A stretch of DNA of 64,000 bases from a virus. Positions 1 to 64,000 of the stretch are shown here, piece by piece. The notes under the pieces are model-generated. The model searched no databases. It saw nothing but the letters and a program-made list of their open reading frames with translations, and was not told where the DNA came from. The stretch covers positions 1 to 64,000 of the IMG/VR virus record IMGVR_UViG_3300046169_000081; one strand, given 5' to 3'. The position numbers and the translations under genes are program-made. How positions within the stretch are numbered: position 1 is the first letter of the stretch; the number at the start of each line of letters is the position of its first letter.

Positions 1-766
1 CTAAAATTATTTAAGGGTAAAATATTAGGTTTAACCGGAACACCACCAAGAGATAATAGATCCACTAAAGGAATGTTAGTACAAAAGTACTGTCCTATAG
101 TTTATAAATTTGATATAGACAAAGCAACAGATTCAAATATATTAAATGACTATAAGATTATAGTACATGAATTAGAGTTATCAAAATTACCGGCTCTTAA
201 AAAGAAAAATAAGAAAGGGTGGTTTTTGGTATACTTCAGAGTATAAAGACTACCAGTACGTGGTAAATAGATTGCATCAAGCTCAATCAGCAAAACAAAT
301 GCAGTTATCAAGAATAATGAGAATGCGTGCATTAATGGACTATACAACAAAAGAAACTTATGTAAAGTCTATACTCAAAAACATAAAAGATAAGTGTATT
401 GTATTTGCAAATACTCAGGAACAAGCAGACCGCATATGCAGCCATAGTTATCATTCTAAAAATGATAAATCAGAATATAATCTTGAGTTATTCTCAGATG
501 GTAGAATAGATAAACTATCTTGTGTTATGCAATTATCTGAAGGTATAACTATACCTAATTTAAAACAAGGTATTATTATGCATGCATATGGTAATGAAAA
601 GAAGACTGCACAAAGAATAGGTAGATTGTTAAGATTAAACCCAAGTGAAACAGCCGTGTGTCATATCCTTTGTTATAAAGGAACACAAGATGTTAAATGG
701 GTAGAGTCAGCATTACAATCATTTGATAATAATAAAATAAAACGTTATAACCCTTTAAATAGATAA
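1..766 (+). CDS. Superfamily 2 DNA/RNA helicase, 5'-truncated by the window and frameshifted
   Basis: The gene enters from the left edge in frame 1 and reads motif GLTGTPP (SF2 motif III-like) near residue 10. Around 217-220 the reading moves to frame 2, where a GFWYTSEYKDYQYV stretch continues into the C-terminal helicase lobe. There IVFANT (motif IV), EGITIP (motif V) and QRIGRLLRL (motif VI, arginine fingers) are clear. Frame 1 ends in a stop at 242-244. Removing one G from the GGG at 217-219 restores one continuous protein, so I treat this as one gene with a +1 break. The role would be ATP-driven unwinding or remodelling at replication or recombination intermediates. The family is sure; the exact type (DEAD/DEAH, phage T5 D10-like) is not. 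Confidence 0.8.
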
Positions 767-771
767 ATAAA

Positions 772-939
772 ATGGAATTAATTACAATTGCTTCAGTTAT
801 TGGATCATTCATTATTGTAGGCTTTATAGCTTACGCGTTTGGTAAAGAACAAGGAAAATCAGAATTCAAACAAAAATTAAATGATTTAACAGTTAGACAA
901 ATGTTAGCTCAAAAAAGAGAAAGATTTAAAAATTTATAG
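772..939 (+). CDS. Small single-span membrane protein (55 aa)
   Basis: This short gene follows the helicase by 5 nt, with an A-rich leader before ATG. Residues 3-24 form one hydrophobic segment (ITIASVIGSFIIVGFIAYAF), followed by a charged Lys/Glu/Arg-rich tail likely to be helical and cytoplasmic. I do not recognise the family. It fills the gap exactly between its neighbours, which supports it as a real gene. Confidence 0.6.
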   Translation: MELITIASVIGSFIIVGFIAYAFGKEQGKSEFKQKLNDLTVRQMLAQKRERFKNL

Positions 940-941
940 TC

Positions 942-1178
942 ATGGGAAGAATGAAAGAGATATTTATAGAACAACAAGAAGAATTAGCTTACCGTGGTGC
1001 ACATGATGCAATGATACATGGTCTTGCTCGCCAAGCTTGTGAAGAATTTATAACAGAAGGTGAAACACCTTGTCCTAATTGTTTTGAGATAGAATTAGTA
1101 CGTAATGAAACAGAAGCAGAATGTACTAAATGTAGACAAGAGTTTGTATATGTAGATAATGCATTAAGATTTAAATAA
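942..1178 (+). CDS. Small zinc-ribbon protein (78 aa)
   Basis: The C-terminal half has CPNC (about residues 43-46) and CTKC (about 60-63), a four-cysteine zinc ribbon. The N-terminal half is a charged helix. Such small ribbons occur in phage early regions as nucleic-acid or protein binding modules, but no specific role can be read here. It lies two bases after the upstream membrane gene and one base before the next gene, so all are probably on one transcript. Confidence 0.7.
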   Translation: MGRMKEIFIEQQEELAYRGAHDAMIHGLARQACEEFITEGETPCPNCFEIELVRNETEAECTKCRQEFVYVDNALRFK

Positions 1179-1179
1179 A

Positions 1180-1470
1180 ATGACAAATTTAAAAAAAAAA
1201 GGCACTTACGGTGCAGATGCTGAACTCAGTGAATCAGGTATGGAAATACATGTAGAGTATAATTACTATCCGGGAGAAGATGATCAAATATATGATTCAA
1301 ATGGTGATCCTGGGACACCAGGTTATCCTCCAACTGTAGAAATCACAGCTATATGGGCAGAACTACCTGATCCTTTAGATTTAGATCAAGAAGTAAACAT
1401 ATTAGATGTAATCAGTTCAGATCAATTTGAAAGTTTAAGTGAAGAATTAGTGGAAAAACATAATGAATAA
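1180..1470 (+). CDS. Conserved acidic phage protein of unknown function (96 aa)
   Basis: The protein is acidic, with a tyrosine/proline/glycine-rich middle (YYPGEDDQIYDSNGDPGTPG) and an acidic helical C-terminus. I have the impression that this middle segment recurs in hypothetical proteins of marine phages, but I cannot name the family. The stop codon overlaps the next start by one base, indicating translational coupling. Confidence 0.65.
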   Translation: MTNLKKKGTYGADAELSESGMEIHVEYNYYPGEDDQIYDSNGDPGTPGYPPTVEITAIWAELPDPLDLDQEVNILDVISSDQFESLSEELVEKHNE

Positions 1471-1880
1471 TGGGACTAGATCAATTTGCATATAGAGTAG
1501 AGCGTGGGTTTATTAAAAAACCTGTAGATTTTGAAACGTCTGTTTATGATGAAGAAACAGAAGAATATACAAAAGCCGTAGAAACGGTGGAATTTAAGTA
1601 TTGGAGAAAGCATCCTGCCTTGCAAGGTTGGATGGAAGAATTATATTATAATAAAGGTGGTGAGTCAAAACAGTTTAACTGTGTTAATGTACAATTAACA
1701 TGGGAAGATTTAGAAGATTTAGAACATGCTGTAAAAAATAATATATTACCAGAAACAGAAGGATTTTTGTTTGGTAATAACTCCAGTGAGGACTATAAAA
1801 AAGAAGATCTTCAGTTTATAGAAGATGCTTTAGAAGCAATTAAAGATGGTGATGATGTATATTACTCATCATGGTGGTAA
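1470..1880 (+). CDS. Conserved phage protein, MGLDQFAY/YWRKHP family (136 aa)
   Basis: It begins with MGLDQFAYRV and carries YWRKHPALQGWMEELYY in the middle, an acidic leucine-rich helix, then TEGFLFG and a C-terminal VYYSSWW. This pattern belongs to a family of hypothetical proteins common in tailed phages. Relatives are sometimes labelled as enzymes such as phosphoglycerate kinase with no domain support, so I give no function. ATG overlaps the previous stop by one base. Confidence 0.7.
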   Translation: MGLDQFAYRVERGFIKKPVDFETSVYDEETEEYTKAVETVEFKYWRKHPALQGWMEELYYNKGGESKQFNCVNVQLTWEDLEDLEHAVKNNILPETEGFLFGNNSSEDYKKEDLQFIEDALEAIKDGDDVYYSSWW

Positions 1881-1889
1881 ATTATAGTT

Positions 1890-2036
1890 ATGAAAAAAAA
1901 TAAACTAATAAATCAAGGAAGATCAGAGCAACAAACTGAAAGTAATTATAAGATACTAGGCTGGACAATTGTGTTTGGCCTAGTAATTATATTTGTATCA
2001 GCATTGCATTGGTTCCTTATAGATATAATTTTATGA
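1890..2036 (+). CDS. Small single-span membrane protein (48 aa)
   Basis: A polar N-terminal 20 residues is followed by one hydrophobic segment at about 21-48 (ILGWTIVFGLVIIFVSALHW). The stop TGA overlaps the start of the next gene as ATGA, typical of coupled phage genes. Topology is probably N-in with the short C-terminus outside or embedded. Family not recognised. Confidence 0.55.
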   Translation: MKKNKLINQGRSEQQTESNYKILGWTIVFGLVIIFVSALHWFLIDIIL

Positions 2037-2416
2037 GAGATCAATTATTTATAGAAGGTACAGTAAAAGACGGTAAACTACATTTTCCTGTAAAAGCATA
2101 CCAAACAAAATTTGATAGCTTTTTTAAACAACATGAGGATGGTGTAAGAGTAGAGTTATTTATAGGTGTACAAGATGGTAAGGGTAGTAACCCGCAGTTA
2201 GCAAGAATACATGCTATGATTCGTGAGATTGCTAATGAGTTAGGATATACTTTTGAAGAAGTAAAACTACAAGTAAAAAGAAAAGCAGGCCTCTGTTTTG
2301 TTAAGAACAATAAAGAGTACTGCAAATCTTTTGGTAAATGTGATAAAGAAGAACTAAACTTAGCTATACAAGCTGCAATGGAAATTGGAGACTTTAGTGG
2401 TATGCAATTAAGATAA
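2033..2416 (+). CDS. Conserved phage protein of unknown function (127 aa)
   Basis: I chose ATG at 2033 (MRDQLFIEGTVKDG) because it overlaps the upstream stop as ATGA; a longer non-ATG start at 2009 would run through the upstream membrane gene. The central segment QLARIHAMIREIANELGYTF, followed by a lysine-rich strand and KSFGKCDKEELNLAIQA, looks like a compact alpha/beta DNA-associated protein. It loosely recalls the NinB/Orf type of phage recombination helper, but I cannot confirm this. Its last 9 bases overlap convergently with the minus-strand gene that follows. Confidence 0.65.
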   Translation: MRDQLFIEGTVKDGKLHFPVKAYQTKFDSFFKQHEDGVRVELFIGVQDGKGSNPQLARIHAMIREIANELGYTFEEVKLQVKRKAGLCFVKNNKEYCKSFGKCDKEELNLAIQAAMEIGDFSGMQLR

Positions 2417-2824
2417 CTTAGTAAACTCTTGAGTGATATTTTTTAATATCTCTATAGGGTCTTTAGTATTTTCAGTTGCTTTATCTGTAATTTCTTTAAA
2501 TTTATCTTTATCAATAGGAACCTCTTCTACTTTAGTTAGACCTTGTTCATGGGCATAGTTTTTAAGTAAATGGATTAAGGCATAAAGAGTGTATATCTCT
2601 GATTCAGTAGGAGTAAATATTCTTTTTTTGTCTTGAAAAGATTTAGGATCTTGTATAGATTCATTAAACTCTTTTATTAAATTGCTGATATCAGCAACAT
2701 CATCATAGAACTCGGTAATATATCTTAGATATATTTGCTGGAGCCCAACAATAAAACTTGGGTTAATCTCAGCTTTAAGATTTTTAGAGTTGTCGTAGTT
2801 AATATAAGTTTTGTTATCAGCCAT
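2408..2824 (-). CDS. Lone reverse-strand gene, helical protein of unknown function (138 aa)
   Basis: This is the only minus-strand gene in the first 22.6 kb. The product is acidic and mostly helical, with no signal peptide, membrane segment or metal-binding cluster. It overlaps the preceding gene tail-to-tail by 9 nt and is divergent from the uracil-DNA glycosylase gene with only 26 nt between starts. A TAATTTTG box (2851-2844 on the minus strand) could serve as its own promoter. Opposite orientation suggests separate, perhaps late, expression. Family not recognised. Confidence 0.65.
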   Translation of the reverse strand: MADNKTYINYDNSKNLKAEINPSFIVGLQQIYLRYITEFYDDVADISNLIKEFNESIQDPKSFQDKKRIFTPTESEIYTLYALIHLLKNYAHEQGLTKVEEVPIDKDKFKEITDKATENTKDPIEILKNITQEFTKLS

Positions 2825-2843
2825 ATTATAAAGTATTTAAAAT

Positions 2844-2851
2844 CAAAATTA
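2844..2851 (-). promoter_or_regulatory. Possible Bacteroidota -7 box for the lone minus-strand gene
   Basis: Read on the minus strand this is TAATTTTG, matching TAnnTTTG, 20 nt ahead of the start at 2824. The expected -33 TTTG at the 19-nt spacing is TTTT, so the match is only partial. Confidence 0.3.
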
Positions 2852-3558
2852 TGAATAATAAATCAATTATAAAAGAAAAACCAATAGAAGTTAATATAGA
2901 AGAATTAAGAGAGAATGTAAATTCTACTTTAGTATCTTCAGGATGGGATAAAATGCTATCTATATTTGTCAACGGTTTAGACTTTGATTATATAGTCAAC
3001 AACTTAGTTGATTGTGTAAATGCAGGTAAAAGATTTACACCGAAGTTTAAAGATATATTTAATGCATTTAAAGAATGTCCATATGATGATCTAAAAGTTG
3101 TTATAGTAGGTCAAGATCCGTATCCACAGTTAGAAGTAGCTGATGGTATAGCATTTAGTTGTAGTAATAAAGGTAAAGCTGAAAAGTCTTTACAATACAT
3201 AAATAAAGCAATAGGTAAAGACTATACAGATTTAAGATGTTGGTCTAACCAAGGCGTACTTCTTATAAATACAGCATTAACAGTGCAAATAAATAGTATA
3301 GGTTCACATTATAATTTATGGAAACCTTTCACAACTTATTTGTTTGACACAATAAATAAAGTTAAACCAGATACAATATTTATACTAATGGGTAATAAAG
3401 CCCAAGAGTGGCAGACGCTCATACCAAATTGTACAAAAATTAAATGTTCTCATCCAGCTTCAGCAGCATATAGAGGTGGTGATTGGGACCATAATGATGT
3501 CTTCAATAAAGCAAATAGATTATTGGAAAAGCAAAATAAATCTTTGATAAATTGGTAA
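2851..3558 (+). CDS. ung: Uracil-DNA glycosylase (family 1 type)
   Basis: The enzyme removes uracil from DNA by cleaving the N-glycosidic bond. The water-activating motif VGQDPYP is at about residues 86-92, AFSC follows near 104, LLINTALTV near 140 and the leucine-loop region SHPASAAYR near 198-206, in family order. At 235 residues the length is normal; the N-terminal 40 residues are an extra charged segment. The usual His after DPY is Pro here. In a phage this may protect AT-rich DNA from uracil or process host DNA. It is preceded by a divergent gene and followed by a strong promoter overlapping its 3' end. Confidence 0.9.
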   Translation: MNNKSIIKEKPIEVNIEELRENVNSTLVSSGWDKMLSIFVNGLDFDYIVNNLVDCVNAGKRFTPKFKDIFNAFKECPYDDLKVVIVGQDPYPQLEVADGIAFSCSNKGKAEKSLQYINKAIGKDYTDLRCWSNQGVLLINTALTVQINSIGSHYNLWKPFTTYLFDTINKVKPDTIFILMGNKAQEWQTLIPNCTKIKCSHPASAAYRGGDWDHNDVFNKANRLLEKQNKSLINW

Positions 3559-3573
3559 TTTTTAGTATATTTG
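3543..3573 (+). promoter_or_regulatory. Bacteroidota-type promoter TTTG-N19-TATATTTG
   Basis: TTTG at 3543-3546 is followed by exactly 19 nt and TATATTTG at 3566-3573, matching the primary sigma consensus of Bacteroidota (TTTG about -33, TAnnTTTG about -7). It lies over the end of the glycosylase gene and gives a leader of about 20 nt before the start at 3597. It would let the host RNA polymerase transcribe the replication genes from here. Confidence 0.7.
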
Positions 3574-3596
3574 AATCAGACAAAACAAATAGATAA

Positions 3597-4118
3597 ATGT
3601 CTAAAAATCAAGAGATTAAATCAAAAAAAGATATTATAAATTTCAGAAAAAGATATAAGAAAAACTATGGTGTTGACTTATATATTTATGCTAGAAAAGA
3701 AGATAGACGTATAATTCCTATAGAGCTTTACATTAAAGTGGCTTTTGAATGTTTTAAAGAAGACAACCCGGATTTAACAGATATAAAAACAATTCACAAT
3801 GATAGTAGACTAAGATGCTTCTTAGTGTACAAACAAGTAATGTGTTATTTAGCTCATAAAGATGGATATAGTAAAAACTTTATTGCAAGGAAGTTAGGTA
3901 AGAATCATGCAACAGTAATTAATTCATGTACACGTACAGAAAATGGTCTTGAAGTTAATGATGAATTAGTTGTTAAAGCATATCATCAAATAATTAATAA
4001 ACTAACAGAAAATGTGGGAACTATTCCAGAAAATCTTAAAATTGAAGATCAGTCCGAATCAAGCATTGATACTATTTGGGATGAAGCAAGGCGTTTCCTT
4101 GCCCAAAGCCCTAAGTGA
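3597..4118 (+). CDS. DnaA domain IV-like DNA-binding protein (173 aa)
   Basis: Residues about 78-125 match the DNA-box-binding domain IV of the initiator DnaA: VYKQVMCYLAHKDGYS, then FIARKLGKNHATVINSC, the counterpart of the DnaA signature that ends in DHSTV. The AAA+ domain of DnaA is absent, and the N-terminal 75 residues are a basic helical extension. It may mark a phage origin or titrate host DnaA sites. It is the first gene after the promoter at 3543-3573 and overlaps the next gene by 107 nt in another frame. Confidence 0.75.
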   Translation: MSKNQEIKSKKDIINFRKRYKKNYGVDLYIYARKEDRRIIPIELYIKVAFECFKEDNPDLTDIKTIHNDSRLRCFLVYKQVMCYLAHKDGYSKNFIARKLGKNHATVINSCTRTENGLEVNDELVVKAYHQIINKLTENVGTIPENLKIEDQSESSIDTIWDEARRFLAQSPK

Positions 4119-4602
4119 AGATAAAGAATACCTTGTAGAAATAGGTATGCTTGAGAAAGAAAATGATCAGTATAAAATGACAGGAGAAGGTAAAGCTTTT
4201 TGTGCAAGACTTGATAATTATTTTATCAAAGCAAAAAAGAAAACTGATATACAACTTATGGGTAAAAACTTTGTTGATAAAATAAATACCTATAGAGAAA
4301 TATTTCCTGCTAAAAAACTACCAAGTGGTACACCTGCAAGAAATAATGTTAAAGCATTAGGTGAAGCTTTTAGATGGTTTTTTGAAACATATGATTATTC
4401 ATGGGATGATATTATGGCTGCAACAAAGATGTATGTAAATGAATATAGAGACAAAGAGTATATGTATATGCAGACAAGTCAATATTTTATTTGCAAACAA
4501 GATAAACATAGAGTTAAGAATTCTAGACTAGCAGATTACTGTGATATGATACGTGATGGTATTAGTACAGAAGAAGAACATTTTAAAGAAAGAGTTGTAT
4601 GA
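4012..4602 (+). CDS. Replication-associated protein, possible helicase loader (196 aa)
   Basis: The ATG at 4012 begins MWELFQKILKLKISPNQALI, a winged-helix-like N-terminus, so the 107-nt overlap with the upstream gene appears real; ATG at 4081 would be the fallback. The second half is rich in aromatic and charged residues (EAFRWFFETYDYSWDDI) and ends with a helix. It sits directly before and overlaps by 4 nt the DnaB-like helicase gene, the usual place of a helicase loader or adaptor. The loader role is inferred from position only; I do not recognise the family. Confidence 0.65.
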   Translation: MWELFQKILKLKISPNQALILFGMKQGVSLPKALSEDKEYLVEIGMLEKENDQYKMTGEGKAFCARLDNYFIKAKKKTDIQLMGKNFVDKINTYREIFPAKKLPSGTPARNNVKALGEAFRWFFETYDYSWDDIMAATKMYVNEYRDKEYMYMQTSQYFICKQDKHRVKNSRLADYCDMIRDGISTEEEHFKERVV

Positions 4603-5555
4603 GTAAACCAAAACCAGCATGGGTGGGTCAATATGAAGCCTTCAATGATGCACTTAAATATATGTATGCCAGATCAACTGGTGAAGAGAAATCTATATAT
4701 ACACCGTGGCCTAAATTTAATGATGCATGTACTGATGGGTTAGAATGGAACACTTTAACGGTTATTGGTGGTAGACCTGGCTCAGGTAAAACATTAATAA
4801 AAGACCAAATCATAAGAGAATCTTTTGTATTAAACCCTAATGATAAGTTTAGAGTATTAGAATTCCAGTTTGAGATGGTTGGTAGAACATCAGCTATTAG
4901 AGAATTTAGTTCAATAACCGGTAAAACTTATAAAGAGTTATGTAGTGCCGGGTCTATACTTAATAATGATGTACTGAATTCTTGTCATCAGTATGCGAAG
5001 GAAAGAGTAAAATACCCTGTAGATATTGTTAGTACACCAATGACAGTTAATCAAATGCGTGATCAAATTGATCAGTATATGGAACATCATAAAGGAGTAA
5101 AAACAATAATAACACTTGATCATAGCATGCTTGTAAAAAGAGCACCTTATCAAAATAGTACATTAGATATGTTATTTGAATTAGGTGAATTCTTTACACA
5201 GTGTAAGAGAGACTATCCTTGTTTATTTATATGTCTATCACAATTAAATAGAAATATAGATAACCCGGATAGAGCAATTGACGGTAAGTATGGTAATTAT
5301 ATACTTGAGTCAGATATATTTGGATCAGATGCAATGCTACAACATGCTGATACTTTGATAGGTATCAACAGGCCTGCAAAGCAAAAGATTAGGTTTTATG
5401 GTCCAGATAGATATATTATTGAAAATGACAGAACGTTAGTGTTGCACTTTCTAAAAGCCAGAAATGGTGATGCAAGAATGAGTTTCTTCAAAGCAAAGTT
5501 TGAAAAAATGCAGATAGAAGAAATGGCAACGCCAGCACAACAAGAAAGAAGATGA
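4599..5555 (+). CDS. DnaB-like replicative helicase (RecA-type core only)
   Basis: Walker A GGRPGSGKT is at about residues 57-65, Walker B-like TIITLDHSML at about 165-174, the DnaB H3-type motif with CLSQLNR near 210, and a late basic motif KARNGD near 292. This is the C-terminal ATPase domain of DnaB-family hexameric helicases that unwinds DNA ahead of the polymerase. At 318 residues it lacks the usual N-terminal primase-interacting domain, which may be supplied by the preceding gene. ATGA overlaps couple it to both neighbours. Confidence 0.88.
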   Translation: MSKPKPAWVGQYEAFNDALKYMYARSTGEEKSIYTPWPKFNDACTDGLEWNTLTVIGGRPGSGKTLIKDQIIRESFVLNPNDKFRVLEFQFEMVGRTSAIREFSSITGKTYKELCSAGSILNNDVLNSCHQYAKERVKYPVDIVSTPMTVNQMRDQIDQYMEHHKGVKTIITLDHSMLVKRAPYQNSTLDMLFELGEFFTQCKRDYPCLFICLSQLNRNIDNPDRAIDGKYGNYILESDIFGSDAMLQHADTLIGINRPAKQKIRFYGPDRYIIENDRTLVLHFLKARNGDARMSFFKAKFEKMQIEEMATPAQQERR

Positions 5556-6118
5556 TAAATACTAAAAACTTAAGTAATAAAAAAAAAATGGGACTAACAC
5601 CGCAAGAAAGAAAAGAAAAAGTAGCTGTCCTAAGAGAAGAGCATGAAGATTACTTCCAAACAGAAGGTAAAATAAATGCATTGTTTATACCTAAGATGGC
5701 TTATAGACCAAGCGGTAAAGATGAACTTCATATAAGTTTCTTTCCAAGTGAATTAGAAAAAGAAGAAGATATCTATACAGAATTTGTGTCTATAGATTAT
5801 GATACAGAAGATCCTAAAAGGACTTTATATTTGCATAAACACAACCCGCATTGGAGAGAAGAGTATGAGCTTGTAGAATCATCATCTGGTTTTATAAGAC
5901 ATATGATACCCGTAAGTGAGTTAAAAATTATCAATGATGTGACAAGTAGGGGTAAAGCAATTGTAGACTTTGCTAATCCTAATTTGCCAGACCCAGATAC
6001 ACTGCTCCCTTCCTCCACTTCTCCCGACCTTAATGTGGAGTTGATTAATAAATTAGATGAAATCAATAAAACATTAAATAAATTAATAACAGTAATAAGT
6101 AAAAACAATGGCAAATAG
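5552..6118 (+). CDS. Unknown protein between helicase and Sak4-like genes (188 aa)
   Basis: The first ATG overlaps the helicase stop; a second ATG 12 codons in (MGLTPQERKEK) is also possible. The N-terminus is a charged helix, the middle is beta-rich with many acidic residues, then comes a proline/serine linker (about 145-158) and a C-terminal coiled-coil heptad segment (LINKLDEINKTLNKL). No enzyme motif is visible. The linker and coiled coil suggest oligomerisation or tethering in the replication complex. Confidence 0.7.
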   Translation: MINTKNLSNKKKMGLTPQERKEKVAVLREEHEDYFQTEGKINALFIPKMAYRPSGKDELHISFFPSELEKEEDIYTEFVSIDYDTEDPKRTLYLHKHNPHWREEYELVESSSGFIRHMIPVSELKIINDVTSRGKAIVDFANPNLPDPDTLLPSSTSPDLNVELINKLDEINKTLNKLITVISKNNGK

Positions 6119-6791
6119 CGTATTAGTAATTGCAGATTCAGGTACAGGAAAGTCTACCTCAATCAGAACATTAGACCCAAAAGAGACTTTCATTATAAAT
6201 ATTGCTAATAAACCTTTACCGTTTAAAGGTTATAAAAGCATGTATACACAAATTAGCAAAGATAACCCAAATGGTAATCTGACATCAACTTCTACTGCAC
6301 AAGGTATAGTAAAAGCTATGATGCATGTTAATGATAAAATGCCTAACATTAAAACTATTGTTGTTGATGATTGGCAGTATATGAGTTCTTTTGAGTATTT
6401 TGATAGAGCCAATGAAAAAGGATATGATAAGTTTACCCAGATTGCATCTAACTTAGCACAAGTTGCAAAGCTTCCAAAAGATTTAAGGGATGACTTGACA
6501 ATTATTTTCTTAACTCATTCAGAAGATTCAACAGATATAAATGGAAATAGAAGAATTAAAGCTAAAACAGTTGGTAAAATGATTGATAATGCTTTAACTT
6601 TGGAAGGTCTATTTTCAATTGTCCTTTTTGGAAAAGTAAATAAAAATGATGATGGTGTTCTTGAGTATGGTTTTGAAACCCAAAACAATGGCGAGAATAC
6701 ATGTAAATCACCAATGGGTATGTTTGAGGAAAGTTTTATTCCAAATGACCTACAATTTGTAAAAGATTGTATTGAAGAATACAACAAGTAA
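6108..6791 (+). CDS. Sak4-like RecA-fold ATPase (single-strand annealing recombinase)
   Basis: Walker A ADSGTGKST is at residues 9-17 and a Walker B VVDDWQ at about 85-90; the TLTHS-type sensor appears as IIFLTHS near 133. The small size (227 aa), lack of other domains and an SSB gene directly downstream fit the Sak4 group of phage ATPases that anneal complementary strands with SSB help. A generic phage nucleotide-binding AAA ATPase is the alternative. It overlaps the previous gene by 11 nt. Confidence 0.75.
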   Translation: MANSVLVIADSGTGKSTSIRTLDPKETFIINIANKPLPFKGYKSMYTQISKDNPNGNLTSTSTAQGIVKAMMHVNDKMPNIKTIVVDDWQYMSSFEYFDRANEKGYDKFTQIASNLAQVAKLPKDLRDDLTIIFLTHSEDSTDINGNRRIKAKTVGKMIDNALTLEGLFSIVLFGKVNKNDDGVLEYGFETQNNGENTCKSPMGMFEESFIPNDLQFVKDCIEEYNK

Positions 6792-6818
6792 AAATTAATT
6801 AATTAAAAAAAGTAAATT

Positions 6819-7493
6819 ATGTTAAGTACTAAAGACATGTCAGCTGGAAATGGTGGTTCAAGACCAGTATTAGATCCAGGAAACCACAAAGTAAAAATCA
6901 ATTCAATCACATTTGATCAAACACCTTATGATTCTGAAGCATACAATATTGTATTGCATGTAGAAGGAGAACCTATGGGTGGAGATTTTCAAGGTTTTGC
7001 AAAGGATATGAATAATCCAGATGGCCCACGTTATGAAGGTCAAGTTGGTAGAGTAAGGTTTAGCCCATATCCATACAAAGATGCTGTATTGCAAAATGGT
7101 AATGAAATCAATAGAGATACAGAAGTTTTGAAAGCTATGGTATTTCTTGCTGAAGTTGTAGGAAAGAGAAATGAGCTTGATGCTATTGAAGCAAATACAA
7201 TTGAAGACTTTATGATAAAAGCATCAAATGTTTGTTCTAATACTGGTTATATTAACGCGTGTTTAGGTTCAAGAGAGTGGGAAAACAAAGATGGTTATGT
7301 AAATAATGATCTATTCTTACCAAAGAGAACTAGAGGCAGTGTGCCATTAGAATCTTTAGATGTTGAAAATTCTAAATTGACAGCATTTGATAAAAATAAT
7401 ACAAATCATTTTAGACCTTTTATTCAAAAAGATGCACCAAAAGCAGACAATTTTGAGCCAGCAGCAATAGCAGGTAGTGATTTTGATCTGTAA
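6819..7493 (+). CDS. ssb: Single-stranded DNA-binding protein-like (224 aa)
   Basis: The protein follows the Sak4-like ATPase by 27 nt and ends in an acidic tail with aromatic residue (AGSDFDL), the usual contact site by which SSBs recruit partners. The N-terminal 170 residues are beta-rich with glycine turns (RPVLDPGNHKVKI), consistent with an OB fold. It is larger than bacterial SSB but normal for phage versions. A strong hairpin terminates the transcript after it. Sequence motifs in OB folds are weak, so the call leans on the tail and context. Confidence 0.7.
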   Translation: MLSTKDMSAGNGGSRPVLDPGNHKVKINSITFDQTPYDSEAYNIVLHVEGEPMGGDFQGFAKDMNNPDGPRYEGQVGRVRFSPYPYKDAVLQNGNEINRDTEVLKAMVFLAEVVGKRNELDAIEANTIEDFMIKASNVCSNTGYINACLGSREWENKDGYVNNDLFLPKRTRGSVPLESLDVENSKLTAFDKNNTNHFRPFIQKDAPKADNFEPAAIAGSDFDL

Positions 7494-7506
7494 TATAAAT
7501 TAAAGA

Positions 7507-7540
7507 ATGGGCTCAGTATAATGCTGGGCCCATCTCTTTT
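7507..7540 (+). terminator. Hairpin terminator after the ssb-like gene
   Basis: ATGGGCTCAG (7507-7516) pairs with CTGGGCCCAT (7524-7533), ten base pairs with one G-T wobble around a 7-nt loop, followed by CTCTTTT. It fills the gap between ssb and primase and stands out as GC-rich in an AT-rich gap. It may cap the ssb message or attenuate read-through. Confidence 0.7.
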
Positions 7541-7553
7541 AAATATATAGATC

Positions 7554-8531
7554 ATGTTTAATACAAGAAATTTAATATTAAATGAATCAGATATACCAAG
7601 TTATTGGGTATTTCAATATTATTTAGATCTTCCTGAACAATTGACAGGACAAGATATTAAGATTAAATCTATATTTAATCCTAATGAAAGGACTGCCAGT
7701 TTTTGCATATACGTTGATAAATCAATTATGCAATATAAGTTTAAAGACTTTTCTACAGGTAGAGGTGGTAATAAAGCTGATTTAGTAAGACTTATTTTTG
7801 ATTTAGATTATCCTGCAGCATCCAGAAAAATGATTGAAGACTATAACAACTTTATCAAAGAAGGTGGTAATGTTGACATAAGCTTTAAACCTGCGGCAAA
7901 GTGGGAAATAGATTATATCAAACATAGACCATGGACAGTTCAAGATAGAAAATATTGGCTAAGCTATAGAATAGGTAAGACTATTCTTGAAGAGTATAAT
8001 GTAAAGCCAATTGATTATTTTACTATGTTTAAAAAAGAAGATGGTGAATATAGATCTCTTAGAGTTGGGAGTGCGCTATGCTATGGTTACTTTGATAAAG
8101 ATGGTGAGGTGTATAAGATATATCAACCCAAAAGTAAATCACATAAATTTCATAAGGTTAAAGGTTATCTACAAGGTAAAGATCAATTAAACTATACGCA
8201 ACCGTATTTAGTAATTTGTTCTTCCCTTAAAGATGCAATGTGTTTGAAAAGTATGGGTTATAATGTAGAAGTTATAGCGCCAGATTCAGAGAATACAATA
8301 ATAAAACCACATGTGATATCTATATTTAAAAAGAAGTTCAAAAAAGTAATAACTCTATTTGATAATGATGAGGCTGGTAGGCAAGCTGTGGATAGATATG
8401 CAAAAGCATATAATATCAACGGATGTGTACCGACTATATGTAAAGACATATCAGATGCTATGAAACAACATGGCTTCAATGAAGTACATAAAATGCTTAA
8501 ACCATTATTAAAAGAAACATTAAATAAATAA
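7554..8531 (+). CDS. TOPRIM DNA primase (DnaG type, lacking a zinc finger)
   Basis: The C-terminal half is a TOPRIM domain: a first motif around LVICSSLKDAMCL (about 222-234), then LFDNDEAGRQA with the metal-binding Asp pair at about 266-276, and KDISDA near 302. The N-terminal part has the NERTASFCIY and FKDFSTGRGG segments typical of phage primases, where the sequence is compared with a CHC2-like region but no zinc cysteines are present. It would make RNA primers for the family B polymerase with the DnaB-like helicase. The acidic residue usually found in the first TOPRIM motif is not obvious (CSS). Confidence 0.82.
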   Translation: MFNTRNLILNESDIPSYWVFQYYLDLPEQLTGQDIKIKSIFNPNERTASFCIYVDKSIMQYKFKDFSTGRGGNKADLVRLIFDLDYPAASRKMIEDYNNFIKEGGNVDISFKPAAKWEIDYIKHRPWTVQDRKYWLSYRIGKTILEEYNVKPIDYFTMFKKEDGEYRSLRVGSALCYGYFDKDGEVYKIYQPKSKSHKFHKVKGYLQGKDQLNYTQPYLVICSSLKDAMCLKSMGYNVEVIAPDSENTIIKPHVISIFKKKFKKVITLFDNDEAGRQAVDRYAKAYNINGCVPTICKDISDAMKQHGFNEVHKMLKPLLKETLNK

Positions 8532-8533
8532 TT

Positions 8534-8962
8534 ATGCAAGAAAAAAAACCACAAACTACAACATCTGTTATCAAAAGACGGTGGTTTATACCCGGTAATG
8601 TACCTAGCAGTAAAAATGGTAGAAGGTGGACTGGTAAATACTTTATAGCAAGTAAGGCTGTAATGAACTATAGGAAAGCTACTAAAGAATATTTTCAGAA
8701 ATATGCTAAAGACTTTAGAGCAGAAGTAGATAAACTAGATTCACCTGTAAAAATAAGTTTTGAATTTATCAGAGGTAGTAAACATAAGTTTGATTATATA
8801 AACCCTGCACAAACAGTACAGGATGATATGGTTAAATATGGATGGATAGAAGATGATAATGCAGAGTTTATAATACCAGGATTTCAACAGTATTCTTATA
8901 ATAAATCTAATCCTGGTGTGTGGATTGAACTATTAATAGATGATAATGGATCAGAATTTTGA
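8534..8962 (+). CDS. RusA-like Holliday junction resolvase
   Basis: The 142-residue protein has the RusA pattern: PSSKNGRRW near residue 21 and the acidic active-site region FDYINPAQTVQDDMVKYGWI with DDNAEFI at about 93-120. Phage RusA enzymes cut four-way junctions arising from recombination-dependent replication before packaging. It starts 2 nt after the primase stop, placing it in the same replication transcript. Confidence 0.85.
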   Translation: MQEKKPQTTTSVIKRRWFIPGNVPSSKNGRRWTGKYFIASKAVMNYRKATKEYFQKYAKDFRAEVDKLDSPVKISFEFIRGSKHKFDYINPAQTVQDDMVKYGWIEDDNAEFIIPGFQQYSYNKSNPGVWIELLIDDNGSEF

Positions 8963-9260
8963 AGGTAAGATAATCACAATAGATGAATTCTTTAGGTATA
9001 AAGATATGCTAGAAGGATTACCTGACGATAGAAACATAGCTTTAGAAATATTAAAAAAATCAAATTATAAAGATAAAGATATCATAAATACTCTACTTGC
9101 AAAATCATTAATATTTGCTAAAAGAGCAGAATTTTGTGAGGGAGTTATGTTTAAGTTTGATTCTAAAAAATGTTCTTATCAAGATATTTATGCATTTATT
9201 AAAAGAGAAAAAGCAGATAAAATATATATGGATATATTTAAAAAAATGAGAGATGAATAA
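8940..9260 (+). CDS. Small helical protein of unknown function (106 aa)
   Basis: Start could be 8940 or 8946 (MIMDQ). The protein is mainly charged helices with two cysteines and no recognisable motif. It overlaps the resolvase by 23 nt and the following metallopeptidase gene by 8 nt, so translation is probably coupled. Family not recognised. Confidence 0.6.
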   Translation: MIMDQNFEGKIITIDEFFRYKDMLEGLPDDRNIALEILKKSNYKDKDIINTLLAKSLIFAKRAEFCEGVMFKFDSKKCSYQDIYAFIKREKADKIYMDIFKKMRDE

Positions 9261-10416
9261 TATACAAGACTTAGTTGCAAAGACAACTAAAAGTTTAATA
9301 TTCAAAGAGCCCTTTTATGGGCTTTTTTTGATTGGTGTAAATAAGAGATATGTAGACTCTATACCAACAGCTGCAGTAAGCAAAAATAATATAGGTGTGC
9401 AGTTAATGGTTAATCCTGAGTTTTATAAGGAGCTGAGTGAAGACCATAGGTTTGGTTTAATTAAGCATGAGCTATTACATATTGCTTTTGGACATTTAAT
9501 AACAAGAGATAGATATGCAGATAAAAAGTTATTTAATATAGCTGCAGATCTAGAAATCAATCAATATATTTTAGAAAGTAATTTGCCAGACGGTGGTTTA
9601 TTATTATCAAGTTTTCCAGAACTAAACTTGCCAACAAAAGCAGGAACTAAAGTATATTATGATTTGTTACAAGAAGCTAGAGAAGATGGTACATCCCCAT
9701 CTCTAGATGGTTTATTAGATAAGATGGATGGTGATACACCATATTGCCATAGTACATGGGATGAATTTGATGAATTACCTGATGCAGATAAAAAATTGAT
9801 GCAAAAACAAATAGAGCATCAGTTAAAAGAAGCTGCAGAAACAACTCAAAAGAAATGTGGTAATATACCAGGAGAGCTTGCAGAATTAATTAGAAGGTTA
9901 TTACATGTAGAACCGGCAAAGTTTGATTGGAAAGCATATCTAAGAAGGTTTATAGGTAACTCAAGTATAGTATATACTAAAAAACTGAGGCGTAAGTATA
10001 ACAAACGTTATGCTGCTAATCCGGGTCTTAAGATTAAATTCAAGAATCATATATGTGTTGGTGTTGACACAAGCGGATCTGTAAATAATGATGAGCTAAA
10101 AGAATTTTTCTCAGAGCTTACTCATATGCATAAAACAGGGCATAAAATTACAGTTGTTCAATGTGACACTAAGATAAGAAGTGTAAAAGAGTTTAATCCA
10201 AAAGCAGATTGGGAAATACATGGTCGTGGTGGAACAAGATTTCAACCAGTAATAGACCACTACAATGAAAAGAAAGGGCAATATACTGCTCTTATATATT
10301 TAACAGATGGTGAAGCATATACTCCAGAAAATTGTCCTAATAATACCTTATGGGTGCATAGTTCAAACTGTAGTATAAATGAAGAGTTACCAGGAAAGAA
10401 AATTCAATTAAATTAA
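9253..10416 (+). CDS. Metallopeptidase-VWA protein (DUF2201 type), MoxR partner
   Basis: The N-terminal domain has the zinc site HELLHIAFGH at about residues 73-82 (HExxH plus a third His). The C-terminal domain is von Willebrand A-like with the MIDAS DTSGSV at about 272-277 and RGGTRF near 325. This two-part architecture matches DUF2201 proteins, which pair with MoxR-family AAA+ ATPases, and indeed such an ATPase follows after 10 nt. The pair may act as a metal-dependent chaperone or remodelling machine on a phage or host target. The role in phage is unknown. Confidence 0.85.
   Translation: MNNIQDLVAKTTKSLIFKEPFYGLFLIGVNKRYVDSIPTAAVSKNNIGVQLMVNPEFYKELSEDHRFGLIKHELLHIAFGHLITRDRYADKKLFNIAADLEINQYILESNLPDGGLLLSSFPELNLPTKAGTKVYYDLLQEAREDGTSPSLDGLLDKMDGDTPYCHSTWDEFDELPDADKKLMQKQIEHQLKEAAETTQKKCGNIPGELAELIRRLLHVEPAKFDWKAYLRRFIGNSSIVYTKKLRRKYNKRYAANPGLKIKFKNHICVGVDTSGSVNNDELKEFFSELTHMHKTGHKITVVQCDTKIRSVKEFNPKADWEIHGRGGTRFQPVIDHYNEKKGQYTALIYLTDGEAYTPENCPNNTLWVHSSNCSINEELPGKKIQLN
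9304..9330 (+). other. Terminator-like hairpin inside the 5' end of the metallopeptidase-VWA gene
   Basis: AAAGAGCCC (9304-9312) pairs with GGGCTTTTT (9319-9327) around the loop TTTTAT and runs into seven Ts. It lies about 50 nt inside the coding sequence, where a translating ribosome would cover it. It could act as an attenuator, or be a codon-level coincidence (encodes KEPFYGLF). Confidence 0.45.
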
Positions 10417-10426
10417 TAAAGAAAAA

Positions 10427-11698
10427 ATGGCACAAGTAAATTTAAATATCACTGAGTTAAAAGGATTTGTTAATCATATCATCACAAACAATAGATACTT
10501 ACAAGATAATAATAAAGGTCCTGTATCTGTAGAAGTTGTAGGTGAATCAGGTATTGGTAAAACCTCAACTATTGTTGAGTTAGCAAAAGAAAATAACTTA
10601 AACTTTGTGAAATTAAACTTAGCACAAATTGAGGAGTTAGGTGACCTTGTAGGTTTTCCAGTAAGACAATTCCAAATGTATAAAGAGAAAGTAGTAACCA
10701 ATACAAATAATAACGCAGTTGGTATGGTTACAGCTACTCAAAGAGCAGGAAGTGCAAGTCTAGCAAACCTGAACACATCAACAACCAAAAAAGTAGGAGC
10801 GTGGGTTGATGAACTTGCAGTACAAGAGTATCTAAAGAATGGATACAAAATGACAGGCAAGAACAGAATGTCTTATTGTGCACCAGAATGGATTGCAGAT
10901 AAAAAAGAAGGAGGCATTTTATTGTTAGATGACTGGAACCGTGCAGATACAAGATTCATACAAGCGGTTATGGAGTTGATTGATAGACAAACTTATATAT
11001 CATGGGCACTACCAAAGGATTGGCATATTGTTTTAACAGCCAACCCAGACAACGGTGATTATATGGTTAATAGTATTGACTCAGCTCAGAAAACTAGATA
11101 TATAACTGCAAATCTAAAGTTTGATGTTGAAGTATGGGCAAAATGGGCAGAAGGTGCAGGTATAGATACTAGATGTATTAACTTCTTGTTACTTCACCCA
11201 GAGCTTGTAACACAAGAAACAAATGCAAGATCTATTACTACATTTTTCAATTCTATATCAAGCTTTGAATCTTTTGAAGATAATCTAAGCTTGATTCAAA
11301 TGATTGGTGAAGGTAGTGTTGGTGATGCTTTTGCATCTATGTTTACAACATTTATTAATAATAAGCTAGATAAGCTTGTTACACCTAAAGATTTACTAAC
11401 TCATGATAATGAACAATATATTTTGAATGAGTTGAGATCTTGTATTGGTAAAGATGATAGTTACCGTGCAGATATTGCATCTACATTAGCTACAAGACTT
11501 GGAAATTATTCTGTAGTATACTCTGAAAATAATACAATTACTCAGAAAATTACAGATAGACTTAAAGCTCTATGTACTATGGATTATTTTACAAATGATC
11601 TTAAGTATTTAATTGTACGTACAATATTCAACGGTAATAAAAAGAAGTTTAATAAACTAATGATGATCCCTGAGATCGTCACAATGACAATGAAATAA
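10427..11698 (+). CDS. MoxR-family AAA+ ATPase
   Basis: Walker A GESGIGKTS is at about residues 40-48, Walker B GILLLDDWNRAD at about 163-174, and sensor 1 around VLTANPDNGDY at 203-213. The remainder is helical AAA+ lid. MoxR proteins work as chaperones together with VWA proteins; here the VWA-metallopeptidase lies immediately upstream and two paralogous helper genes follow within 2 nt. Together these four genes form a compact module. Substrate unknown. Confidence 0.88.
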   Translation: MAQVNLNITELKGFVNHIITNNRYLQDNNKGPVSVEVVGESGIGKTSTIVELAKENNLNFVKLNLAQIEELGDLVGFPVRQFQMYKEKVVTNTNNNAVGMVTATQRAGSASLANLNTSTTKKVGAWVDELAVQEYLKNGYKMTGKNRMSYCAPEWIADKKEGGILLLDDWNRADTRFIQAVMELIDRQTYISWALPKDWHIVLTANPDNGDYMVNSIDSAQKTRYITANLKFDVEVWAKWAEGAGIDTRCINFLLLHPELVTQETNARSITTFFNSISSFESFEDNLSLIQMIGEGSVGDAFASMFTTFINNKLDKLVTPKDLLTHDNEQYILNELRSCIGKDDSYRADIASTLATRLGNYSVVYSENNTITQKITDRLKALCTMDYFTNDLKYLIVRTIFNGNKKKFNKLMMIPEIVTMTMK

Positions 11699-11699
11699 A

Positions 11700-12731
11700 A
11701 TGGCAAGTAAATCAGTACATCAATTTTATGATGCTGGTGCAATGAGCTACTATGGTTTAGCAGGTGACCCCTTTTACGGGGTCATTGCTGGATCTAATGT
11801 AGAAAATGTACTAGTTACACAAGATAAAACTACATATGAGAATATTCAAGATACACTAGAGTCATCAAAAGAAACAGACTCAACTTTTAAAAATAAAAAG
11901 AAAGCATTTGTATTACCAGGTGCTGATGTATCTTTAGATAAGATAAAGGCTGCTTTGAAAGAACATAAAATCACAGTAACAAATGATTACACTTTAGCAG
12001 ATTTGATAGTGACTCACGACAATATAAGCAAACGTTGTGAAAATGGTGAAAATATACCATCATCAAAGATGCTAGTTAAACTTTGGAATTATGAAACAAC
12101 AAGTGGTGATCCAAACTCACTGAGTTCAATTCAAAGTCTAATTGCAAGCCAAAATCGTGATGTTATTGTCACAAATAAAATAACAGACTCTATACGTTAC
12201 TATAGTTTAAATATAGAAGATAGTTTATATGATGGTTGGATAATAACAGGTTTAGCATTAAATATAGCACATCTTATTGATACAGGTGAAGTAACAACAG
12301 TGGATATAGAGACAGTATTACATGCATCTGCAAATAAAATGCAGTTAACTGAAGAGCTAATGCAACAAATAAAATCTATGGTTCATGCAGGAGGCGATGA
12401 TAAAGCAATGGCTGCTACTATAATTCCTAATATAGACTATGAAAGTAATCATCATTTTCTGTGGAAACTTGCACAAGATTGTAATGCTATTACTTATGAT
12501 TTTAATAGAAATAAAGATATACAATTCTGGTTAGATAAATCAAATTTTGGTGAGTTTTATCATAAAAATGCGCAAGATATGATACTTTGGCTAGAGGAAA
12601 ATTCTTTATTAAGTAAAGAATCATTTAGATATCTTGAACCAATATGTAGAAAAGAGATAAGTATACACAATAGAGATCTGTATGTATTTCAAGTATCAGT
12701 TAAAAAAGAATATAAAAAATATTTAGTATGA
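11700..12731 (+). CDS. MoxR-associated protein A, paralogue of the next gene (343 aa)
   Basis: Start follows the MoxR stop by one base. Residues about 63-105 form an alpha/beta unit (FVLPGADVSLDKIKAALKEH, then LADLIVTHD) that resembles a BRCT- or Rossmann-like fold. The C-terminal half is helical (LTEELMQQIKSMV). The next gene has the same two blocks at similar places, so the two look like a diverged duplication. A strong hairpin lies 65 nt into the gene. I do not recognise the family; context suggests a substrate or adaptor of the MoxR-VWA machine. Confidence 0.7.
   Translation: MASKSVHQFYDAGAMSYYGLAGDPFYGVIAGSNVENVLVTQDKTTYENIQDTLESSKETDSTFKNKKKAFVLPGADVSLDKIKAALKEHKITVTNDYTLADLIVTHDNISKRCENGENIPSSKMLVKLWNYETTSGDPNSLSSIQSLIASQNRDVIVTNKITDSIRYYSLNIEDSLYDGWIITGLALNIAHLIDTGEVTTVDIETVLHASANKMQLTEELMQQIKSMVHAGGDDKAMAATIIPNIDYESNHHFLWKLAQDCNAITYDFNRNKDIQFWLDKSNFGEFYHKNAQDMILWLEENSLLSKESFRYLEPICRKEISIHNRDLYVFQVSVKKEYKKYLV
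11765..11784 (+). other. Perfect GC-rich hairpin inside the 5' end of a gene
   Basis: TGACCCC (11765-11771) and GGGGTCA (11778-11784) form a perfect 7-bp stem with loop TTTTAC. Within this AT-rich genome it stands out and resembles the hairpin at 9304-9330 in loop and position, and the outer stem at 20892-20928 in sequence. No T-run follows. Confidence 0.45.
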
Positions 12732-13879
12732 AAACATATTATAATTTAAAGATAAATAAAGATTCAATTATTAAGGCGGCACAAGGACAAAGTTCTGTTG
12801 GAGGTAAAGATATAATTGATCTAGAACTTAAAAAAGATGAATATTTCTTAGGTTATACTAACTCATGGGAGTTAGGAAAAAAAGATATAGAAAATTTAAA
12901 TTTGTCTAAACTCAAACCTGGAAAGTCATTTATAATTAATGGTAAAAAAATATATAGATATCCTAAATTAACTTTACCAAGAGAAAAAGTAGATTTACTT
13001 AAAAAAAAAGAAAATGTAAAAGTAGTAAGAGATCCAAATAGTGCAGATATACATATAGTATCTTACAGCTTTTTAAAAAATCTTTTTACTTTTAAATGGG
13101 AAAATGCAATTCCTTTTGTTGATTTTTTTAAGATGATAAAAGTATGTATTGAAAAAGATTTACTTAATCAGGAAGCAGTAACTCAGCTTAAAGAAATAAT
13201 TAGTACTGCAGATAAAGATTCTTATGTAAGGTTTGATAGGTATTATTCTTATAATAATACTCCTGTACAAGATAAGTGGCTTGATGCGTTTAATAATATA
13301 TATTCAGAACATAAAAAAGATTATAGTAGATTAATAGTTATAGAAGATAAAAACAAAAATAGATATGAAACTTTAATAAATACAAAATCTGAAATTGTAT
13401 TTGACACAGATGTATTAGATATAATAGATTCTGAGTTGGCGGTTTTATCTGATGATCAATATGATAATATTAAGGATATGCTTATAAGTTCAGATAGGGA
13501 TAATAGAACTCTTGCTGTAGAAATGATAGCTAATTGTAATGTTGAAAAATCTTTTAATGTTGTATCTGGTTTATACTGGTGGCATTATGATTTTTTCAAA
13601 GATTCAAATAATTGGAATTCGGTAAATGTAAAATCTTTACGTTCTAGAATGAAAAATTATGAAGGAGGTCATAATACAAGCAATATATATTCTTTTGATG
13701 CATACATAAAATGTTTAGCTAAAGATGGTAAATTAACAAGATTTGCGGTAGATAAAACTAGAAAACTATTAATGAGTACATTATTAAATAATATGTGTGG
13801 TGACAAAAGTCAAGTTTTTAAAGTTGATCTAGAAAATTTGTATATTGCAGATGAAATAGAAAATATGGTAAATGAATAG
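12728..13879 (+). CDS. MoxR-associated protein B, paralogue of the previous gene (383 aa)
   Basis: It overlaps the upstream gene as ATGA. Residues about 75-118 (LTLPREKVDLLKKK followed by SADIHIVSY) echo the alpha/beta unit of the preceding protein, and a later block (LSDDQYDNIKDML then LAVEMIANCN) parallels its helical half. The protein is basic and helical at the C-terminus, with a Tyr/Trp-rich section near 280. Gene order suggests a functional complex with the VWA-metallopeptidase and MoxR ATPase. Family not recognised. Confidence 0.7.
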   Translation: MKTYYNLKINKDSIIKAAQGQSSVGGKDIIDLELKKDEYFLGYTNSWELGKKDIENLNLSKLKPGKSFIINGKKIYRYPKLTLPREKVDLLKKKENVKVVRDPNSADIHIVSYSFLKNLFTFKWENAIPFVDFFKMIKVCIEKDLLNQEAVTQLKEIISTADKDSYVRFDRYYSYNNTPVQDKWLDAFNNIYSEHKKDYSRLIVIEDKNKNRYETLINTKSEIVFDTDVLDIIDSELAVLSDDQYDNIKDMLISSDRDNRTLAVEMIANCNVEKSFNVVSGLYWWHYDFFKDSNNWNSVNVKSLRSRMKNYEGGHNTSNIYSFDAYIKCLAKDGKLTRFAVDKTRKLLMSTLLNNMCGDKSQVFKVDLENLYIADEIENMVNE

Positions 13880-14861
13880 AGATTTAAAAAAAGAAGAGGA
13901 GTTTTATGCTAAAGAAGATTTTTTCTTTAGCTACTCCTCATTAAACAAATTATTATTTTCTCCGTCCTTGTTTTATAAGGATTATATATTATTAGATAGA
14001 GAGGTTAAGACTGATAAACATTTAATAGAAGGTAAGCTTCTACATTGTCTATTATTTGAACCTGAGAACTTTAATCAGAAGTTTAATCTTGTCCCCGGTA
14101 AAACACCAAGTGACAATGTAATAAAAGTGCTGAAAGATATGAGTCTACATACTGATGCAGAAACATTAGCTTCATGTGATGATTTTGTTATACTTGATTC
14201 GCTTAAACAATTAAATTTATATCAATCACTTAAAACGGATGAACAAAGATTAAATAAGATTAGAACTGAAGATCATGAAAATTATTGGAAGTTCTTATCA
14301 AATGATAGTAAGGATACTATAGATAATTCTACATATCAAAGAGCTTTAGAGCAGGTTGATATTTTAAAAGCAAATAAAGAAGTACAAGAATTATTTAAAG
14401 ATAAGTCAACAGACTTTGAATTAGATAGTTTTAAAACTTATGCTGAAAAATATCTGAGCTTTAATCTAGCAGACAAAACATATGGTTTGCATGGATATGT
14501 AGATTATTTTACAGTTGATCATGAGAAAAAGATAGCTACTATATGTGACCTCAAGACTACAGGTAAAACCATTGTAGATTTTCAAGAAACTGTAGACTTT
14601 TATAATTACTGGTTGCAGGCGGCAATTTATTGTAAATTAGTTTATGAGTATCTCAAAGACAATAGAGATGAATATACTATACAGTTTAAGTTTGTTGTTA
14701 TAGATAAGTATAATCAAGTTTATGTTTTTGATGTTAGTGAACAAACATTAGGTTCGTGGGCTGAAGGTTTAGGAGGTGTTCTTAAAGTAGCTGATTATCA
14801 TTATACAAACAAAAATTATTCTTTACCCTATGATTTCTTAGTAAATAGGGTTAAATTATAG
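13872..14861 (+). CDS. PD-(D/E)XK exonuclease, RecE/RecB-nuclease type
   Basis: The N-terminus has YSSLNKLLFSPSLFYKDY and GKLLHCLLFEP (about 53-63), a helical cap with the conserved His. The nuclease core shows GYVDY near residue 206, then ICDLKTTGK at about 223-231 (D-x-K metal-binding motif) and a downstream Gln/Tyr helix. This matches phage exonucleases that resect DNA ends for annealing, so it likely works with the Sak4-like ATPase and SSB. The gene overlaps its upstream neighbour by 8 nt. Confidence 0.82.
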   Translation: MNRDLKKEEEFYAKEDFFFSYSSLNKLLFSPSLFYKDYILLDREVKTDKHLIEGKLLHCLLFEPENFNQKFNLVPGKTPSDNVIKVLKDMSLHTDAETLASCDDFVILDSLKQLNLYQSLKTDEQRLNKIRTEDHENYWKFLSNDSKDTIDNSTYQRALEQVDILKANKEVQELFKDKSTDFELDSFKTYAEKYLSFNLADKTYGLHGYVDYFTVDHEKKIATICDLKTTGKTIVDFQETVDFYNYWLQAAIYCKLVYEYLKDNRDEYTIQFKFVVIDKYNQVYVFDVSEQTLGSWAEGLGGVLKVADYHYTNKNYSLPYDFLVNRVKL

Positions 14862-14862
14862 T

Positions 14863-15444
14863 ATGGGAGTGTATACACAATATTTTCAAAAGAGTAAAGT
14901 TTTTTTATATCCATTATTAGGTATAAAGAAAGGCATGTCGTATGTCCCTAGGGAAACTTATATAGCCTGGGAAGACATGTACTCTTTTGAAGATAATGTA
15001 TTTTTATGTATATATCAAACACCTATGACTGAAAGGTTTGAAAGATTTATAAATAAACATATAGTTAGTAATAAATTATTTGAAAATTATATAAAGCTAG
15101 AAGAAAGTAAACATTTATTTATATTTAATCTTGAAGCATATAAGTTTGACTTTGATAACTTTATAAAAGGAAAGTATTCAAAAATTTCTCTTGATAGTAA
15201 GATCAAAATATTAGATTACTTTAGTAGCAATGATAAAGCTGAAAATTATATTCATTCATTTTTATCACCTAAAGATTATCATGAAGAGTATGCGGAATAC
15301 TTAGGTGTTGAGGTAGAAAGTTTAAAAGAAGTTTATGAACTTTGTACACCGCCAGATCTAAAAAAAGAAACTCTTGTCAATAATAATTGGATATTAAATA
15401 AAATATTAGAAGAAAATTCTATATATTTGACAGACACAAAATAA
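14863..15444 (+). CDS. Unknown protein downstream of the exonuclease (193 aa)
   Basis: It starts one base after the exonuclease stop. The protein is rich in Phe, Tyr, Lys and Glu with alternating strands and helices, and has no visible catalytic motif, signal or membrane segment. Its location between the exonuclease and the DNA polymerase suggests a replication or recombination role, but only by neighbourhood. Confidence 0.65.
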   Translation: MGVYTQYFQKSKVFLYPLLGIKKGMSYVPRETYIAWEDMYSFEDNVFLCIYQTPMTERFERFINKHIVSNKLFENYIKLEESKHLFIFNLEAYKFDFDNFIKGKYSKISLDSKIKILDYFSSNDKAENYIHSFLSPKDYHEEYAEYLGVEVESLKEVYELCTPPDLKKETLVNNNWILNKILEENSIYLTDTK

Positions 15445-15454
15445 ACCAGCAAAT

Positions 15455-15874
15455 ATGGCACAAATTGGACAAAACATGATGCTTGTTAATTCAGCATTTA
15501 GAAATGTTAAATCATTTACACTTATTCCCGTGAGCTTAGACTCACCTTATACAGAAGCAATGTTTGATCCCGCATCAGGGATTTTAGCAGTCATTAGTAA
15601 AGTAATGAAAAAATCATATCATATGGTTCCCAAACTAGATGATAATGGTGATCCTATTAGATTAAAAATTCCAAACAAACAAACAGGAAAAACTGTTAAA
15701 GAACAAAGAGTTCAAGTGGATACTTTTTCTGAGTTTTATTTGACAGAAAAAAGTGATATTGAAACTTTTATTCACACTTTTGCTATAAATGCAAATGAGT
15801 TTGATTACTCAGAGTTTATGCAAACTGATGTGAAAGAAACTAAGACTTCAAATATAATTATGCCAGGGCAATAA
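15455..15874 (+). CDS. Conserved phage protein of unknown function (139 aa)
   Basis: The N-terminus MAQIGQNMMLVNSAFRN leads into a beta-rich domain with a lysine-rich loop (about residues 65-85) and an acidic helical C-terminus. It gives the impression of a compact nucleic-acid-associated accessory protein. It ends the transcript: two hairpins, the second an intrinsic terminator, lie before the polymerase gene. Family not recognised. Confidence 0.65.
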   Translation: MAQIGQNMMLVNSAFRNVKSFTLIPVSLDSPYTEAMFDPASGILAVISKVMKKSYHMVPKLDDNGDPIRLKIPNKQTGKTVKEQRVQVDTFSEFYLTEKSDIETFIHTFAINANEFDYSEFMQTDVKETKTSNIIMPGQ

Positions 15875-15887
15875 TACTCACGGAGGT

Positions 15888-15912
15888 TAAAGATCCCTAA
15901 TCCAGATCTTTA
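15888..15912 (+). other. Hairpin upstream of the DNA polymerase terminator
   Basis: TAAAGATC (15888-15895) pairs perfectly with GATCTTTA (15905-15912) around a 9-nt loop. It precedes a second, T-tailed hairpin and may be a processing site, mRNA end stabiliser or part of a tandem terminator. Confidence 0.5.
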
Positions 15913-15929
15913 GTTATTTAACTGGTATC

Positions 15930-15960
15930 AAAAAAAGCTCATTAATTTGGGCTTTTTTTA
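15930..15960 (+). terminator. Intrinsic terminator before the DNA polymerase gene
   Basis: AAAAAAAGCTC (15930-15940) pairs with GGGCTTTTTTT (15949-15959), with one wobble and an 8-nt loop. The A-run on the left and T-run on the right make it a potential terminator in both directions. It lies 85 nt after the upstream stop and 19 nt before the polymerase start. Confidence 0.75.
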
Positions 15961-15978
15961 GCTAAAAACAATAAATAT

Positions 15979-17970
15979 ATGAAACATTGGATAATGGATT
16001 ATGAAACTCTTGTAAATTGTTTCGTAGGTGTATTTGAAGATTACAAAACAAATGAAACTAAAATATTTGTTATTCACCACTTACGTAATGATTTTGATGA
16101 GTTTATTGAATTTTTACATAATAATATAGAAAAGAGACAATGGCATATTTCTTATAATGGATTAGCTTTTGATGCACAAGTAACACACTATATCTTAGAT
16201 AATTATGATAAATTAAAAGATAAAGATGGTGCAGAGATAGCGTCTATAATATATGGCTACGCACAAAGATGTATTAATAAAAGTAACAATAAAGAATTTA
16301 GTGATTATCCTATTTGGAAGATGACTATTGGTCAAATAGATTTGTTTAAACTACATCATTGGGATAACCCTGCTAAAAGATCTAGTCTTAAATGGATTCA
16401 GTATAGTATGGATTGGCAGAATATATTAGAAATGCCTATAGAGCATGATACAATTATTGAATCCACTGGAGAAATAGATACTATTATTGGTTACTGTATA
16501 AATGATGTTAGATCTACTAAAGAGATATTTAATAGATCAAAATCACAAATCAAACTTAGAAAAGAGTTAACTGATACATATGGTATTAATTTATACAGTG
16601 CTTCTGAACCAAGAATAAGTAAAGAATTATTTGGTTATTATTTATCTAACAAACTTAATATACCCAAAAGAGATCTTAAAAGAATGAGAACTTATAGGGA
16701 TACTATTAAAGTTAAAGATATAATACTACCTTATATTTCTTTTACCTCATCTGAATTTAAAATGTTATATGAAAGGTTTAAATCATTAGAAGTTGATGCA
16801 TCTAAACTTAAGGGTAGCTTTAAATATAGTGTAAACTATAAAGATGTAAAAACAGATTTTGGTTTAGGTGGTGTTCATGGTGCGGCAAAGAAAGGTGTTT
16901 ATGAGTCAAATGATGATATGGTTATAATGTCTTCAGACGTTACTAGCTTTTATCCTAATTTAGCTATTAGAAATAAATTTTCACCAGGACACTTTCCTGT
17001 AGATGAATTCTGTGATCAATATGAATGGTTCTTTAATGAAAGAAAAAAGATTCCTAAGAGTAATCCTATGAACTATGTATATAAAATTATACTTAATAGT
17101 ACATTTGGTCTAAGTAATGATGCAAATAGTTTCTTTTATGATCCTGAGCTATGTTTACGCATAACTATTAATGGTCAGTTAACTTTAATGATGTTATATG
17201 AGCAAATTATGGAGCGTATACCTGGTGCAGTTGCATTGTTACAGAATACAGATGGTGTAGAAACTATTATTCCTAGAGAATATATAGGTCTATATATGGA
17301 AATATGTGAAGAATGGGAAAAGACAACTAATTTAAGTCTAGAACATGATGAATATCAAAAGCTTGTACTTTCAGATGTAAATAATTATATAGGTGTAAAC
17401 AACTTCATAGATGTAGACATTACTAAGTTTAGAGAAATGAAACAGTCTCAACCTCATTATTTATATAAAGTTAATAATGATAAGTTTAGTTATGCTCCTG
17501 TAAAGCTGAAAGGTAGGTTTGATTTTCATAACTTACAGCTACACAAAAACAAATCTAAATTAGTTATACCAAAAGGTATATATTCTTATTTTGTGAAAGA
17601 CATGTTACCAGAAGATTATTTAGAGTCTAACAAAAATATAATTGATTATTGTATTGGCGGTAAATCTAAAGGTGACTGGAAACAAGTGGCACGATATATA
17701 GATAATGGAGTATATAAAGAAACACCTTTACAAAAAATAAATAGATATTTTATATCTAAATCAGGAGTAAAGATTATAAAAGTAAATAAAAAAGACGGAA
17801 GAGAAATACAATTAGAAGCGGGTAAATGGTTGCAAACAGTTTATAATGATATGAAAGTTGAACCTAAATGGGAAAACTATAATATAGATAAAGCATATTA
17901 TTTGCAAGCAATTGAATCTGAGATAAATAGTATATTAACTGTATCGTCAAATCAACTTAAATTATTCTAA
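15979..17970 (+). CDS. Family B DNA polymerase with 3'-5' exonuclease
   Basis: Proofreading motifs are in place: Exo I MDYET (Asp7 and Glu9), Exo II YNGLAFD near residue 58, Exo III YCINDVRST near 172. Polymerase motif A is SSDVTSFYP (about 316-324), motif B KIILNSTFG (about 369-377) and motif C NTDGVE near 419, where the first Asp of the usual DTD is Asn. At 663 residues it is a short PolB. The protein ends in QLKLF, the bacterial sliding-clamp binding motif, implying use of a beta-type clamp. It replicates the phage genome with the helicase and primase above. Confidence 0.9.
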   Translation: MKHWIMDYETLVNCFVGVFEDYKTNETKIFVIHHLRNDFDEFIEFLHNNIEKRQWHISYNGLAFDAQVTHYILDNYDKLKDKDGAEIASIIYGYAQRCINKSNNKEFSDYPIWKMTIGQIDLFKLHHWDNPAKRSSLKWIQYSMDWQNILEMPIEHDTIIESTGEIDTIIGYCINDVRSTKEIFNRSKSQIKLRKELTDTYGINLYSASEPRISKELFGYYLSNKLNIPKRDLKRMRTYRDTIKVKDIILPYISFTSSEFKMLYERFKSLEVDASKLKGSFKYSVNYKDVKTDFGLGGVHGAAKKGVYESNDDMVIMSSDVTSFYPNLAIRNKFSPGHFPVDEFCDQYEWFFNERKKIPKSNPMNYVYKIILNSTFGLSNDANSFFYDPELCLRITINGQLTLMMLYEQIMERIPGAVALLQNTDGVETIIPREYIGLYMEICEEWEKTTNLSLEHDEYQKLVLSDVNNYIGVNNFIDVDITKFREMKQSQPHYLYKVNNDKFSYAPVKLKGRFDFHNLQLHKNKSKLVIPKGIYSYFVKDMLPEDYLESNKNIIDYCIGGKSKGDWKQVARYIDNGVYKETPLQKINRYFISKSGVKIIKVNKKDGREIQLEAGKWLQTVYNDMKVEPKWENYNIDKAYYLQAIESEINSILTVSSNQLKLF

Positions 17971-17971
17971 C

Positions 17972-18121
17972 ATGCTAGAACTTTATGGAATTTTTTTTTT
18001 AATTATACTTAGTTTTGTTTTCCATATTCTAGTATGGGAGGATGATTATATTAAAAAATGGTATTGGAAGTTAACAGCAGCAATAGTAATACTATTAATT
18101 ACTTTTGCTGCTTTTTTTTAA
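17972..18121 (+). CDS. Small two-span membrane protein (49 aa)
   Basis: Begins one base after the polymerase stop. Residues 4-21 (LYGIFFLIILSFVFHILV) and 34-49 (LTAAIVILLITFAAFF) are hydrophobic, separated by a charged loop WEDDYIKKWYWK. The hairpin topology resembles small phage membrane peptides of unknown role. Continuous gene packing supports it being translated. Confidence 0.6.
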   Translation: MLELYGIFFLIILSFVFHILVWEDDYIKKWYWKLTAAIVILLITFAAFF

Positions 18122-18143
18122 ATAAAAATTTAGATTATATATT

Positions 18144-18569
18144 ATGGATTATTTTGAATTAGAATGTGCAGTAGAACACTGGGCGGAAGAAAAAGGAATT
18201 CTTTCTAAAGCAACACCAATGGCACAAGCATTAAAAACTTTAGAAGAATGCACTGAACTGGGTGTAGCAGTTAATAACAATGACAGAGCAGAGATTATAG
18301 ATGCTATGGGTGATATAATGGTCACCCTGATTATTCAGGCTAAAATGCAGGGGCTTAAACTAGAGGAGTGTCTTGAGTCTGCGTATAATGTAATTGCAAA
18401 ACGCACAGGTAAGATGATCAATGGTCAATTTGTGAAAGATGATGAAGGCAAATTTTCAGAATGGAATGATTTGGAAGACATTGAAGTTAAGGATCCTGAG
18501 GAAATAAAAATAAAAGATATAGATATTATATCCGGTACTGAATCTGCATATATTAAAAATGAGTTATAG
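18144..18569 (+). CDS. MazG-like nucleoside triphosphate pyrophosphohydrolase
   Basis: The EECTE motif (about residues 34-38) and the EIIDAMGD motif (about 51-58) give the EExxE...ExxD metal site of MazG-type all-alpha NTP pyrophosphatases. The 141-residue protein has an acidic C-terminal extension. Phage MazG enzymes hydrolyse NTPs or dNTPs, or alter alarmone signalling. The end overlaps the SET-domain gene by 11 nt. Confidence 0.82.
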   Translation: MDYFELECAVEHWAEEKGILSKATPMAQALKTLEECTELGVAVNNNDRAEIIDAMGDIMVTLIIQAKMQGLKLEECLESAYNVIAKRTGKMINGQFVKDDEGKFSEWNDLEDIEVKDPEEIKIKDIDIISGTESAYIKNEL

Positions 18570-18855
18570 ACCATTACCTGAAGGTCTTACAATAAAAGAT
18601 TCTTCAGTGCACGGTTTGGGTTTATTTGCAACGCAAGATATTGCTAAAGGTATTGAACTTGGAATAACTCATGTGTATGATGATAAGTTTGAAAATAACT
18701 ATATAAGAACTCCATTGGGTGGATTCATTAATCATAGTGATGAACCCAATGCTCAGTTAATTTCTGTTGGTAACATGATGCGTTTAACAACAATAAAATT
18801 TATTAAAAAAGGGGATGAACTCTTTACTAAATACAAATTATATGAAATTATATGA
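18559..18855 (+). CDS. SET-domain protein, possible lysine methyltransferase (98 aa)
   Basis: The short protein shows the SET signature elements in order: HGLGLFATQDI with the SAM-site glycines (about 19-29), GGFINHSDEPNA (the NHS motif, about 54-65), and GDELFTKYKLY with the closing tyrosine. This is close to the smallest possible SET core. The substrate could be a phage or host protein; nothing in the sequence says which. Overlaps with both neighbours place it in one coupled string. Confidence 0.8.
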   Translation: MSYRPLPEGLTIKDSSVHGLGLFATQDIAKGIELGITHVYDDKFENNYIRTPLGGFINHSDEPNAQLISVGNMMRLTTIKFIKKGDELFTKYKLYEII

Positions 18856-19052
18856 AACACCTAGAAATAGTTAAAGTAATAGCAGGTATTAAAGTACCTC
18901 CTTCTTCTCCAGTTATTGAAAAAGCAGAGGAACTCAATTTTAGCCATGTAGATGGAATGTATAGTTACTGCACAAGAGATAATGGTGAAGTAGTACATTT
19001 AGCAGCATGGACAGAAGTAGAAATAATAGATGATAAAGACACAGAAAACTAA
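18852..19052 (+). CDS. Small protein of unknown function (66 aa)
   Basis: ATGA overlap with the SET gene and a 23-nt overlap with the radical SAM gene indicate coupling. The sequence is mixed alpha/beta (MKHLEIVKVIAGIKVPPSS; VVHLAAWTEVEII) with no motif. It could be a small beta-barrel module, but I do not recognise it. Confidence 0.6.
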   Translation: MKHLEIVKVIAGIKVPPSSPVIEKAEELNFSHVDGMYSYCTRDNGEVVHLAAWTEVEIIDDKDTEN

Positions 19053-19863
19053 AACTCTTGTAACTAAAGACAATAATAATAGTGCTAACTGCATAGCTCC
19101 CAATATAATCTATGGATGTTTTGGGGGTTGTGTGGATACTTATTGTTATATGTCTAGATACAATGGTAATAGAGTTTATGTCAACACAAATGTTGATGAG
19201 ATATTTCAGTCTGTTGTTGATTGGGAAAAAAATTATTATAAGCAACCTGATCAACAAGACCCTATATATACAATGGTAGATGTTGCATGTAACTCTGATT
19301 TAGTTTTAATGCAAAAGCATATGCCAGAACCTTTGATTGATTATCTTAAAAGATATGATAATCATCCACAGTTAAATACCACAATGGCCACAAAGTATCC
19401 GGGATTATTAAAATTAGATGTTAATCACTTTAATAAACCACCACGGGTACGTGTAAGTCTCATGCCTCAGAAGTATTCTAATATATTAGAACCTAAAATG
19501 CAAAAGATAGCTAGCCGCATAGAAGATATCAATCGTCTTAAAGACTTAGGATGGGAAGTACATTGTAATTACAGTCCTCTAGTGTTTTATCCAGGGTGGA
19601 AAGAAGAGTATAATAATCTTTTTTCTATGGTAAAAGATAATGCAGGCATTAATAAATGTGAGGTAATTGCATTAACCAACCATAAAAATCAAATGGCTAA
19701 AGCATCTCCAGAAGCTCAAGAACTTATGAGACGTTCTTATGAAGTTAAGAATCAATCAGGAGTTATGAGATATCCTTTAGAACATAAAGGAAGATTGCTT
19801 AATGAATTTAAGGAGATATATAGTAAATATTTTCCTATAGATACAATAAGATATATATTTTAA
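19030..19863 (+). CDS. Radical SAM protein resembling spore photoproduct lyase
   Basis: Cysteines 30, 34 and 39 (GCFGGCVDTYCYMSRYNG) sit where spore photoproduct lyase has its 4Fe-4S cysteines, followed by RVYVNTN as in that family. The C-terminal part has EVIALTNHKNQ and ends YFPIDTIRYIF, again lyase-like. The spacing is CX3CX4C rather than the usual CX3CX2C. The family repairs a UV thymine dimer type in spores; in phages the role is unclear and could be repair of AT-rich phage DNA or another radical reaction. ORF begins inside the previous gene. Confidence 0.72.
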   Translation: MIKTQKTKTLVTKDNNNSANCIAPNIIYGCFGGCVDTYCYMSRYNGNRVYVNTNVDEIFQSVVDWEKNYYKQPDQQDPIYTMVDVACNSDLVLMQKHMPEPLIDYLKRYDNHPQLNTTMATKYPGLLKLDVNHFNKPPRVRVSLMPQKYSNILEPKMQKIASRIEDINRLKDLGWEVHCNYSPLVFYPGWKEEYNNLFSMVKDNAGINKCEVIALTNHKNQMAKASPEAQELMRRSYEVKNQSGVMRYPLEHKGRLLNEFKEIYSKYFPIDTIRYIF

Positions 19864-19894
19864 TTTGCTGTGTCAGATTAATTTATTATATTTA
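19864..19894 (+). promoter_or_regulatory. Bacteroidota-type promoter TTTG-N19-TATATTTA
   Basis: TTTG at 19864-19867, a 19-nt spacer and TATATTTA at 19887-19894 match the host consensus except the last base. The leader to ATG at 19916 is about 20 nt. It drives the DUF932-like gene, which is frame-broken yet keeps this promoter. Confidence 0.6.
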
Positions 19895-19915
19895 CACTTT
19901 AAAAGTTTAATAATT

Positions 19916-20806
19916 ATGGGATATAAAAAACCAACAGAGTTACCAGAGTCTTATCTAGAAACTGCACCCTTACCTAATCATGGTAAGACTTACACAGTGT
20001 TACTCACAAAGAAGTGATAGACAATACTTACACCTTACTTAATGCAAGAGTGGGTTTACAGTAACAAAGAAATATATAGAGCAAATATGAATGCTCAATT
20101 AGCACAAGGGATCTATCATATCTACCCATTAAACCGCTGATCAGAAATTATTGAAGAAATGAATTAGGGATGATGTTTGCCTGGACAAATTCATATGATA
20201 AAAGTACAAGATTTCATGTGCTATTGGTGCATATGTAAGAGTTTGTTATAACGGTATGGTTGCCGGAGATATGATGAACTTCAAAAGAAAGCATACTGGG
20301 ACAGCAAATTATGGATTGTTAGAATCATATAGCTGATCAAATTAAAAATGCTGAGAAGTATTATAAGCGTATTGATAGCAGACAAAGATTATTTAAAAAC
20401 TATTGATATTGATTGCAGAGCTGCCTCAGAATTAATTGGTAGACTATATATTGAAGAGGATTTATTAGATTCTCAACAAATGTCTATGGTTAAAAAAGAA
20501 ATGGATAAACCATCTTTTAACTATGGAGTAGCTAAAGATAGTGCATGGGCCTTCTATAATCATGTTACGCATGCATTAAAGAAAGCACATCCGCGGGATT
20601 GGTTAAATGACCAACAAGACTTTCATGATTTTATTACCGCTGAACTGATTAATAAAAATTTATATTCCAATATTGAAGTTGTTAATCAAGACTACGCATC
20701 TAATAATAATATTGAAGTAACCATGGAAGAAGTAGTTGATGTTGTTATAGATGAAGATATAACACATAGCAGGTTAGTTCATGATGCATATATGGATAGG
20801 CTGTAA
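19916..20806 (+). pseudogene. DUF932-like phage/plasmid protein, broken by several frameshifts
   Basis: The start encodes MGYKKPTELPESYLE and NHGKTYTVL. The remaining protein is recognisable only by hopping frames: HKEVIDNTYTLLNARVGL, YSNKEIYRANMNAQLAQGIY, ELGMMFAWTNSYDKSTRF, CAIGAYVRVCYNGMVAGDM, NFKRKHTGTAN, ADQIKNAEKYYKR, then a long open stretch from 20348 with SAWAFYNHVTHALKKAHPR. Together this is a full-length DUF932-type protein. I count at least seven single-base shifts in both directions between 20003 and 20352, and none in the last 450 nt. Function of the family is unknown, often plasmid- or phage-borne. Confidence 0.75.
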
Positions 20807-20808
20807 AA

Positions 20809-20889
20809 ATGGATAGAGATTTAGTAATATTAATAATTGCTATAATAATTTTATACAGGATAGTCCGGTATAGATCATTTGGTGAGTAA
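20809..20889 (+). CDS. Tiny membrane peptide (26 aa)
   Basis: The frame reads MDRDLVILIIAIIILYRIVR then a short polar tail. It is one hydrophobic helix with a positively charged end, starting 2 nt after the DUF932-like stop and ending just before a strong hairpin. Very short, so confidence is modest. Confidence 0.4.
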   Translation: MDRDLVILIIAIIILYRIVRYRSFGE

Positions 20890-20891
20890 AA

Positions 20892-20928
20892 AAGGGGTCA
20901 AACCAACCAGGTAAACCTGTGACCCCTT
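20892..20928 (+). other. Nested RNA hairpin, possible attenuator or small structured RNA
   Basis: AAGGGGTCA (20892-20900) pairs perfectly with TGACCCCTT (20920-20928). Inside, CAGG (20908-20911) pairs with CCTG (20916-20919) around TAAA, leaving a 7-nt asymmetric bulge AACCAAC. The nested GC-rich stems are exceptional in this AT-rich region. There is no T-run after it, so a simple intrinsic terminator is less likely. Confidence 0.6.
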
Positions 20929-20947
20929 GCACCATTATTTAAAATAT

Positions 20948-21109
20948 ATGAATGAAACAAAAAGAAGGGCCTTACAAATATATGATACTTTAGGTGTAAA
21001 AGATGGACAAACACATATAACTATGATGCTATATTTTATACAGTCAATGAATAAAGAATTATATATTTACTGGAGTAAAGTGGATAGTGAGTTTCAAAAG
21101 ATAAAATAA
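20948..21109 (+). CDS. Small helical protein of unknown function (53 aa)
   Basis: I place the start at ATG 20948 (MNETKRRALQIYDTLG) because upstream non-ATG codons lie within the hairpin region. The protein is basic-helical with a mid hydrophobic stretch (THITMMLYFIQSMN). It sits 2 nt before the next gene. Family not recognised. Confidence 0.55.
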   Translation: MNETKRRALQIYDTLGVKDGQTHITMMLYFIQSMNKELYIYWSKVDSEFQKIK

Positions 21110-21111
21110 AA

Positions 21112-21450
21112 ATGAAAGAGATGGATAGGGACATGTTGAATAAGTTATTAGAGGTTCAGTATCTTAAAGGACGCTTAGATGAGTTGCAGTTTAAAGCTTT
21201 ACCAAATACAATAAATTTAAACAAGCAAAGAAAACTTGATGTTAGAATAGATAAGTATCATAAAAAACTCAGGTCAGTAGATCCATTGTCTTATCATTTA
21301 TATGTAATGGAGCATCATAATAGGGTTGTAGCAAAACAAAAGTCTAAAACCAGAATGAAAAAGTTATTGGAAGATATCCTTCCTCTTATAGATGTAGAAA
21401 CACATGGAGAAACATATGAAAAAATCAAAGCGCAACTATATAGTTATTAA
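21112..21450 (+). CDS. Basic helical protein of unknown function (112 aa)
   Basis: The whole sequence is charged helix, with a lysine/arginine-rich central part and a leucine-rich end (MKKLLEDILPLIDV). No catalytic motif is visible. The next gene begins inside its 3' end by 35 nt. The basic character would suit nucleic-acid binding, but that is a guess. Confidence 0.6.
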   Translation: MKEMDRDMLNKLLEVQYLKGRLDELQFKALPNTINLNKQRKLDVRIDKYHKKLRSVDPLSYHLYVMEHHNRVVAKQKSKTRMKKLLEDILPLIDVETHGETYEKIKAQLYSY

Positions 21451-21559
21451 TGGTAGAAAAGTCAGATATGAAGATTGTAGTGAATTTAATCAAACTTATT
21501 ACTGGCAAAGATCTAATATGCAAACCACTGCTAAAAGAAAAAATAAAAATAAAAGTTAA
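21416..21559 (+). CDS. Small basic protein (47 aa)
   Basis: The frame begins MKKSKRNYIVINGRKVRYED and ends in a lysine/asparagine tail. It overlaps the preceding gene by 35 nt and its stop overlaps the next ATG by one base, so it completes a continuous chain of genes. Family not recognised. Confidence 0.5.
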   Translation: MKKSKRNYIVINGRKVRYEDCSEFNQTYYWQRSNMQTTAKRKNKNKS

Positions 21560-21861
21560 TGAGTCCTGAAGAAAGAAAAAAAAGACCCGTATTTAGTGGA
21601 GTACTAAAATATTTTCCGGATGCTATAATGGAAATAGCTCGTGTATCGTTACAAGGGAATAAACAACACCATCCTGATAAACCATTACACTGGGATCGTA
21701 ATAAATCTAATGATGATTATGATGCCCTCGCAAGACATCTAATTGATGCAGGGACAATAGATAGTGATGGAATTCGTCATACCGCAAAAGTGGCGTGGCG
21801 TGCATTAGCATGTTTACAAAAAGAAATAGAAAATGAAAATAAGAAGGGGACAATACGTTGA
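21559..21861 (+). CDS. dATP/dGTP diphosphohydrolase-like protein (DUF5664 type)
   Basis: The 100-residue protein has the family signature: RKKRPVFSGVLKYFPDAI, then HHPDKPLHWDRNKS (about 36-50) and HLIDAGTIDSDGIRHTAKVAW (about 60-80). This is the N-terminal-domain type found in phages and related to MazZ-like dATP/dGTP diphosphohydrolases, a small all-alpha NTPase group. It may deplete or edit purine dNTPs. No PurZ adenylosuccinate-synthase relative is seen in this window. Confidence 0.72.
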   Translation: MSPEERKKRPVFSGVLKYFPDAIMEIARVSLQGNKQHHPDKPLHWDRNKSNDDYDALARHLIDAGTIDSDGIRHTAKVAWRALACLQKEIENENKKGTIR

Positions 21862-21979
21862 ACAAACATCATTCGGTATTACATATGCATACTATCATGA
21901 TCGGTATAAAGCATTGATATTTGAATTTGGTATATGGTATGTTGAATTAATATTTAAAGATTATGAAAAGAAGAATTAA
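21833..21979 (+). CDS. Small conserved phage-type protein (48 aa)
   Basis: The sequence MKIRRGQYVEQTSFGITYAY is followed by an aromatic-rich strand region (FGIWYVELIF) and a charged end. It overlaps the diphosphohydrolase-like gene by 29 nt and the next gene by 17 nt in other frames. I do not know a function. Confidence 0.5.
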   Translation: MKIRRGQYVEQTSFGITYAYYHDRYKALIFEFGIWYVELIFKDYEKKN

Positions 21980-22463
21980 AAGATTTTTTTATAAAATAAA
22001 ACGTGTAATAGACTTTATACCTATTGTATGGAAAGGATATGATTTTGATTATTATTCATCTATAGAACTTTTTAAATATCAGCTAAAACGAACAGCTGAA
22101 TACCTAGAATCAGATAAAGCTCATACATTAGAAGCAAAAACAAATGCCTCTAAAATATGGACTGCTGTTGAATTGATGGAGAAAGTATATGATGAAGAGT
22201 ATGGTACGGAGTATATAGATATCATTGAGAAACTTTATGGTAAAAGTAAACATGAATTTGTAGAGTTAGATGAAAAAGATGAGAATGGAGACCCATACTA
22301 TACAATGAAAATATGGAATGAATTAGCAGTAGATGAAGAGCATCAAAAAGAAATTGATGAAGTAAGACATCAAATGTTTCTACTTAGTAAAGATAAACAA
22401 AAACGTGCCCATAAACTACTTTGGACGTATATTGAGCATAATATTTTAAAATGGTGGGATTAA
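21963..22463 (+). CDS. Conserved phage protein of unknown function (166 aa)
   Basis: The first 25 residues are basic (MKRRIKRFFYKIKRVIDFIP), followed by a helical acidic core, DENGDPYYTMK at about 100, and a C-terminal helix ending ILKWWD. The HxxxA-like spacing of charged residues gives no firm motif. Its position at the end of the early operon suggests an accessory role. Confidence 0.65.
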   Translation: MKRRIKRFFYKIKRVIDFIPIVWKGYDFDYYSSIELFKYQLKRTAEYLESDKAHTLEAKTNASKIWTAVELMEKVYDEEYGTEYIDIIEKLYGKSKHEFVELDEKDENGDPYYTMKIWNELAVDEEHQKEIDEVRHQMFLLSKDKQKRAHKLLWTYIEHNILKWWD

Positions 22464-22483
22464 TATAAAATTTAAAAAGAAAG

Positions 22484-22639
22484 ATGAAAACACCGCTGGA
22501 AGAATTACTTAAACTTGAATCAGACTTAACACATATGTTTGATTCAGACCAAAGAGTTGCAATGGCTTTACTTGAGCATATTCGTAATAATAAGAAAGAA
22601 ATGCTTGAGAAAGAGAAAGAGATGAAAGGTGAGGTTTAA
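22484..22639 (+). CDS. Small acidic helical protein (51 aa), last gene of the plus block
   Basis: The frame reads MKTPLEELLKLESDLTHMFD and a charged helical tail (NNKKEMLEKEKEMKG). It is a likely coiled-coil or helix-turn-helix-free adaptor. It ends one base before a palindromic hairpin separating it from the converging minus-strand block. Confidence 0.5.
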   Translation: MKTPLEELLKLESDLTHMFDSDQRVAMALLEHIRNNKKEMLEKEKEMKGEV

Positions 22640-22660
22640 GAAAGTAATTAATTTACTTTC
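22640..22660. terminator. Palindromic hairpin at the convergent block boundary
   Basis: GAAAGTAA (22640-22647) pairs with TTACTTTC (22653-22660). It lies exactly where the plus-strand and minus-strand blocks meet, so it could end both transcripts, although it has no GC-rich stem or long T-run. Confidence 0.4.
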
Positions 22661-22835
22661 CGTAATTTTCAGACATTATACTATTCATAGTACCTAGTAC
22701 AGTTGTATTAGGGTCAGGTCTAAAACCACCTTTATTTGAGTTTTGACTAGTATTAACCACTGAGCCAGTAGCCCTTGTTTTAGGACTATGTGGACTCAGT
22801 GGATTACTTGCTTTATTTCCTTTTACTTTACTCAT
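22653..22835 (-). CDS. Small proline/asparagine-rich protein (60 aa), last gene of the minus operon
   Basis: The short protein is low in hydrophobic residues, rich in Ser, Asn, Gly and Pro and probably extended. It sits one base after the fibre gene stop. Such linker-like sequences occur in phage structural operons, but I have no family. Confidence 0.5.
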   Translation of the reverse strand: MSKVKGNKASNPLSPHSPKTRATGSVVNTSQNSNKGGFRPDPNTTVLGTMNSIMSENYGK

Positions 22836-22836
22836 A

Positions 22837-25800
22837 TTAAATGTTTTGGAATCCTAAATCTTGAAGTTTTGTACGAATTAGAGTTTGATAGAAACCAGCA
22901 CTAGGTGAGGTTTGTGGTATACCGGTTGTTCCATATGTTGGGTCTCCGTTATAACCAGAAAACTCTATCCTTCTTGGTGTAGGTGGAGTTGGTTCAATTG
23001 GTAATAGTGGTGCAGTAGTATTACTCCAGTTACCACCAAACTGTAGTCCAGCAGCTACATCACCAAATCCTACTCCATTACGAGCTCCAGCAGAAATACC
23101 TATATTACGAATAGTAGAATTAGTGTTAGCAGCAAACATACAACCAACAGCATTTACATTTGTTGGAGTACCATTTATACTAGCATTAGGTCCAAGAGTA
23201 ATCCAAGTACGTGTTGAATTTAAATCAGCAAGTAAGTTGGCACCACCTGCAGTACCAGTACCACTATATGGACCGGTGTTATTAGGTAGATCATAAGAAC
23301 CAGAAGCTTCATCTCCAAATACTAGTGTACAAATTGTTGTTGCTCTTTCAAATATTCCACCAGTAGAAACAGAAGCATCAAATTCTGCTTGAGTATCTTG
23401 ATAACCATAATTTGCAAGACCATAAAACCAGTTTTCTCCATTTCCTGGAGCTTGATTCATGAAACCAAATTTAAGGTGAGAAGTATATCTATTTCTACCA
23501 TTGGTTGCTGGGTCAGGATTATTATCTGGTGCTCCTTCTACTCCACCTGTTGCATAGAAATCTTGGAATAAAGATCTAAGACTATCTTGATTATTATAGT
23601 CATTTGATGCAAGCGCATCACTTATAGTTAATAATAAAAAATCACCAACTTGAATAGTTCCGGTTGGATTGGCATCACAAAGTAAAGTATTAGAACCCGG
23701 ATTTTGTTGAGTTGTAATATTTATACCAGTATTAGTTAAGTTACCATTGGTTGGGTCAATTATTTGAATTGAAAAAGATGTTGTAACTCCAGCAGGAAGA
23801 GTGCTTGGAACCACAAAAAAAGAATTTTGACCTACACCTGCATCACCCGCTACTACAGCACTAACATCATTTATAAAAACGCTATTAGCTACTTGAGTTC
23901 CACCAGTTACACCACCTGTTCCAGTTATACTATTAGCAGTTACACCCGTAACTTCTACTATAGCTTGCCCAACGCTTACTTGTCTTGCAAGCTCTTGAGC
24001 AAGATCGTCCATTGATCCTGAATTATCAATCCAAACTGCAAAATATGTATCTCTATCTGGAATAATACCTGATATTGTAAATTGTTGTGTGGCTGATAAA
24101 CCTCCTGGATCAGTAACTGTAAGTATAACTGTCCATATACCCCCTGTTACTGGATATGTTCCACTAAGTGTACCTCCACAATCAGCTGGAGTATTTGGTG
24201 TAAATGTTAACCAAGTTCCTGGAGTACCATTAGAATCAACTAGTGTCATGTTATAAGTTAAATCAGAACAAGGATGATCTGGATCAGCTACTGTCCAGTT
24301 ATAAGGAACTAGAACATCGCCTCCTGTAAGATTAGTCCATGGAGTTCCTGTATATGTTGGATCTGTAGGATCAATTGATGTCCATATAGGTGCATCATTA
24401 ATTGAATTAACAGTTATATTAACATTTGCTATATTACTATCACAATAACCATCATTTGCTTGATACGTAAAGCTGTCAAAACCATTATAATTAAGATTTG
24501 GTGTATATGTATATGTTCCTGTAGCTGAATCAAAATTAGTTATTGTTCCATTTGTTGGTTGAGATACTATAGTAAATGTATATCCATATCCTCCATAACC
24601 ATCATCTGAAGTAATAAGTGTACCATTATGAGATGTGTCTTCATCTACTGTAAAGCTAGCATTATTTACTATAGGACAAGTGTTATCAGAATATATCTTA
24701 CAGCATGCATCCCAATTTAATTGAGCATTGCTTGTTGTAGGTACTTCATATAATTCTGCTTTAAATTTAAGCTTCTCACCAAATAAAAGAGTTGAAGTTT
24801 CATAGCCATTATCAATAGCGCCTGTCCAACCGGAACCTATACTAGCTTGATTCCAAGATGTATGATTGCTTACGGTTGTAAAAGAAGCAGAACTCCATTG
24901 AGGGAATCTAATTACATTATCGGCTAACAATGAACCTGTCTTTACATTTTCTGCAATTACTACAACTCTATCTCCATCAACAAGCCAATCCATATCTTTA
25001 ATATTTTTGACTGCAGTTGTTGTGTCATCAAGCTTTACATATGCATTAAAGTTACCATCGGTTGATGCCCAACCATCAGGTAACATTTCTAATGTATCAA
25101 AGCCAACTTGTGGTTTAATAGTAGATGCATCTCTTTGTCTTACCAATCCTGTGGTAGTGTCTCTTACTAATACTTTCTCTAAAGCATTATCATCAGGAAC
25201 ATCTTCTAATTCTAAATCAACATTTATTTGAACAGATCCATCTGCTAAACGTGGGTGTACACCACCTGCAGCATCACCTCCTAATACAAGTTTATTGTTA
25301 GTTTGTGTAGTATCAACATCAAAAGAGATGAATTCTTCTTTTGATAGGTTAGCATCTTCACTTGTAAAGTGCTCTATTTTAAGTTGATCTGAACTAATAC
25401 TATCAGTCTCTATACCAAAGACATTGTTACCCTCTGCAAAAAAGTTTACTTGATTAATATCATCATTAACTAAATTAATAACTGAGTCTGCTGATGTATT
25501 TATCACGTTGAATGTAACGCTAGATATTACATTTGTAGCTGGTGTAGAATTATCACCATCTTGAATAAGTTTTGAACAGCCTAGTGTGTTAGAGTCAGGA
25601 GTCCAAAGAGGAATTGTATATACAGCACATTGCTCTCCTACTATAGCAGCAGGGTTATCCTCCCATGAGAACGTAACCCCATCAGAAATCAAAATTTGAT
25701 CAGCATTACCAATAGGCAATTCTTGTTTGAGGTCATTTATATTACCTTGCCATAGACTACCATATGTAAGAGCTTCAACAACGTCATCATCAGACCATAT

Positions 25801-26445
25801 AACTCTACCATCAGCAAGACCTACAAGAACTTGTGCTAGTCCACCCACATTACCTTGAGAGTCATATACCGGACCATTAAGGAATATGTTTGAGTTTATA
25901 ACTGTGTTTGTAGTTGGTTGAGCTGGTGACACAACAGGAACACCATGCTGAACATTTACTAAAGCTGTAAATGTAACACCATCCATTGTAAAGTTTGGAT
26001 CATCTTCTAATTCTCCATTTGGCCCTACAATAACTATACGGTCCTCAGTAAGGTCTAATATATTTGCTGAACCAGCTGTAAGTTGCAAGTCTACTATAAG
26101 ATTACCATTGTTTACTGTAATAGTATCTCCAATAGCATTCTGTGTAATAATAGAATCCTTTAGCGTATCCCAAGAACAAGATCCTTCAGGTGTAGTATAG
26201 ACAGGTACAAAACCTAAATTACCTGAGCCAGGTTGAGTTCTGGTCAGGTCTTCTGTTGCTTCACATACAAGGTCTCCCCATTTAATTACAAATGGTTCCA
26301 TTTTAGGATTATAAGCCGCTCCAGTATTTAAATTACTGGTTTGATAAAGCTTACCAAACTCAAAATGATCTCTCATTTTGTCTAGCTTCTTTTTCTTTTT
26401 ATTTCTTTTTAATAGCCCTAAGACTTCTTGTATATAAACGCTCAT
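22837..26445 (-). CDS. Large tail-fibre or receptor-binding protein with Ig/cadherin-like and VWA-like domains
   Basis: The N-terminal 560 residues are fibre-like, with repeated beta segments (TVNNGNLIVDLQ; KPQVGFDTLEMLPDGW). Around 590-790 are two cadherin/Big-type domains with GFDSFTYQANDGY and TYTYTPNLNYNG, followed at about 797-812 by DNSGSM, a MIDAS motif of a VWA-like domain. The final part is Gly/Asn/Thr-rich. Such modules bind cell-surface sugars or proteins and usually form the host-contact end of tail appendages. No signal peptide. It is one of two fibre-like proteins in this operon. Confidence 0.75.
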   Translation of the reverse strand: MSVYIQEVLGLLKRNKKKKKLDKMRDHFEFGKLYQTSNLNTGAAYNPKMEPFVIKWGDLVCEATEDLTRTQPGSGNLGFVPVYTTPEGSCSWDTLKDSIITQNAIGDTITVNNGNLIVDLQLTAGSANILDLTEDRIVIVGPNGELEDDPNFTMDGVTFTALVNVQHGVPVVSPAQPTTNTVINSNIFLNGPVYDSQGNVGGLAQVLVGLADGRVIWSDDDVVEALTYGSLWQGNINDLKQELPIGNADQILISDGVTFSWEDNPAAIVGEQCAVYTIPLWTPDSNTLGCSKLIQDGDNSTPATNVISSVTFNVINTSADSVINLVNDDINQVNFFAEGNNVFGIETDSISSDQLKIEHFTSEDANLSKEEFISFDVDTTQTNNKLVLGGDAAGGVHPRLADGSVQINVDLELEDVPDDNALEKVLVRDTTTGLVRQRDASTIKPQVGFDTLEMLPDGWASTDGNFNAYVKLDDTTTAVKNIKDMDWLVDGDRVVVIAENVKTGSLLADNVIRFPQWSSASFTTVSNHTSWNQASIGSGWTGAIDNGYETSTLLFGEKLKFKAELYEVPTTSNAQLNWDACCKIYSDNTCPIVNNASFTVDEDTSHNGTLITSDDGYGGYGYTFTIVSQPTNGTITNFDSATGTYTYTPNLNYNGFDSFTYQANDGYCDSNIANVNITVNSINDAPIWTSIDPTDPTYTGTPWTNLTGGDVLVPYNWTVADPDHPCSDLTYNMTLVDSNGTPGTWLTFTPNTPADCGGTLSGTYPVTGGIWTVILTVTDPGGLSATQQFTISGIIPDRDTYFAVWIDNSGSMDDLAQELARQVSVGQAIVEVTGVTANSITGTGGVTGGTQVANSVFINDVSAVVAGDAGVGQNSFFVVPSTLPAGVTTSFSIQIIDPTNGNLTNTGINITTQQNPGSNTLLCDANPTGTIQVGDFLLLTISDALASNDYNNQDSLRSLFQDFYATGGVEGAPDNNPDPATNGRNRYTSHLKFGFMNQAPGNGENWFYGLANYGYQDTQAEFDASVSTGGIFERATTICTLVFGDEASGSYDLPNNTGPYSGTGTAGGANLLADLNSTRTWITLGPNASINGTPTNVNAVGCMFAANTNSTIRNIGISAGARNGVGFGDVAAGLQFGGNWSNTTAPLLPIEPTPPTPRRIEFSGYNGDPTYGTTGIPQTSPSAGFYQTLIRTKLQDLGFQNI

Positions 26446-26483
26446 CTCTTTTTAATTTATTTTTAAATATAGTAAAATTATTT

Positions 26484-26696
26484 TTAACCTCTCCTATATC
26501 CTTTTTTAAAAGCTGCTGACTGAACTGGTTCTGCAGCTCTTGTAGATTTTTGAGGAGGATTCAATTTACTTTTTTTAGCCATTCTCATTCTAGCTTCTAC
26601 AGCCCTTCTGTTTTTCTTTTGTTGAATTGCTTGGGGTATGGATGTAGGATCATAATATCCATTTTCTCCTGGTTGTAATTTTTTATGTGACTTCAT
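26484..26696 (-). CDS. Small basic protein (70 aa)
   Basis: The protein is rich in Lys, Arg and Gln (VEARMRMAKKSKLN) and has no membrane segment. It begins near PGENGYYDPTS and ends GYRRG. It sits between the fibre gene and another basic gene. Similar small basic proteins occur in marine phage structural operons with unknown function. Confidence 0.55.
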   Translation of the reverse strand: MKSHKKLQPGENGYYDPTSIPQAIQQKKNRRAVEARMRMAKKSKLNPPQKSTRAAEPVQSAAFKKGYRRG

Positions 26697-26702
26697 AATA
26701 TT

Positions 26703-26957
26703 TTATTTTTTACTTTTTATACCGCCACCATTTCTCATAGTTCTTGGGTCAAGGACATCTCCACCATTCATATAACCCATAAGACCTCCACCTTTGGCCA
26801 TTTGATTCATACGTGCTTTATTTGGAGTAATATCTCCATCACCAGCTCCATAAGTGCTACCGCCCATTTTTTTATATCCTTTAGCTTTCAAAGCATCAAA
26901 TAGTGCTTGTGCACCTTTTCCTTTTGAACCGCCTTTCTTATACATTCTCTTTTTCAT
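26703..26957 (-). CDS. Small Gly/Lys-rich protein with repeated GG motifs (84 aa)
   Basis: The sequence carries KKGGSKGKG, MGGSTYG, AKGGGLMGYMNGGDV and RNGGGIKSKK, that is five clusters of paired glycines separated by basic residues. These are the same type of motif that recurs in the large virion proteins at 58-64 kb. Nothing else is recognisable. It is probably flexible, basic and particle-associated. Confidence 0.6.
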   Translation of the reverse strand: MKKRMYKKGGSKGKGAQALFDALKAKGYKKMGGSTYGAGDGDITPNKARMNQMAKGGGLMGYMNGGDVLDPRTMRNGGGIKSKK

Positions 26958-26962
26958 AATTT

Positions 26963-27424
26963 TTATTTTTTAATTGTTGTATACTTTTCAAATCCACGTG
27001 AGCCAAAATAAGCTACATAAATTGTAACTAATAAAGTCTTTAGTAATTCTACCCAACTTTCATCTATGTCAAATGCAATATCTAATGAATCAAGCACAAT
27101 ATATAAAGAAGTGATGATTGTTAAATACACTAGTGTCAGTGGTCTTGTATTTTTACTTAACCACGAATCTGATTTCATATCACTATCCCAACGTTTTGTT
27201 ACTTCTTGCATTTCAATCATATCTAATTCAAGAAGTTTCATAGCTTTTTCTTTATCTTCAGGCGGTAATGTAGGATCTTTATCAATAAGATTTTTTACTA
27301 CACCTAAAACACCTGAGTCAGGTAATAGATCTCCAACTGTGTCTACAATACCTGAACCAGCGCCTAACAAAAATTTCCCAACTTTTGTATCTTTAAATTT
27401 CTTTTTAGGTTTTTTATTACTCAT
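26963..27424 (-). CDS. Holin, GTA-holin-like three-span protein (153 aa)
   Basis: The second half has the signature RWDSDMKSDSWLSKNTRPL followed by two hydrophobic segments (LVYLTIITSLYIVL and LLKTLLVTIYVAYFGSRG), the usual core of the GTA_holin_3TM group. The first 60 residues contain an amphipathic segment and acidic helix. The protein would form lesions in the inner membrane to release endolysin. It lies between a fibre-like gene and small basic genes, and another holin of a different type is found at 32217-32630. Confidence 0.82.
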   Translation of the reverse strand: MSNKKPKKKFKDTKVGKFLLGAGSGIVDTVGDLLPDSGVLGVVKNLIDKDPTLPPEDKEKAMKLLELDMIEMQEVTKRWDSDMKSDSWLSKNTRPLTLVYLTIITSLYIVLDSLDIAFDIDESWVELLKTLLVTIYVAYFGSRGFEKYTTIKK

Positions 27425-27426
27425 TG

Positions 27427-28410
27427 TTAATATTGTTTAATTAATAGTTCTGTATTAAGTAATTGATCATCAGGTCCTACAGGAACACCAATCTGCATAA
27501 CACGCAATTCAAAACCATTTGTAGTTACACTATTAATTTGAGCTAGGTAACCACTATTTTTAAAAACCTGAGCAATATTAATAGATGCAACATTAGAAAT
27601 TGGGCTTGCAAATGTTGCCGTGTACTGCCCTACACCTTGATATGCCCAAGTTATAGTAATTCCGGCAGTATTAACTAATACTGTTTCTGCTGGAGCGTTA
27701 GTCCCTGTTTGTGTTAATAAAACTCTATACTCGGTATATGGTGCTACTATATCAATATTATCTGTGTTTTGTGATATTGCTACACTACCATTTGAAGAAG
27801 TTAATGATCTAAATTGTAATTCAGGTCCAGCTTTCTGTGCAAATGTTCCTGCCCCTATACCTACATTTGATGCTGTGTTAACTTCACCTCCTCCAGCTGC
27901 TGATGTAATTGTAATTTCTCCGTTATTCTCTGATAAATTAATATTACTACCTGCAACTAAAGATTTAAAATTAAGTGTTTCACCAACTTTATCTGCCCAA
28001 ACACCAATACCATTACCTAAGTTAGCAGCAGTATTTGGTTCCCCATCTGTATCAATTTCAATATAATTATCATCAGCTGATAAATTTAAAGTGAGGTTAC
28101 TACTTAATGATTTTAGAGATCTAAGGTATACTGTGCATTTATTTGTAGTTGGATCTACATCTTGTTTTTGAAATATACCTACCGACCCTGTTTCTGGGCT
28201 AGCTGGTGCATTAGCAGTATCACAATTTTCTGAAGATGCAAGATCTTTTACTTTAATAAGCTTTACTGATTTATAAGGTATTGGAGATGCAACACCAGTC
28301 ATATCCGGCTTTTCATTCCACATACCTAAAACAACAACATCATCTTTGTGAGCTGTTTCTGTAAATTTACCGCGTCTAATAAGACTTAATATGTCAGTTA
28401 AAATGTTCAT
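27427..28410 (-). CDS. Tail-fibre-like protein with internal beta repeats (327 aa)
   Basis: The N-terminal section (KFTETAHKDDVVVLGMWNE; then VKLIKVKDL) looks like the attachment module of appendage proteins, close to the start style of the larger fibre gene downstream. Two copies of a beta repeat appear: LGNGIGVWADKVGETLNFKS and VGIGAGTFAQKAGPELQFRS, each followed by a short beta-helix segment. The C-terminus is a beta domain. Likely a short fibre or fibre base. Two bases separate it from the holin gene. Confidence 0.7.
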   Translation of the reverse strand: MNILTDILSLIRRGKFTETAHKDDVVVLGMWNEKPDMTGVASPIPYKSVKLIKVKDLASSENCDTANAPASPETGSVGIFQKQDVDPTTNKCTVYLRSLKSLSSNLTLNLSADDNYIEIDTDGEPNTAANLGNGIGVWADKVGETLNFKSLVAGSNINLSENNGEITITSAAGGGEVNTASNVGIGAGTFAQKAGPELQFRSLTSSNGSVAISQNTDNIDIVAPYTEYRVLLTQTGTNAPAETVLVNTAGITITWAYQGVGQYTATFASPISNVASINIAQVFKNSGYLAQINSVTTNGFELRVMQIGVPVGPDDQLLNTELLIKQY

Positions 28411-28412
28411 GT

Positions 28413-28634
28413 CTATTTACCAGAATGAGTCCAACCACCCATTTTATATTCTTGCATTTTTTCTGAGCCGTCTTTATTTTTAACAACTCTTTCTGCTTTA
28501 CCACCTTTACGCATTTTTTCAACAACTGAACCCAGCATCATATCATCTAATTCTCCACCGCTTCTCATTAGTAGTTTAGCTTGCTGTCTTGTTATTTTTT
28601 GTGGTTTTAAACCCGCTTGTTTCTTTTTACTCAT
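28413..28634 (-). CDS. Small basic protein with paired glycines (73 aa)
   Basis: The sequence carries SGGELDDMM, RKGGKAERV and MGGWTHSG, embedded in a Lys/Met-rich background. Start overlaps the preceding gene's stop (ATGA). Same motif family as 26703-26957 and the large virion proteins. Function unknown. Confidence 0.55.
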   Translation of the reverse strand: MSKKKQAGLKPQKITRQQAKLLMRSGGELDDMMLGSVVEKMRKGGKAERVVKNKDGSEKMQEYKMGGWTHSGK

Positions 28635-28777
28635 GATATATCTAATGTTAATGTAACTACGAGCAAGTACAACCTAATTGTTGTAAATGGCTCTTTTTCA
28701 TTTGCTTCTATAAACTCCCATCCTAATGCAAGTCTATTGTGAGGCCAATGAAATGCTATTTCTAAATCCCAATTCAT
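28631..28777 (-). CDS. Small conserved phage protein (48 aa)
   Basis: The frame gives MNWDLEIAFHWPHNRLALGW and then a polar segment and a hydrophobic strand end (LYLLVVTLTLDIS). I have seen this type of WPxxRLALGW sequence in small phage proteins, without a function. One-base and four-base overlaps tie it to both neighbours. Confidence 0.6.
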   Translation of the reverse strand: MNWDLEIAFHWPHNRLALGWEFIEANEKEPFTTIRLYLLVVTLTLDIS

Positions 28778-28878
28778 TATACACAACTTTTAGTTTTATT
28801 ACATAAACCTTGACGGCAATAACCTAAACACTTTTTTCCTTTAGTAATCCATTGTATGAATAAGCAAATGTTTCTCAT
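28777..28878 (-). CDS. Cysteine-rich micropeptide (33 aa)
   Basis: The frame reads MRNICLFIQWITKGKKCLGY, with four further residues pattern C...C...C after it (cysteines at about 5, 17, 21, 26 and 32). The stop TAATG overlaps the next gene's start. Five cysteines in 33 residues could bind a metal or form disulfides. Very short, but exact packing with coupled neighbours supports it. Confidence 0.45.
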   Translation of the reverse strand: MRNICLFIQWITKGKKCLGYCRQGLCNKTKSCV

Positions 28879-29003
28879 CTTTTTCCGCCTTGACCTTTAT
28901 ATTTTTGTTTATAGCCACTTTGACCTTTGCTAGCATTTTTACTGTGCACACCAGGTCTTTTAGTTCTACTTGAAGGAGTAAAGTTGTTTATTACTTTAGC
29001 CAT
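28875..29003 (-). CDS. Small basic phage protein with RPGVHSK motif (42 aa)
   Basis: The frame reads MAKVINNFTPSSRTKRPGVH and then lysine/glycine-rich YKQKYKGQGGKR. Proteins with a KRPGVH(A/S)K motif are frequent in Bacteroidota phages and prophages; the role is not known. Overlaps both neighbours by 4-8 nt. Confidence 0.55.
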   Translation of the reverse strand: MAKVINNFTPSSRTKRPGVHSKNASKGQSGYKQKYKGQGGKR

Positions 29004-29163
29004 TGTTTTTACCTTTTAAAGCTTTAACTGCAGCTTTGGTTCTTTTTTTAGTTTCTTTGACACCTTCAATAACCTTTTCATCTACTTCAGTTTTTGACCA
29101 AGCCCATTTCCAATAGTCTTGAAGACTGAAAGTCCAGATTACATTTAATATTTTTTTTAACAT
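28996..29163 (-). CDS. Small membrane-associated protein, first gene of the minus operon (55 aa)
   Basis: The frame begins MLKKILNVIWTFSLQDYWKW, with tryptophans typical of a membrane-interface helix, and continues with a charged lysine/glutamate helix. The ATG is followed by a run of eight overlapping genes. It is the first gene downstream of the divergent intergenic region, so the operon promoter should lie in 29164-29310. Confidence 0.5.
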   Translation of the reverse strand: MLKKILNVIWTFSLQDYWKWAWSKTEVDEKVIEGVKETKKRTKAAVKALKGKNNG

Positions 29164-29310
29164 CCTTTAAAAATTTAAAGTACTATAGTAATAATATACA
29201 AAATTACTATAAGCTATTCAAATATAATTGTATATTTGTGTTGTATCACAGCTTCTGATATATAATTAATATACAAAATTTATTTCTAATTATTTTAAAA
29301 CACATATCCT
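29164..29310. promoter_or_regulatory. Divergent promoter region between the appendage operon and the RNR region
   Basis: This 147-nt gap is AT-rich. On the plus strand TATATTTG occurs at 29231-29238. On the minus strand TAATTTTG occurs at 29206-29199. Both match the TAnnTTTG -7 consensus, but neither has a TTTG at the 19-nt spacing. It probably drives both the minus-strand appendage operon and the plus-strand small gene and RNR. Confidence 0.4.
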
Positions 29311-29499
29311 ATGAATAAAGTGAATCCTTTAGTATTCAAAAATAAATTATCTGTTGAGTTTTTACCCACTGAAACATTATTTGGTTTAAAAACTGTTAAC
29401 TGTGAAGTATTATGTGATGATAATAAATACCGTTGGGTCAATGGTTTAGAAATTGGATTAATTTTTTTAACAATTTCTTACGTTAATATCAAGCTTTAA
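29311..29499 (+). CDS. Small protein of unknown function upstream of RNR (62 aa)
   Basis: The frame MNKVNPLVFKNKLSVEFLPT continues to a hydrophobic C-terminal section (LEIGLIFLTISYVNIK). It has its own likely promoter box 73 nt upstream and a terminator hairpin 45 nt downstream. Family not recognised; the transcription signals raise confidence that it is expressed. Confidence 0.5.
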   Translation: MNKVNPLVFKNKLSVEFLPTETLFGLKTVNCEVLCDDNKYRWVNGLEIGLIFLTISYVNIKL

Positions 29500-29543
29500 T
29501 TCTTTTTTTATAGATATATTTTTCTTAAATTATATCACATGGC

Positions 29544-29575
29544 AGCTGCACTTCTCTTCTGAGGTGCGGCTTTTT
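29544..29575 (+). terminator. Hairpin terminator before nrdB
   Basis: AGCTGCAC (29544-29551) pairs with GTGCGGCT (29564-29571), eight base pairs with one wobble, followed by TTTTT. It sits between the small gene and nrdB, so it could reduce read-through into the RNR genes or end a small-gene transcript. Confidence 0.65.
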
Positions 29576-29595
29576 AATCCTTAATAACTATCCTT

Positions 29596-30576
29596 ATGAA
29601 TAAAAATATTTTTAAACCTAGAACAAATATACTCCCTTATGAATACCCACAATTACTTGCCTACAAAGATGCCATCCGCCACTCATATTGGATAGACACA
29701 GAATTTAATTTTACAGAAGATATCCAAGATTATAAAGTTAACATCACACCAAAAGAAAAAGATGTTATTAAAAAAACAATGCTCGCTATTGCACAAATAG
29801 AAGTTAATGTAAAAACCTTTTGGGGTGATCTTTACAAGCGTATGCCAATCACAGAGATAGGTGATGTAGGGTTTACTTTTGCTGAGTCAGAGGTAAGACA
29901 TAAAGATGCTTATGCTAGACTTTTGCGTATATTAGGTTTAGAAAATGAATTTCAAAATGTGATTAATGAACCAGCAATAGAGGGAAGGCTTAAGTATTTA
30001 AAAAAGTATCTTGATGGTACTCGCTCTAGAGATGACAAGATGTACACTAAGTCTGTATTATTGTTCTCATTATTTATTGAACACGTAAGTTTATTTAGTC
30101 AGTTCTTAATTATGATGAGTTTCAACAAAGAGAAAAACGTACTTAAAGGTATTTCTAATGTAGTTGAAGCTACAAGTAAAGAGGAAGAGATACATGGTAA
30201 CTTTGGAGCTGAAATCATAAATATTATTAAAAAGGAGAACCCTGAGTGGTTTGATGCTGAATTTGAAGATCTAATTTATTCAGCATGTAAGAAAGCCTAT
30301 ATAGCTGAATGTGGTATATTAGATTGGATATTTGAAAAAGGTGAACTTGAGTTTCTACCTAAAGAAACTATTTTTCATTTTATAAAAAATAGATTTAATA
30401 ACTCATTGGAAAAAATAGGAATCAAACCCATCTTTGAAGTTGATGAAAATAAACTAAAATCAGTTGAGTGGTTTGATATTGAAATCACTGGTACTAAAGA
30501 AGGAGACTTCTTTTATAAAAAGAGTGTAGACTATAATAAGAAAAGCAAGAGCATCACTGTAGATGACTTATTTTAA
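29596..30576 (+). CDS. nrdB: Class I ribonucleotide reductase, small (radical-generating) subunit
   Basis: The di-iron site is visible: the ExxH pair in SEVRHKDAYARLL (about residues 95-108), with Tyr at the radical position seven residues after the Glu, and EEEIHGNFG (about 197-205) as the second ExxH pair. First ligand region is DTEFNFTEDI near 35. Length (326 aa) is normal. The enzyme supplies the radical to the large subunit to make dNTPs for replication. The nrdA gene follows with a 14-nt overlap. Confidence 0.9.
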   Translation: MNKNIFKPRTNILPYEYPQLLAYKDAIRHSYWIDTEFNFTEDIQDYKVNITPKEKDVIKKTMLAIAQIEVNVKTFWGDLYKRMPITEIGDVGFTFAESEVRHKDAYARLLRILGLENEFQNVINEPAIEGRLKYLKKYLDGTRSRDDKMYTKSVLLFSLFIEHVSLFSQFLIMMSFNKEKNVLKGISNVVEATSKEEEIHGNFGAEIINIIKKENPEWFDAEFEDLIYSACKKAYIAECGILDWIFEKGELEFLPKETIFHFIKNRFNNSLEKIGIKPIFEVDENKLKSVEWFDIEITGTKEGDFFYKKSVDYNKKSKSITVDDLF

Positions 30577-32215
30577 TAAACCAACAACCATGGAATATAA
30601 TAGATACTACTGGCTGAATGAAGACAGCCGCACATTTTTATCAAGAGGGTATATATCAGAAAGCCCTGAACAAAGAATCAAAGACATTGCTATAAAGGCA
30701 GAGAAATATTTGAATATAAAAGGCTTTGCTGAAAAGTTTGAGGATTATATGGCAAGAGGATTTTACTCTTTGTCTACTCCTGTATGGATTAACTTTGGTA
30801 AACAAAAAGGTTTACCTATCAGCTGTTATGGATCTAATATAGATGATAACTTAGATAGTATACTTAACGCAGGACGTGAGATAGGTATGATGTCTAAGTA
30901 TGGTGGTGGTACTAGTGCTTACTTGGGTAATATTAGACCTAGAGGTAGCGTAATATCAACCGGGGGTCATGCTGATGGACCAATTCATTATGCTAGAATG
31001 TATGACACTGTAGTGGATGTATGCAAACAATCAGAAGCTAGACGTGGAGCTTGTGCAGTATATTTACCAGTTGAGCATGCTGACATAGATGAGTTCTTAG
31101 ATATTGGTACTGAGGGTAATCCAATACAAAACTTGCAGTATGGTGTTACAGTAAGTGATGCCTGGATGCAAGAAATGAAAGATGGGGATAGAAAGAAACG
31201 TAAGATATGGGCAAAAATAATTCAGCGTAGATCTGAGTTTGGCTTTCCTTATATTATGTTTAAGGATAACACCAATAATAATACACCTTACAAAGATATG
31301 GGAATGGAGATCACAGCTTCAAATTTATGCTCAGAGATCCAGCTTCCTACAGATAGTTATAATTCTTTTGTATGCTGCCTAGGTTCTATAAATGTATTAC
31401 ACTGGGATGAAATAAAAGAGACAGATGCTATACAGACATATGTATATTTTCTTAATGCTGTAATGGATGAGTTTATCATAAAAGCTGAAACTATGCCCGG
31501 TATGAAGAGAGCATATAACTTTGCTAGTAAACACAGAGCCATTGGTTTAGGAGTTCTTGGATATCATTCTTTATTTCAGTCTAAGTTAATTGAGTTTGAC
31601 TCAATACAAGCTAAAGGGTTAAATAGTGAAATATTCAGAACAATAAAAGATAGAAGTGAAATAGCATCAAGAAAACTGCACACTGACTATGGATATAAGT
31701 GTTTAAGAGAAGGATATGCCAACACTACACTAATGGCCATTGCTCCTACTAAATCTAGTAGTTTTATCCACGGTGCAGTGTCTATGGGAATAGAGCCTAT
31801 TAAGTCTAACTACTTTGTAAAAGATCTTGCTAAGTCTAAGACTGTATATAAAAACCCTTATTTAGAGAGTGAGCTTGAAAAGTATGGATTAAATACAGAT
31901 AAAACTTGGAAGTCTATTCTAAGTAAAGATGGTAGTGTTCAACACTTAGACTTTCCTACTAAAGCTGTGTTTAAATCTTTTGTTGAGATCTCACCTAAAG
32001 AGATTGTTTTGCAAGCAGCTCAAAGACAAAAATATATTGATCAGTCACAGTCACTTAATTTAATGATTGATCCATCTGTGTCTGCTAAGCATATTAACCA
32101 ATTATATTTATATGCTTGGGAAGAAGGGGTAAAGACTTTATACTATCAATTTAGTAAAAGTAGTGCTCAAGACTTTGCTCGTAATATATTAGAATGCGCT
32201 AGTTGTGAGGGGTAG
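30563..32215 (+). CDS. nrdA: Class I ribonucleotide reductase, large catalytic subunit
   Basis: Motifs include the first active-site Cys in ISCYGSN (about 86-92), the central NLCSEIQLP (Asn, Cys, Glu, about 254-262), a downstream Cys in CCLGSIN, the Tyr pair in TLYYQFS and the C-terminal redox pair CASC. With 550 residues, it lacks the N-terminal ATP-cone, so allosteric activity control by dATP is expected to be absent. ATG at 30590 is an alternative start. It converts NDPs to dNDPs with NrdB. Confidence 0.9.
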   Translation: MTYFNKPTTMEYNRYYWLNEDSRTFLSRGYISESPEQRIKDIAIKAEKYLNIKGFAEKFEDYMARGFYSLSTPVWINFGKQKGLPISCYGSNIDDNLDSILNAGREIGMMSKYGGGTSAYLGNIRPRGSVISTGGHADGPIHYARMYDTVVDVCKQSEARRGACAVYLPVEHADIDEFLDIGTEGNPIQNLQYGVTVSDAWMQEMKDGDRKKRKIWAKIIQRRSEFGFPYIMFKDNTNNNTPYKDMGMEITASNLCSEIQLPTDSYNSFVCCLGSINVLHWDEIKETDAIQTYVYFLNAVMDEFIIKAETMPGMKRAYNFASKHRAIGLGVLGYHSLFQSKLIEFDSIQAKGLNSEIFRTIKDRSEIASRKLHTDYGYKCLREGYANTTLMAIAPTKSSSFIHGAVSMGIEPIKSNYFVKDLAKSKTVYKNPYLESELEKYGLNTDKTWKSILSKDGSVQHLDFPTKAVFKSFVEISPKEIVLQAAQRQKYIDQSQSLNLMIDPSVSAKHINQLYLYAWEEGVKTLYYQFSKSSAQDFARNILECASCEG

Positions 32216-32216
32216 T

Positions 32217-32630
32217 TTACTTTCTTAAACCTTTGTGATTATCAATTCTATCAAGAATTTTATTAAGTTCTTCTGTCTTTATTAAGCCGGCCATAGAAGC
32301 ATTTTTTAATGCACTTACAAGTTGTAGTATCATGAACGGTACAACAACAACCTCGGATAGCCAACCTGTTCCTGAAAATCCTTTTTCAACCATAAGGAGA
32401 ACGGTTAGGATGGCTATCCACACAAAGGTGTTTCTTGTTATCTTCAGTGCTTTATAAGTTTTAAAACCTTCTCTTTTTATTCCTGCCCAAATTCCAAATA
32501 TACCGTCTAACCATAATACAGAACAAACAGCTAAGTACTGTTCCATATTTTCCATAGATAAATTAAGAAAGTATGTACATAAATATGTACAAAAAGCTGT
32601 TATCCCCACTATAATTATTTTAGTTGTCAT
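32217..32630 (-). CDS. Holin, phage holin 4 (toxin secretion/phage lysis) family
   Basis: Three or four hydrophobic segments (start to 23, 34-48, 68-84, about 91-107) with a WLDGIFGIWAGIKREGFKT loop and a C-terminal helix ending with ILDRIDNHKG. This matches the small holin family of the phi29/Cp-1 type. It would permeabilise the inner membrane for a lytic enzyme. Its stop lies one base from the end of convergent nrdA. A second holin-like protein occurs at 26963-27424. Confidence 0.78.
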   Translation of the reverse strand: MTTKIIIVGITAFCTYLCTYFLNLSMENMEQYLAVCSVLWLDGIFGIWAGIKREGFKTYKALKITRNTFVWIAILTVLLMVEKGFSGTGWLSEVVVVPFMILQLVSALKNASMAGLIKTEELNKILDRIDNHKGLRK

Positions 32631-32638
32631 GTTAATAC

Positions 32639-32971
32639 TTATTCATTTATACAGCTCTCAATTTCTTTTACTTTTAATTTTAATATGTCAATATCATTAA
32701 CTGCTTTTTCTTGGTACTTTTCTAAATATAATAATCTCATATTCTGTTCAGCGTCATCAGGTAATGATCCTAACTCTCCCCTTGGCCACTTTACTCTAAA
32801 CTCTGAATTCATTTCAAGTTCGGATTCCATTCTCATTAGATTAATTTCTAACTGTTGAATCTGCGCTACTAGTGTAAAATAAACACCTGCTATAGATAAT
32901 AAACCAAAACAAATAGCAACAATGGTTTTTACATTTACATTTAAACGTGTATCTTCAGATAACTCTTTCAT
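32639..32971 (-). CDS. Membrane protein with coiled coil, possible spanin-like component (110 aa)
   Basis: A hydrophobic helix at about residues 17-38 (VAICFGLLSIAGVYFTLVAQ) is followed by a long charged coiled coil. The layout, a short inside tail, one span and a periplasmic coiled coil, resembles phage i-spanins or membrane anchor proteins. It neighbours the holin with 8 nt spacing, fitting a lysis cassette. It may also be unrelated to lysis. Confidence 0.6.
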   Translation of the reverse strand: MKELSEDTRLNVNVKTIVAICFGLLSIAGVYFTLVAQIQQLEINLMRMESELEMNSEFRVKWPRGELGSLPDDAEQNMRLLYLEKYQEKAVNDIDILKLKVKEIESCINE

Positions 32972-33046
32972 GGTAGATTATAGGGTTTATACTATAATAT
33001 ACTAAAACTTACTGACACAATTCTATTTTATATCTGTAAATTTGTC

Positions 33047-36000
33047 TTACTTGATATAAAAATCATCAAGTTTTTCAAATGCACCCCACTTTTGAACTGT
33101 ATATATTAAAGGTATAACATCAGCCCAGTTTTTATAAACTTTGAGCTGCCCTTTTCTTGGTCTATTTTGATATACTACAGCAGAGTCATCTGCAAATTCT
33201 TGATCGGTTAGAGTCAGTGATTTAACACCTGTTAAAACGGATAGTTCTAAAGCCTGACCAAATTCCCCTAAAGTTCTTGTTGCTGCTATTGGTGTTTTAG
33301 CCATTTGATATGTTTGCTGTAGTCCACCTAAACCAGGTAGAGGAACAAATAGAATCATTTCACTATAAGTTCTGTCTGCTTGATAAGCAGCAAAGTTTTT
33401 AAGTTTCTTTTCTAATGGATCATCATCCGGGTCTGCACCTTTTAACATTAGTGATATTGCATATACAGCCATAACTATCATTGCTTCACCCAAAGTTCTA
33501 TATACATTTTTAAGCATCATGTTTGCCTTCTCTTCACTATAGGTACCAGTTTCAGTCAAACCAAACTGTTTTTTAAATTCAGCACCAACTTCTTTTAAAC
33601 CTAAAGTTTTTGATCCTCGCAAACCAACAACACCCATTTGAGTAAAGAAATTAATAAACTTCACAGCAGAAACATATCTACCTTCTAACCATCCTAAGTT
33701 TGAATCATAATACATACCTTGGAATCTTGCTCTATATGCAGGCATTACCCATTTATGAAACTGAGCAATAAGTTTACCTAGAAAATTATTTTGGATAACC
33801 ATCCTGTCTTCTCTAGCATAGTTACCATGTATTTGTTTATTTACTTCACGTATATTATTTCTTAGTCTTTTAAAGTAAGTTCTATCATAAGGGAATTCTT
33901 CTTTAGTTCTAAAGTCTATAACAGTATCAAAACCTTCTCTTAATTTACCTTCACCTGTAGATCTATCCCAATCAAATGCTTCATCTAATCCTATTGTCTC
34001 ACCCGTTTTACTGTTTTTTATTAGAGTTGATTTAAGTATAGCCATTCCAATTTTGCTCTGAACCATATATTCAGCTCCTTGGTTAAATGAATAACCAATC
34101 TGAGTAAATCTTTCCCATACAGTTCCTTTCTCTGCAGAGCCTGTAACTTCTCGTAAATCTGAATCTGGATCCATCATTCTGAATTCATCCACTAACCATT
34201 CATATTTACTAACAGGTTTTGTTACATCATAATCACTTTTCTTAAGCTGTAAAGTATTTAGTGTAGCAACTCTACCCGCTAAGTCTGCTAGTTCTCCGGC
34301 AACATATGAAGTTCTTCTTACTAAATTAGGTACAGCTTTAGTTATAAAATCTTTTTCTGCATCTGCATAAGCTCGTGGTGTAAAGTATAATCCACCTATA
34401 CCTTCAATCCAGTTGTTCACTTGACCTAAAGTTGCGTTGTTGATATTACCAAATATGTTAAATGCAACGTAAGTTAGAGAAGAAAAATTAATTACTGCAT
34501 TTGTAACATTCTCTAAGGCGCCTTTTGTAACTTCTGAATTATCATAATAGACCATCTTCATAAACTGATGAGCTCTTCTTGCAGCATTACTTTGTAGGCC
34601 TTGATAGTTTTTCTTACCTGTTTCTTTAGTAATGAAACCCTTAGTCTTATCATATACTTTTGATAGAAGAGTATTTGAATCAGGGGTTGTATAAGTTCTC
34701 ATTTCAATAGCTTTGACCATTGCTTGCAATGTGCCTTCTACTTCACCCATTACTTCAAAGTTTTCAGCCATCCTGCCAAACTTTAAAAGACTGGTTGTCA
34801 TATCTGTACTTACTTCACCTAGTGTAGGTTGTGATCTAAGTTTTACTGCTTGTGCCTCTAGCTTAGCTCTTTCTTTACTATATTGATTTACAGTTATAGC
34901 ACCCGTAGTTCTTTTATTTTTTAATTCTTGTATTTGATTATATATATTTTCTAGTGCATCTTCTGCTCTAGCGTTACCGGTATAAAATACTGGAAGTGTG
35001 TCAATTAAATTACCATCTTTATTAACCATGACCATTCTTTGCTCAGAAGTCTGAACAAAAAAGTTTTTTACACTTCTTAAAAAGTTTGGTACTAATCTAG
35101 CAAAGTATGATGGTTTTGCTTTTATTTCATCAGCAAAATTATTTCTAATAATAGGAACTTTACCAAGCATTTGACCTCTTGTTGCTCTAGGTAGTTTGTC
35201 AAGAAGCTCTTCATAGTTTTTAACAAACATTTCATAATAAGCTTTTCTTGCTTCACCTAATGCATCTTTAGGATTCATGATAGCCTCATACTTCTCACTT
35301 AGAAGGCTTTCTTGTTGACCCGTTTCTGTATTAAAAAATGAATCTTTAACTTCTACATATTCTGGTTTTACAGCATCATCAAACTTCATGTTTTCTTTAA
35401 TGGCACCGGTAGGTTCACCATTATTCCTATACATTTTAGTATATGTTAACTCTTGATAATACTTTGCTCTATAAGCATTATATGCTGTTATATCCACCCC
35501 TTGTTTTCTAACCCATCTTCCACCTTCATTATTAGAATAAGGTTGAAAGTATTCAAAATTAGCTCTAGCAGTTTTAAATTCTTGTGTATACTGATGATAT
35601 TTTCCTGATGTTAATTGACCATCCTCATATCTTTCAGCAGCCATAAATTCTCTAAATGCTTGTTTTTTTCTATAAAGATCTTTATTAAATTCTATCTCTT
35701 CCGCTTTAGCATTTTCTAATGAATAAATAGGATAATACTCATATGGTTTTCCATTCTCATCATATAGTTGACCACGTATTTTTTGTTTTTCATTATTATA
35801 TTTTTGACCTATACGTTGTACATATAAACCAGAAAAACTTCCATCATCTTCATATTCCAACATGAAATCATAAAGTCTATTTACATCTGTTTCTGGTGAA
35901 AGTCTTAATAAAGTTTGACCAGCCGTTAATAATTCTTTTTCTCTTTTTTCAATTCTATCTAAAAACTCTTGTCTCTGAAACTTTACTATCTTGTCCATAG

Positions 36001-38815
36001 TAGCAAGTATAGCATCTTTACTTGTTGACAAGTCTCTTGCATACAAATCAGAGTTGGCAATATCAGGAGCAAGATCTCTAACCATTGATCTAAGATCTGC
36101 TAAAGTAAATTCCATACCACCATGTGATTGTATAACTACCTCATCATCCTTTTTAGTTCCTTGAAATGCATAGTCTTTTATAACTTTTTCAACATAGTCT
36201 AAAATTGCATCATTAATAAGGCCTTGACCTTTTCCAGAACCTGAAACAACTTTAGTACCTAGAAGTTTTCTTAATTCTATTTCAATACTACCTACTAAAG
36301 ATCTTTGTGTTGCATTTAGTTCTTTATTTTCAGTTACTGCATATAGACCCTCAAAAGTTTCTAGAAATCTTTCAAAGTTTAATACATAGTATATATACTT
36401 AGGATCTGATAAATTCTGTGGATCATTAATATATGCAGAAAAAGATTTCATTTGCCTTAGCGCATCTTGAAGTAATCTTGTATATACAGCAGATCTAGCA
36501 ACAGGTCCTTCAGCTCTTGCAACACTAATCATTCCAATCGTACTTGCAATTTGTTCTCTAGCTTCTTCACCTTGTCTATCCATAAAGATATTATTCTGAG
36601 CTAGGTCAAAAGCTTTTTGTTTTTCTATTAATGCAACTTCATAAGCTTCTAATGCACCAGATACCGTACTCAAAGCGGGATATTCTGCAGGATCTATTTC
36701 TTCTGCAATGCCTTCCAACTCATCTATTTGAGATTCGGTTTTATATATTTGATCTTCTGCATCTTTAATTACTTGTTCTTCAATCTCTTTCTGCTTAGCT
36801 AAGTTATATGCATCTGGTATAAGCATATCTACTTTATCAAGATTTTGAGTAGTAGCATGATTAGCATGACCATTAAACTTTAATTTATTACCTTTATAAC
36901 TTGTATGTAAACTAACAAGTGCATCTTCTCCATAAGCTATTTCGTATCCCATGTTTTCAACTAAACGTCTTATGATATTTAGTTCAAGAGAATCCTGAAC
37001 ACTTTGAGCCAAAGAAGATTCTCCAGATACTTGACTATACAAACTATTTTTATCTAATTCAACTTTAACTGTATAGTATGGACTAGTTTTTTCATAAGCA
37101 GCTTTAGCAATACCCTCAATACTTTGCAACCATTTCTTAGGGTCTGTACTGATGATGTTATCTTTATGCATTTGTATTTGAGCAACTTTTACTTTACCAG
37201 TTCTGGTTATAAAAACAAGATCTGCTTTAGCCGCAATCTGAGTATCTTTATCATGAAATACAACATTAGTTAGAAGCACGTCCCCTCTATCTCTTATTGT
37301 TTCAATTTGATCTACTATATTATTAAATGTTTGTTCTGCAAGCGTCTCATCAATATTAGTTATTTGATCTTTTATTTCAGCAAATGTTCTTGCACCTGCA
37401 ATAGCATCAAGCATAGTATTAACATCTTCTTTAATTCCTATAGCCGCTTGATCTTGTTTAATACCAACTGCTTCTTTAGCAGATATATAAGGTGTTCTAG
37501 ATGATGGGTCATCTGATAAATTATAAAATTTACCATCTTGTTTATTTAAGATAACAAGATCTTCAGAGTTATATTCTAATTGTGCTGTACCAGATAAAGT
37601 ATCCGATAAGGTTTTAGTTTGATTTACATTATGGAATAATCTATCAATCATTCTTTTTTGTAAATCATTACCTTGAGCTTTTGCTTTATTAACAATATTT
37701 TTCTTACCGGGAGATAGATTATATTTTACCTGACCATTCTTAGGTATTGTATAATCAAATCTAATTCCTTCTGTATTTAATAACTTTGCTATGTCAGTTA
37801 GTTTTGCATTTGGTGAAATATTACCAACTGTAATTACACCCGTCATAGCTTCTTGAAGATTTACTATAATATTTTTAAACCACTCTAATAAGTCTGTAAT
37901 TAATTTTTGAAATCTTGTAGTGGGTTGTTTCTCATACTCATTATTAAAATGTCTAGATAATGCTTGAGTTACAACTTCAATATCTCTATCTTCCGCACTA
38001 AATCTTCTTTTATCATTATATGCATCCTCAATTTCTTGTGTCAACTCAGGAAAGTTTCTTTTTGCTTCTGCAAGTAAACCTTCAAATAAAGCAATGTTAT
38101 CAACTTTGATGGCATCAACAAATGGGTGGAGTATTTCTTCTATGGCTGTTTCATCTGTTACTCTACCTTTTATAAGTACAGCATAACCCTGGTAATAAAA
38201 AGAATTGATTTTACTAAATGGTACTTTGCTCTTAGCATAATAGTTAATGCTATTATAAATATCTTCAGCTTGTTTTACTGACATTAATCTTACATCAATA
38301 TCAGGAAACATTTTCATTAAATGCATTACAACTTTTCTAGCTCTAGGTGTATCCCAAGATCTAGATGCTTCAAGCATATCTTTATTACTAAATAAACTAG
38401 AGTCAATACTAACAGCAAATGTTTTAGGTGTTTTTCTTAAGGATACAGATTCACTAGATATATTATTAATACTTAAGTATTCATATAACCTTTCAATATT
38501 AGCCTTCACTAAATCAGGATCAGTCGCAAGATTTTCTTGGTTTGTATTAACAATATAGTATTCATTATTATAATTGTGTATAATACCTTCCCTTCTTAAA
38601 TTATTTAGAAGTGCTTGTGCAAAATCTCTCTGTTTTAAATTAAAAGCAATTTTATTTTTTTTAAGTAGATCTGCTGCTTGCTCGGTAGTTGGTATTGCAT
38701 CTGTTTTAGTAAATGATTGATACTGATCAATAACGTTGCCTGTTACTAAATCAGTACCATAAACATTCTTTAATGCTTTATATTCAACTGTATTTCTATT
38801 GTGACATTTACTCAT
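33047..38815 (-). CDS. Giant virion protein (1922 aa) with degenerate zincin-like and nuclease-like regions
   Basis: Residues about 205-290 carry TAIEEILHPFV, which aligns with the HExxH-containing segment of phage zincin-like domains but has Glu instead of the first His; a later EVVTQALSRHF could provide a third ligand. At about 485-600 is a PD-(D/E)XK-like strand pair (AAKADLVFITRTGKVKVAQI). The middle is long coiled coil; the C-terminal 250 residues have KWVMPAYRARFQ and hydrophobic stretches (AMIVMAVYAISLML) typical of ejected phage proteins. It follows the RNA polymerase gene by 9 nt and is probably packaged with the DNA. Function mixed or structural. Confidence 0.65.
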   Translation of the reverse strand: MSKCHNRNTVEYKALKNVYGTDLVTGNVIDQYQSFTKTDAIPTTEQAADLLKKNKIAFNLKQRDFAQALLNNLRREGIIHNYNNEYYIVNTNQENLATDPDLVKANIERLYEYLSINNISSESVSLRKTPKTFAVSIDSSLFSNKDMLEASRSWDTPRARKVVMHLMKMFPDIDVRLMSVKQAEDIYNSINYYAKSKVPFSKINSFYYQGYAVLIKGRVTDETAIEEILHPFVDAIKVDNIALFEGLLAEAKRNFPELTQEIEDAYNDKRRFSAEDRDIEVVTQALSRHFNNEYEKQPTTRFQKLITDLLEWFKNIIVNLQEAMTGVITVGNISPNAKLTDIAKLLNTEGIRFDYTIPKNGQVKYNLSPGKKNIVNKAKAQGNDLQKRMIDRLFHNVNQTKTLSDTLSGTAQLEYNSEDLVILNKQDGKFYNLSDDPSSRTPYISAKEAVGIKQDQAAIGIKEDVNTMLDAIAGARTFAEIKDQITNIDETLAEQTFNNIVDQIETIRDRGDVLLTNVVFHDKDTQIAAKADLVFITRTGKVKVAQIQMHKDNIISTDPKKWLQSIEGIAKAAYEKTSPYYTVKVELDKNSLYSQVSGESSLAQSVQDSLELNIIRRLVENMGYEIAYGEDALVSLHTSYKGNKLKFNGHANHATTQNLDKVDMLIPDAYNLAKQKEIEEQVIKDAEDQIYKTESQIDELEGIAEEIDPAEYPALSTVSGALEAYEVALIEKQKAFDLAQNNIFMDRQGEEAREQIASTIGMISVARAEGPVARSAVYTRLLQDALRQMKSFSAYINDPQNLSDPKYIYYVLNFERFLETFEGLYAVTENKELNATQRSLVGSIEIELRKLLGTKVVSGSGKGQGLINDAILDYVEKVIKDYAFQGTKKDDEVVIQSHGGMEFTLADLRSMVRDLAPDIANSDLYARDLSTSKDAILATMDKIVKFQRQEFLDRIEKREKELLTAGQTLLRLSPETDVNRLYDFMLEYEDDGSFSGLYVQRIGQKYNNEKQKIRGQLYDENGKPYEYYPIYSLENAKAEEIEFNKDLYRKKQAFREFMAAERYEDGQLTSGKYHQYTQEFKTARANFEYFQPYSNNEGGRWVRKQGVDITAYNAYRAKYYQELTYTKMYRNNGEPTGAIKENMKFDDAVKPEYVEVKDSFFNTETGQQESLLSEKYEAIMNPKDALGEARKAYYEMFVKNYEELLDKLPRATRGQMLGKVPIIRNNFADEIKAKPSYFARLVPNFLRSVKNFFVQTSEQRMVMVNKDGNLIDTLPVFYTGNARAEDALENIYNQIQELKNKRTTGAITVNQYSKERAKLEAQAVKLRSQPTLGEVSTDMTTSLLKFGRMAENFEVMGEVEGTLQAMVKAIEMRTYTTPDSNTLLSKVYDKTKGFITKETGKKNYQGLQSNAARRAHQFMKMVYYDNSEVTKGALENVTNAVINFSSLTYVAFNIFGNINNATLGQVNNWIEGIGGLYFTPRAYADAEKDFITKAVPNLVRRTSYVAGELADLAGRVATLNTLQLKKSDYDVTKPVSKYEWLVDEFRMMDPDSDLREVTGSAEKGTVWERFTQIGYSFNQGAEYMVQSKIGMAILKSTLIKNSKTGETIGLDEAFDWDRSTGEGKLREGFDTVIDFRTKEEFPYDRTYFKRLRNNIREVNKQIHGNYAREDRMVIQNNFLGKLIAQFHKWVMPAYRARFQGMYYDSNLGWLEGRYVSAVKFINFFTQMGVVGLRGSKTLGLKEVGAEFKKQFGLTETGTYSEEKANMMLKNVYRTLGEAMIVMAVYAISLMLKGADPDDDPLEKKLKNFAAYQADRTYSEMILFVPLPGLGGLQQTYQMAKTPIAATRTLGEFGQALELSVLTGVKSLTLTDQEFADDSAVVYQNRPRKGQLKVYKNWADVIPLIYTVQKWGAFEKLDDFYIK

Positions 38816-38824
38816 CGTTGCTTT

Positions 38825-41800
38825 TTATTTACCTAATATACATTTTTTAATATTTTCTACAAAAGATTCTTCACTCTCAAATGAGTTAGTTTCAAAAGCA
38901 GATACCATATCTTCAAGGCTACTAATATTATTTTCTTTCAAAGAAGTTTTATTTTGAAGTATTTCTTCATTAACAAAACCTAGTGCAAAAATACTATTAT
39001 AAAATTCAGTAATTATAGGATATCTATCTTGTAATTCAGCTTCAAACAAATCCAATTGTTCTGCTTTTTGTTCTGATACTTCTGGTAAACTAGCCTGAGC
39101 TTCAAGTACATTTTCTGACTGTTCAACCCCACTAGTTTGTTGTGTTGGTTTTATTACTTTAGGAATATTACCTGAATTATCAATACCTAATTCTAATAAT
39201 TTAGAATCTAAATAAGACTGATGCTGAGAAGGTAATTTAGCAAATCTACCACCTTGACCTATTCTAAAGTTACCCAATTTAAGAGTTTTAAATTTAGGCA
39301 AATCTTGTTTAATTTGAGCTATCTCATCATCAATTGTATCTTTAAATAAATCAAAATTTTCATTAGTCCAATTAGTACCATAAGCACTCATTGTAGAAAT
39401 AGGGTAGGCATTATTCTTACCTCTTATTACTGCACTAGTAGGGTTAGATTTACTACCATAGTGTAAAGGCTTATCAGTTTTATCTTTATACTTTTCCGCA
39501 TACCAACCTTCTATAATATTAGGAGAAGTGGCGTTAGGTCTAGAGGTTCTTTCAGCATTGTCTGTAAATAAATACATACTGCTTGAATCATTATCTAATG
39601 AGTTTCTAGAATACTTTTTACTAGTAACTTCTATTTTAACCTCACTAGGTTGTTGTGTTGGAGCTTCTTGTGATGTAACTGATAACAAATTTGATAATGT
39701 TGCATCACTAATATTAATTGCACCTTGACCCTCATCTATAATACCAACAGAGTTTTCATCTGCAACTATATCAGCTCTATCATTACTTAATATTCTTGCT
39801 GATACAGATGTGTTATTTTGCATTTGAATATTTTGTAATGCACTCTCTGAAGGTTCAAAGCTAGTATCTACACCTGCAAATTCATTTGTCCCATAACCAA
39901 TCTCTTCTTTATTTTGGATATTATATTTGACTTGGTTATAAGTATCACGTTCACCAAACATAAAACCAATACCATTTTGGAAGTTAGAGCCCATAGTATC
40001 AATAAGATTATATCTATATGAAGAAGCCTTTTCAGAAGGTTCTATTTTAAATGTTAAGTAAGTTGTTTTTACAAAACCTGTAGCAACATTTTCAACCATA
40101 TCCTTAACTCTTATATATTTAGGTTGATCTTCAAAGTCAAAATTTAATTCACCATCTGCCGCTTTAGATATAAATGCTTTTTTATCATTTGTTAAAGACC
40201 CTCTAAGACCTCTGACTTGTGTACCTAAATTAGATTGATAAACTTCTACTTGCTTTAATTTAGGCCCTGTAATATTTGATGTAAGATATCCATCTTCTAA
40301 TTCATTATATAATTCTTCTTTGTTTAATCCAAAGGTTTCTATAAAGCCTGCATCATTTTGCTCAGGTCTTAAAAATGTTTCCTTAACTGTATTAATGTGT
40401 GTAAGATATTCATCAATAACAAAAGGTGAAATAGCATCCAACAATGTTCCTCTCTTAAGTTGTAAACCATCTTTAACCATAATATAGTTTACAATTGTCA
40501 TAGCATCTGCTCTTGTTGCTGGATTACCATAAAGCTTTGCAAAAGATGTTTGAAGGTCTATCTTTTGTAACTTATTTAGTTTTCTCCAACTATTAGATTG
40601 AAGTATGTTTAAACCAGTAACATTATTTTTATTTTGTATTGGTAATACTTCTAAAAATTTAGTCAAGAAAAAGTTATTTGGATCTGCAGTTTTCAATCTA
40701 TTTACAGAAGTATAAATATTAAAATTACCTCCAGGGTAAATTAATGCATTACTTAAAGTACCAGCACTCTTTTCTTTTGTATTAGCTACATTATGCATGT
40801 ATGCTTTTATAGTAAAGTAAGAAAGTAAATCTCTTTTAATACTTTGCTCAACCTCATTATTAAATGCTAAATTATCTGTATCAAAACTTACAGCTAACCT
40901 ATCATAGAACTCATTCATTACATCAGTTCCAGTAATAAATGTAGTAGGTATTAATTGATCTGCAAGTTCATTAAATACCCTCAAAGATGAGTTTACCCAA
41001 CTATCTTGAATTATTGGTGTAATATCTAATAAAGGCGATACCTCTAACTTTGAAGGTCTTAATCCAAGTTTTTCAAACTTATCAATTCTATCTTCTACAT
41101 CAGATAGATTCTTGCCAATACCATTACCAGATATACCAGTAAGTGCTTCTAGATTTCCGGTAAATTGAGATATAGAAGCAACTTTATATAGTATGCTTAA
41201 AATATCTCTTTCGGTTTCAGGTAACAAAGTTTCCCCTTCTACACTAGCAGCTAATTGATCTTGATTTACATCTGAATCTGAAAGACCTTTTTTCTTTAAT
41301 TCTTTATTAAGTAATGTGATTCTTTCTTTTATAAGGCTTGTAAATCCTTTGTCAAACTTTTGTTTTTTATTAGCAGCTTGATCAAATAAGTCTCTTGCTA
41401 TTTTAGTGTTTAATAATAGTACTGCATCTTCAAGGGGTACACCCAAAGCAACCATATTTGTAGCAATGCTTACCGCTTGTTTATGCATACCAAGTTTGGC
41501 TACATAATTTTCCTTTGAGTTATCAGTTAACATTGTAACTATAGATGATATTACATCTTGTTTTCTTTCACCATCTCTAACTTCTAGTACATCAAATCCT
41601 TTATAGAATTTATCATTTAAACGGAATTGAACTCTTGGATCTAACTGTATCCCATACTCAGTTAACAAACTTAAATATAAGTTTGGAGACACAGCTCTAC
41701 CAATAGCAGCACCTTTATTATTTTCAAATGATAATGTTTTACCGTAAATATCATCTACATCTACATTTTCTGCACTTCTACTTTCAACATAATTAGGAGC

Positions 41801-44800
41801 TAGTAATTTTAAATTTTTATATGATGCTTCTACAGCTGCTAATGCAGCAGGTGTGGTAGAAATTTTTCTTATCCCTTCATTACCAAGTAATGCTATTCTG
41901 TAATCTAGTATTTGATTATCAATAGCGCCGCTATAAGGCTCACCATATTGTTCTTTATATTTAGTATATTCTAATTGAGTTTTGGGTAAACCTAATCTTT
42001 GTATTGCCTTTATACTTCTATCAGACCAACCTAAATCATTTAAGTTAAGTGTCTCAGCAGAATCTTCTAATTTTGATCCTTGTCTTTCAAAAGACTTTAC
42101 TGCTTGTGCATAAACAGTGTCTTCGTTTACTTTCTTATTTATAAAAGCAATATAGTCTTGAAACTCTCTACCTTTTGTTTCACCATAAGCATCAAAAGTT
42201 TTTGTTTCTGAATTATAATAGTAATCCTTCATTTGAGTATAAAGCTTATCAATATCAAAATCAGCTCCTGATACTTCAACTAATTCAGCAGCAAACATTG
42301 CTGATGAACCATAATATGTAGGTAAGAAATCAACAACTTTAATATTCATGGCAGAATGTTTATCCTGTGAAGGAATTCTAACACCAAACATTTTTGCAAT
42401 TACGTCTGGTATTTTACCACTCTTTTCACTTATTTGCTCATATACCTCTTTAGAAAGTGCAGGCATCAAAGCTTCACTATAAACTAGACCCGTTTCATTA
42501 CCTTTATTATCATACTCTTTTAGGTTATATCTTAGTCTATCATATATGACTATACCTTCTTTAGGTATTTCTAATCCTTTTAATCCTTCAATAGTTAGAT
42601 CACTATCAACAGTTATACCTTTAGAGTCTATCTCTCTTATTACTTCCTGATCTACCTAATTTACCATCAGCCTCTAAACTATAAACTCTTCTTAATACTC
42701 TAGCGCCTAAATCAGAAACTAATGCAAAACTATCTCCAGGTATTTTTTCTTGGAATACTCCTTTATTAAAGTAACTTAAGAAACAACTGCTCTGCCTTAG
42801 CAATTGCAATAGGGTTGTTTATATCAAAGTTAGGTTCATTTGTCTCAGGATTAATTGAGAACATTTCTATCAGGTTACTGCTAGATTGACTTGCTTTTAA
42901 GGAGTTTTGTGCATACTCAAAAAAAGTAGCTAGGTTAGCTGTAATTTTATTACTTTGTCTACTAAGATCTAATTCAGATAGTAAACCTTCAAACGTATAT
43001 ATTAAGTTTCTCTTATCTTTAAATTTGAGATAAAGTCTTTTTCTAATTGCATTATTATATGCTCTTTTTACATCAGCAATATTTTTAATCTCAGGCATAC
43101 CCTCTATAGATATAGGAGTATCATCAACTTGCTCAGATGTAATTAAAGTTTTAATTTGGCTAAGTTCTGTAATTTGTTTTTTGTTAGATGGATTTACAAC
43201 CTGCAAACCAAAATCTCTTGCGCTTATAATAGATGAAGGAGAATCAATGTTATCTTTAAGATTAACTAAATTTTGTTTTAACATCTTAAATGCAGATTCT
43301 GGAGCAGCAATACTTGGAAAATTATTTTCAGCTTCTAAAGCTTCCATATTATTTAACAAGAAATGTAATTCTTCTTTTCCTGGTTTTGCTTCCCATATAA
43401 TGTTATCATTCTCATCTCTTCTTCCTGTATCATTAGAAGTAAGTTGTCTAGATAACATAAACCCTGACATTTTGATAAATGACTCACCATCAAAGTGAAC
43501 AAACTTTTTTGAGTTGAATACCCCATTTTGGTTAATTAAACCTTGTGGTCCAAATACATCATCAGAAGTTAATTTTTCTCCACGCTCTATTTTATTTAAT
43601 AGATCGGCTTGTGTCTGAGAAAGTTTACCTAAACCAAACCAGAACTGTCTAAATGCTTTAGGAGTCAAATACATTTGAGCATCAGCACGGTCTATGCTAT
43701 TATTAGAAAAGTCTGAAGTAACAGTTGGCTCATTAAACTGAATAACATTAATTTCAGTTGTTGGAGATGTCACTCCTTTTTTCTCATCAGTAAGTGGTGT
43801 GTATACATTATCAAAAGCAGCATTCATACCTTTTGCTCTTTTGATTTTATCTATACTATTTTTGAGTATTTTAGCTTGATCTCCTAATAATAATTCATTT
43901 AGTGATTTAGTATTTATATAATCATTAAAGAATACTTGTCTTAAGTTATATCTCTGATCAGCTCTTAAATTAAGTGCTTCAGCAGCCTTAATAGATAAAG
44001 CTCTTGCCTCACCCTTTTTATCTAGCACAATACCTTTTTTAAGATCATTATTTATTAGCTCATCTATTTCATATTGTTCTATAAGAGCTTCAAATCTATT
44101 ATACTTTGCTTCTAAACTTGTTCTTATTACTTTGTCTAAAAACTGAGACTTTGAAAAACCTGCAAGTTTTACCGCTTGATCAAATAAAATGTCTTGATCT
44201 TGATTCATTGCGGACATTTCAAGTTGTGATTTAACTTGTACATTATCTCCTAAGAAAAACGCTTCACTATTAAATAAAGTATTTGCTCTTTGGACTTCTC
44301 CAATATTATATCCAACTATATCATCTTGAGTTTTTGTCTCACTATTATTTTCTCTTTTGATACGGTTGTACTCATTTTCTATAGAGTCATATACAACATT
44401 TAACACTTCTGTAGTAATAGCGGCTTCCTTGCCAGATACAGCTTTTATAACCGGCAGTGATGCTAAATCACCAGTGTTAGATGCTTCTAATACTCTAATA
44501 AGTAAAGGTGCTGTAGCTACAATCTCTGTTCCACCTGACTCAGTTTCAATTCTAACCTCACTCTTTAATTTATTGTTTTTCGGATTAAAGTCTAACGTAT
44601 AATTGTTAATAAGGTTTGTTATAAATTGCTTCGGTGTATAGCTACCATACTCAGTTGTATTTAAGATACCCTCTATAAACGCGTCATAATCAGACTCTCT
44701 ATCTAGCGTTTCAACTAATTTAGTACCTGAAATTCTTTTAATAGATAAAAGGTTACTATTAGCCATGCTCTCAAAAGCAGGATTGTTCAATAGATAATTA

Positions 44801-47800
44801 GAACTTAAAAATACTGAGTTAAGCAATTTTTGTCTTTCACTTATTTTATTAAGTGCTGTAACTCTTTTAAGATTAAATGTAGGTTTCTGATGTGCATTAA
44901 CCATGTCACCATTTACATTGGTAAATACTGATAATCCAATTGACTCATCAAACACAGCATTATTGATTGCCATTTTTCTAATCTTAGATGTAGCACCATA
45001 TTCAGAATATAGATCTACATCTTTTACTATCAAGTCATTTATAAAATAAAGATCTTCTGCAGTAACTGGATCTGATGTTTCATTGAAGTCTAATAACAAT
45101 TGTTGGTTAGATGATCCTGCTCCTCTAGATCTAATAATACTATACTTTATGTATAAAGGACTAAGTTTTATACCTGTACTATCAAAAAGATTTTGAGCTA
45201 TACTCACAGACAAATTTTGCAAAGCAGCATCTTCAATAGTTTCTGTTGCTAACAATTGAGCTCTAAAAGCTTTTATGGAATCTGTAGCTTCTTTCTTTTT
45301 TCTTTTATCAAGTAACCACTGTTGACTTAATGTTAGATATGCTTGACCCCAAAGATCTATTTGTGTGTGTATATCATCTCTTTCTGCAGCAGAATATGTT
45401 ATTACATTTCCTGATTCATCCATCTGTTGGAATAACCACTCTACTCTAAAGTTTGTAAATGCTTTTGTTATCTGATTAAATAATAAAGGATCTTTGATAT
45501 TTTCGGGTAAAGTCATTTGACTAACATCAACACCATAAGGTATACCTATGTCCTCAAACATTTTTTTAACAACACCTTTAGTATTAGGATTGTCTTGAGA
45601 AAATAAATACATAGCCTGTAGAATCTCTAAAGGATCTTCTTTTGATTTTACAGATTTTAATATTCCATTATAGACACTATATACATCTATAGGTACAATC
45701 AAAGGTTCTCCTTCTGTAAGTTCTACATTACCAAAAATATCAGTTTGCTCTTTAGTTATAGTTGCTAAGTAACTTCTAATATATGTAGGCAGTGAACTAA
45801 AACCACCATTCATGTAAGCTTCTTTACCAAACTGTGTTACATTTCTAAGACCATCTTGATTTTCATAATCATCTTCTGATAACTCTTGCTGTTGTTTCTG
45901 AACATCTATAATGTCAAGAACATCCATAACAGCCTTATAAATAGGTTGGTTTTTTACATCAGCAAATAAATCAAAGTTTATTGCTTGATATATCTGAACT
46001 AACTTATCATATCTTAATTGATTAGTTGGTGTATCTGTTGCTAAAAGTTTTTCATTTGCAGGATTGTTAGGATCATACAAATCAGAAAAATCATTAAGCA
46101 AGTCTTCTATTATCTCTTCGTTTGTTTTTTGTTTACCCTCATCATTGAGATAAAACCTTGGATCTTTTCTTCTATTAATATAGTTGGCAGCAATAGTTAA
46201 AGCCAAATTGTTAGCAATATTAGAATCTAAGTATAATCTTCCTTTAGATCCATTTACTTGTACAGCTTCATATGGCAGCAATGCATTTGCAATTGTAATA
46301 GCCGGCCCTGCCTGCATAGTAAAGTCATTTGCTACAACAGTAGCATTTGCATATTTACCAGCATCAATATTTTCAAACAAAGTTTGTAACTCTGTTTTAG
46401 AGTATGATTCAAACACAGCTTTAATCCATTCAATTATTCTATTAAAGAATGATTTTATTGAGCTGTCTGTTTTAGTATCTTTAGGATTAGCTTTAAATAA
46501 CTCAAACTGATCCGCCATATACTCTTCATAATACTCTCTCTCAAGTTGTTCTTGAGTCATATTTGTATAAGTATCCGCAGAGTTTCTAAATTTAATTAAC
46601 TCTTTTTGAAGACTCTTACCTTCTTTTCTTAATTGTGCTCTCTTTTCTTTCTTAGCAATCGCAAGCAAACGTTTTTGCTGTTCAGGTGAAAGTAGCATTC
46701 TGTATACACCGTGGAAAGCTTCATGATATCTAAAAGGATTTGTTGCACCTGTATATATCGTACCACCCGCAGTTAAACCACCAGCTAAACCATTTAAGTC
46801 TAAAACAAATGCACCAACTCTTTTACCACCTGCTTTAAGATTATTACCAAGTTGTTTTATATCAGCTACAGTAATAAACTCAGGTAAGTTATCCTGTGCC
46901 CACAGTAAAAAGTCATCAAGACTTTCTAAATCAGATACTGAATATCCTGCAGGTAAAACTTTATTCCCTGGTTTTAAAAGTCTCTCTCTTTCTTGTAATA
47001 AACTTTGATACTCTTTACTTTCTTTAAGAGCTTTTCTTTTATTGTTCCAACCTACCTCTGAAGTTATTTTTTCTTCAAGTTCTTTAATCTTGCCATTTAG
47101 TACATCAATAGGTGTTGCAGCTAGTGCAGTCAAATCAATTGACTTGTTTTTGCTCTTCAGCCATACTTGACCCTTTAGGTATTCTTCTATCTGTGGTGCA
47201 ATGGATCCTTCTTGTCTAATTGCTTGCTCTCTTTCTGTAAGAGGTACACCAGCCATAATTTTCTGTGCAATAGAATCAATCAATTGCTTCTGTACTGTTG
47301 TTGGATCATTTACAAATCCTTCCCAAACAACATCAGATACTTCACCTGCACGTGCTTTATCAGCTTCAGCAGCAACCTCATCTCTTGCATCAACTTGATC
47401 CTCTGCTAGTTTACTTAGTATATCAGCTTCTTGATTATCTATCTTAGATTTCTGACCTTGGCTTATAGATTTTTTTGGTTCTACATTATCTGGTCTATTA
47501 ATATTTGCAGCTTTATCTATAGCAGCTTGAACCATTCCAGATTCAGCATTCACAAACAAATAACCACCTCTTCTAATTTGAGGTGATAGTTTTGTAGATA
47601 AACTTTCTAACATCTCATTAATAGATGCATTTAATGGCACACTGGTAGTAAAATTGTTTATTGTAACATTTACATCTTTAGCCACACTTTGTTCTGTAAG
47701 TTTAGCTAATAATTGCTCTAGTTTAGAAATATTAGAACCTTCTTTATTTAAATCTGCTTCATATAAATATTGATATGCACCAACACGTCCTACACCATTC

Positions 47801-50800
47801 TGATAAATTTCTCCTCTAATTTTACCCCATGGATCTACTGTAATATTCAAATTAAATCCCTTGGGCATATTAACCCTAAACTTTTTATTTGTATCATTAT
47901 TAAATACAGTATTGTAATCAGCATTTATATAATCACCAACTTTTTTACCAGGATGTTTACTAATGTTTTCAGAAGTAACTAAATTCTCCTGTCTAGTTTT
48001 TTCTGCTTGAGTTTTCATATCAAGCATTACACTTTCTAATACATCTTTAGATAATCCTGTAGTTTTTGCTGTAGCTAGAGTATAAGTACCATTAGGTTGT
48101 CTAACTACGTATTGATATCTTTCTGTGTAGTTAAAGGTATCAGGCCCCATCATCTTATCAAATAAACTAATGCTTTGACCACCAATAGGTAACTTTAATC
48201 CTTCTTCAACTTCTGCTACTAATGCTGCTTTTTGATCTGGGTCTGTTATGTTAGAATATGTTTCATAGTCCATCATTGATCCATCCGCTGCTCTTGTAAT
48301 ATCAAATATTAATACATCACCTCCATCATTAGCTGCATAAGGAAGTTCAGATAGTGGTATTAAAGGATTATTACCACTATAATCCGGATATCCTGCAAAG
48401 TTTCTAATTTGAATGCCTGCAGGTAGTTGACCAATTTTAATAACGTTTTGATCTTTTTTAATTAAAGCTTCAACCTCATTTAACAATAAATCTTGTTTTG
48501 CAAAATTAATTTTTGCTTCTTCTAAAGTTTGCTCAATTGTTTTTCCTTTTTGTGGAACAAATACATTACTTGCAAAATCAACAGACATTTGTGCAGGAAG
48601 AACTTGATTACCTTTATCATCTCTAAATATAATTGACTCAGCAGGTATATAACCTATTTCTCCATTTTCTGGTATAGTTGGTAGTTTTGCATCTGTAAGT
48701 TTTTGATTTAAATTATTTCTTAAAACAGGATCAGCAATAGCAACTTGTAATGTCACCCTTTGATTCTTTCTTCTTATATATGGGTTACTAATACCATTAA
48801 TTATAAAAGGATCCTCATATAATTTATCATTTGGTAAAATATTAATTATAACACCATTTAATAATTGATCTTCTGTTAAAGATGCACCAATAAGTGCAAG
48901 TTGTTTTTCACCAATTTCTCTATCTAATTCTTTTGGTGAATAGATTACTACAGGATCATCTACTGTTACTTTAGGGGCATCAGCAGATAATACTGTAAAA
49001 CTAATTTTTTCTATCTCAAACCTTTTAGAAAAGTCTAATTCACTTTCATAAATAGCAGCATCTTTTCTATCATTATAATTATTAGTCCATCTATCTGCAG
49101 GTACTAAAGATACTGTACCTCTAGATGCATGTTTAGGATTACTGTTAATTATAAACTCAGTACCAACGGGATAATCATCTATAGCCACTTTACTAAATAC
49201 TGATATACCTTTACTTAAAGACATACCATCAAATCTAAATGTTGTACCATCTGAATACTCTCTTTCAAGAGTATCAAATGCAACCTTAGCTTCTTCCATA
49301 GAACTAAAAGTAGCACCCAAAGGTCTATTGATTATTTCTAACATTTCATTAGAAAGAGAATTACCGTTTACATCAACAATTTCTACAAACTCTCCTTGAG
49401 CAGATGATCTTCTTACACCTCTAAATGCTACACCATCCATACCACTAATAGGTTGAACGGCAGCTTGACCCGTATTAGATCTAGAAAAAATACTCATGTT
49501 TAATCCATAGTCATTTACTATAGATTGTACTAAAGGATTTTCAATTGCTTCTCTACTATCTAAAAACTTCTGAAAACCAATTTCACTTTCTATTTCTTGT
49601 TGTGTAGGTTTAACCTTAACCGCTGTTTCTTGACCATTTTGAACCACAATAGTATCATATCCTGTAGCCCAAATTCTTTTTAATGCGGATAAAGCAGCAA
49701 CAATATTAGTTGCATTTGTTGTCTTTCTCCATTGTTCTGGAGTTAATATAGCATCTTTTGTGTTAGCTCTATATTTACGGTATTCTTTTTCTAAAATAGA
49801 CTTTAAAGTTTTTGAAGTATTTATATCTCCAATATTTATTTGAATACCTGCATCTTCTAATTTATCTTCAACATCTAAAATAGTTTCTGCTTGAACAGAT
49901 TGTGAAGATTCTACTTCTGCTTGTGCTTTATCTTGTTGATCTAGTTGAACAAATGCGGCAAGCAAACCACCCACCTCTTTGATTAATTTAGCATCTTGTT
50001 CTAATCTTGGATTAAGTAATTTACCATCAATAAAAAATGCACCTTTATTACCCTGTAGTAGTAAAGCAAGTAAATCTTTTTCTGTTATTTCACCAGCAAA
50101 ATATTTCCTAACTAAGGTTGGCTCTATAGCAACCTCCTTTTCATATAACAAATTAATTAGCTCATTCTTTTTTTGTGTATCTAAATATCTAGCAGCTGCA
50201 TCTCTTACTACCGCATCTTTATTTTTATACAACCATTCATAGTATTGCTTTGATCTATCAGCAATTTCTTGTTGCTTAGTGGGGTTAGTCATAAAATCAA
50301 TAGACCTAGAAAATGATGCTGCATCAGATCTAAGTGCGCTATGATCTACAATTTTTGCAACTGCATCATCAACTAAATCTTGATTAACAAAGTCAGAATT
50401 ATTTTCCGCAAGAACTTGTATATAGTTTTTAAATGCAGATCTAACTTTATTTACTGTACCTTGTCTTCTGCTTATGTTTCCTTTTTTAGTTATATTTTTT
50501 GGGTCATTAATAACATCAGCATACTTCTGTAAAGCTTTCCTTTTATTTTTCTTTTTGTTGATTACTGTTTTAGATTCTCCTGCTTCCTCTGCAGCTTTAA
50601 TCTCAGCATCTAGCAAAGTTAACTCTTGGTCTATACTTTCTTTGTTATATAGTATTCTTATATCAGAACTTGCTTGATTAGCAAACAAAGGTTCTGTTTC
50701 TAATGATGTCTCTATAGCTGCTTGCCTTTCTACAGCATTTTTATAAGCTTCATTAGTAAACATATAAAGCATCTTATTATGTTTATATGCCTGTTCTTCT

Positions 50801-53115
50801 CTTTGTAAATTTAAATACTCTGGACTACCAGCAGTTAAATTCTCGTAGTTAAAAGTTTTATCAAATACTTTAGGTAATTTATTAGCAAAAGTCTCACCAT
50901 ATTCATCTATCAGATTAATTTGTTTCTGAATACGTTTTCTTACCTTCTCAGGTTTTCCAAACTCTTTTGGATTAAAAGCTTCTGCAAGATCTTTATCTGA
51001 CATTTTACTAAACTCAAGATAACTTTCTCTTGCAAATTTTATAGAGCCTCTTTCATATGCTGAATACAAATTAAAAAATTGTGCAGCAAACTGTGCATTA
51101 TCAAAATCATATTTATCATTATCTGCAAACGCAATGCTTTGCTCAGAAAAATTTTGTTTTTGTAATATAGCTTGAAATTGAGCTGGTGAAAGCACAGATT
51201 CTAAATCTTGTTTCATCATTTCACCACGCTCATTAATTTGTTTTACAATATCATCTAATACTTGTTCTCTTCTTTGACTATATTCTTTAGCATAGTTTGA
51301 TTGTGTACCATCACCAAATTTTGTGTTTGCTTTTGCATATGCACTTCTACCAATAGCAGGTAAACCCTGAAACAAAACTTGCTGATAAGGACCAGCTAAA
51401 CCACCCATTAAAAATCCTGAAAGAAAAACACTCATGCCTTCTTTTGATGCAAGATTAGAAGTTGATTGACCAACATAACCGGCAAGAGTTGACGGGCCAC
51501 CGCTTAAAGGATCTCTCAATAATGAGCTGTAATATCCAACTGTTGCAGCAGAAATTGCTTCTTGAGATACTTCTTGTACACCTTCTGCTAAATTAGCAGC
51601 ACCATATCTTAACATCTGAGTACCCATAACTTTAGCAGCTCCTTTGTAACCGGCTCTATTAAAGGCTAATTTAAGTTCTTGTGGTATTCTCTTTATTAAA
51701 TATTTACTTCCCTTTACTGCTGTAAATGCATCTTTACGTAGGATTCTATTGGAGTTAGTAACTTGCCTTCTCCAACCACCAAATGCATTTTTTAAAACAA
51801 TTCTGTTAGAGGCATATATAACAGCAAAGTTTGCCATCTGAGCTTTAAAAGATGCCTCAGCAGCTTTAACCATTATATCCTTGGTCTGTTGTTCTGTTAC
51901 ACCCCCACCTTGATTTTTATAGTTTGCTTCATTAAAACCATTATTTAAAACTTGGTTATAAACCATACCTGCTTCCATTTTAGATTCAGATAATGATGCA
52001 TTAACCATTCTAAAATCTCTATAGAATGCACCAAATAAATTTGTTGTCTTAGCAAGATTTATTGTATTCTGTGCAGTGGTTTTTGCAGTCTTCCAATTTT
52101 TAAGTGCATATAAAGTTTCTGGTGCTATTGCTCTAAATACAGTATTCATACCTTTACCAAGCTGAGCAGCATTAAAAAGATCTCTTGCTCTTTCTACTTG
52201 AGATATTTGTTTTACAAAGTCATATGAAGCTTTTGCACCTCTTGTAAAAGATGTACCTTTCATTGTAAAATCAAAAGCCCTTTTTATTCTAGGTATAAAT
52301 CTTCCTTGTGCAGCAACAAATGCAGCAAGACTACCACCACCAGTTGGTACAGCTGTAAGAGCAGCTCCGGCTGCTAATATTGCTTCTTCAACGGCAATAG
52401 ATGCCACAATACCTGCTGTATAACCAAAGTTTAAACCAAGGTTGCCAAACCAACCACCAAAACTACCAGATGTACTACCACCAATTCTCATAGCATCTTC
52501 CATCTCTTGTGCAGACTCAAGATCTGGATCTTCCCAATAACTATCACCATCAAAAATATCTGCTAATGATCTATAACTTGATACAAAACCAGTCCCTCCA
52601 AGCTTTAAAAATTGTTCAAAACCTCTTTGAAATCCATCCCAACCAGTCATATTTTTATTGAATACAGCATCCATGTTAGCATAAGGAGCAAAACCTATGT
52701 CTGCAAAAGCATTACTCTCGTACTGTCTATCAAAGTTTATTTGTCTTACATTGCTCCAAATAGGATTTGGAAGTGTTCCTTCATCAGGTGTAAGAGGTTC
52801 TTTAAGACTTTGCTCTAATTGTTCTGCTATAGTTAATTTTTTTTGTGGCTGTGTGCTGGTAGATAAACCAGGAGACAACTTATCCATAAACATATTACCA
52901 ATAGCATTAGGTCCAACCTTATCCATTTCTGTTCTGTACATATCAATTTGCTGCATGTACTTATCATCAATAGGATTTTCTAAAGGAGGCAGGATATCAT
53001 CTATAGATTGATAAGGAACAGATGTATCAATAGGATTCATATCAACTGAATCTTGTACAATTCTCTGTTTCAAATCAAAATCTGGACTTGGTAAATTGTT
53101 TGTTAATTCTGACAT
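38825..53115 (-). CDS. Giant polyprotein with zincin metallopeptidase and two-barrel RNA polymerase, frameshifted
   Basis: Read as one gene it would be 4,762 aa, but two +1 breaks near 42777 and 42647 split it. Regions: hydrophobic segment about 225-290; HEAFH zinc-protease motif at about 2131-2135; RNA polymerase core from about 3140, with TDAQ-like DRADAQMYLTP, KFVHFDGESFIKMSG, then RIPSQDKHSAMNIKVVDFLP and SGADFDIDKLY (DFDID at about 3618-3622). A conserved YLFTDNA...IRGKNNA domain and QLDLF clamp-binding motif (about 4686-4690) lie in the C-terminal part. This matches crAss-like virion RNA polymerases, which transcribe early genes. The family call is firm, the intact state is not. Confidence 0.78.
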
Positions 53116-53126
53116 ACTATGCTGAT

Positions 53127-56100
53127 TTATTCTTTAATGTTTGCCATTGTTTGCTCGTATGCTAATTTAGCACTTTCTTGCGTAGCACCTGGAACTTTTC
53201 TCATATATTCTTTAGTCCAACTTTCTTCAGTTAAACTTGCAGCTCTAGATTGCATTTCTAATAAATTATTTTGTACATTCTGTGCCTCTAAAGATTGCAT
53301 AATTTTATTAAATCTATTATTCAAATCTTTTGAATAATCTTGAGATTCATCATACCTTAATATAACTTCATTTTGAGCATAAGTAGTGTATTGATTATTT
53401 ATATCTGTAGCGTTTGGGTCAAATTGATTTAACTCATAACTAACAACAAATTCATTTGGTTTAGTTTTAAATATAGTAGCTTTACCAGGACTAAACAAAC
53501 TACCGTCACCTGTATAAGTATAACTTTGGTTAGGTGATAAATCAATTTGTTGTTCTAAAAAAGACTGTCTTGAATTGTTATATGCACCTGGATTAACATC
53601 TGTATTTCTATCAAATACAACCATTAGACCGTTATTCAAAACTTTTTTCATTGCTTCCAGACTTATATTTTCTGGTAAATTATTACTATTGCTAAATTTT
53701 TTGATTATTTCAGCATCAAAATCACTATACTGATATGCTGCAGTAGGTGTTCTAATTTCTTCTCCCTCATCATCTAAAATTGAAGGTCCAAGGTTTGGAA
53801 AGTAAGTCAAACTAAATGTACCAACTTTAGTTTCTCCTGCTTCTAACATGCCTTTTAAAAACTCAGCAGCTTTTTGACTTTCAGTTTTAGTAACACCTTC
53901 ACTTATATTTAGGTTTTCTATTACACTTGTATCATCCGGCCTCATAATAACTTGAGTACCTAAACCACCCGCTTTACCAGATATTTGTTGTTGATAAATA
54001 GAAGTAGCAAGTAAATCATTAGCTCTTGTTCCTGGTTCAGGGTTGTTATCTGTCCGAACAGTTTCTGTCGCTACAAATGCAACATCAGTAGTGGAAGCAG
54101 CACCTAAGCCTCTATCAAGAGAAATAAAAGTTTTGGATGGTACCATGCTTTGTTCTTTAACAATATGTTCTTTTATAGCATCCCATATATAGCTTGACTT
54201 TCCATCCATTGCATCATAGTCCCATGCATTTGGTATATACATCATTGATGGGATAGAAGTTCCAGTAGAAATAGTTTCAAATTCCCCATCTTTCCAATTT
54301 GGATCATCATCACCATCGCTGGCTTTATTTGTTCCAGATGGATCAAAGTTTTTTATCTTACCTGCTTTAGCTTCCTCTCTAAAAAGATCCATGTACTCTT
54401 TTTTATTCATGAATCTTTTTACACCATTTTCTTCTGTATAGGGTAATGGATATCCTTGTTTTACAAGCTCATTGAAAGTATTATCACTTTCTTGTAATGC
54501 AACTTTTGCATTTTTACCTGCTTGATAAAAAGTCTCTGCATTTTGCGCAACAGTTTTATTAAATAAATCTTCTCTTAATACTAAACCAGATTTTTCATAA
54601 TCATTAGGGTCTTGTCTAAACAGTTGATTATAAATATTATCATACCTGCCGCCAGGTTGTAAATACTCCGGTGTCTTTTCTTGATAAACTTTATCTCTGT
54701 TTTTAAACCATTTAGATTGCTCATCAAACATTTTAACAATATCTTGATAGTATTGCAATTGATCTGTTTCAATTACTGCACCATCTTCTTCTATTCTTTT
54801 TTTCTTTTTAAGCTCATTTGTTATTTGCAGAGGTGTACCTGTAAAATCAAACTGAGTACCATCTTCTTTTGTAAGCTTTATAGTGTAAGTATTATCAGGA
54901 TTTTGATATCTAACAGATAACATATCTCCTAATAAACCCGCCTTTTCAGAAGTAATTCCTAATTCTTTATCAGCAATTGCATCATTATTAGCTTTTATTG
55001 GATCAACATTTACAAACTTTCCATCCTTCATTTGATAGGTAGTTGAAAGAACATCCGAAAAATTAAAACCTGAACCAGCTCTTGCATTAGCTAAAGCGTC
55101 TTGACCAACTATTTTACCTTCTGCTTGTAATTTTATTAAATCAGTTTCCCTATTATATTCAGCAAGATCCATCCTATCTTCTTGCTTAATATCTTCTAGT
55201 TCTTTATCATACCAAGCTTTTACTCTAATCTTTTGAAGTTCATATTTGTATTTCTCATCTTGAAGAGTAAATGGATCTTCTTTAATTTTTAATGATCTTT
55301 CTAAATTACTAAAGTTATAAGCAGCCCTACGCATATCCTGATCCATATAATAGCTAGATAACATTGAATATGCTTTTGACATAAGTGCTTGATCATCAAT
55401 ATCGGGTGACTCTGCAACTTTATTAAGGCCAATTCTTTTTTCTAAATCTGCCTGTAATTGTTCACTGTATGATTTTTCTTTTTCAACATAATTTTGTTCT
55501 GCCGGTGTTAAACCTTTATTAGCGGAATAATTATCCCACTTTACAACAACATTATTACTATCTTTTATCTGGTTTTTTGTATTGTCAATTTTTTGTTTAT
55601 TAAGTTGATCAAGCCTTAAAACTTGTTCTTGAGCCCAGTTGTTCATAGCTTGTTGCTCAGAAATACTTCCATCTTGAGAAGCTTGAGTTGCATACCTTTT
55701 TGAATCTACATATGCTTTTGTGTTATACCACTTAGTAACTCTAGGGTCATCATATAAGCCAGACATAATTTGGTTATAAGCATCTATCTCAACACGTTTA
55801 CCACCTTTTTCAGTAATGATCCATTTATTAGGTGTATCATCTTTTGTTCCTAGTATTCCGTCAGGTCCTGAAGTGTCTTGGAGCCTATCATACTCTTCAA
55901 ACTTATAACCAAGATCTTGAAGATACTTTTGACCTAAAGTTGCCATATCAGGATCTTCAACAAACTCAGGAAGTCTCATTCCTAAAGCTTGGTTAGCGGA
56001 TGCATTTTGAAATTCTTGTAATCTATAATTCATTGCCTCGGTAGCAATTGGATTAAATTTATCTCTTACTTCTTGTATTGGACTTTGTGCAAGTTGTTCA

Positions 56101-56462
56101 GCATAACGCATTTGTTGTTTATATGTTGAAGTATAAACCATATCTTTTGCAACAACATCATCTTCAAAAAAAGGAGCAAACACACCTTTAGCTGCATCTA
56201 CATTTTTAGCAATAGATAAATCAAGACCAGAAATCTTTTGCATCTCTGGAGCTAACTTTTCAATAAAGTGTTTCTGAAAATCTTTAGTGTCTTCTCTAGA
56301 CAAATCAGAATATATCCTGCTATACAGATCATTAGTAGCCTGCCAACCCGCTTGATACTTAGCTTCTCTTGCATCTAATGTAGCATTAAGAAACTTATAA
56401 TCAGGGGTAAACGGTTTAATATCCGGGTAAAAATTCTTTTCTCCTTTTATATATGTTGCCAT
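53127..56462 (-). CDS. Large virion protein of unknown fold (1111 aa)
   Basis: The protein starts MATYIKGEKNFYPDIKPFTP and is charged, helical and likely coiled coil in the first 450 residues, then mixed alpha/beta. No enzyme motif is seen. It lies immediately before the polymerase polyprotein (12-nt gap) and has its own promoter-like element. In this type of phage, such proteins are usually structural or ejected. Family not recognised. Confidence 0.65.
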   Translation of the reverse strand: MATYIKGEKNFYPDIKPFTPDYKFLNATLDAREAKYQAGWQATNDLYSRIYSDLSREDTKDFQKHFIEKLAPEMQKISGLDLSIAKNVDAAKGVFAPFFEDDVVAKDMVYTSTYKQQMRYAEQLAQSPIQEVRDKFNPIATEAMNYRLQEFQNASANQALGMRLPEFVEDPDMATLGQKYLQDLGYKFEEYDRLQDTSGPDGILGTKDDTPNKWIITEKGGKRVEIDAYNQIMSGLYDDPRVTKWYNTKAYVDSKRYATQASQDGSISEQQAMNNWAQEQVLRLDQLNKQKIDNTKNQIKDSNNVVVKWDNYSANKGLTPAEQNYVEKEKSYSEQLQADLEKRIGLNKVAESPDIDDQALMSKAYSMLSSYYMDQDMRRAAYNFSNLERSLKIKEDPFTLQDEKYKYELQKIRVKAWYDKELEDIKQEDRMDLAEYNRETDLIKLQAEGKIVGQDALANARAGSGFNFSDVLSTTYQMKDGKFVNVDPIKANNDAIADKELGITSEKAGLLGDMLSVRYQNPDNTYTIKLTKEDGTQFDFTGTPLQITNELKKKKRIEEDGAVIETDQLQYYQDIVKMFDEQSKWFKNRDKVYQEKTPEYLQPGGRYDNIYNQLFRQDPNDYEKSGLVLREDLFNKTVAQNAETFYQAGKNAKVALQESDNTFNELVKQGYPLPYTEENGVKRFMNKKEYMDLFREEAKAGKIKNFDPSGTNKASDGDDDPNWKDGEFETISTGTSIPSMMYIPNAWDYDAMDGKSSYIWDAIKEHIVKEQSMVPSKTFISLDRGLGAASTTDVAFVATETVRTDNNPEPGTRANDLLATSIYQQQISGKAGGLGTQVIMRPDDTSVIENLNISEGVTKTESQKAAEFLKGMLEAGETKVGTFSLTYFPNLGPSILDDEGEEIRTPTAAYQYSDFDAEIIKKFSNSNNLPENISLEAMKKVLNNGLMVVFDRNTDVNPGAYNNSRQSFLEQQIDLSPNQSYTYTGDGSLFSPGKATIFKTKPNEFVVSYELNQFDPNATDINNQYTTYAQNEVILRYDESQDYSKDLNNRFNKIMQSLEAQNVQNNLLEMQSRAASLTEESWTKEYMRKVPGATQESAKLAYEQTMANIKE

Positions 56463-56466
56463 AATT

Positions 56467-56498
56467 CAAATTTACTAATATTTATAAAGTTTATCAAC
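56467..56498 (-). promoter_or_regulatory. Bacteroidota-type promoter upstream of the 1111-aa virion gene
   Basis: On the minus strand GTTG, a 20-nt spacer and TAAATTTG lie just before the ATG, with only 4 nt between the -7 box and the start codon. Transcription would begin at or within a base or two of the ATG, so the mRNA would be leaderless or nearly so. The match to TTTG is partial at -33. Confidence 0.4.
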
Positions 56499-56521
56499 TA
56501 ATATAAATAAACCTTTAATGT

Positions 56522-59341
56522 TTACATACCCATCTTACCCGTATAGAATGGATAAGCAAATGGTTTTATTTCTTTTCCTTTTCTTCCTGTTAATCCATCT
56601 GTTCTTACAGAAGGTGCATTACTAGTTAACCCAGAAGCATTGGGATTACTACCGCTTTCAAAATCATTATAATTTTGACTTTTCTTTTTGCGTGAACCAG
56701 TCTGACCTGTTAACAAATAATCTACACGGTTTTCTATTTCATCTTCAGGCATATCTGGATATTGTTCTATTAACCTATCTCTTGTTTGAATATACGTATC
56801 CATTCTTTTTTGTTGATCAGTTCTATCATCCGTATCTACTTCAAATGGTTTAGCATACTTTTGAGATTGAACACCACCTGCAGATGGGTCAGCTTTATAG
56901 TAATCTTTAAGCTGATTCATATTAAATGTATTAGCTCTGTTAGTTATAGCTTGATTATATAACTCATTTGTTTTTTGCTTATCCCAATTTTCAAAATCAA
57001 TATATCTTTGTAAGGCTGTAACCGTACTGTCATACTCATCTTTATACGCTTGTGCATTTGCAACACCAGTTCTTAAATTAAGCTGTGCTTGTGGCAATGC
57101 AACACTATTCATAATTTTTATATTATTAGTGTTTACTGATCCTACATCTTTAGCAAGTTGACCAACTGCTTTACCAAATAAGTTTGAACCTGCAACTTTA
57201 CCTTTACCAAAAGCTCTAAGATTTTGAGCCATGGTATTTAATGCTGCATTAGTCATATTTGCTCTACCAGTCCAATCATCTAATACGTAATCAATTTCTT
57301 CATTAGGTACTTTAGGAATGTTTGGTAAAAACAATGGATTCTCTAAAGAAGCTTGAGTTGCTAAATTATTAAGATCTTGCCACCACCATTCTGGTTTCTC
57401 TTGCTCTGGCATCTCTAAAGTATTAGGATCTCTTGGTTGTAATGTATCTTTAACTTCTTCTTCTAAAATTTCTTGCTCCTTTGTTCTAATATAACTTCTA
57501 GCTTTATTAAATGTATCTAAACCTAGTTTACCATCTATACCACTACCCGGTCTATCACCAGGAAATAAAACTCTTGGTTCCGTTTCATTCTTTTGAGCAA
57601 ACTCATTTTCAACTTCTTGCATTGCATTTTGCATAGCAGTCCACTGTTTCTTATAAGCTTTAGCTTGTGCATCAACAGGATTACTACCGCTCCATTTTCC
57701 TTGTGGCATATTATAATCAAAACCAGGAACTTTAGATGCAGCATCTCCCCATCTTAGCATAAAATCTTTTTCTGCTATATCAGTACTTAAGTCTGCTCCA
57801 AATGAGTTTGAAGCCTCACCCATAGAAGATTGAATTTTTGGTCTGTTTTGCCCAGAGTAAATACCTTTTCTAATTCTAGCATTATCGGGAAAACCTTCAT
57901 AAACTTCTATTAACTCATTTGTTATTTCGTCTGTAACAGGAATACTACCCTGTCCTTGAACATCAATTGATTGTTGTTTATATTCTGTAAAATCTTCAAA
58001 CAAACTTGGGCCTGCTGGCTCAATTAATTTGTAATTTGTTTTACCGCTTACTTTATCCCTGGATTCAACTAATTGATATCCTTGCATAATTTTTTCTGTA
58101 AACAAATCTCTTTTAGGATGTCCTATAGGAAGAGGATTACTTTCTTCTGCTTGAGCTCTTGTAATTTTACCATCAGTATCTTCAGTAGTTGTTTGTTGAG
58201 TTTCTTCTTGTCTACTTTGTTTTTTATATTCTGCAGGAAAAAATGCCCCTAACTCTGAATCATATACGTAAGCTCCTCTATCTTCTTTTTTAACATCTGG
58301 TAAACCAATTCTATCATAATACTCATTATATCCTTCACCATCTTGAGGAGAATCATAACCTACTGTTTGCACTGTTACTCCTCCATTATCACTATCCTTT
58401 TGTTCTGTACCATCTTGAGCCTTTGCTAGTTCGCCTCCTTTTTTAAGTGTAGCTGTAAGTTCTTGATCTGCAATTGCTACATCAGCTTCATTGGGTGCTC
58501 CTTGTGAATCTGGTAATGCTAATTCTCTAGATGAATCTTGAACTGCACCTGCATTAGGATTTTCAATGTTTTGCATCATAGCTTGTAAACGCAGAATTTG
58601 ATCTTGTTGTTCTGGTGGCAATGATGCAATAAAATTAAGCTCAGCTTGTTGTCTTGATTGTTCTTCAATTTGTGCGGTAAAATCAATTGGATCTATACCC
58701 TGTTCTTGCAAATATGGATATGCAGCTAAAGGCACACCGTCTTCAAAACCTTTCTTAAGTTCTTGTCCAAAAGCAAGCTTTGATAAACTTCTCATATTTT
58801 TACTTAACATCATATCTGCACTTCTTGTAGATATTTCATCAGCATACTGATCATTTATTTGTGCTAAGTATTCATTTAGTTTAAATTTTTTAGATACCTG
58901 AGCTGGAGTTTTTTTCTTTCTGGATTCTATACCAAACTCTGCTAACTCAGATCTATCCATCTTCATTGCATTAGTATCAGAAAAAATAAATGACTGTTCT
59001 GGTAAATACATAGGAACTCCACCTTGAGAGTGTCTTGGTCCTGTTATATCATACAAACCAAACTGACCATTATTATTTAAATCAGTTAAAACAGTTTCTC
59101 CACCTTCAGCTTCTATATTGGCATCTTCTCTTGGCACACTAGATAAACTATATCTTACAGATGTATCTTTATCATCATTAAAATTTGTATCTCCATAGAA
59201 TTCTTCTGGAGTTGTAACCAAACCATACTCTGCTTGATCACCAGTAACAAGGCCACCATCTCTTTTGATAGTTTTCTTTTTTACTTTACCATCAACTAAT
59301 TCAAAACCTTTTGGTAATTTATTTATCTTAACTTTTGCCAT
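56522..59341 (-). CDS. Large virion protein of the RHSxGGxPxxLPExSFIFSDT family (939 aa)
   Basis: Near residues 103-120 it contains RHSQGGVPMYLPEQSFIFSD, a signature of Bacteroidota-phage virion proteins. Several paired-glycine motifs occur (DGGLVTG, EGGETVL, KKGGELAKAQDG). The remainder is low-complexity and helical, with a lysine/glycine tail. It starts 2 nt after the next gene upstream on this strand. Role probably structural or as an ejected protein; no catalytic motif is seen. Confidence 0.65.
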   Translation of the reverse strand: MAKVKINKLPKGFELVDGKVKKKTIKRDGGLVTGDQAEYGLVTTPEEFYGDTNFNDDKDTSVRYSLSSVPREDANIEAEGGETVLTDLNNNGQFGLYDITGPRHSQGGVPMYLPEQSFIFSDTNAMKMDRSELAEFGIESRKKKTPAQVSKKFKLNEYLAQINDQYADEISTRSADMMLSKNMRSLSKLAFGQELKKGFEDGVPLAAYPYLQEQGIDPIDFTAQIEEQSRQQAELNFIASLPPEQQDQILRLQAMMQNIENPNAGAVQDSSRELALPDSQGAPNEADVAIADQELTATLKKGGELAKAQDGTEQKDSDNGGVTVQTVGYDSPQDGEGYNEYYDRIGLPDVKKEDRGAYVYDSELGAFFPAEYKKQSRQEETQQTTTEDTDGKITRAQAEESNPLPIGHPKRDLFTEKIMQGYQLVESRDKVSGKTNYKLIEPAGPSLFEDFTEYKQQSIDVQGQGSIPVTDEITNELIEVYEGFPDNARIRKGIYSGQNRPKIQSSMGEASNSFGADLSTDIAEKDFMLRWGDAASKVPGFDYNMPQGKWSGSNPVDAQAKAYKKQWTAMQNAMQEVENEFAQKNETEPRVLFPGDRPGSGIDGKLGLDTFNKARSYIRTKEQEILEEEVKDTLQPRDPNTLEMPEQEKPEWWWQDLNNLATQASLENPLFLPNIPKVPNEEIDYVLDDWTGRANMTNAALNTMAQNLRAFGKGKVAGSNLFGKAVGQLAKDVGSVNTNNIKIMNSVALPQAQLNLRTGVANAQAYKDEYDSTVTALQRYIDFENWDKQKTNELYNQAITNRANTFNMNQLKDYYKADPSAGGVQSQKYAKPFEVDTDDRTDQQKRMDTYIQTRDRLIEQYPDMPEDEIENRVDYLLTGQTGSRKKKSQNYNDFESGSNPNASGLTSNAPSVRTDGLTGRKGKEIKPFAYPFYTGKMGM

Positions 59342-59343
59342 AA

Positions 59344-61194
59344 TTATAATATTTCTATGTCAGCTCCAGCTGCAATTAGTTGTGCTATCATATCTTGTGA
59401 TAATTCTAATACTTCACCACCTTGTTGCATTTCATCTTTATGCAGGTAACCCATATCAGCCATTCTTTCATGATCAGCTTTTACATTAGCTTTATAACCT
59501 TTATTTGTTTTAGGATCAAACATCATATGAGGTTTAAACTCTCCTCCTTCTTTTGCAGTTCCAGAAAAACTATAAGGACTGCCTGCAAAGTTCATGTAGT
59601 ATCCTGCTACTCTATCTGCTTCACTACCCAATTGTCCAGATAAAGCATCATAAGTACCTCTAGTTCTTGGGCCTGACATTTTTGTTGCATACTTATAATC
59701 AGCGCCAGATCTTTCTTCAAGTTGATCTTGAGCTTCTAAATAAGTTTTTTGATCTGCAATTCTATTATATAAACCAGCAAAATCAGATGCTGCTCCTAAT
59801 ATAGAAGCACCAGCTCTTACATATGGATTATCACCCAATCTATCTATTGTACCAGATATTGGGTTGTTAACATTAATTTCTGGTTGAAAGTTAACATCAT
59901 TATACATGTCTTCTAGATTAGGTCTATCAACAGTTCCATAAGCGGGTACACCTGTACCCTCTCCACCATCTATATCCATAACATCCGGTATGCCATCACC
60001 ATCTGCATCAGGATTAAAACCCGGTGTTTCAAAACCCATTTGTGCACTATAAACAGATCCACCAAACATTTTATTATATATACTGTCAAACATACTTCTT
60101 GCAGTATCCATATTTGTAATACTTGGATTCTTTTGTAACCATTGTTCAAACGTTGGTTTTGCTACTGTCAAGTCTGATACTTGTTTATCAGCTTTTGCTT
60201 TATTTTCTTGAGTTTGATATTGTAATTCTTGTGCTTCTGCAGTTGCCCAATCTTTAAATTTATTGATATTTTCTTCTGATCTTACATCACTAAAATCAAG
60301 ATCTACATCATAATATTTATATTTGTCAGCTTTATACTGATCTACTTTATCTCCAAAGTTGCTAAACTCACCTTTAACATCTCCAATTACAGTTCCCACA
60401 GTATTAACGATATCAAATAATGGATTTACTGCTGGAGGTGGCATCATTGGTAATACTGCATATTGTGGATCTGGAAAATAATATTGATCCTGTCTTTGCA
60501 AATTTTTATAAAATGCATCATTTGCTATTTCACTTTCATCTGGAATAAAGACACCGTTTATTATTTCACCTTTTGGTTGTCCACCACTTTGAAAATTGCT
60601 AATAGCTCTTTTTACATAACCCATAGCATTATCTACATCACCTCCAAATTCTTTATTCCAACCAGCTGCATTTTTTGCAAAGTTTGCCATTTTAACAACA
60701 TCAGTTGTATATCTATCTTTATTTGACATTACTTTATTTGCCGCGTCAGAAACAGTCATGCCTCTTTTCTTTGCCCATGCTGTAAACTTACCTTTGTTCT
60801 CAGGTTTAATTTCAATACCAGACTTAGCCATACCCATCATTTGATTTTCTTGAGCGGCTTCTTGTTCTTCTTGTTTAATTATATCTTCATTTCTTGAAAG
60901 TAACTCTGGATTTGAATTTACTTCTTCTGGAGTAGATGGTTGAGTGCTTCTTTCTATTTGTTCAAATAAAGACATAATATCTTCTTCAGCCATACCAACC
61001 ATCATAAGCGCTTGAGCAATAACTTGTTGATCTACTTGATTTTGAACAAGTGCTGCTACAACCTCTTGCGGGTTTTGACCTTCTTGTACAGATGAAGCAA
61101 TAGCTTGAGATATCTCCATAACTTGTGGATCAACTTGCTGTTGAGCCTCACCTCCCGTTTGTTTTAAACTTATTTTGTTTAGTTCCACACTCAT
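59344..61194 (-). CDS. Virion protein with paired-glycine motifs and a calcium-type DxDxDG loop (616 aa)
   Basis: N-terminal Q/E-rich region includes KQTGGEAQQ. Around 130-185 is KGKFTAWAKKRGMTVSDAA and KMANFAKNAAGW, a motif common in Bacteroidota phage proteins. NPDADGDGIPDVMDIDGGEG near 395-415 is a thrombospondin-type calcium loop. Other motifs are QSGGQPKG, FGGSVYSAQMG, KEGGEFKPH and QQGGEVLEL. The protein is likely a structural or ejected virion protein. Family not recognised. Confidence 0.65.
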   Translation of the reverse strand: MSVELNKISLKQTGGEAQQQVDPQVMEISQAIASSVQEGQNPQEVVAALVQNQVDQQVIAQALMMVGMAEEDIMSLFEQIERSTQPSTPEEVNSNPELLSRNEDIIKQEEQEAAQENQMMGMAKSGIEIKPENKGKFTAWAKKRGMTVSDAANKVMSNKDRYTTDVVKMANFAKNAAGWNKEFGGDVDNAMGYVKRAISNFQSGGQPKGEIINGVFIPDESEIANDAFYKNLQRQDQYYFPDPQYAVLPMMPPPAVNPLFDIVNTVGTVIGDVKGEFSNFGDKVDQYKADKYKYYDVDLDFSDVRSEENINKFKDWATAEAQELQYQTQENKAKADKQVSDLTVAKPTFEQWLQKNPSITNMDTARSMFDSIYNKMFGGSVYSAQMGFETPGFNPDADGDGIPDVMDIDGGEGTGVPAYGTVDRPNLEDMYNDVNFQPEINVNNPISGTIDRLGDNPYVRAGASILGAASDFAGLYNRIADQKTYLEAQDQLEERSGADYKYATKMSGPRTRGTYDALSGQLGSEADRVAGYYMNFAGSPYSFSGTAKEGGEFKPHMMFDPKTNKGYKANVKADHERMADMGYLHKDEMQQGGEVLELSQDMIAQLIAAGADIEIL

Positions 61195-61248
61195 AATATT
61201 ATATTATTAATATACAAATAATTAAGGACAATCACTAATTTTTAAGGT

Positions 61249-64000
61249 TTAAGAACTCTTCATTACATAAGTAAGAATATAATTTGGAACTGACATTCCA
61301 AGTCCTTTTGCATCTGTATAATGTACTCTGTTTAATTTATCATAAATACTTTTACTTGTATCATCTGTTGCACCACCCATAACATACTTTTTATATATAT
61401 CATAAAGGGTTAATTCACCACCACCTTCAAAAGAACTATATCCACCCTCAATACCTTCTTTTTCTGCTGCATTAAAACTTTCTAAAAAAGAATTTCTATC
61501 TCCTTGGCTTTCAACATTTTTATGTCCTTTTAACCAAAGATCTTCTAGTTTCATTTTGCCTTCTGCATAATCAGCTAACTTTGCATCTGACTCAATTAAG
61601 TTTGCAAAGAACAAAGTATATTGATCTTGAGCATTTAATTCATCTGCTGACTTAGCATTTAAAATATCTGGGTTAGGCGTAAAACCTTTTGATTTAGCAA
61701 TGTTTGTATATCTCTTTTGTGCAGTTTTTAATGATGGTGGTTCAAATTGAAATAAACCTCTACCCGGACCGCCAAGATACTGTTTAGCTTTAGGATCCAT
61801 TCTTGCCCAAGGACCTGATTCATGAAAAGCTATTGTATCAGCAGCTTTACCCCATAACTCTTTAGTACCTCCCCTAGTATCAACAACATAATCTAATATA
61901 TTATTAAAGTTTAATGTCTTAGCTTTTTGAAATTCAGGTTTTGGTTTAGCAAGATTTTCTATAAACTCTTGTTTTGTAAATCCATCTTTAGGTGGTATTA
62001 CAACGCTATCATTAACAGGAGGATTCATTACAGCTTCTGGATTTTGTTGTCTATAATATTCCCAACTTTCTTTATCAAAAGGTGCTTGTCCGCCTTCTTG
62101 TAATTTATCTAATGGTACTTTTCTATAAGCAAAGAAAGGATCTTTTTTATAAAAATTAAAATTTTCAACATTTCTCATTTTTGGTTTCATGATGCCAATA
62201 TCCCCAACCCATTTATTCATTGGTGTTGGATCTACCATCATATTTTGCATATAAGCCGGTTGAAAGTATGAATCCATACCTTGATATTTGATTGGATCTG
62301 ATGGATCAAACTCAATCAAATAATCAGCACTACCTGATCTACCTCTAGTATTACGTTTACCATCTAAACCAGATTTAGACTTTTTGTTATAATCAAAAAA
62401 TGTTTCGCCCTTTTTAAAAAAAGGCCCTGGATATCTTTTACTAAGTTGGAACATTCCCGGTTGCAAATTTTGAAGTTCAGCAAGTTTTTCTGCAAAAACT
62501 CGCGGACTTATTTCTTCACCCATTTCTCTTACAGTACGAGTTGCTTGTGCATCTCTAATTGCTGGTTCTCCAACTTGTCTTAACCATTTTTCATTTTCTT
62601 TATTAAACTGTAAAAACTCCGGAAGCTTTGAGTTTATATTATTATATGCCCAAGGGTTATATTTATATAAATCATTTTGAATAAACTCATCTATATAATT
62701 AGCACCCTTTTTAATAGCAGGTTTTAATTTTTTTAAAAAAGCACCTAGCTGAGCTTTATCCAAATCACTAATATCTCCACCATACTTTTTATAAAAATCA
62801 GATAAATTTTTTAATACTTCATCAGCATTACCTATAAAAGCAGAGGCACCTGGAATCTTGCCGGTTTCTCTTATTTGTTTTACAAGTGGTGGTGGTAAAA
62901 CATACTCACTAGAGATTGGCATATTACCCATACCACCACTCATGTTTAATGCTCGTTCAGTTGCTGTTCCTGTATATAAATTAAAGTTTTTAGCATCTGC
63001 TGGATCAAAATACGCTGTTATCAATCTTCTAGGTGCTGCTGGCTCAAGAACTTCAATAAAATCAGCTTGACTCATAGCATCTTTTGTTTTATCAATATAA
63101 AATTTACTTAACTTATCATTAAACCAATTTCCATCTTCATAATTACTAAATGATGTATTACTTACATTAGCATCCTCAACTCTGTTTAATCTTACAGCAT
63201 CTTTTTTTGGTATTTTTTTTATTGACCCATCTCCGGTAACTACTTCAACTAACTCATCAAGTTTATCTAACGGTGCATTCTTAGCTACATTTTTTCCTTT
63301 TGATAACCATGCAGGTACAATTGGTATTGCGCCTAATGCATCAAAACCAGCATCAAGATATTCTCCCTCCTCTGCATTACGTTTTGCAGATGCAGCATAT
63401 TTAGCCCAAGCAAAAGGATTAATTGCATCAATCACTCCATCAAATGCATTTCTATTTTCTGCATTAATTGGTATGCTATCTGGTAAATCTTGATTTCTAG
63501 CTGAATAGCCAAAAGCAGTCATAGGACTTGCTAAATAGTCTAATGCTTTCTCATACCATGCTGGTTCTTCATATTGAGATATGGTTGGTTGTTCTTTACC
63601 GCTTTGAGCAATTGGTACTCCACCATTTTTATATTTTGGATTAATTTGTATATCTCTAGATCTACTATCACCAAACATTCTCATAAGTTCCCTCATTCTG
63701 TTTTCGTCTCCTTCTACTTTCATTTCTTTTGACATCCAAGAAGGATTGGGGTTTGCCATGTTTGCATCTGGTGTTATAATAGCCTCATATGATGTAGGTA
63801 TTCTTGGTACATTTATCTGACTAGTTTCTATTGAATTAGAAACAGTAAGAGGTGTTAATTTAGCAGAATTTAGTTTAGTAGGTGTTGGTATTTTATTTCT
63901 TACCTCCTTCATAAACCAATCTACAGGATAAGTATAGTTGTTTTTTCCAAAACTAAAAGAAACATACTCATCATCAACATCTTTTATTTCAAGGTCTTTA
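61249..64000 (-). CDS. Large virion protein with lysozyme-like domain, 5' end beyond the window
   Basis: The frame is open to the right edge (codons from 63999 to 63913 read DDEYVSFSFGKNNYTYPVDW), so the ATG at 63912 is internal and the gene is truncated. Near residues 690-750 (counted from 63912) lies IAFHESGPWARMDPKA and GRGLFQFEPPS, matching a lysozyme/transglycosylase fold with Glu as the likely catalytic residue. It probably digests peptidoglycan during DNA entry. Paired-glycine motifs appear at KNGGVPIAQSG, QEGGQAPF and EGGGELTLYD. Confidence 0.72.
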   Translation of the reverse strand, partial: KDLEIKDVDDEYVSFSFGKNNYTYPVDWFMKEVRNKIPTPTKLNSAKLTPLTVSNSIETSQINVPRIPTSYEAIITPDANMANPNPSWMSKEMKVEGDENRMRELMRMFGDSRSRDIQINPKYKNGGVPIAQSGKEQPTISQYEEPAWYEKALDYLASPMTAFGYSARNQDLPDSIPINAENRNAFDGVIDAINPFAWAKYAASAKRNAEEGEYLDAGFDALGAIPIVPAWLSKGKNVAKNAPLDKLDELVEVVTGDGSIKKIPKKDAVRLNRVEDANVSNTSFSNYEDGNWFNDKLSKFYIDKTKDAMSQADFIEVLEPAAPRRLITAYFDPADAKNFNLYTGTATERALNMSGGMGNMPISSEYVLPPPLVKQIRETGKIPGASAFIGNADEVLKNLSDFYKKYGGDISDLDKAQLGAFLKKLKPAIKKGANYIDEFIQNDLYKYNPWAYNNINSKLPEFLQFNKENEKWLRQVGEPAIRDAQATRTVREMGEEISPRVFAEKLAELQNLQPGMFQLSKRYPGPFFKKGETFFDYNKKSKSGLDGKRNTRGRSGSADYLIEFDPSDPIKYQGMDSYFQPAYMQNMMVDPTPMNKWVGDIGIMKPKMRNVENFNFYKKDPFFAYRKVPLDKLQEGGQAPFDKESWEYYRQQNPEAVMNPPVNDSVVIPPKDGFTKQEFIENLAKPKPEFQKAKTLNFNNILDYVVDTRGGTKELWGKAADTIAFHESGPWARMDPKAKQYLGGPGRGLFQFEPPSLKTAQKRYTNIAKSKGFTPNPDILNAKSADELNAQDQYTLFFANLIESDAKLADYAEGKMKLEDLWLKGHKNVESQGDRNSFLESFNAAEKEGIEGGYSSFEGGGELTLYDIYKKYVMGGATDDTSKSIYDKLNRVHYTDAKGLGMSVPNYILTYVMKSS

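What the first reader, a model, noticed from the sequence alone, without database searches (positions are those of the whole stretch)
38825..53115. RNA polymerase polyprotein broken by two same-direction +1 frameshifts inside its catalytic core
Seen: the 3449-aa and 1214-aa segments read as one protein if one A near 42777 and one G near 42647 are removed. The 43 codons between them (KGVFQEKIPGDSFALVSDLG) lie in a third frame and look coding. Known: two-barrel polymerases need this core. Inference: sequencing/assembly error is likely, but programmed recoding or inactivation is possible.
Basis: partly seen in the sequence, partly recalled or inferred. Interest (0 to 1): 0.75.

Follow-up and report, generated by a model that had tools for sequence, protein, structure and literature searches.

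The report
Indel-error artefact in phage polymerase gene
The giant RNA polymerase gene of this crAss-like bacterial virus looks broken in two places, but every relative that can be checked has it whole and the same contig has indel-riddled patches in other genes, so the breaks are almost certainly sequencing or assembly errors in an otherwise ordinary virion polymerase.

Summary
The 3449-aa and 1214-aa ORFs and a third-frame stretch of 43-44 codons (42648-42779, minus strand) align end to end with single uninterrupted ORFs of 4505-5468 aa in relatives. The gene is a crAss-like virion RNA polymerase: a model of the core of an intact relative matches the phi14:2 polymerase structure 6VR4 (E=1.5e-17). 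The middle segment encodes barrel strands about 130 residues before the catalytic DFDID.

The breaks are not biology. All 91 relatives that could be tested (about 54 distinct at 95% identity) are open across both sites. The same contig has seven further frame changes in two other conserved genes: one near 217 and six within about 370 bases at 20004-20377. Two independent intact relatives place them at matching positions. Density is about 18 per 100 kb of aligned coding DNA, in three tight clusters, with insertions and deletions mixed. Conserved residues are retained on both sides of each joint, and no recoding signal was found. Sequencing or assembly error is the best explanation (0.93).

In passing, the same gene carries two copies of a 24-nt DNA-conserved linker (PTQQ[T/A]S[E/G]V) bordering an exchanged cassette. 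This deserves its own follow-up.

The parts
42766..53115 (-). N-terminal 3449-aa segment of the giant virion RNA polymerase (frame A)
   Evidence: colinear with residues ~18-3403 of the intact 4505-aa relative in L006; retains 48 of 54 highly conserved core residues
42776..42783 (-). Frame change 1 (+1 nt, TTTCTTAA tract); judged a sequence error
   Evidence: both relatives place it at 42780; 91/91 testable relatives open here
42648..42779 (-). Middle segment (44 codons with the shared Leu), third frame; encodes helix end and three barrel strands of the polymerase core
   Evidence: 10 of 11 highly conserved residues present; strands 319-329, 335-342, 348-354 in the relative's model
42646..42647 (-). 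Frame change 2 (+1 nt, at a GG pair); judged a sequence error
   Evidence: both relatives place it at 42644; joint matches the RSEVIR/RSEIIR stretch of relatives
38825..42640 (-). C-terminal segment of the polymerase with intact DFDID motif (frame C; the annotated TTG ORF 38825-42469 is a truncated reading of it)
   Evidence: 83 of 87 highly conserved residues retained
1..766 (+). Helicase gene with a further +1 frame change near 217 (GGG run): same error type elsewhere in the contig
   Evidence: intact in G004 395 aa and G008 368 aa; phrog_16 DNA helicase
19916..20806 (+). Conserved gene broken by six frame changes at 20004-20377 plus an in-frame stop; intact in two relatives (306 and 286 aa): error-rich patch of the contig

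Best explanation
The gene is one continuous reading frame of roughly 4700 codons in the real phage. It encodes a crAss-like, virion-packaged, single-polypeptide two-barrel RNA polymerase that (by homology with phi14:2) would be ejected with the DNA and transcribe early genes. The two frame changes at about 42780 and 42646 are single-base errors of the assembled contig. They lie in one of three short low-quality patches of this record (near 217, 20004-20377 and 42644-42780). Shown here: continuity of homology across three frames, intactness of all testable relatives, further indels in unrelated genes of the same contig, and homology and predicted fold of a crAss-like polymerase. Inferred: that the indels come from sequencing/assembly and not from the phage itself, and the packaging and early-transcription role.
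For: (1) 91 of 91 relatives whose sequence spans both sites have one open frame there, about 54 distinct at 95% aa identity. (2) Frameshift-aware alignment of proteins from two separate intact relatives, G004 and G008, places nine frame changes in this contig at matching positions in three genes: 217; 20004, ~20048, 20124-20160, 20216, 20325, ~20375; 42780 and 42644. The relatives aligned on each other give three calls each over ~22,000 codons, in a 65-aa doubtful ORF, near gene ends or in poor alignments. (3) The nine sites fall in three clusters, never reproduced in 100,000 uniform draws; density is 18 per 100 kb of aligned coding DNA. [quoted passage not shown] (4) Insertions and deletions are mixed, and several sites lie in short homopolymers (my reading). 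(5) Highly conserved residues are retained in all three segments: 48/54, 10/11, 83/87, so no decay has accompanied the breaks. (6) The record is a metagenomic IMG/VR contig, classed linear.
Against: No raw reads, coverage or sequencing platform could be examined, and no near-identical second assembly of this phage was found. The relatives survey keeps the best 80 of 299 matches, which favours long uninterrupted genes. A small fraction of relatives may also be broken: L063 has a disruption elsewhere in the gene, near core residue 556-579.
Confidence: 0.93

Rival explanations
1. The indels are real: the contig represents a defective phage lineage or a minority molecule whose polymerase, helicase and a further conserved gene carry genuine loss-of-function mutations.
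For: The lesions are in the record and fall in three genes. Without reads they cannot be excluded.
Against: Nine lesions in three tight patches with otherwise intact conserved residues. Loss of the polymerase core would be expected to be lethal, since the giant polymerase is a hallmark of these phages (PMC10136315). All other giant genes of the module are open over kilobases.
Confidence: 0.05
2. Programmed recoding: two +1 ribosomal shifts (or transcriptional slippage) restore the polymerase, comparable to the unexplained expression of disrupted polymerase ORFs noted in zeta crAss-like phages.
For: Both shifts go the same way. The first out-of-frame stop is preceded by CTT and the second by CTC, loosely like the CUU-stop site of the RF2 gene (own knowledge). 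PMC7886860 reports zeta-group polymerase ORFs disrupted by stops and frameshifts and suggests unknown expression mechanisms.
Against: No relative has a break at either site. No unusual RNA structure at or after the sites: z = 0.14, -1.60, -0.06. Shifting at the stops would replace the nearly invariant SYF by other residues. The same contig has six mixed +1/-1 changes in 370 bases of another gene, which no recoding signal would explain. No tRNA gene was found in the window, and TAA, TAG and TGA all end genes.
Confidence: 0.015
3. The polymerase is genuinely split into two separately started subunits, the second beginning at the TTG at 42469.
For: An ORF finder calls 38825-42469 with a TTG start. 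Multi-subunit phage polymerases exist (own knowledge).
Against: Coding conservation continues upstream of the TTG to 42640 and through a third frame. No relative is split there.
Confidence: 0.005

Closest known systems
Virion RNA polymerase gp66 of Cellulophaga phage phi14:2 (PDB 6VR4), crAss-like
   Same: Core predicted fold of an intact relative: Foldseek E=1.5e-17, TM 0.60. hhalign E=4.7e-12 with DFDID and the RIPNQ/RIPSQ motif aligned. Single polypeptide, next to other giant genes.
   Different: Much longer (about 4700 codons across the broken pieces, 4505-5468 aa in relatives, against 2180 aa) and only ~20-24% identical; this copy is interrupted by indels.
Disrupted polymerase ORFs of zeta-group crAss-like phages (PMC7886860)
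   Same: Polymerase reading frame interrupted by frameshifts.
   Different: There the disruptions are described across the group, with introns, inteins and stop-codon reassignment. Here no relative is broken at these sites and other genes of the same contig carry error-like indels.
Residual indel errors of long-read viral metagenome assemblies (PMC6487183)
   Same: Density of about 18 per 100 kb of aligned coding DNA against 22.78 reported for polished long-read assemblies; single-base insertions and deletions that truncate ORFs.
   Different: The platform of this record is unknown, and the errors are clustered in three patches.

Membership tests
crAss-like virion RNA polymerase (phi14:2 gp66 type) | DxDxD metal-binding motif of the large-subunit barrel | tested here: met
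   DFDID at residues 127-131 of P0002, invariant in the relatives' alignment, aligned to phi14:2 DFDID
crAss-like virion RNA polymerase (phi14:2 gp66 type) | Two-barrel QDE-1-like fold in a single polypeptide | tested here: met
   Model of the core of intact relative L006 (pLDDT 82) matches 6VR4 first and QDE-1 second. The window protein itself was not modelled, and the two barrels were not delimited separately.
crAss-like virion RNA polymerase (phi14:2 gp66 type) | Located in a block of giant co-oriented genes of a crAss-like genome | tested here: met
   Minus-strand ORFs of 1922, 1214+3449, 1111, 939, 616 and 887 aa in a row; DnaB-like helicase, Sak4-like, DNA polymerase and RNR genes nearby
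crAss-like virion RNA polymerase (phi14:2 gp66 type) | Packaged in the virion and transcribing early genes | not testable with these tools
   Needs virion proteomics and transcription assays
Programmed +1 frameshifting | Frame change conserved among homologues | tested here: not met
   0 of 91 testable relatives change frame at either site
Programmed +1 frameshifting | Stimulatory RNA structure near the site | tested here: not met
   z = 0.14, -1.60, -0.06
Sequencing/assembly indel artefact | Further indels in unrelated genes of the same contig | tested here: met
   Helicase (217) and gene 19916-20806 (six changes), concordant with two relatives
Sequencing/assembly indel artefact | Indels absent from accurate reads of the same sample | not testable with these tools
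   No reads available; no near-identical second assembly in IMG/VR

The most novel reading that the evidence does not exclude
Recoding of the frameshifts is all but excluded (under 2%). The most novel reading left open concerns the same gene: giant crAss-like polymerase polyproteins exchange whole domain cassettes through a short linker conserved as DNA (CCAACACAACAANCTAGTGRGGTT, read as PTQQ[T/A]S[E/G]V), which acts as an intragenic recombination joint. In this window two copies border a C-terminal cassette that is 90% identical in DNA to a relative whose polymerase is otherwise about 40% identical in protein.
Probability: 0.55. Interest if true: 0.6.

Novelty: not a real feature. Interest (0 to 1): 0.12.

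Why it matters
It removes a tempting false lead: a double +1 recoding site in a viral polymerase would be extraordinary, but the sequence record explains it. It also warns that this IMG/VR record has indel patches (near 217, 20004-20377 and 42644-42780) and should not be used as is for gene calling, split-gene statistics or recoding surveys. Frameshifted polymerases reported from single metagenomic contigs deserve the same relatives-plus-same-contig check.

Tried and rejected
A near-identical second assembly: a gapped DNA pattern spanning break 1 found nothing in IMG/VR, and megablast found nothing in the phage collection. PHROGs and Pfam do not recognise the polymerase. Sequence search of PDB chains by single protein and by two profiles found no relative; homology was shown by hhalign and by fold instead. 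Stop-codon reassignment as a cause: rejected, because TAA, TAG and TGA all end genes, no tRNA gene is present, and the breaks are frame changes, not single in-frame stops. Intron or intein at the breaks: rejected, since alignments abut with no extra sequence. The phi14:2 structure paper is not held.

Full report
OBSERVATION. Both ORFs are present as described. The minus strand shows the frame changes in the TTTCTTAA tract (about 42776-42783) and at GG 42646-42647. The stretch between them, 42648-42779, is open in the third frame and reads LSYFNKGVFQEKIPGDSFALVSDLGARVLRRVYSLEADGKLGRS. The window is part of a 66,405-base IMG/VR virus record classed as linear.

CODING CONTINUITY. Proteins of intact relatives, aligned by tblastn to the break region, hit frame A up to QLFL, frame B from SYF to about the ADG/GRS stretch, and frame C from about EIDSKG on. 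The identities are 38-57%, and the middle segment alone is hit by every relative shown. On an alignment of 53 relatives, the highly conserved (90% or more) positions are kept in 48 of 54, 10 of 11 and 83 of 87 cases in the three segments. The three pieces are therefore one protein, and nothing has decayed around the joints.

WHAT THE PROTEIN IS. DFDID and the RIPSQ motif align with phi14:2 gp66 (hhalign E=4.7e-12; tblastn E=2e-8). An AlphaFold2 model of the 810-residue core of the intact relative L006 (pLDDT 82.4, pTM 0.83) matches 6VR4, the phi14:2 virion polymerase, at E=1.5e-17 and TM 0.60, followed by QDE-1. In that model the middle segment covers the end of helix 300-316 and strands 319-329, 335-342 and 348-354, about 130 residues before DFDID at 481-485. 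[quoted passage not shown]

ARE RELATIVES BROKEN? Protein and profile scans fetched 93 relatives holding the DFDID region. 91 span both break sites, and all 91 are open there; two are truncated by their contig ends; the window alone switches frame 2-3-1. At 95% identity they amount to about 54 distinct sequences. Caveat: the scan keeps the best 80 of 299 matches, which favours uninterrupted genes. L063 shows a disruption elsewhere in the gene.

THE SAME CONTIG IS BROKEN ELSEWHERE. I took the whole contigs of two relatives, 96 kb and 118 kb, and aligned their proteins to this contig with a frameshift-aware dynamic programme. Both relatives place changes at matching positions: +1 at 217 in a helicase gene; -1 20004, +1 at about 20048, -1 between 20124 and 20160, -1 20216, +1 20325 and +1 at about 20375 in the gene 19916-20806, which also has an in-frame stop; and +1 at 42780 and 42644 in the polymerase. 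Aligned on each other, the two relatives give three calls each over about 22,000 codons, in a 65-aa doubtful ORF, near gene ends or in poor alignments. That is nine concordant indels in 50 kb of aligned coding DNA, 18 per 100 kb, in three clusters never reproduced by 100,000 uniform draws. [quoted passage not shown] The platform of this record is unknown, so this is a consistency argument. Several sites lie in short homopolymers (my reading).

RECODING AND INACTIVATION. PMC7886860 notes that polymerase ORFs of zeta crAss-like phages are disrupted by stops and frameshifts and suggests unknown expression mechanisms, so recoding had to be taken seriously. It fails here. The sites are not conserved in any relative. 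RNA folding near them is ordinary (z = 0.14, -1.60, -0.06). A shift at the CTT-TAA stop would change the nearly invariant SYF. The six mixed changes in the 20-kb gene cannot be programmed. All three stop codons end genes. Real inactivation cannot be excluded without reads, but would need simultaneous fresh lesions in three genes.

VERDICT ON THE FINDING. The gene is an ordinary, large member of the crAss-like virion polymerase family. Interest is low.

SIDE RESULT. Near its C-terminus the gene carries two copies of CCAACACAACAANCTAGTGRGGTT on the minus strand (39638-39661 and 39125-39148; none expected by chance). Between them lies a cassette 89.8% identical in DNA over 539 nt to L002, starting at the first base of the left copy and ending at the edge of the right copy, while the rest of the polymerase is about 40% identical in protein. 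A scan of IMG/VR with a pattern allowing synonymous codons gave 38 instances in ORFs of 300 aa or more, of which 37 share the identical DNA core; codon usage alone predicts about 4%. Flanks are exchanged across it: L113/L125 left 0.85, right 0.28; L125/L111 left 0.40, right 0.92. It was not found in the phage collection, and literature searches found no description (no preprints held). A domain-exchange joint is my inference. A protease-site or purely structural linker role is possible, but would not need identical DNA.

Noticed in passing
window 39125-39148 (-) and 39638-39661 (-); also L002-L004, L037, L047, L058, L060, L063, L064, L069, L108-L137, L140, L141, L148, L151, L152: A 24-nt motif CCAACACAACAANCTAGTGRGGTT, always read as PTQQ[T/A/P]S[E/G]V in long ORFs. 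37 of 38 long-ORF instances share the identical DNA core although synonymous codons were allowed (about 4% expected), and unrelated left and right flanks are recombined across it. Candidate DNA-level domain-exchange linker in giant crAss-like polymerase and neighbouring genes.
   Followed up: partly
window 39123-39661 (-): Cassette of about 180 aa (YSRNSLDNDSSSMYLFTDNAERTSRP...) 89.8% identical in DNA to L002-L004, ending exactly at the two linker copies, while the rest of the polymerase is about 40% identical in protein. tblastn also matches separately annotated proteins of gut crAss-like phages (cr130_1 'DprA-like', cr131_1, cr272_1).
   Followed up: partly
window 19916-20806 (+): Conserved gene (306 aa in G004, 286 aa in G008) with six frame changes and a stop within about 370 bases: a low-quality patch of the record.
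   Followed up: yes
window 1-766 (+): Helicase gene at the contig's left end is also frameshifted, at a GGG run near 217.
   Followed up: yes
L058, L060, L063, L064 relative to L027 (polymerase, before the NLKQIFFND motif): Different inserted segments of roughly 140-180 aa at the same place in otherwise closely alike polymerases, bordered by PTQQ-type linkers; in L063 the insert region is out of frame.
   Followed up: partly
window 18523-18930 (+): Possible further -1 frame change near 18851 against the single relative protein G4_54372 (138 aa); only one relative, so uncertain.
   Followed up: no
window 22837-26445 (-): 1202-aa protein with a bacterial Ig/cadherin-like domain (PF17963, E=8.7e-13), probably a surface or tail protein.
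   Followed up: no
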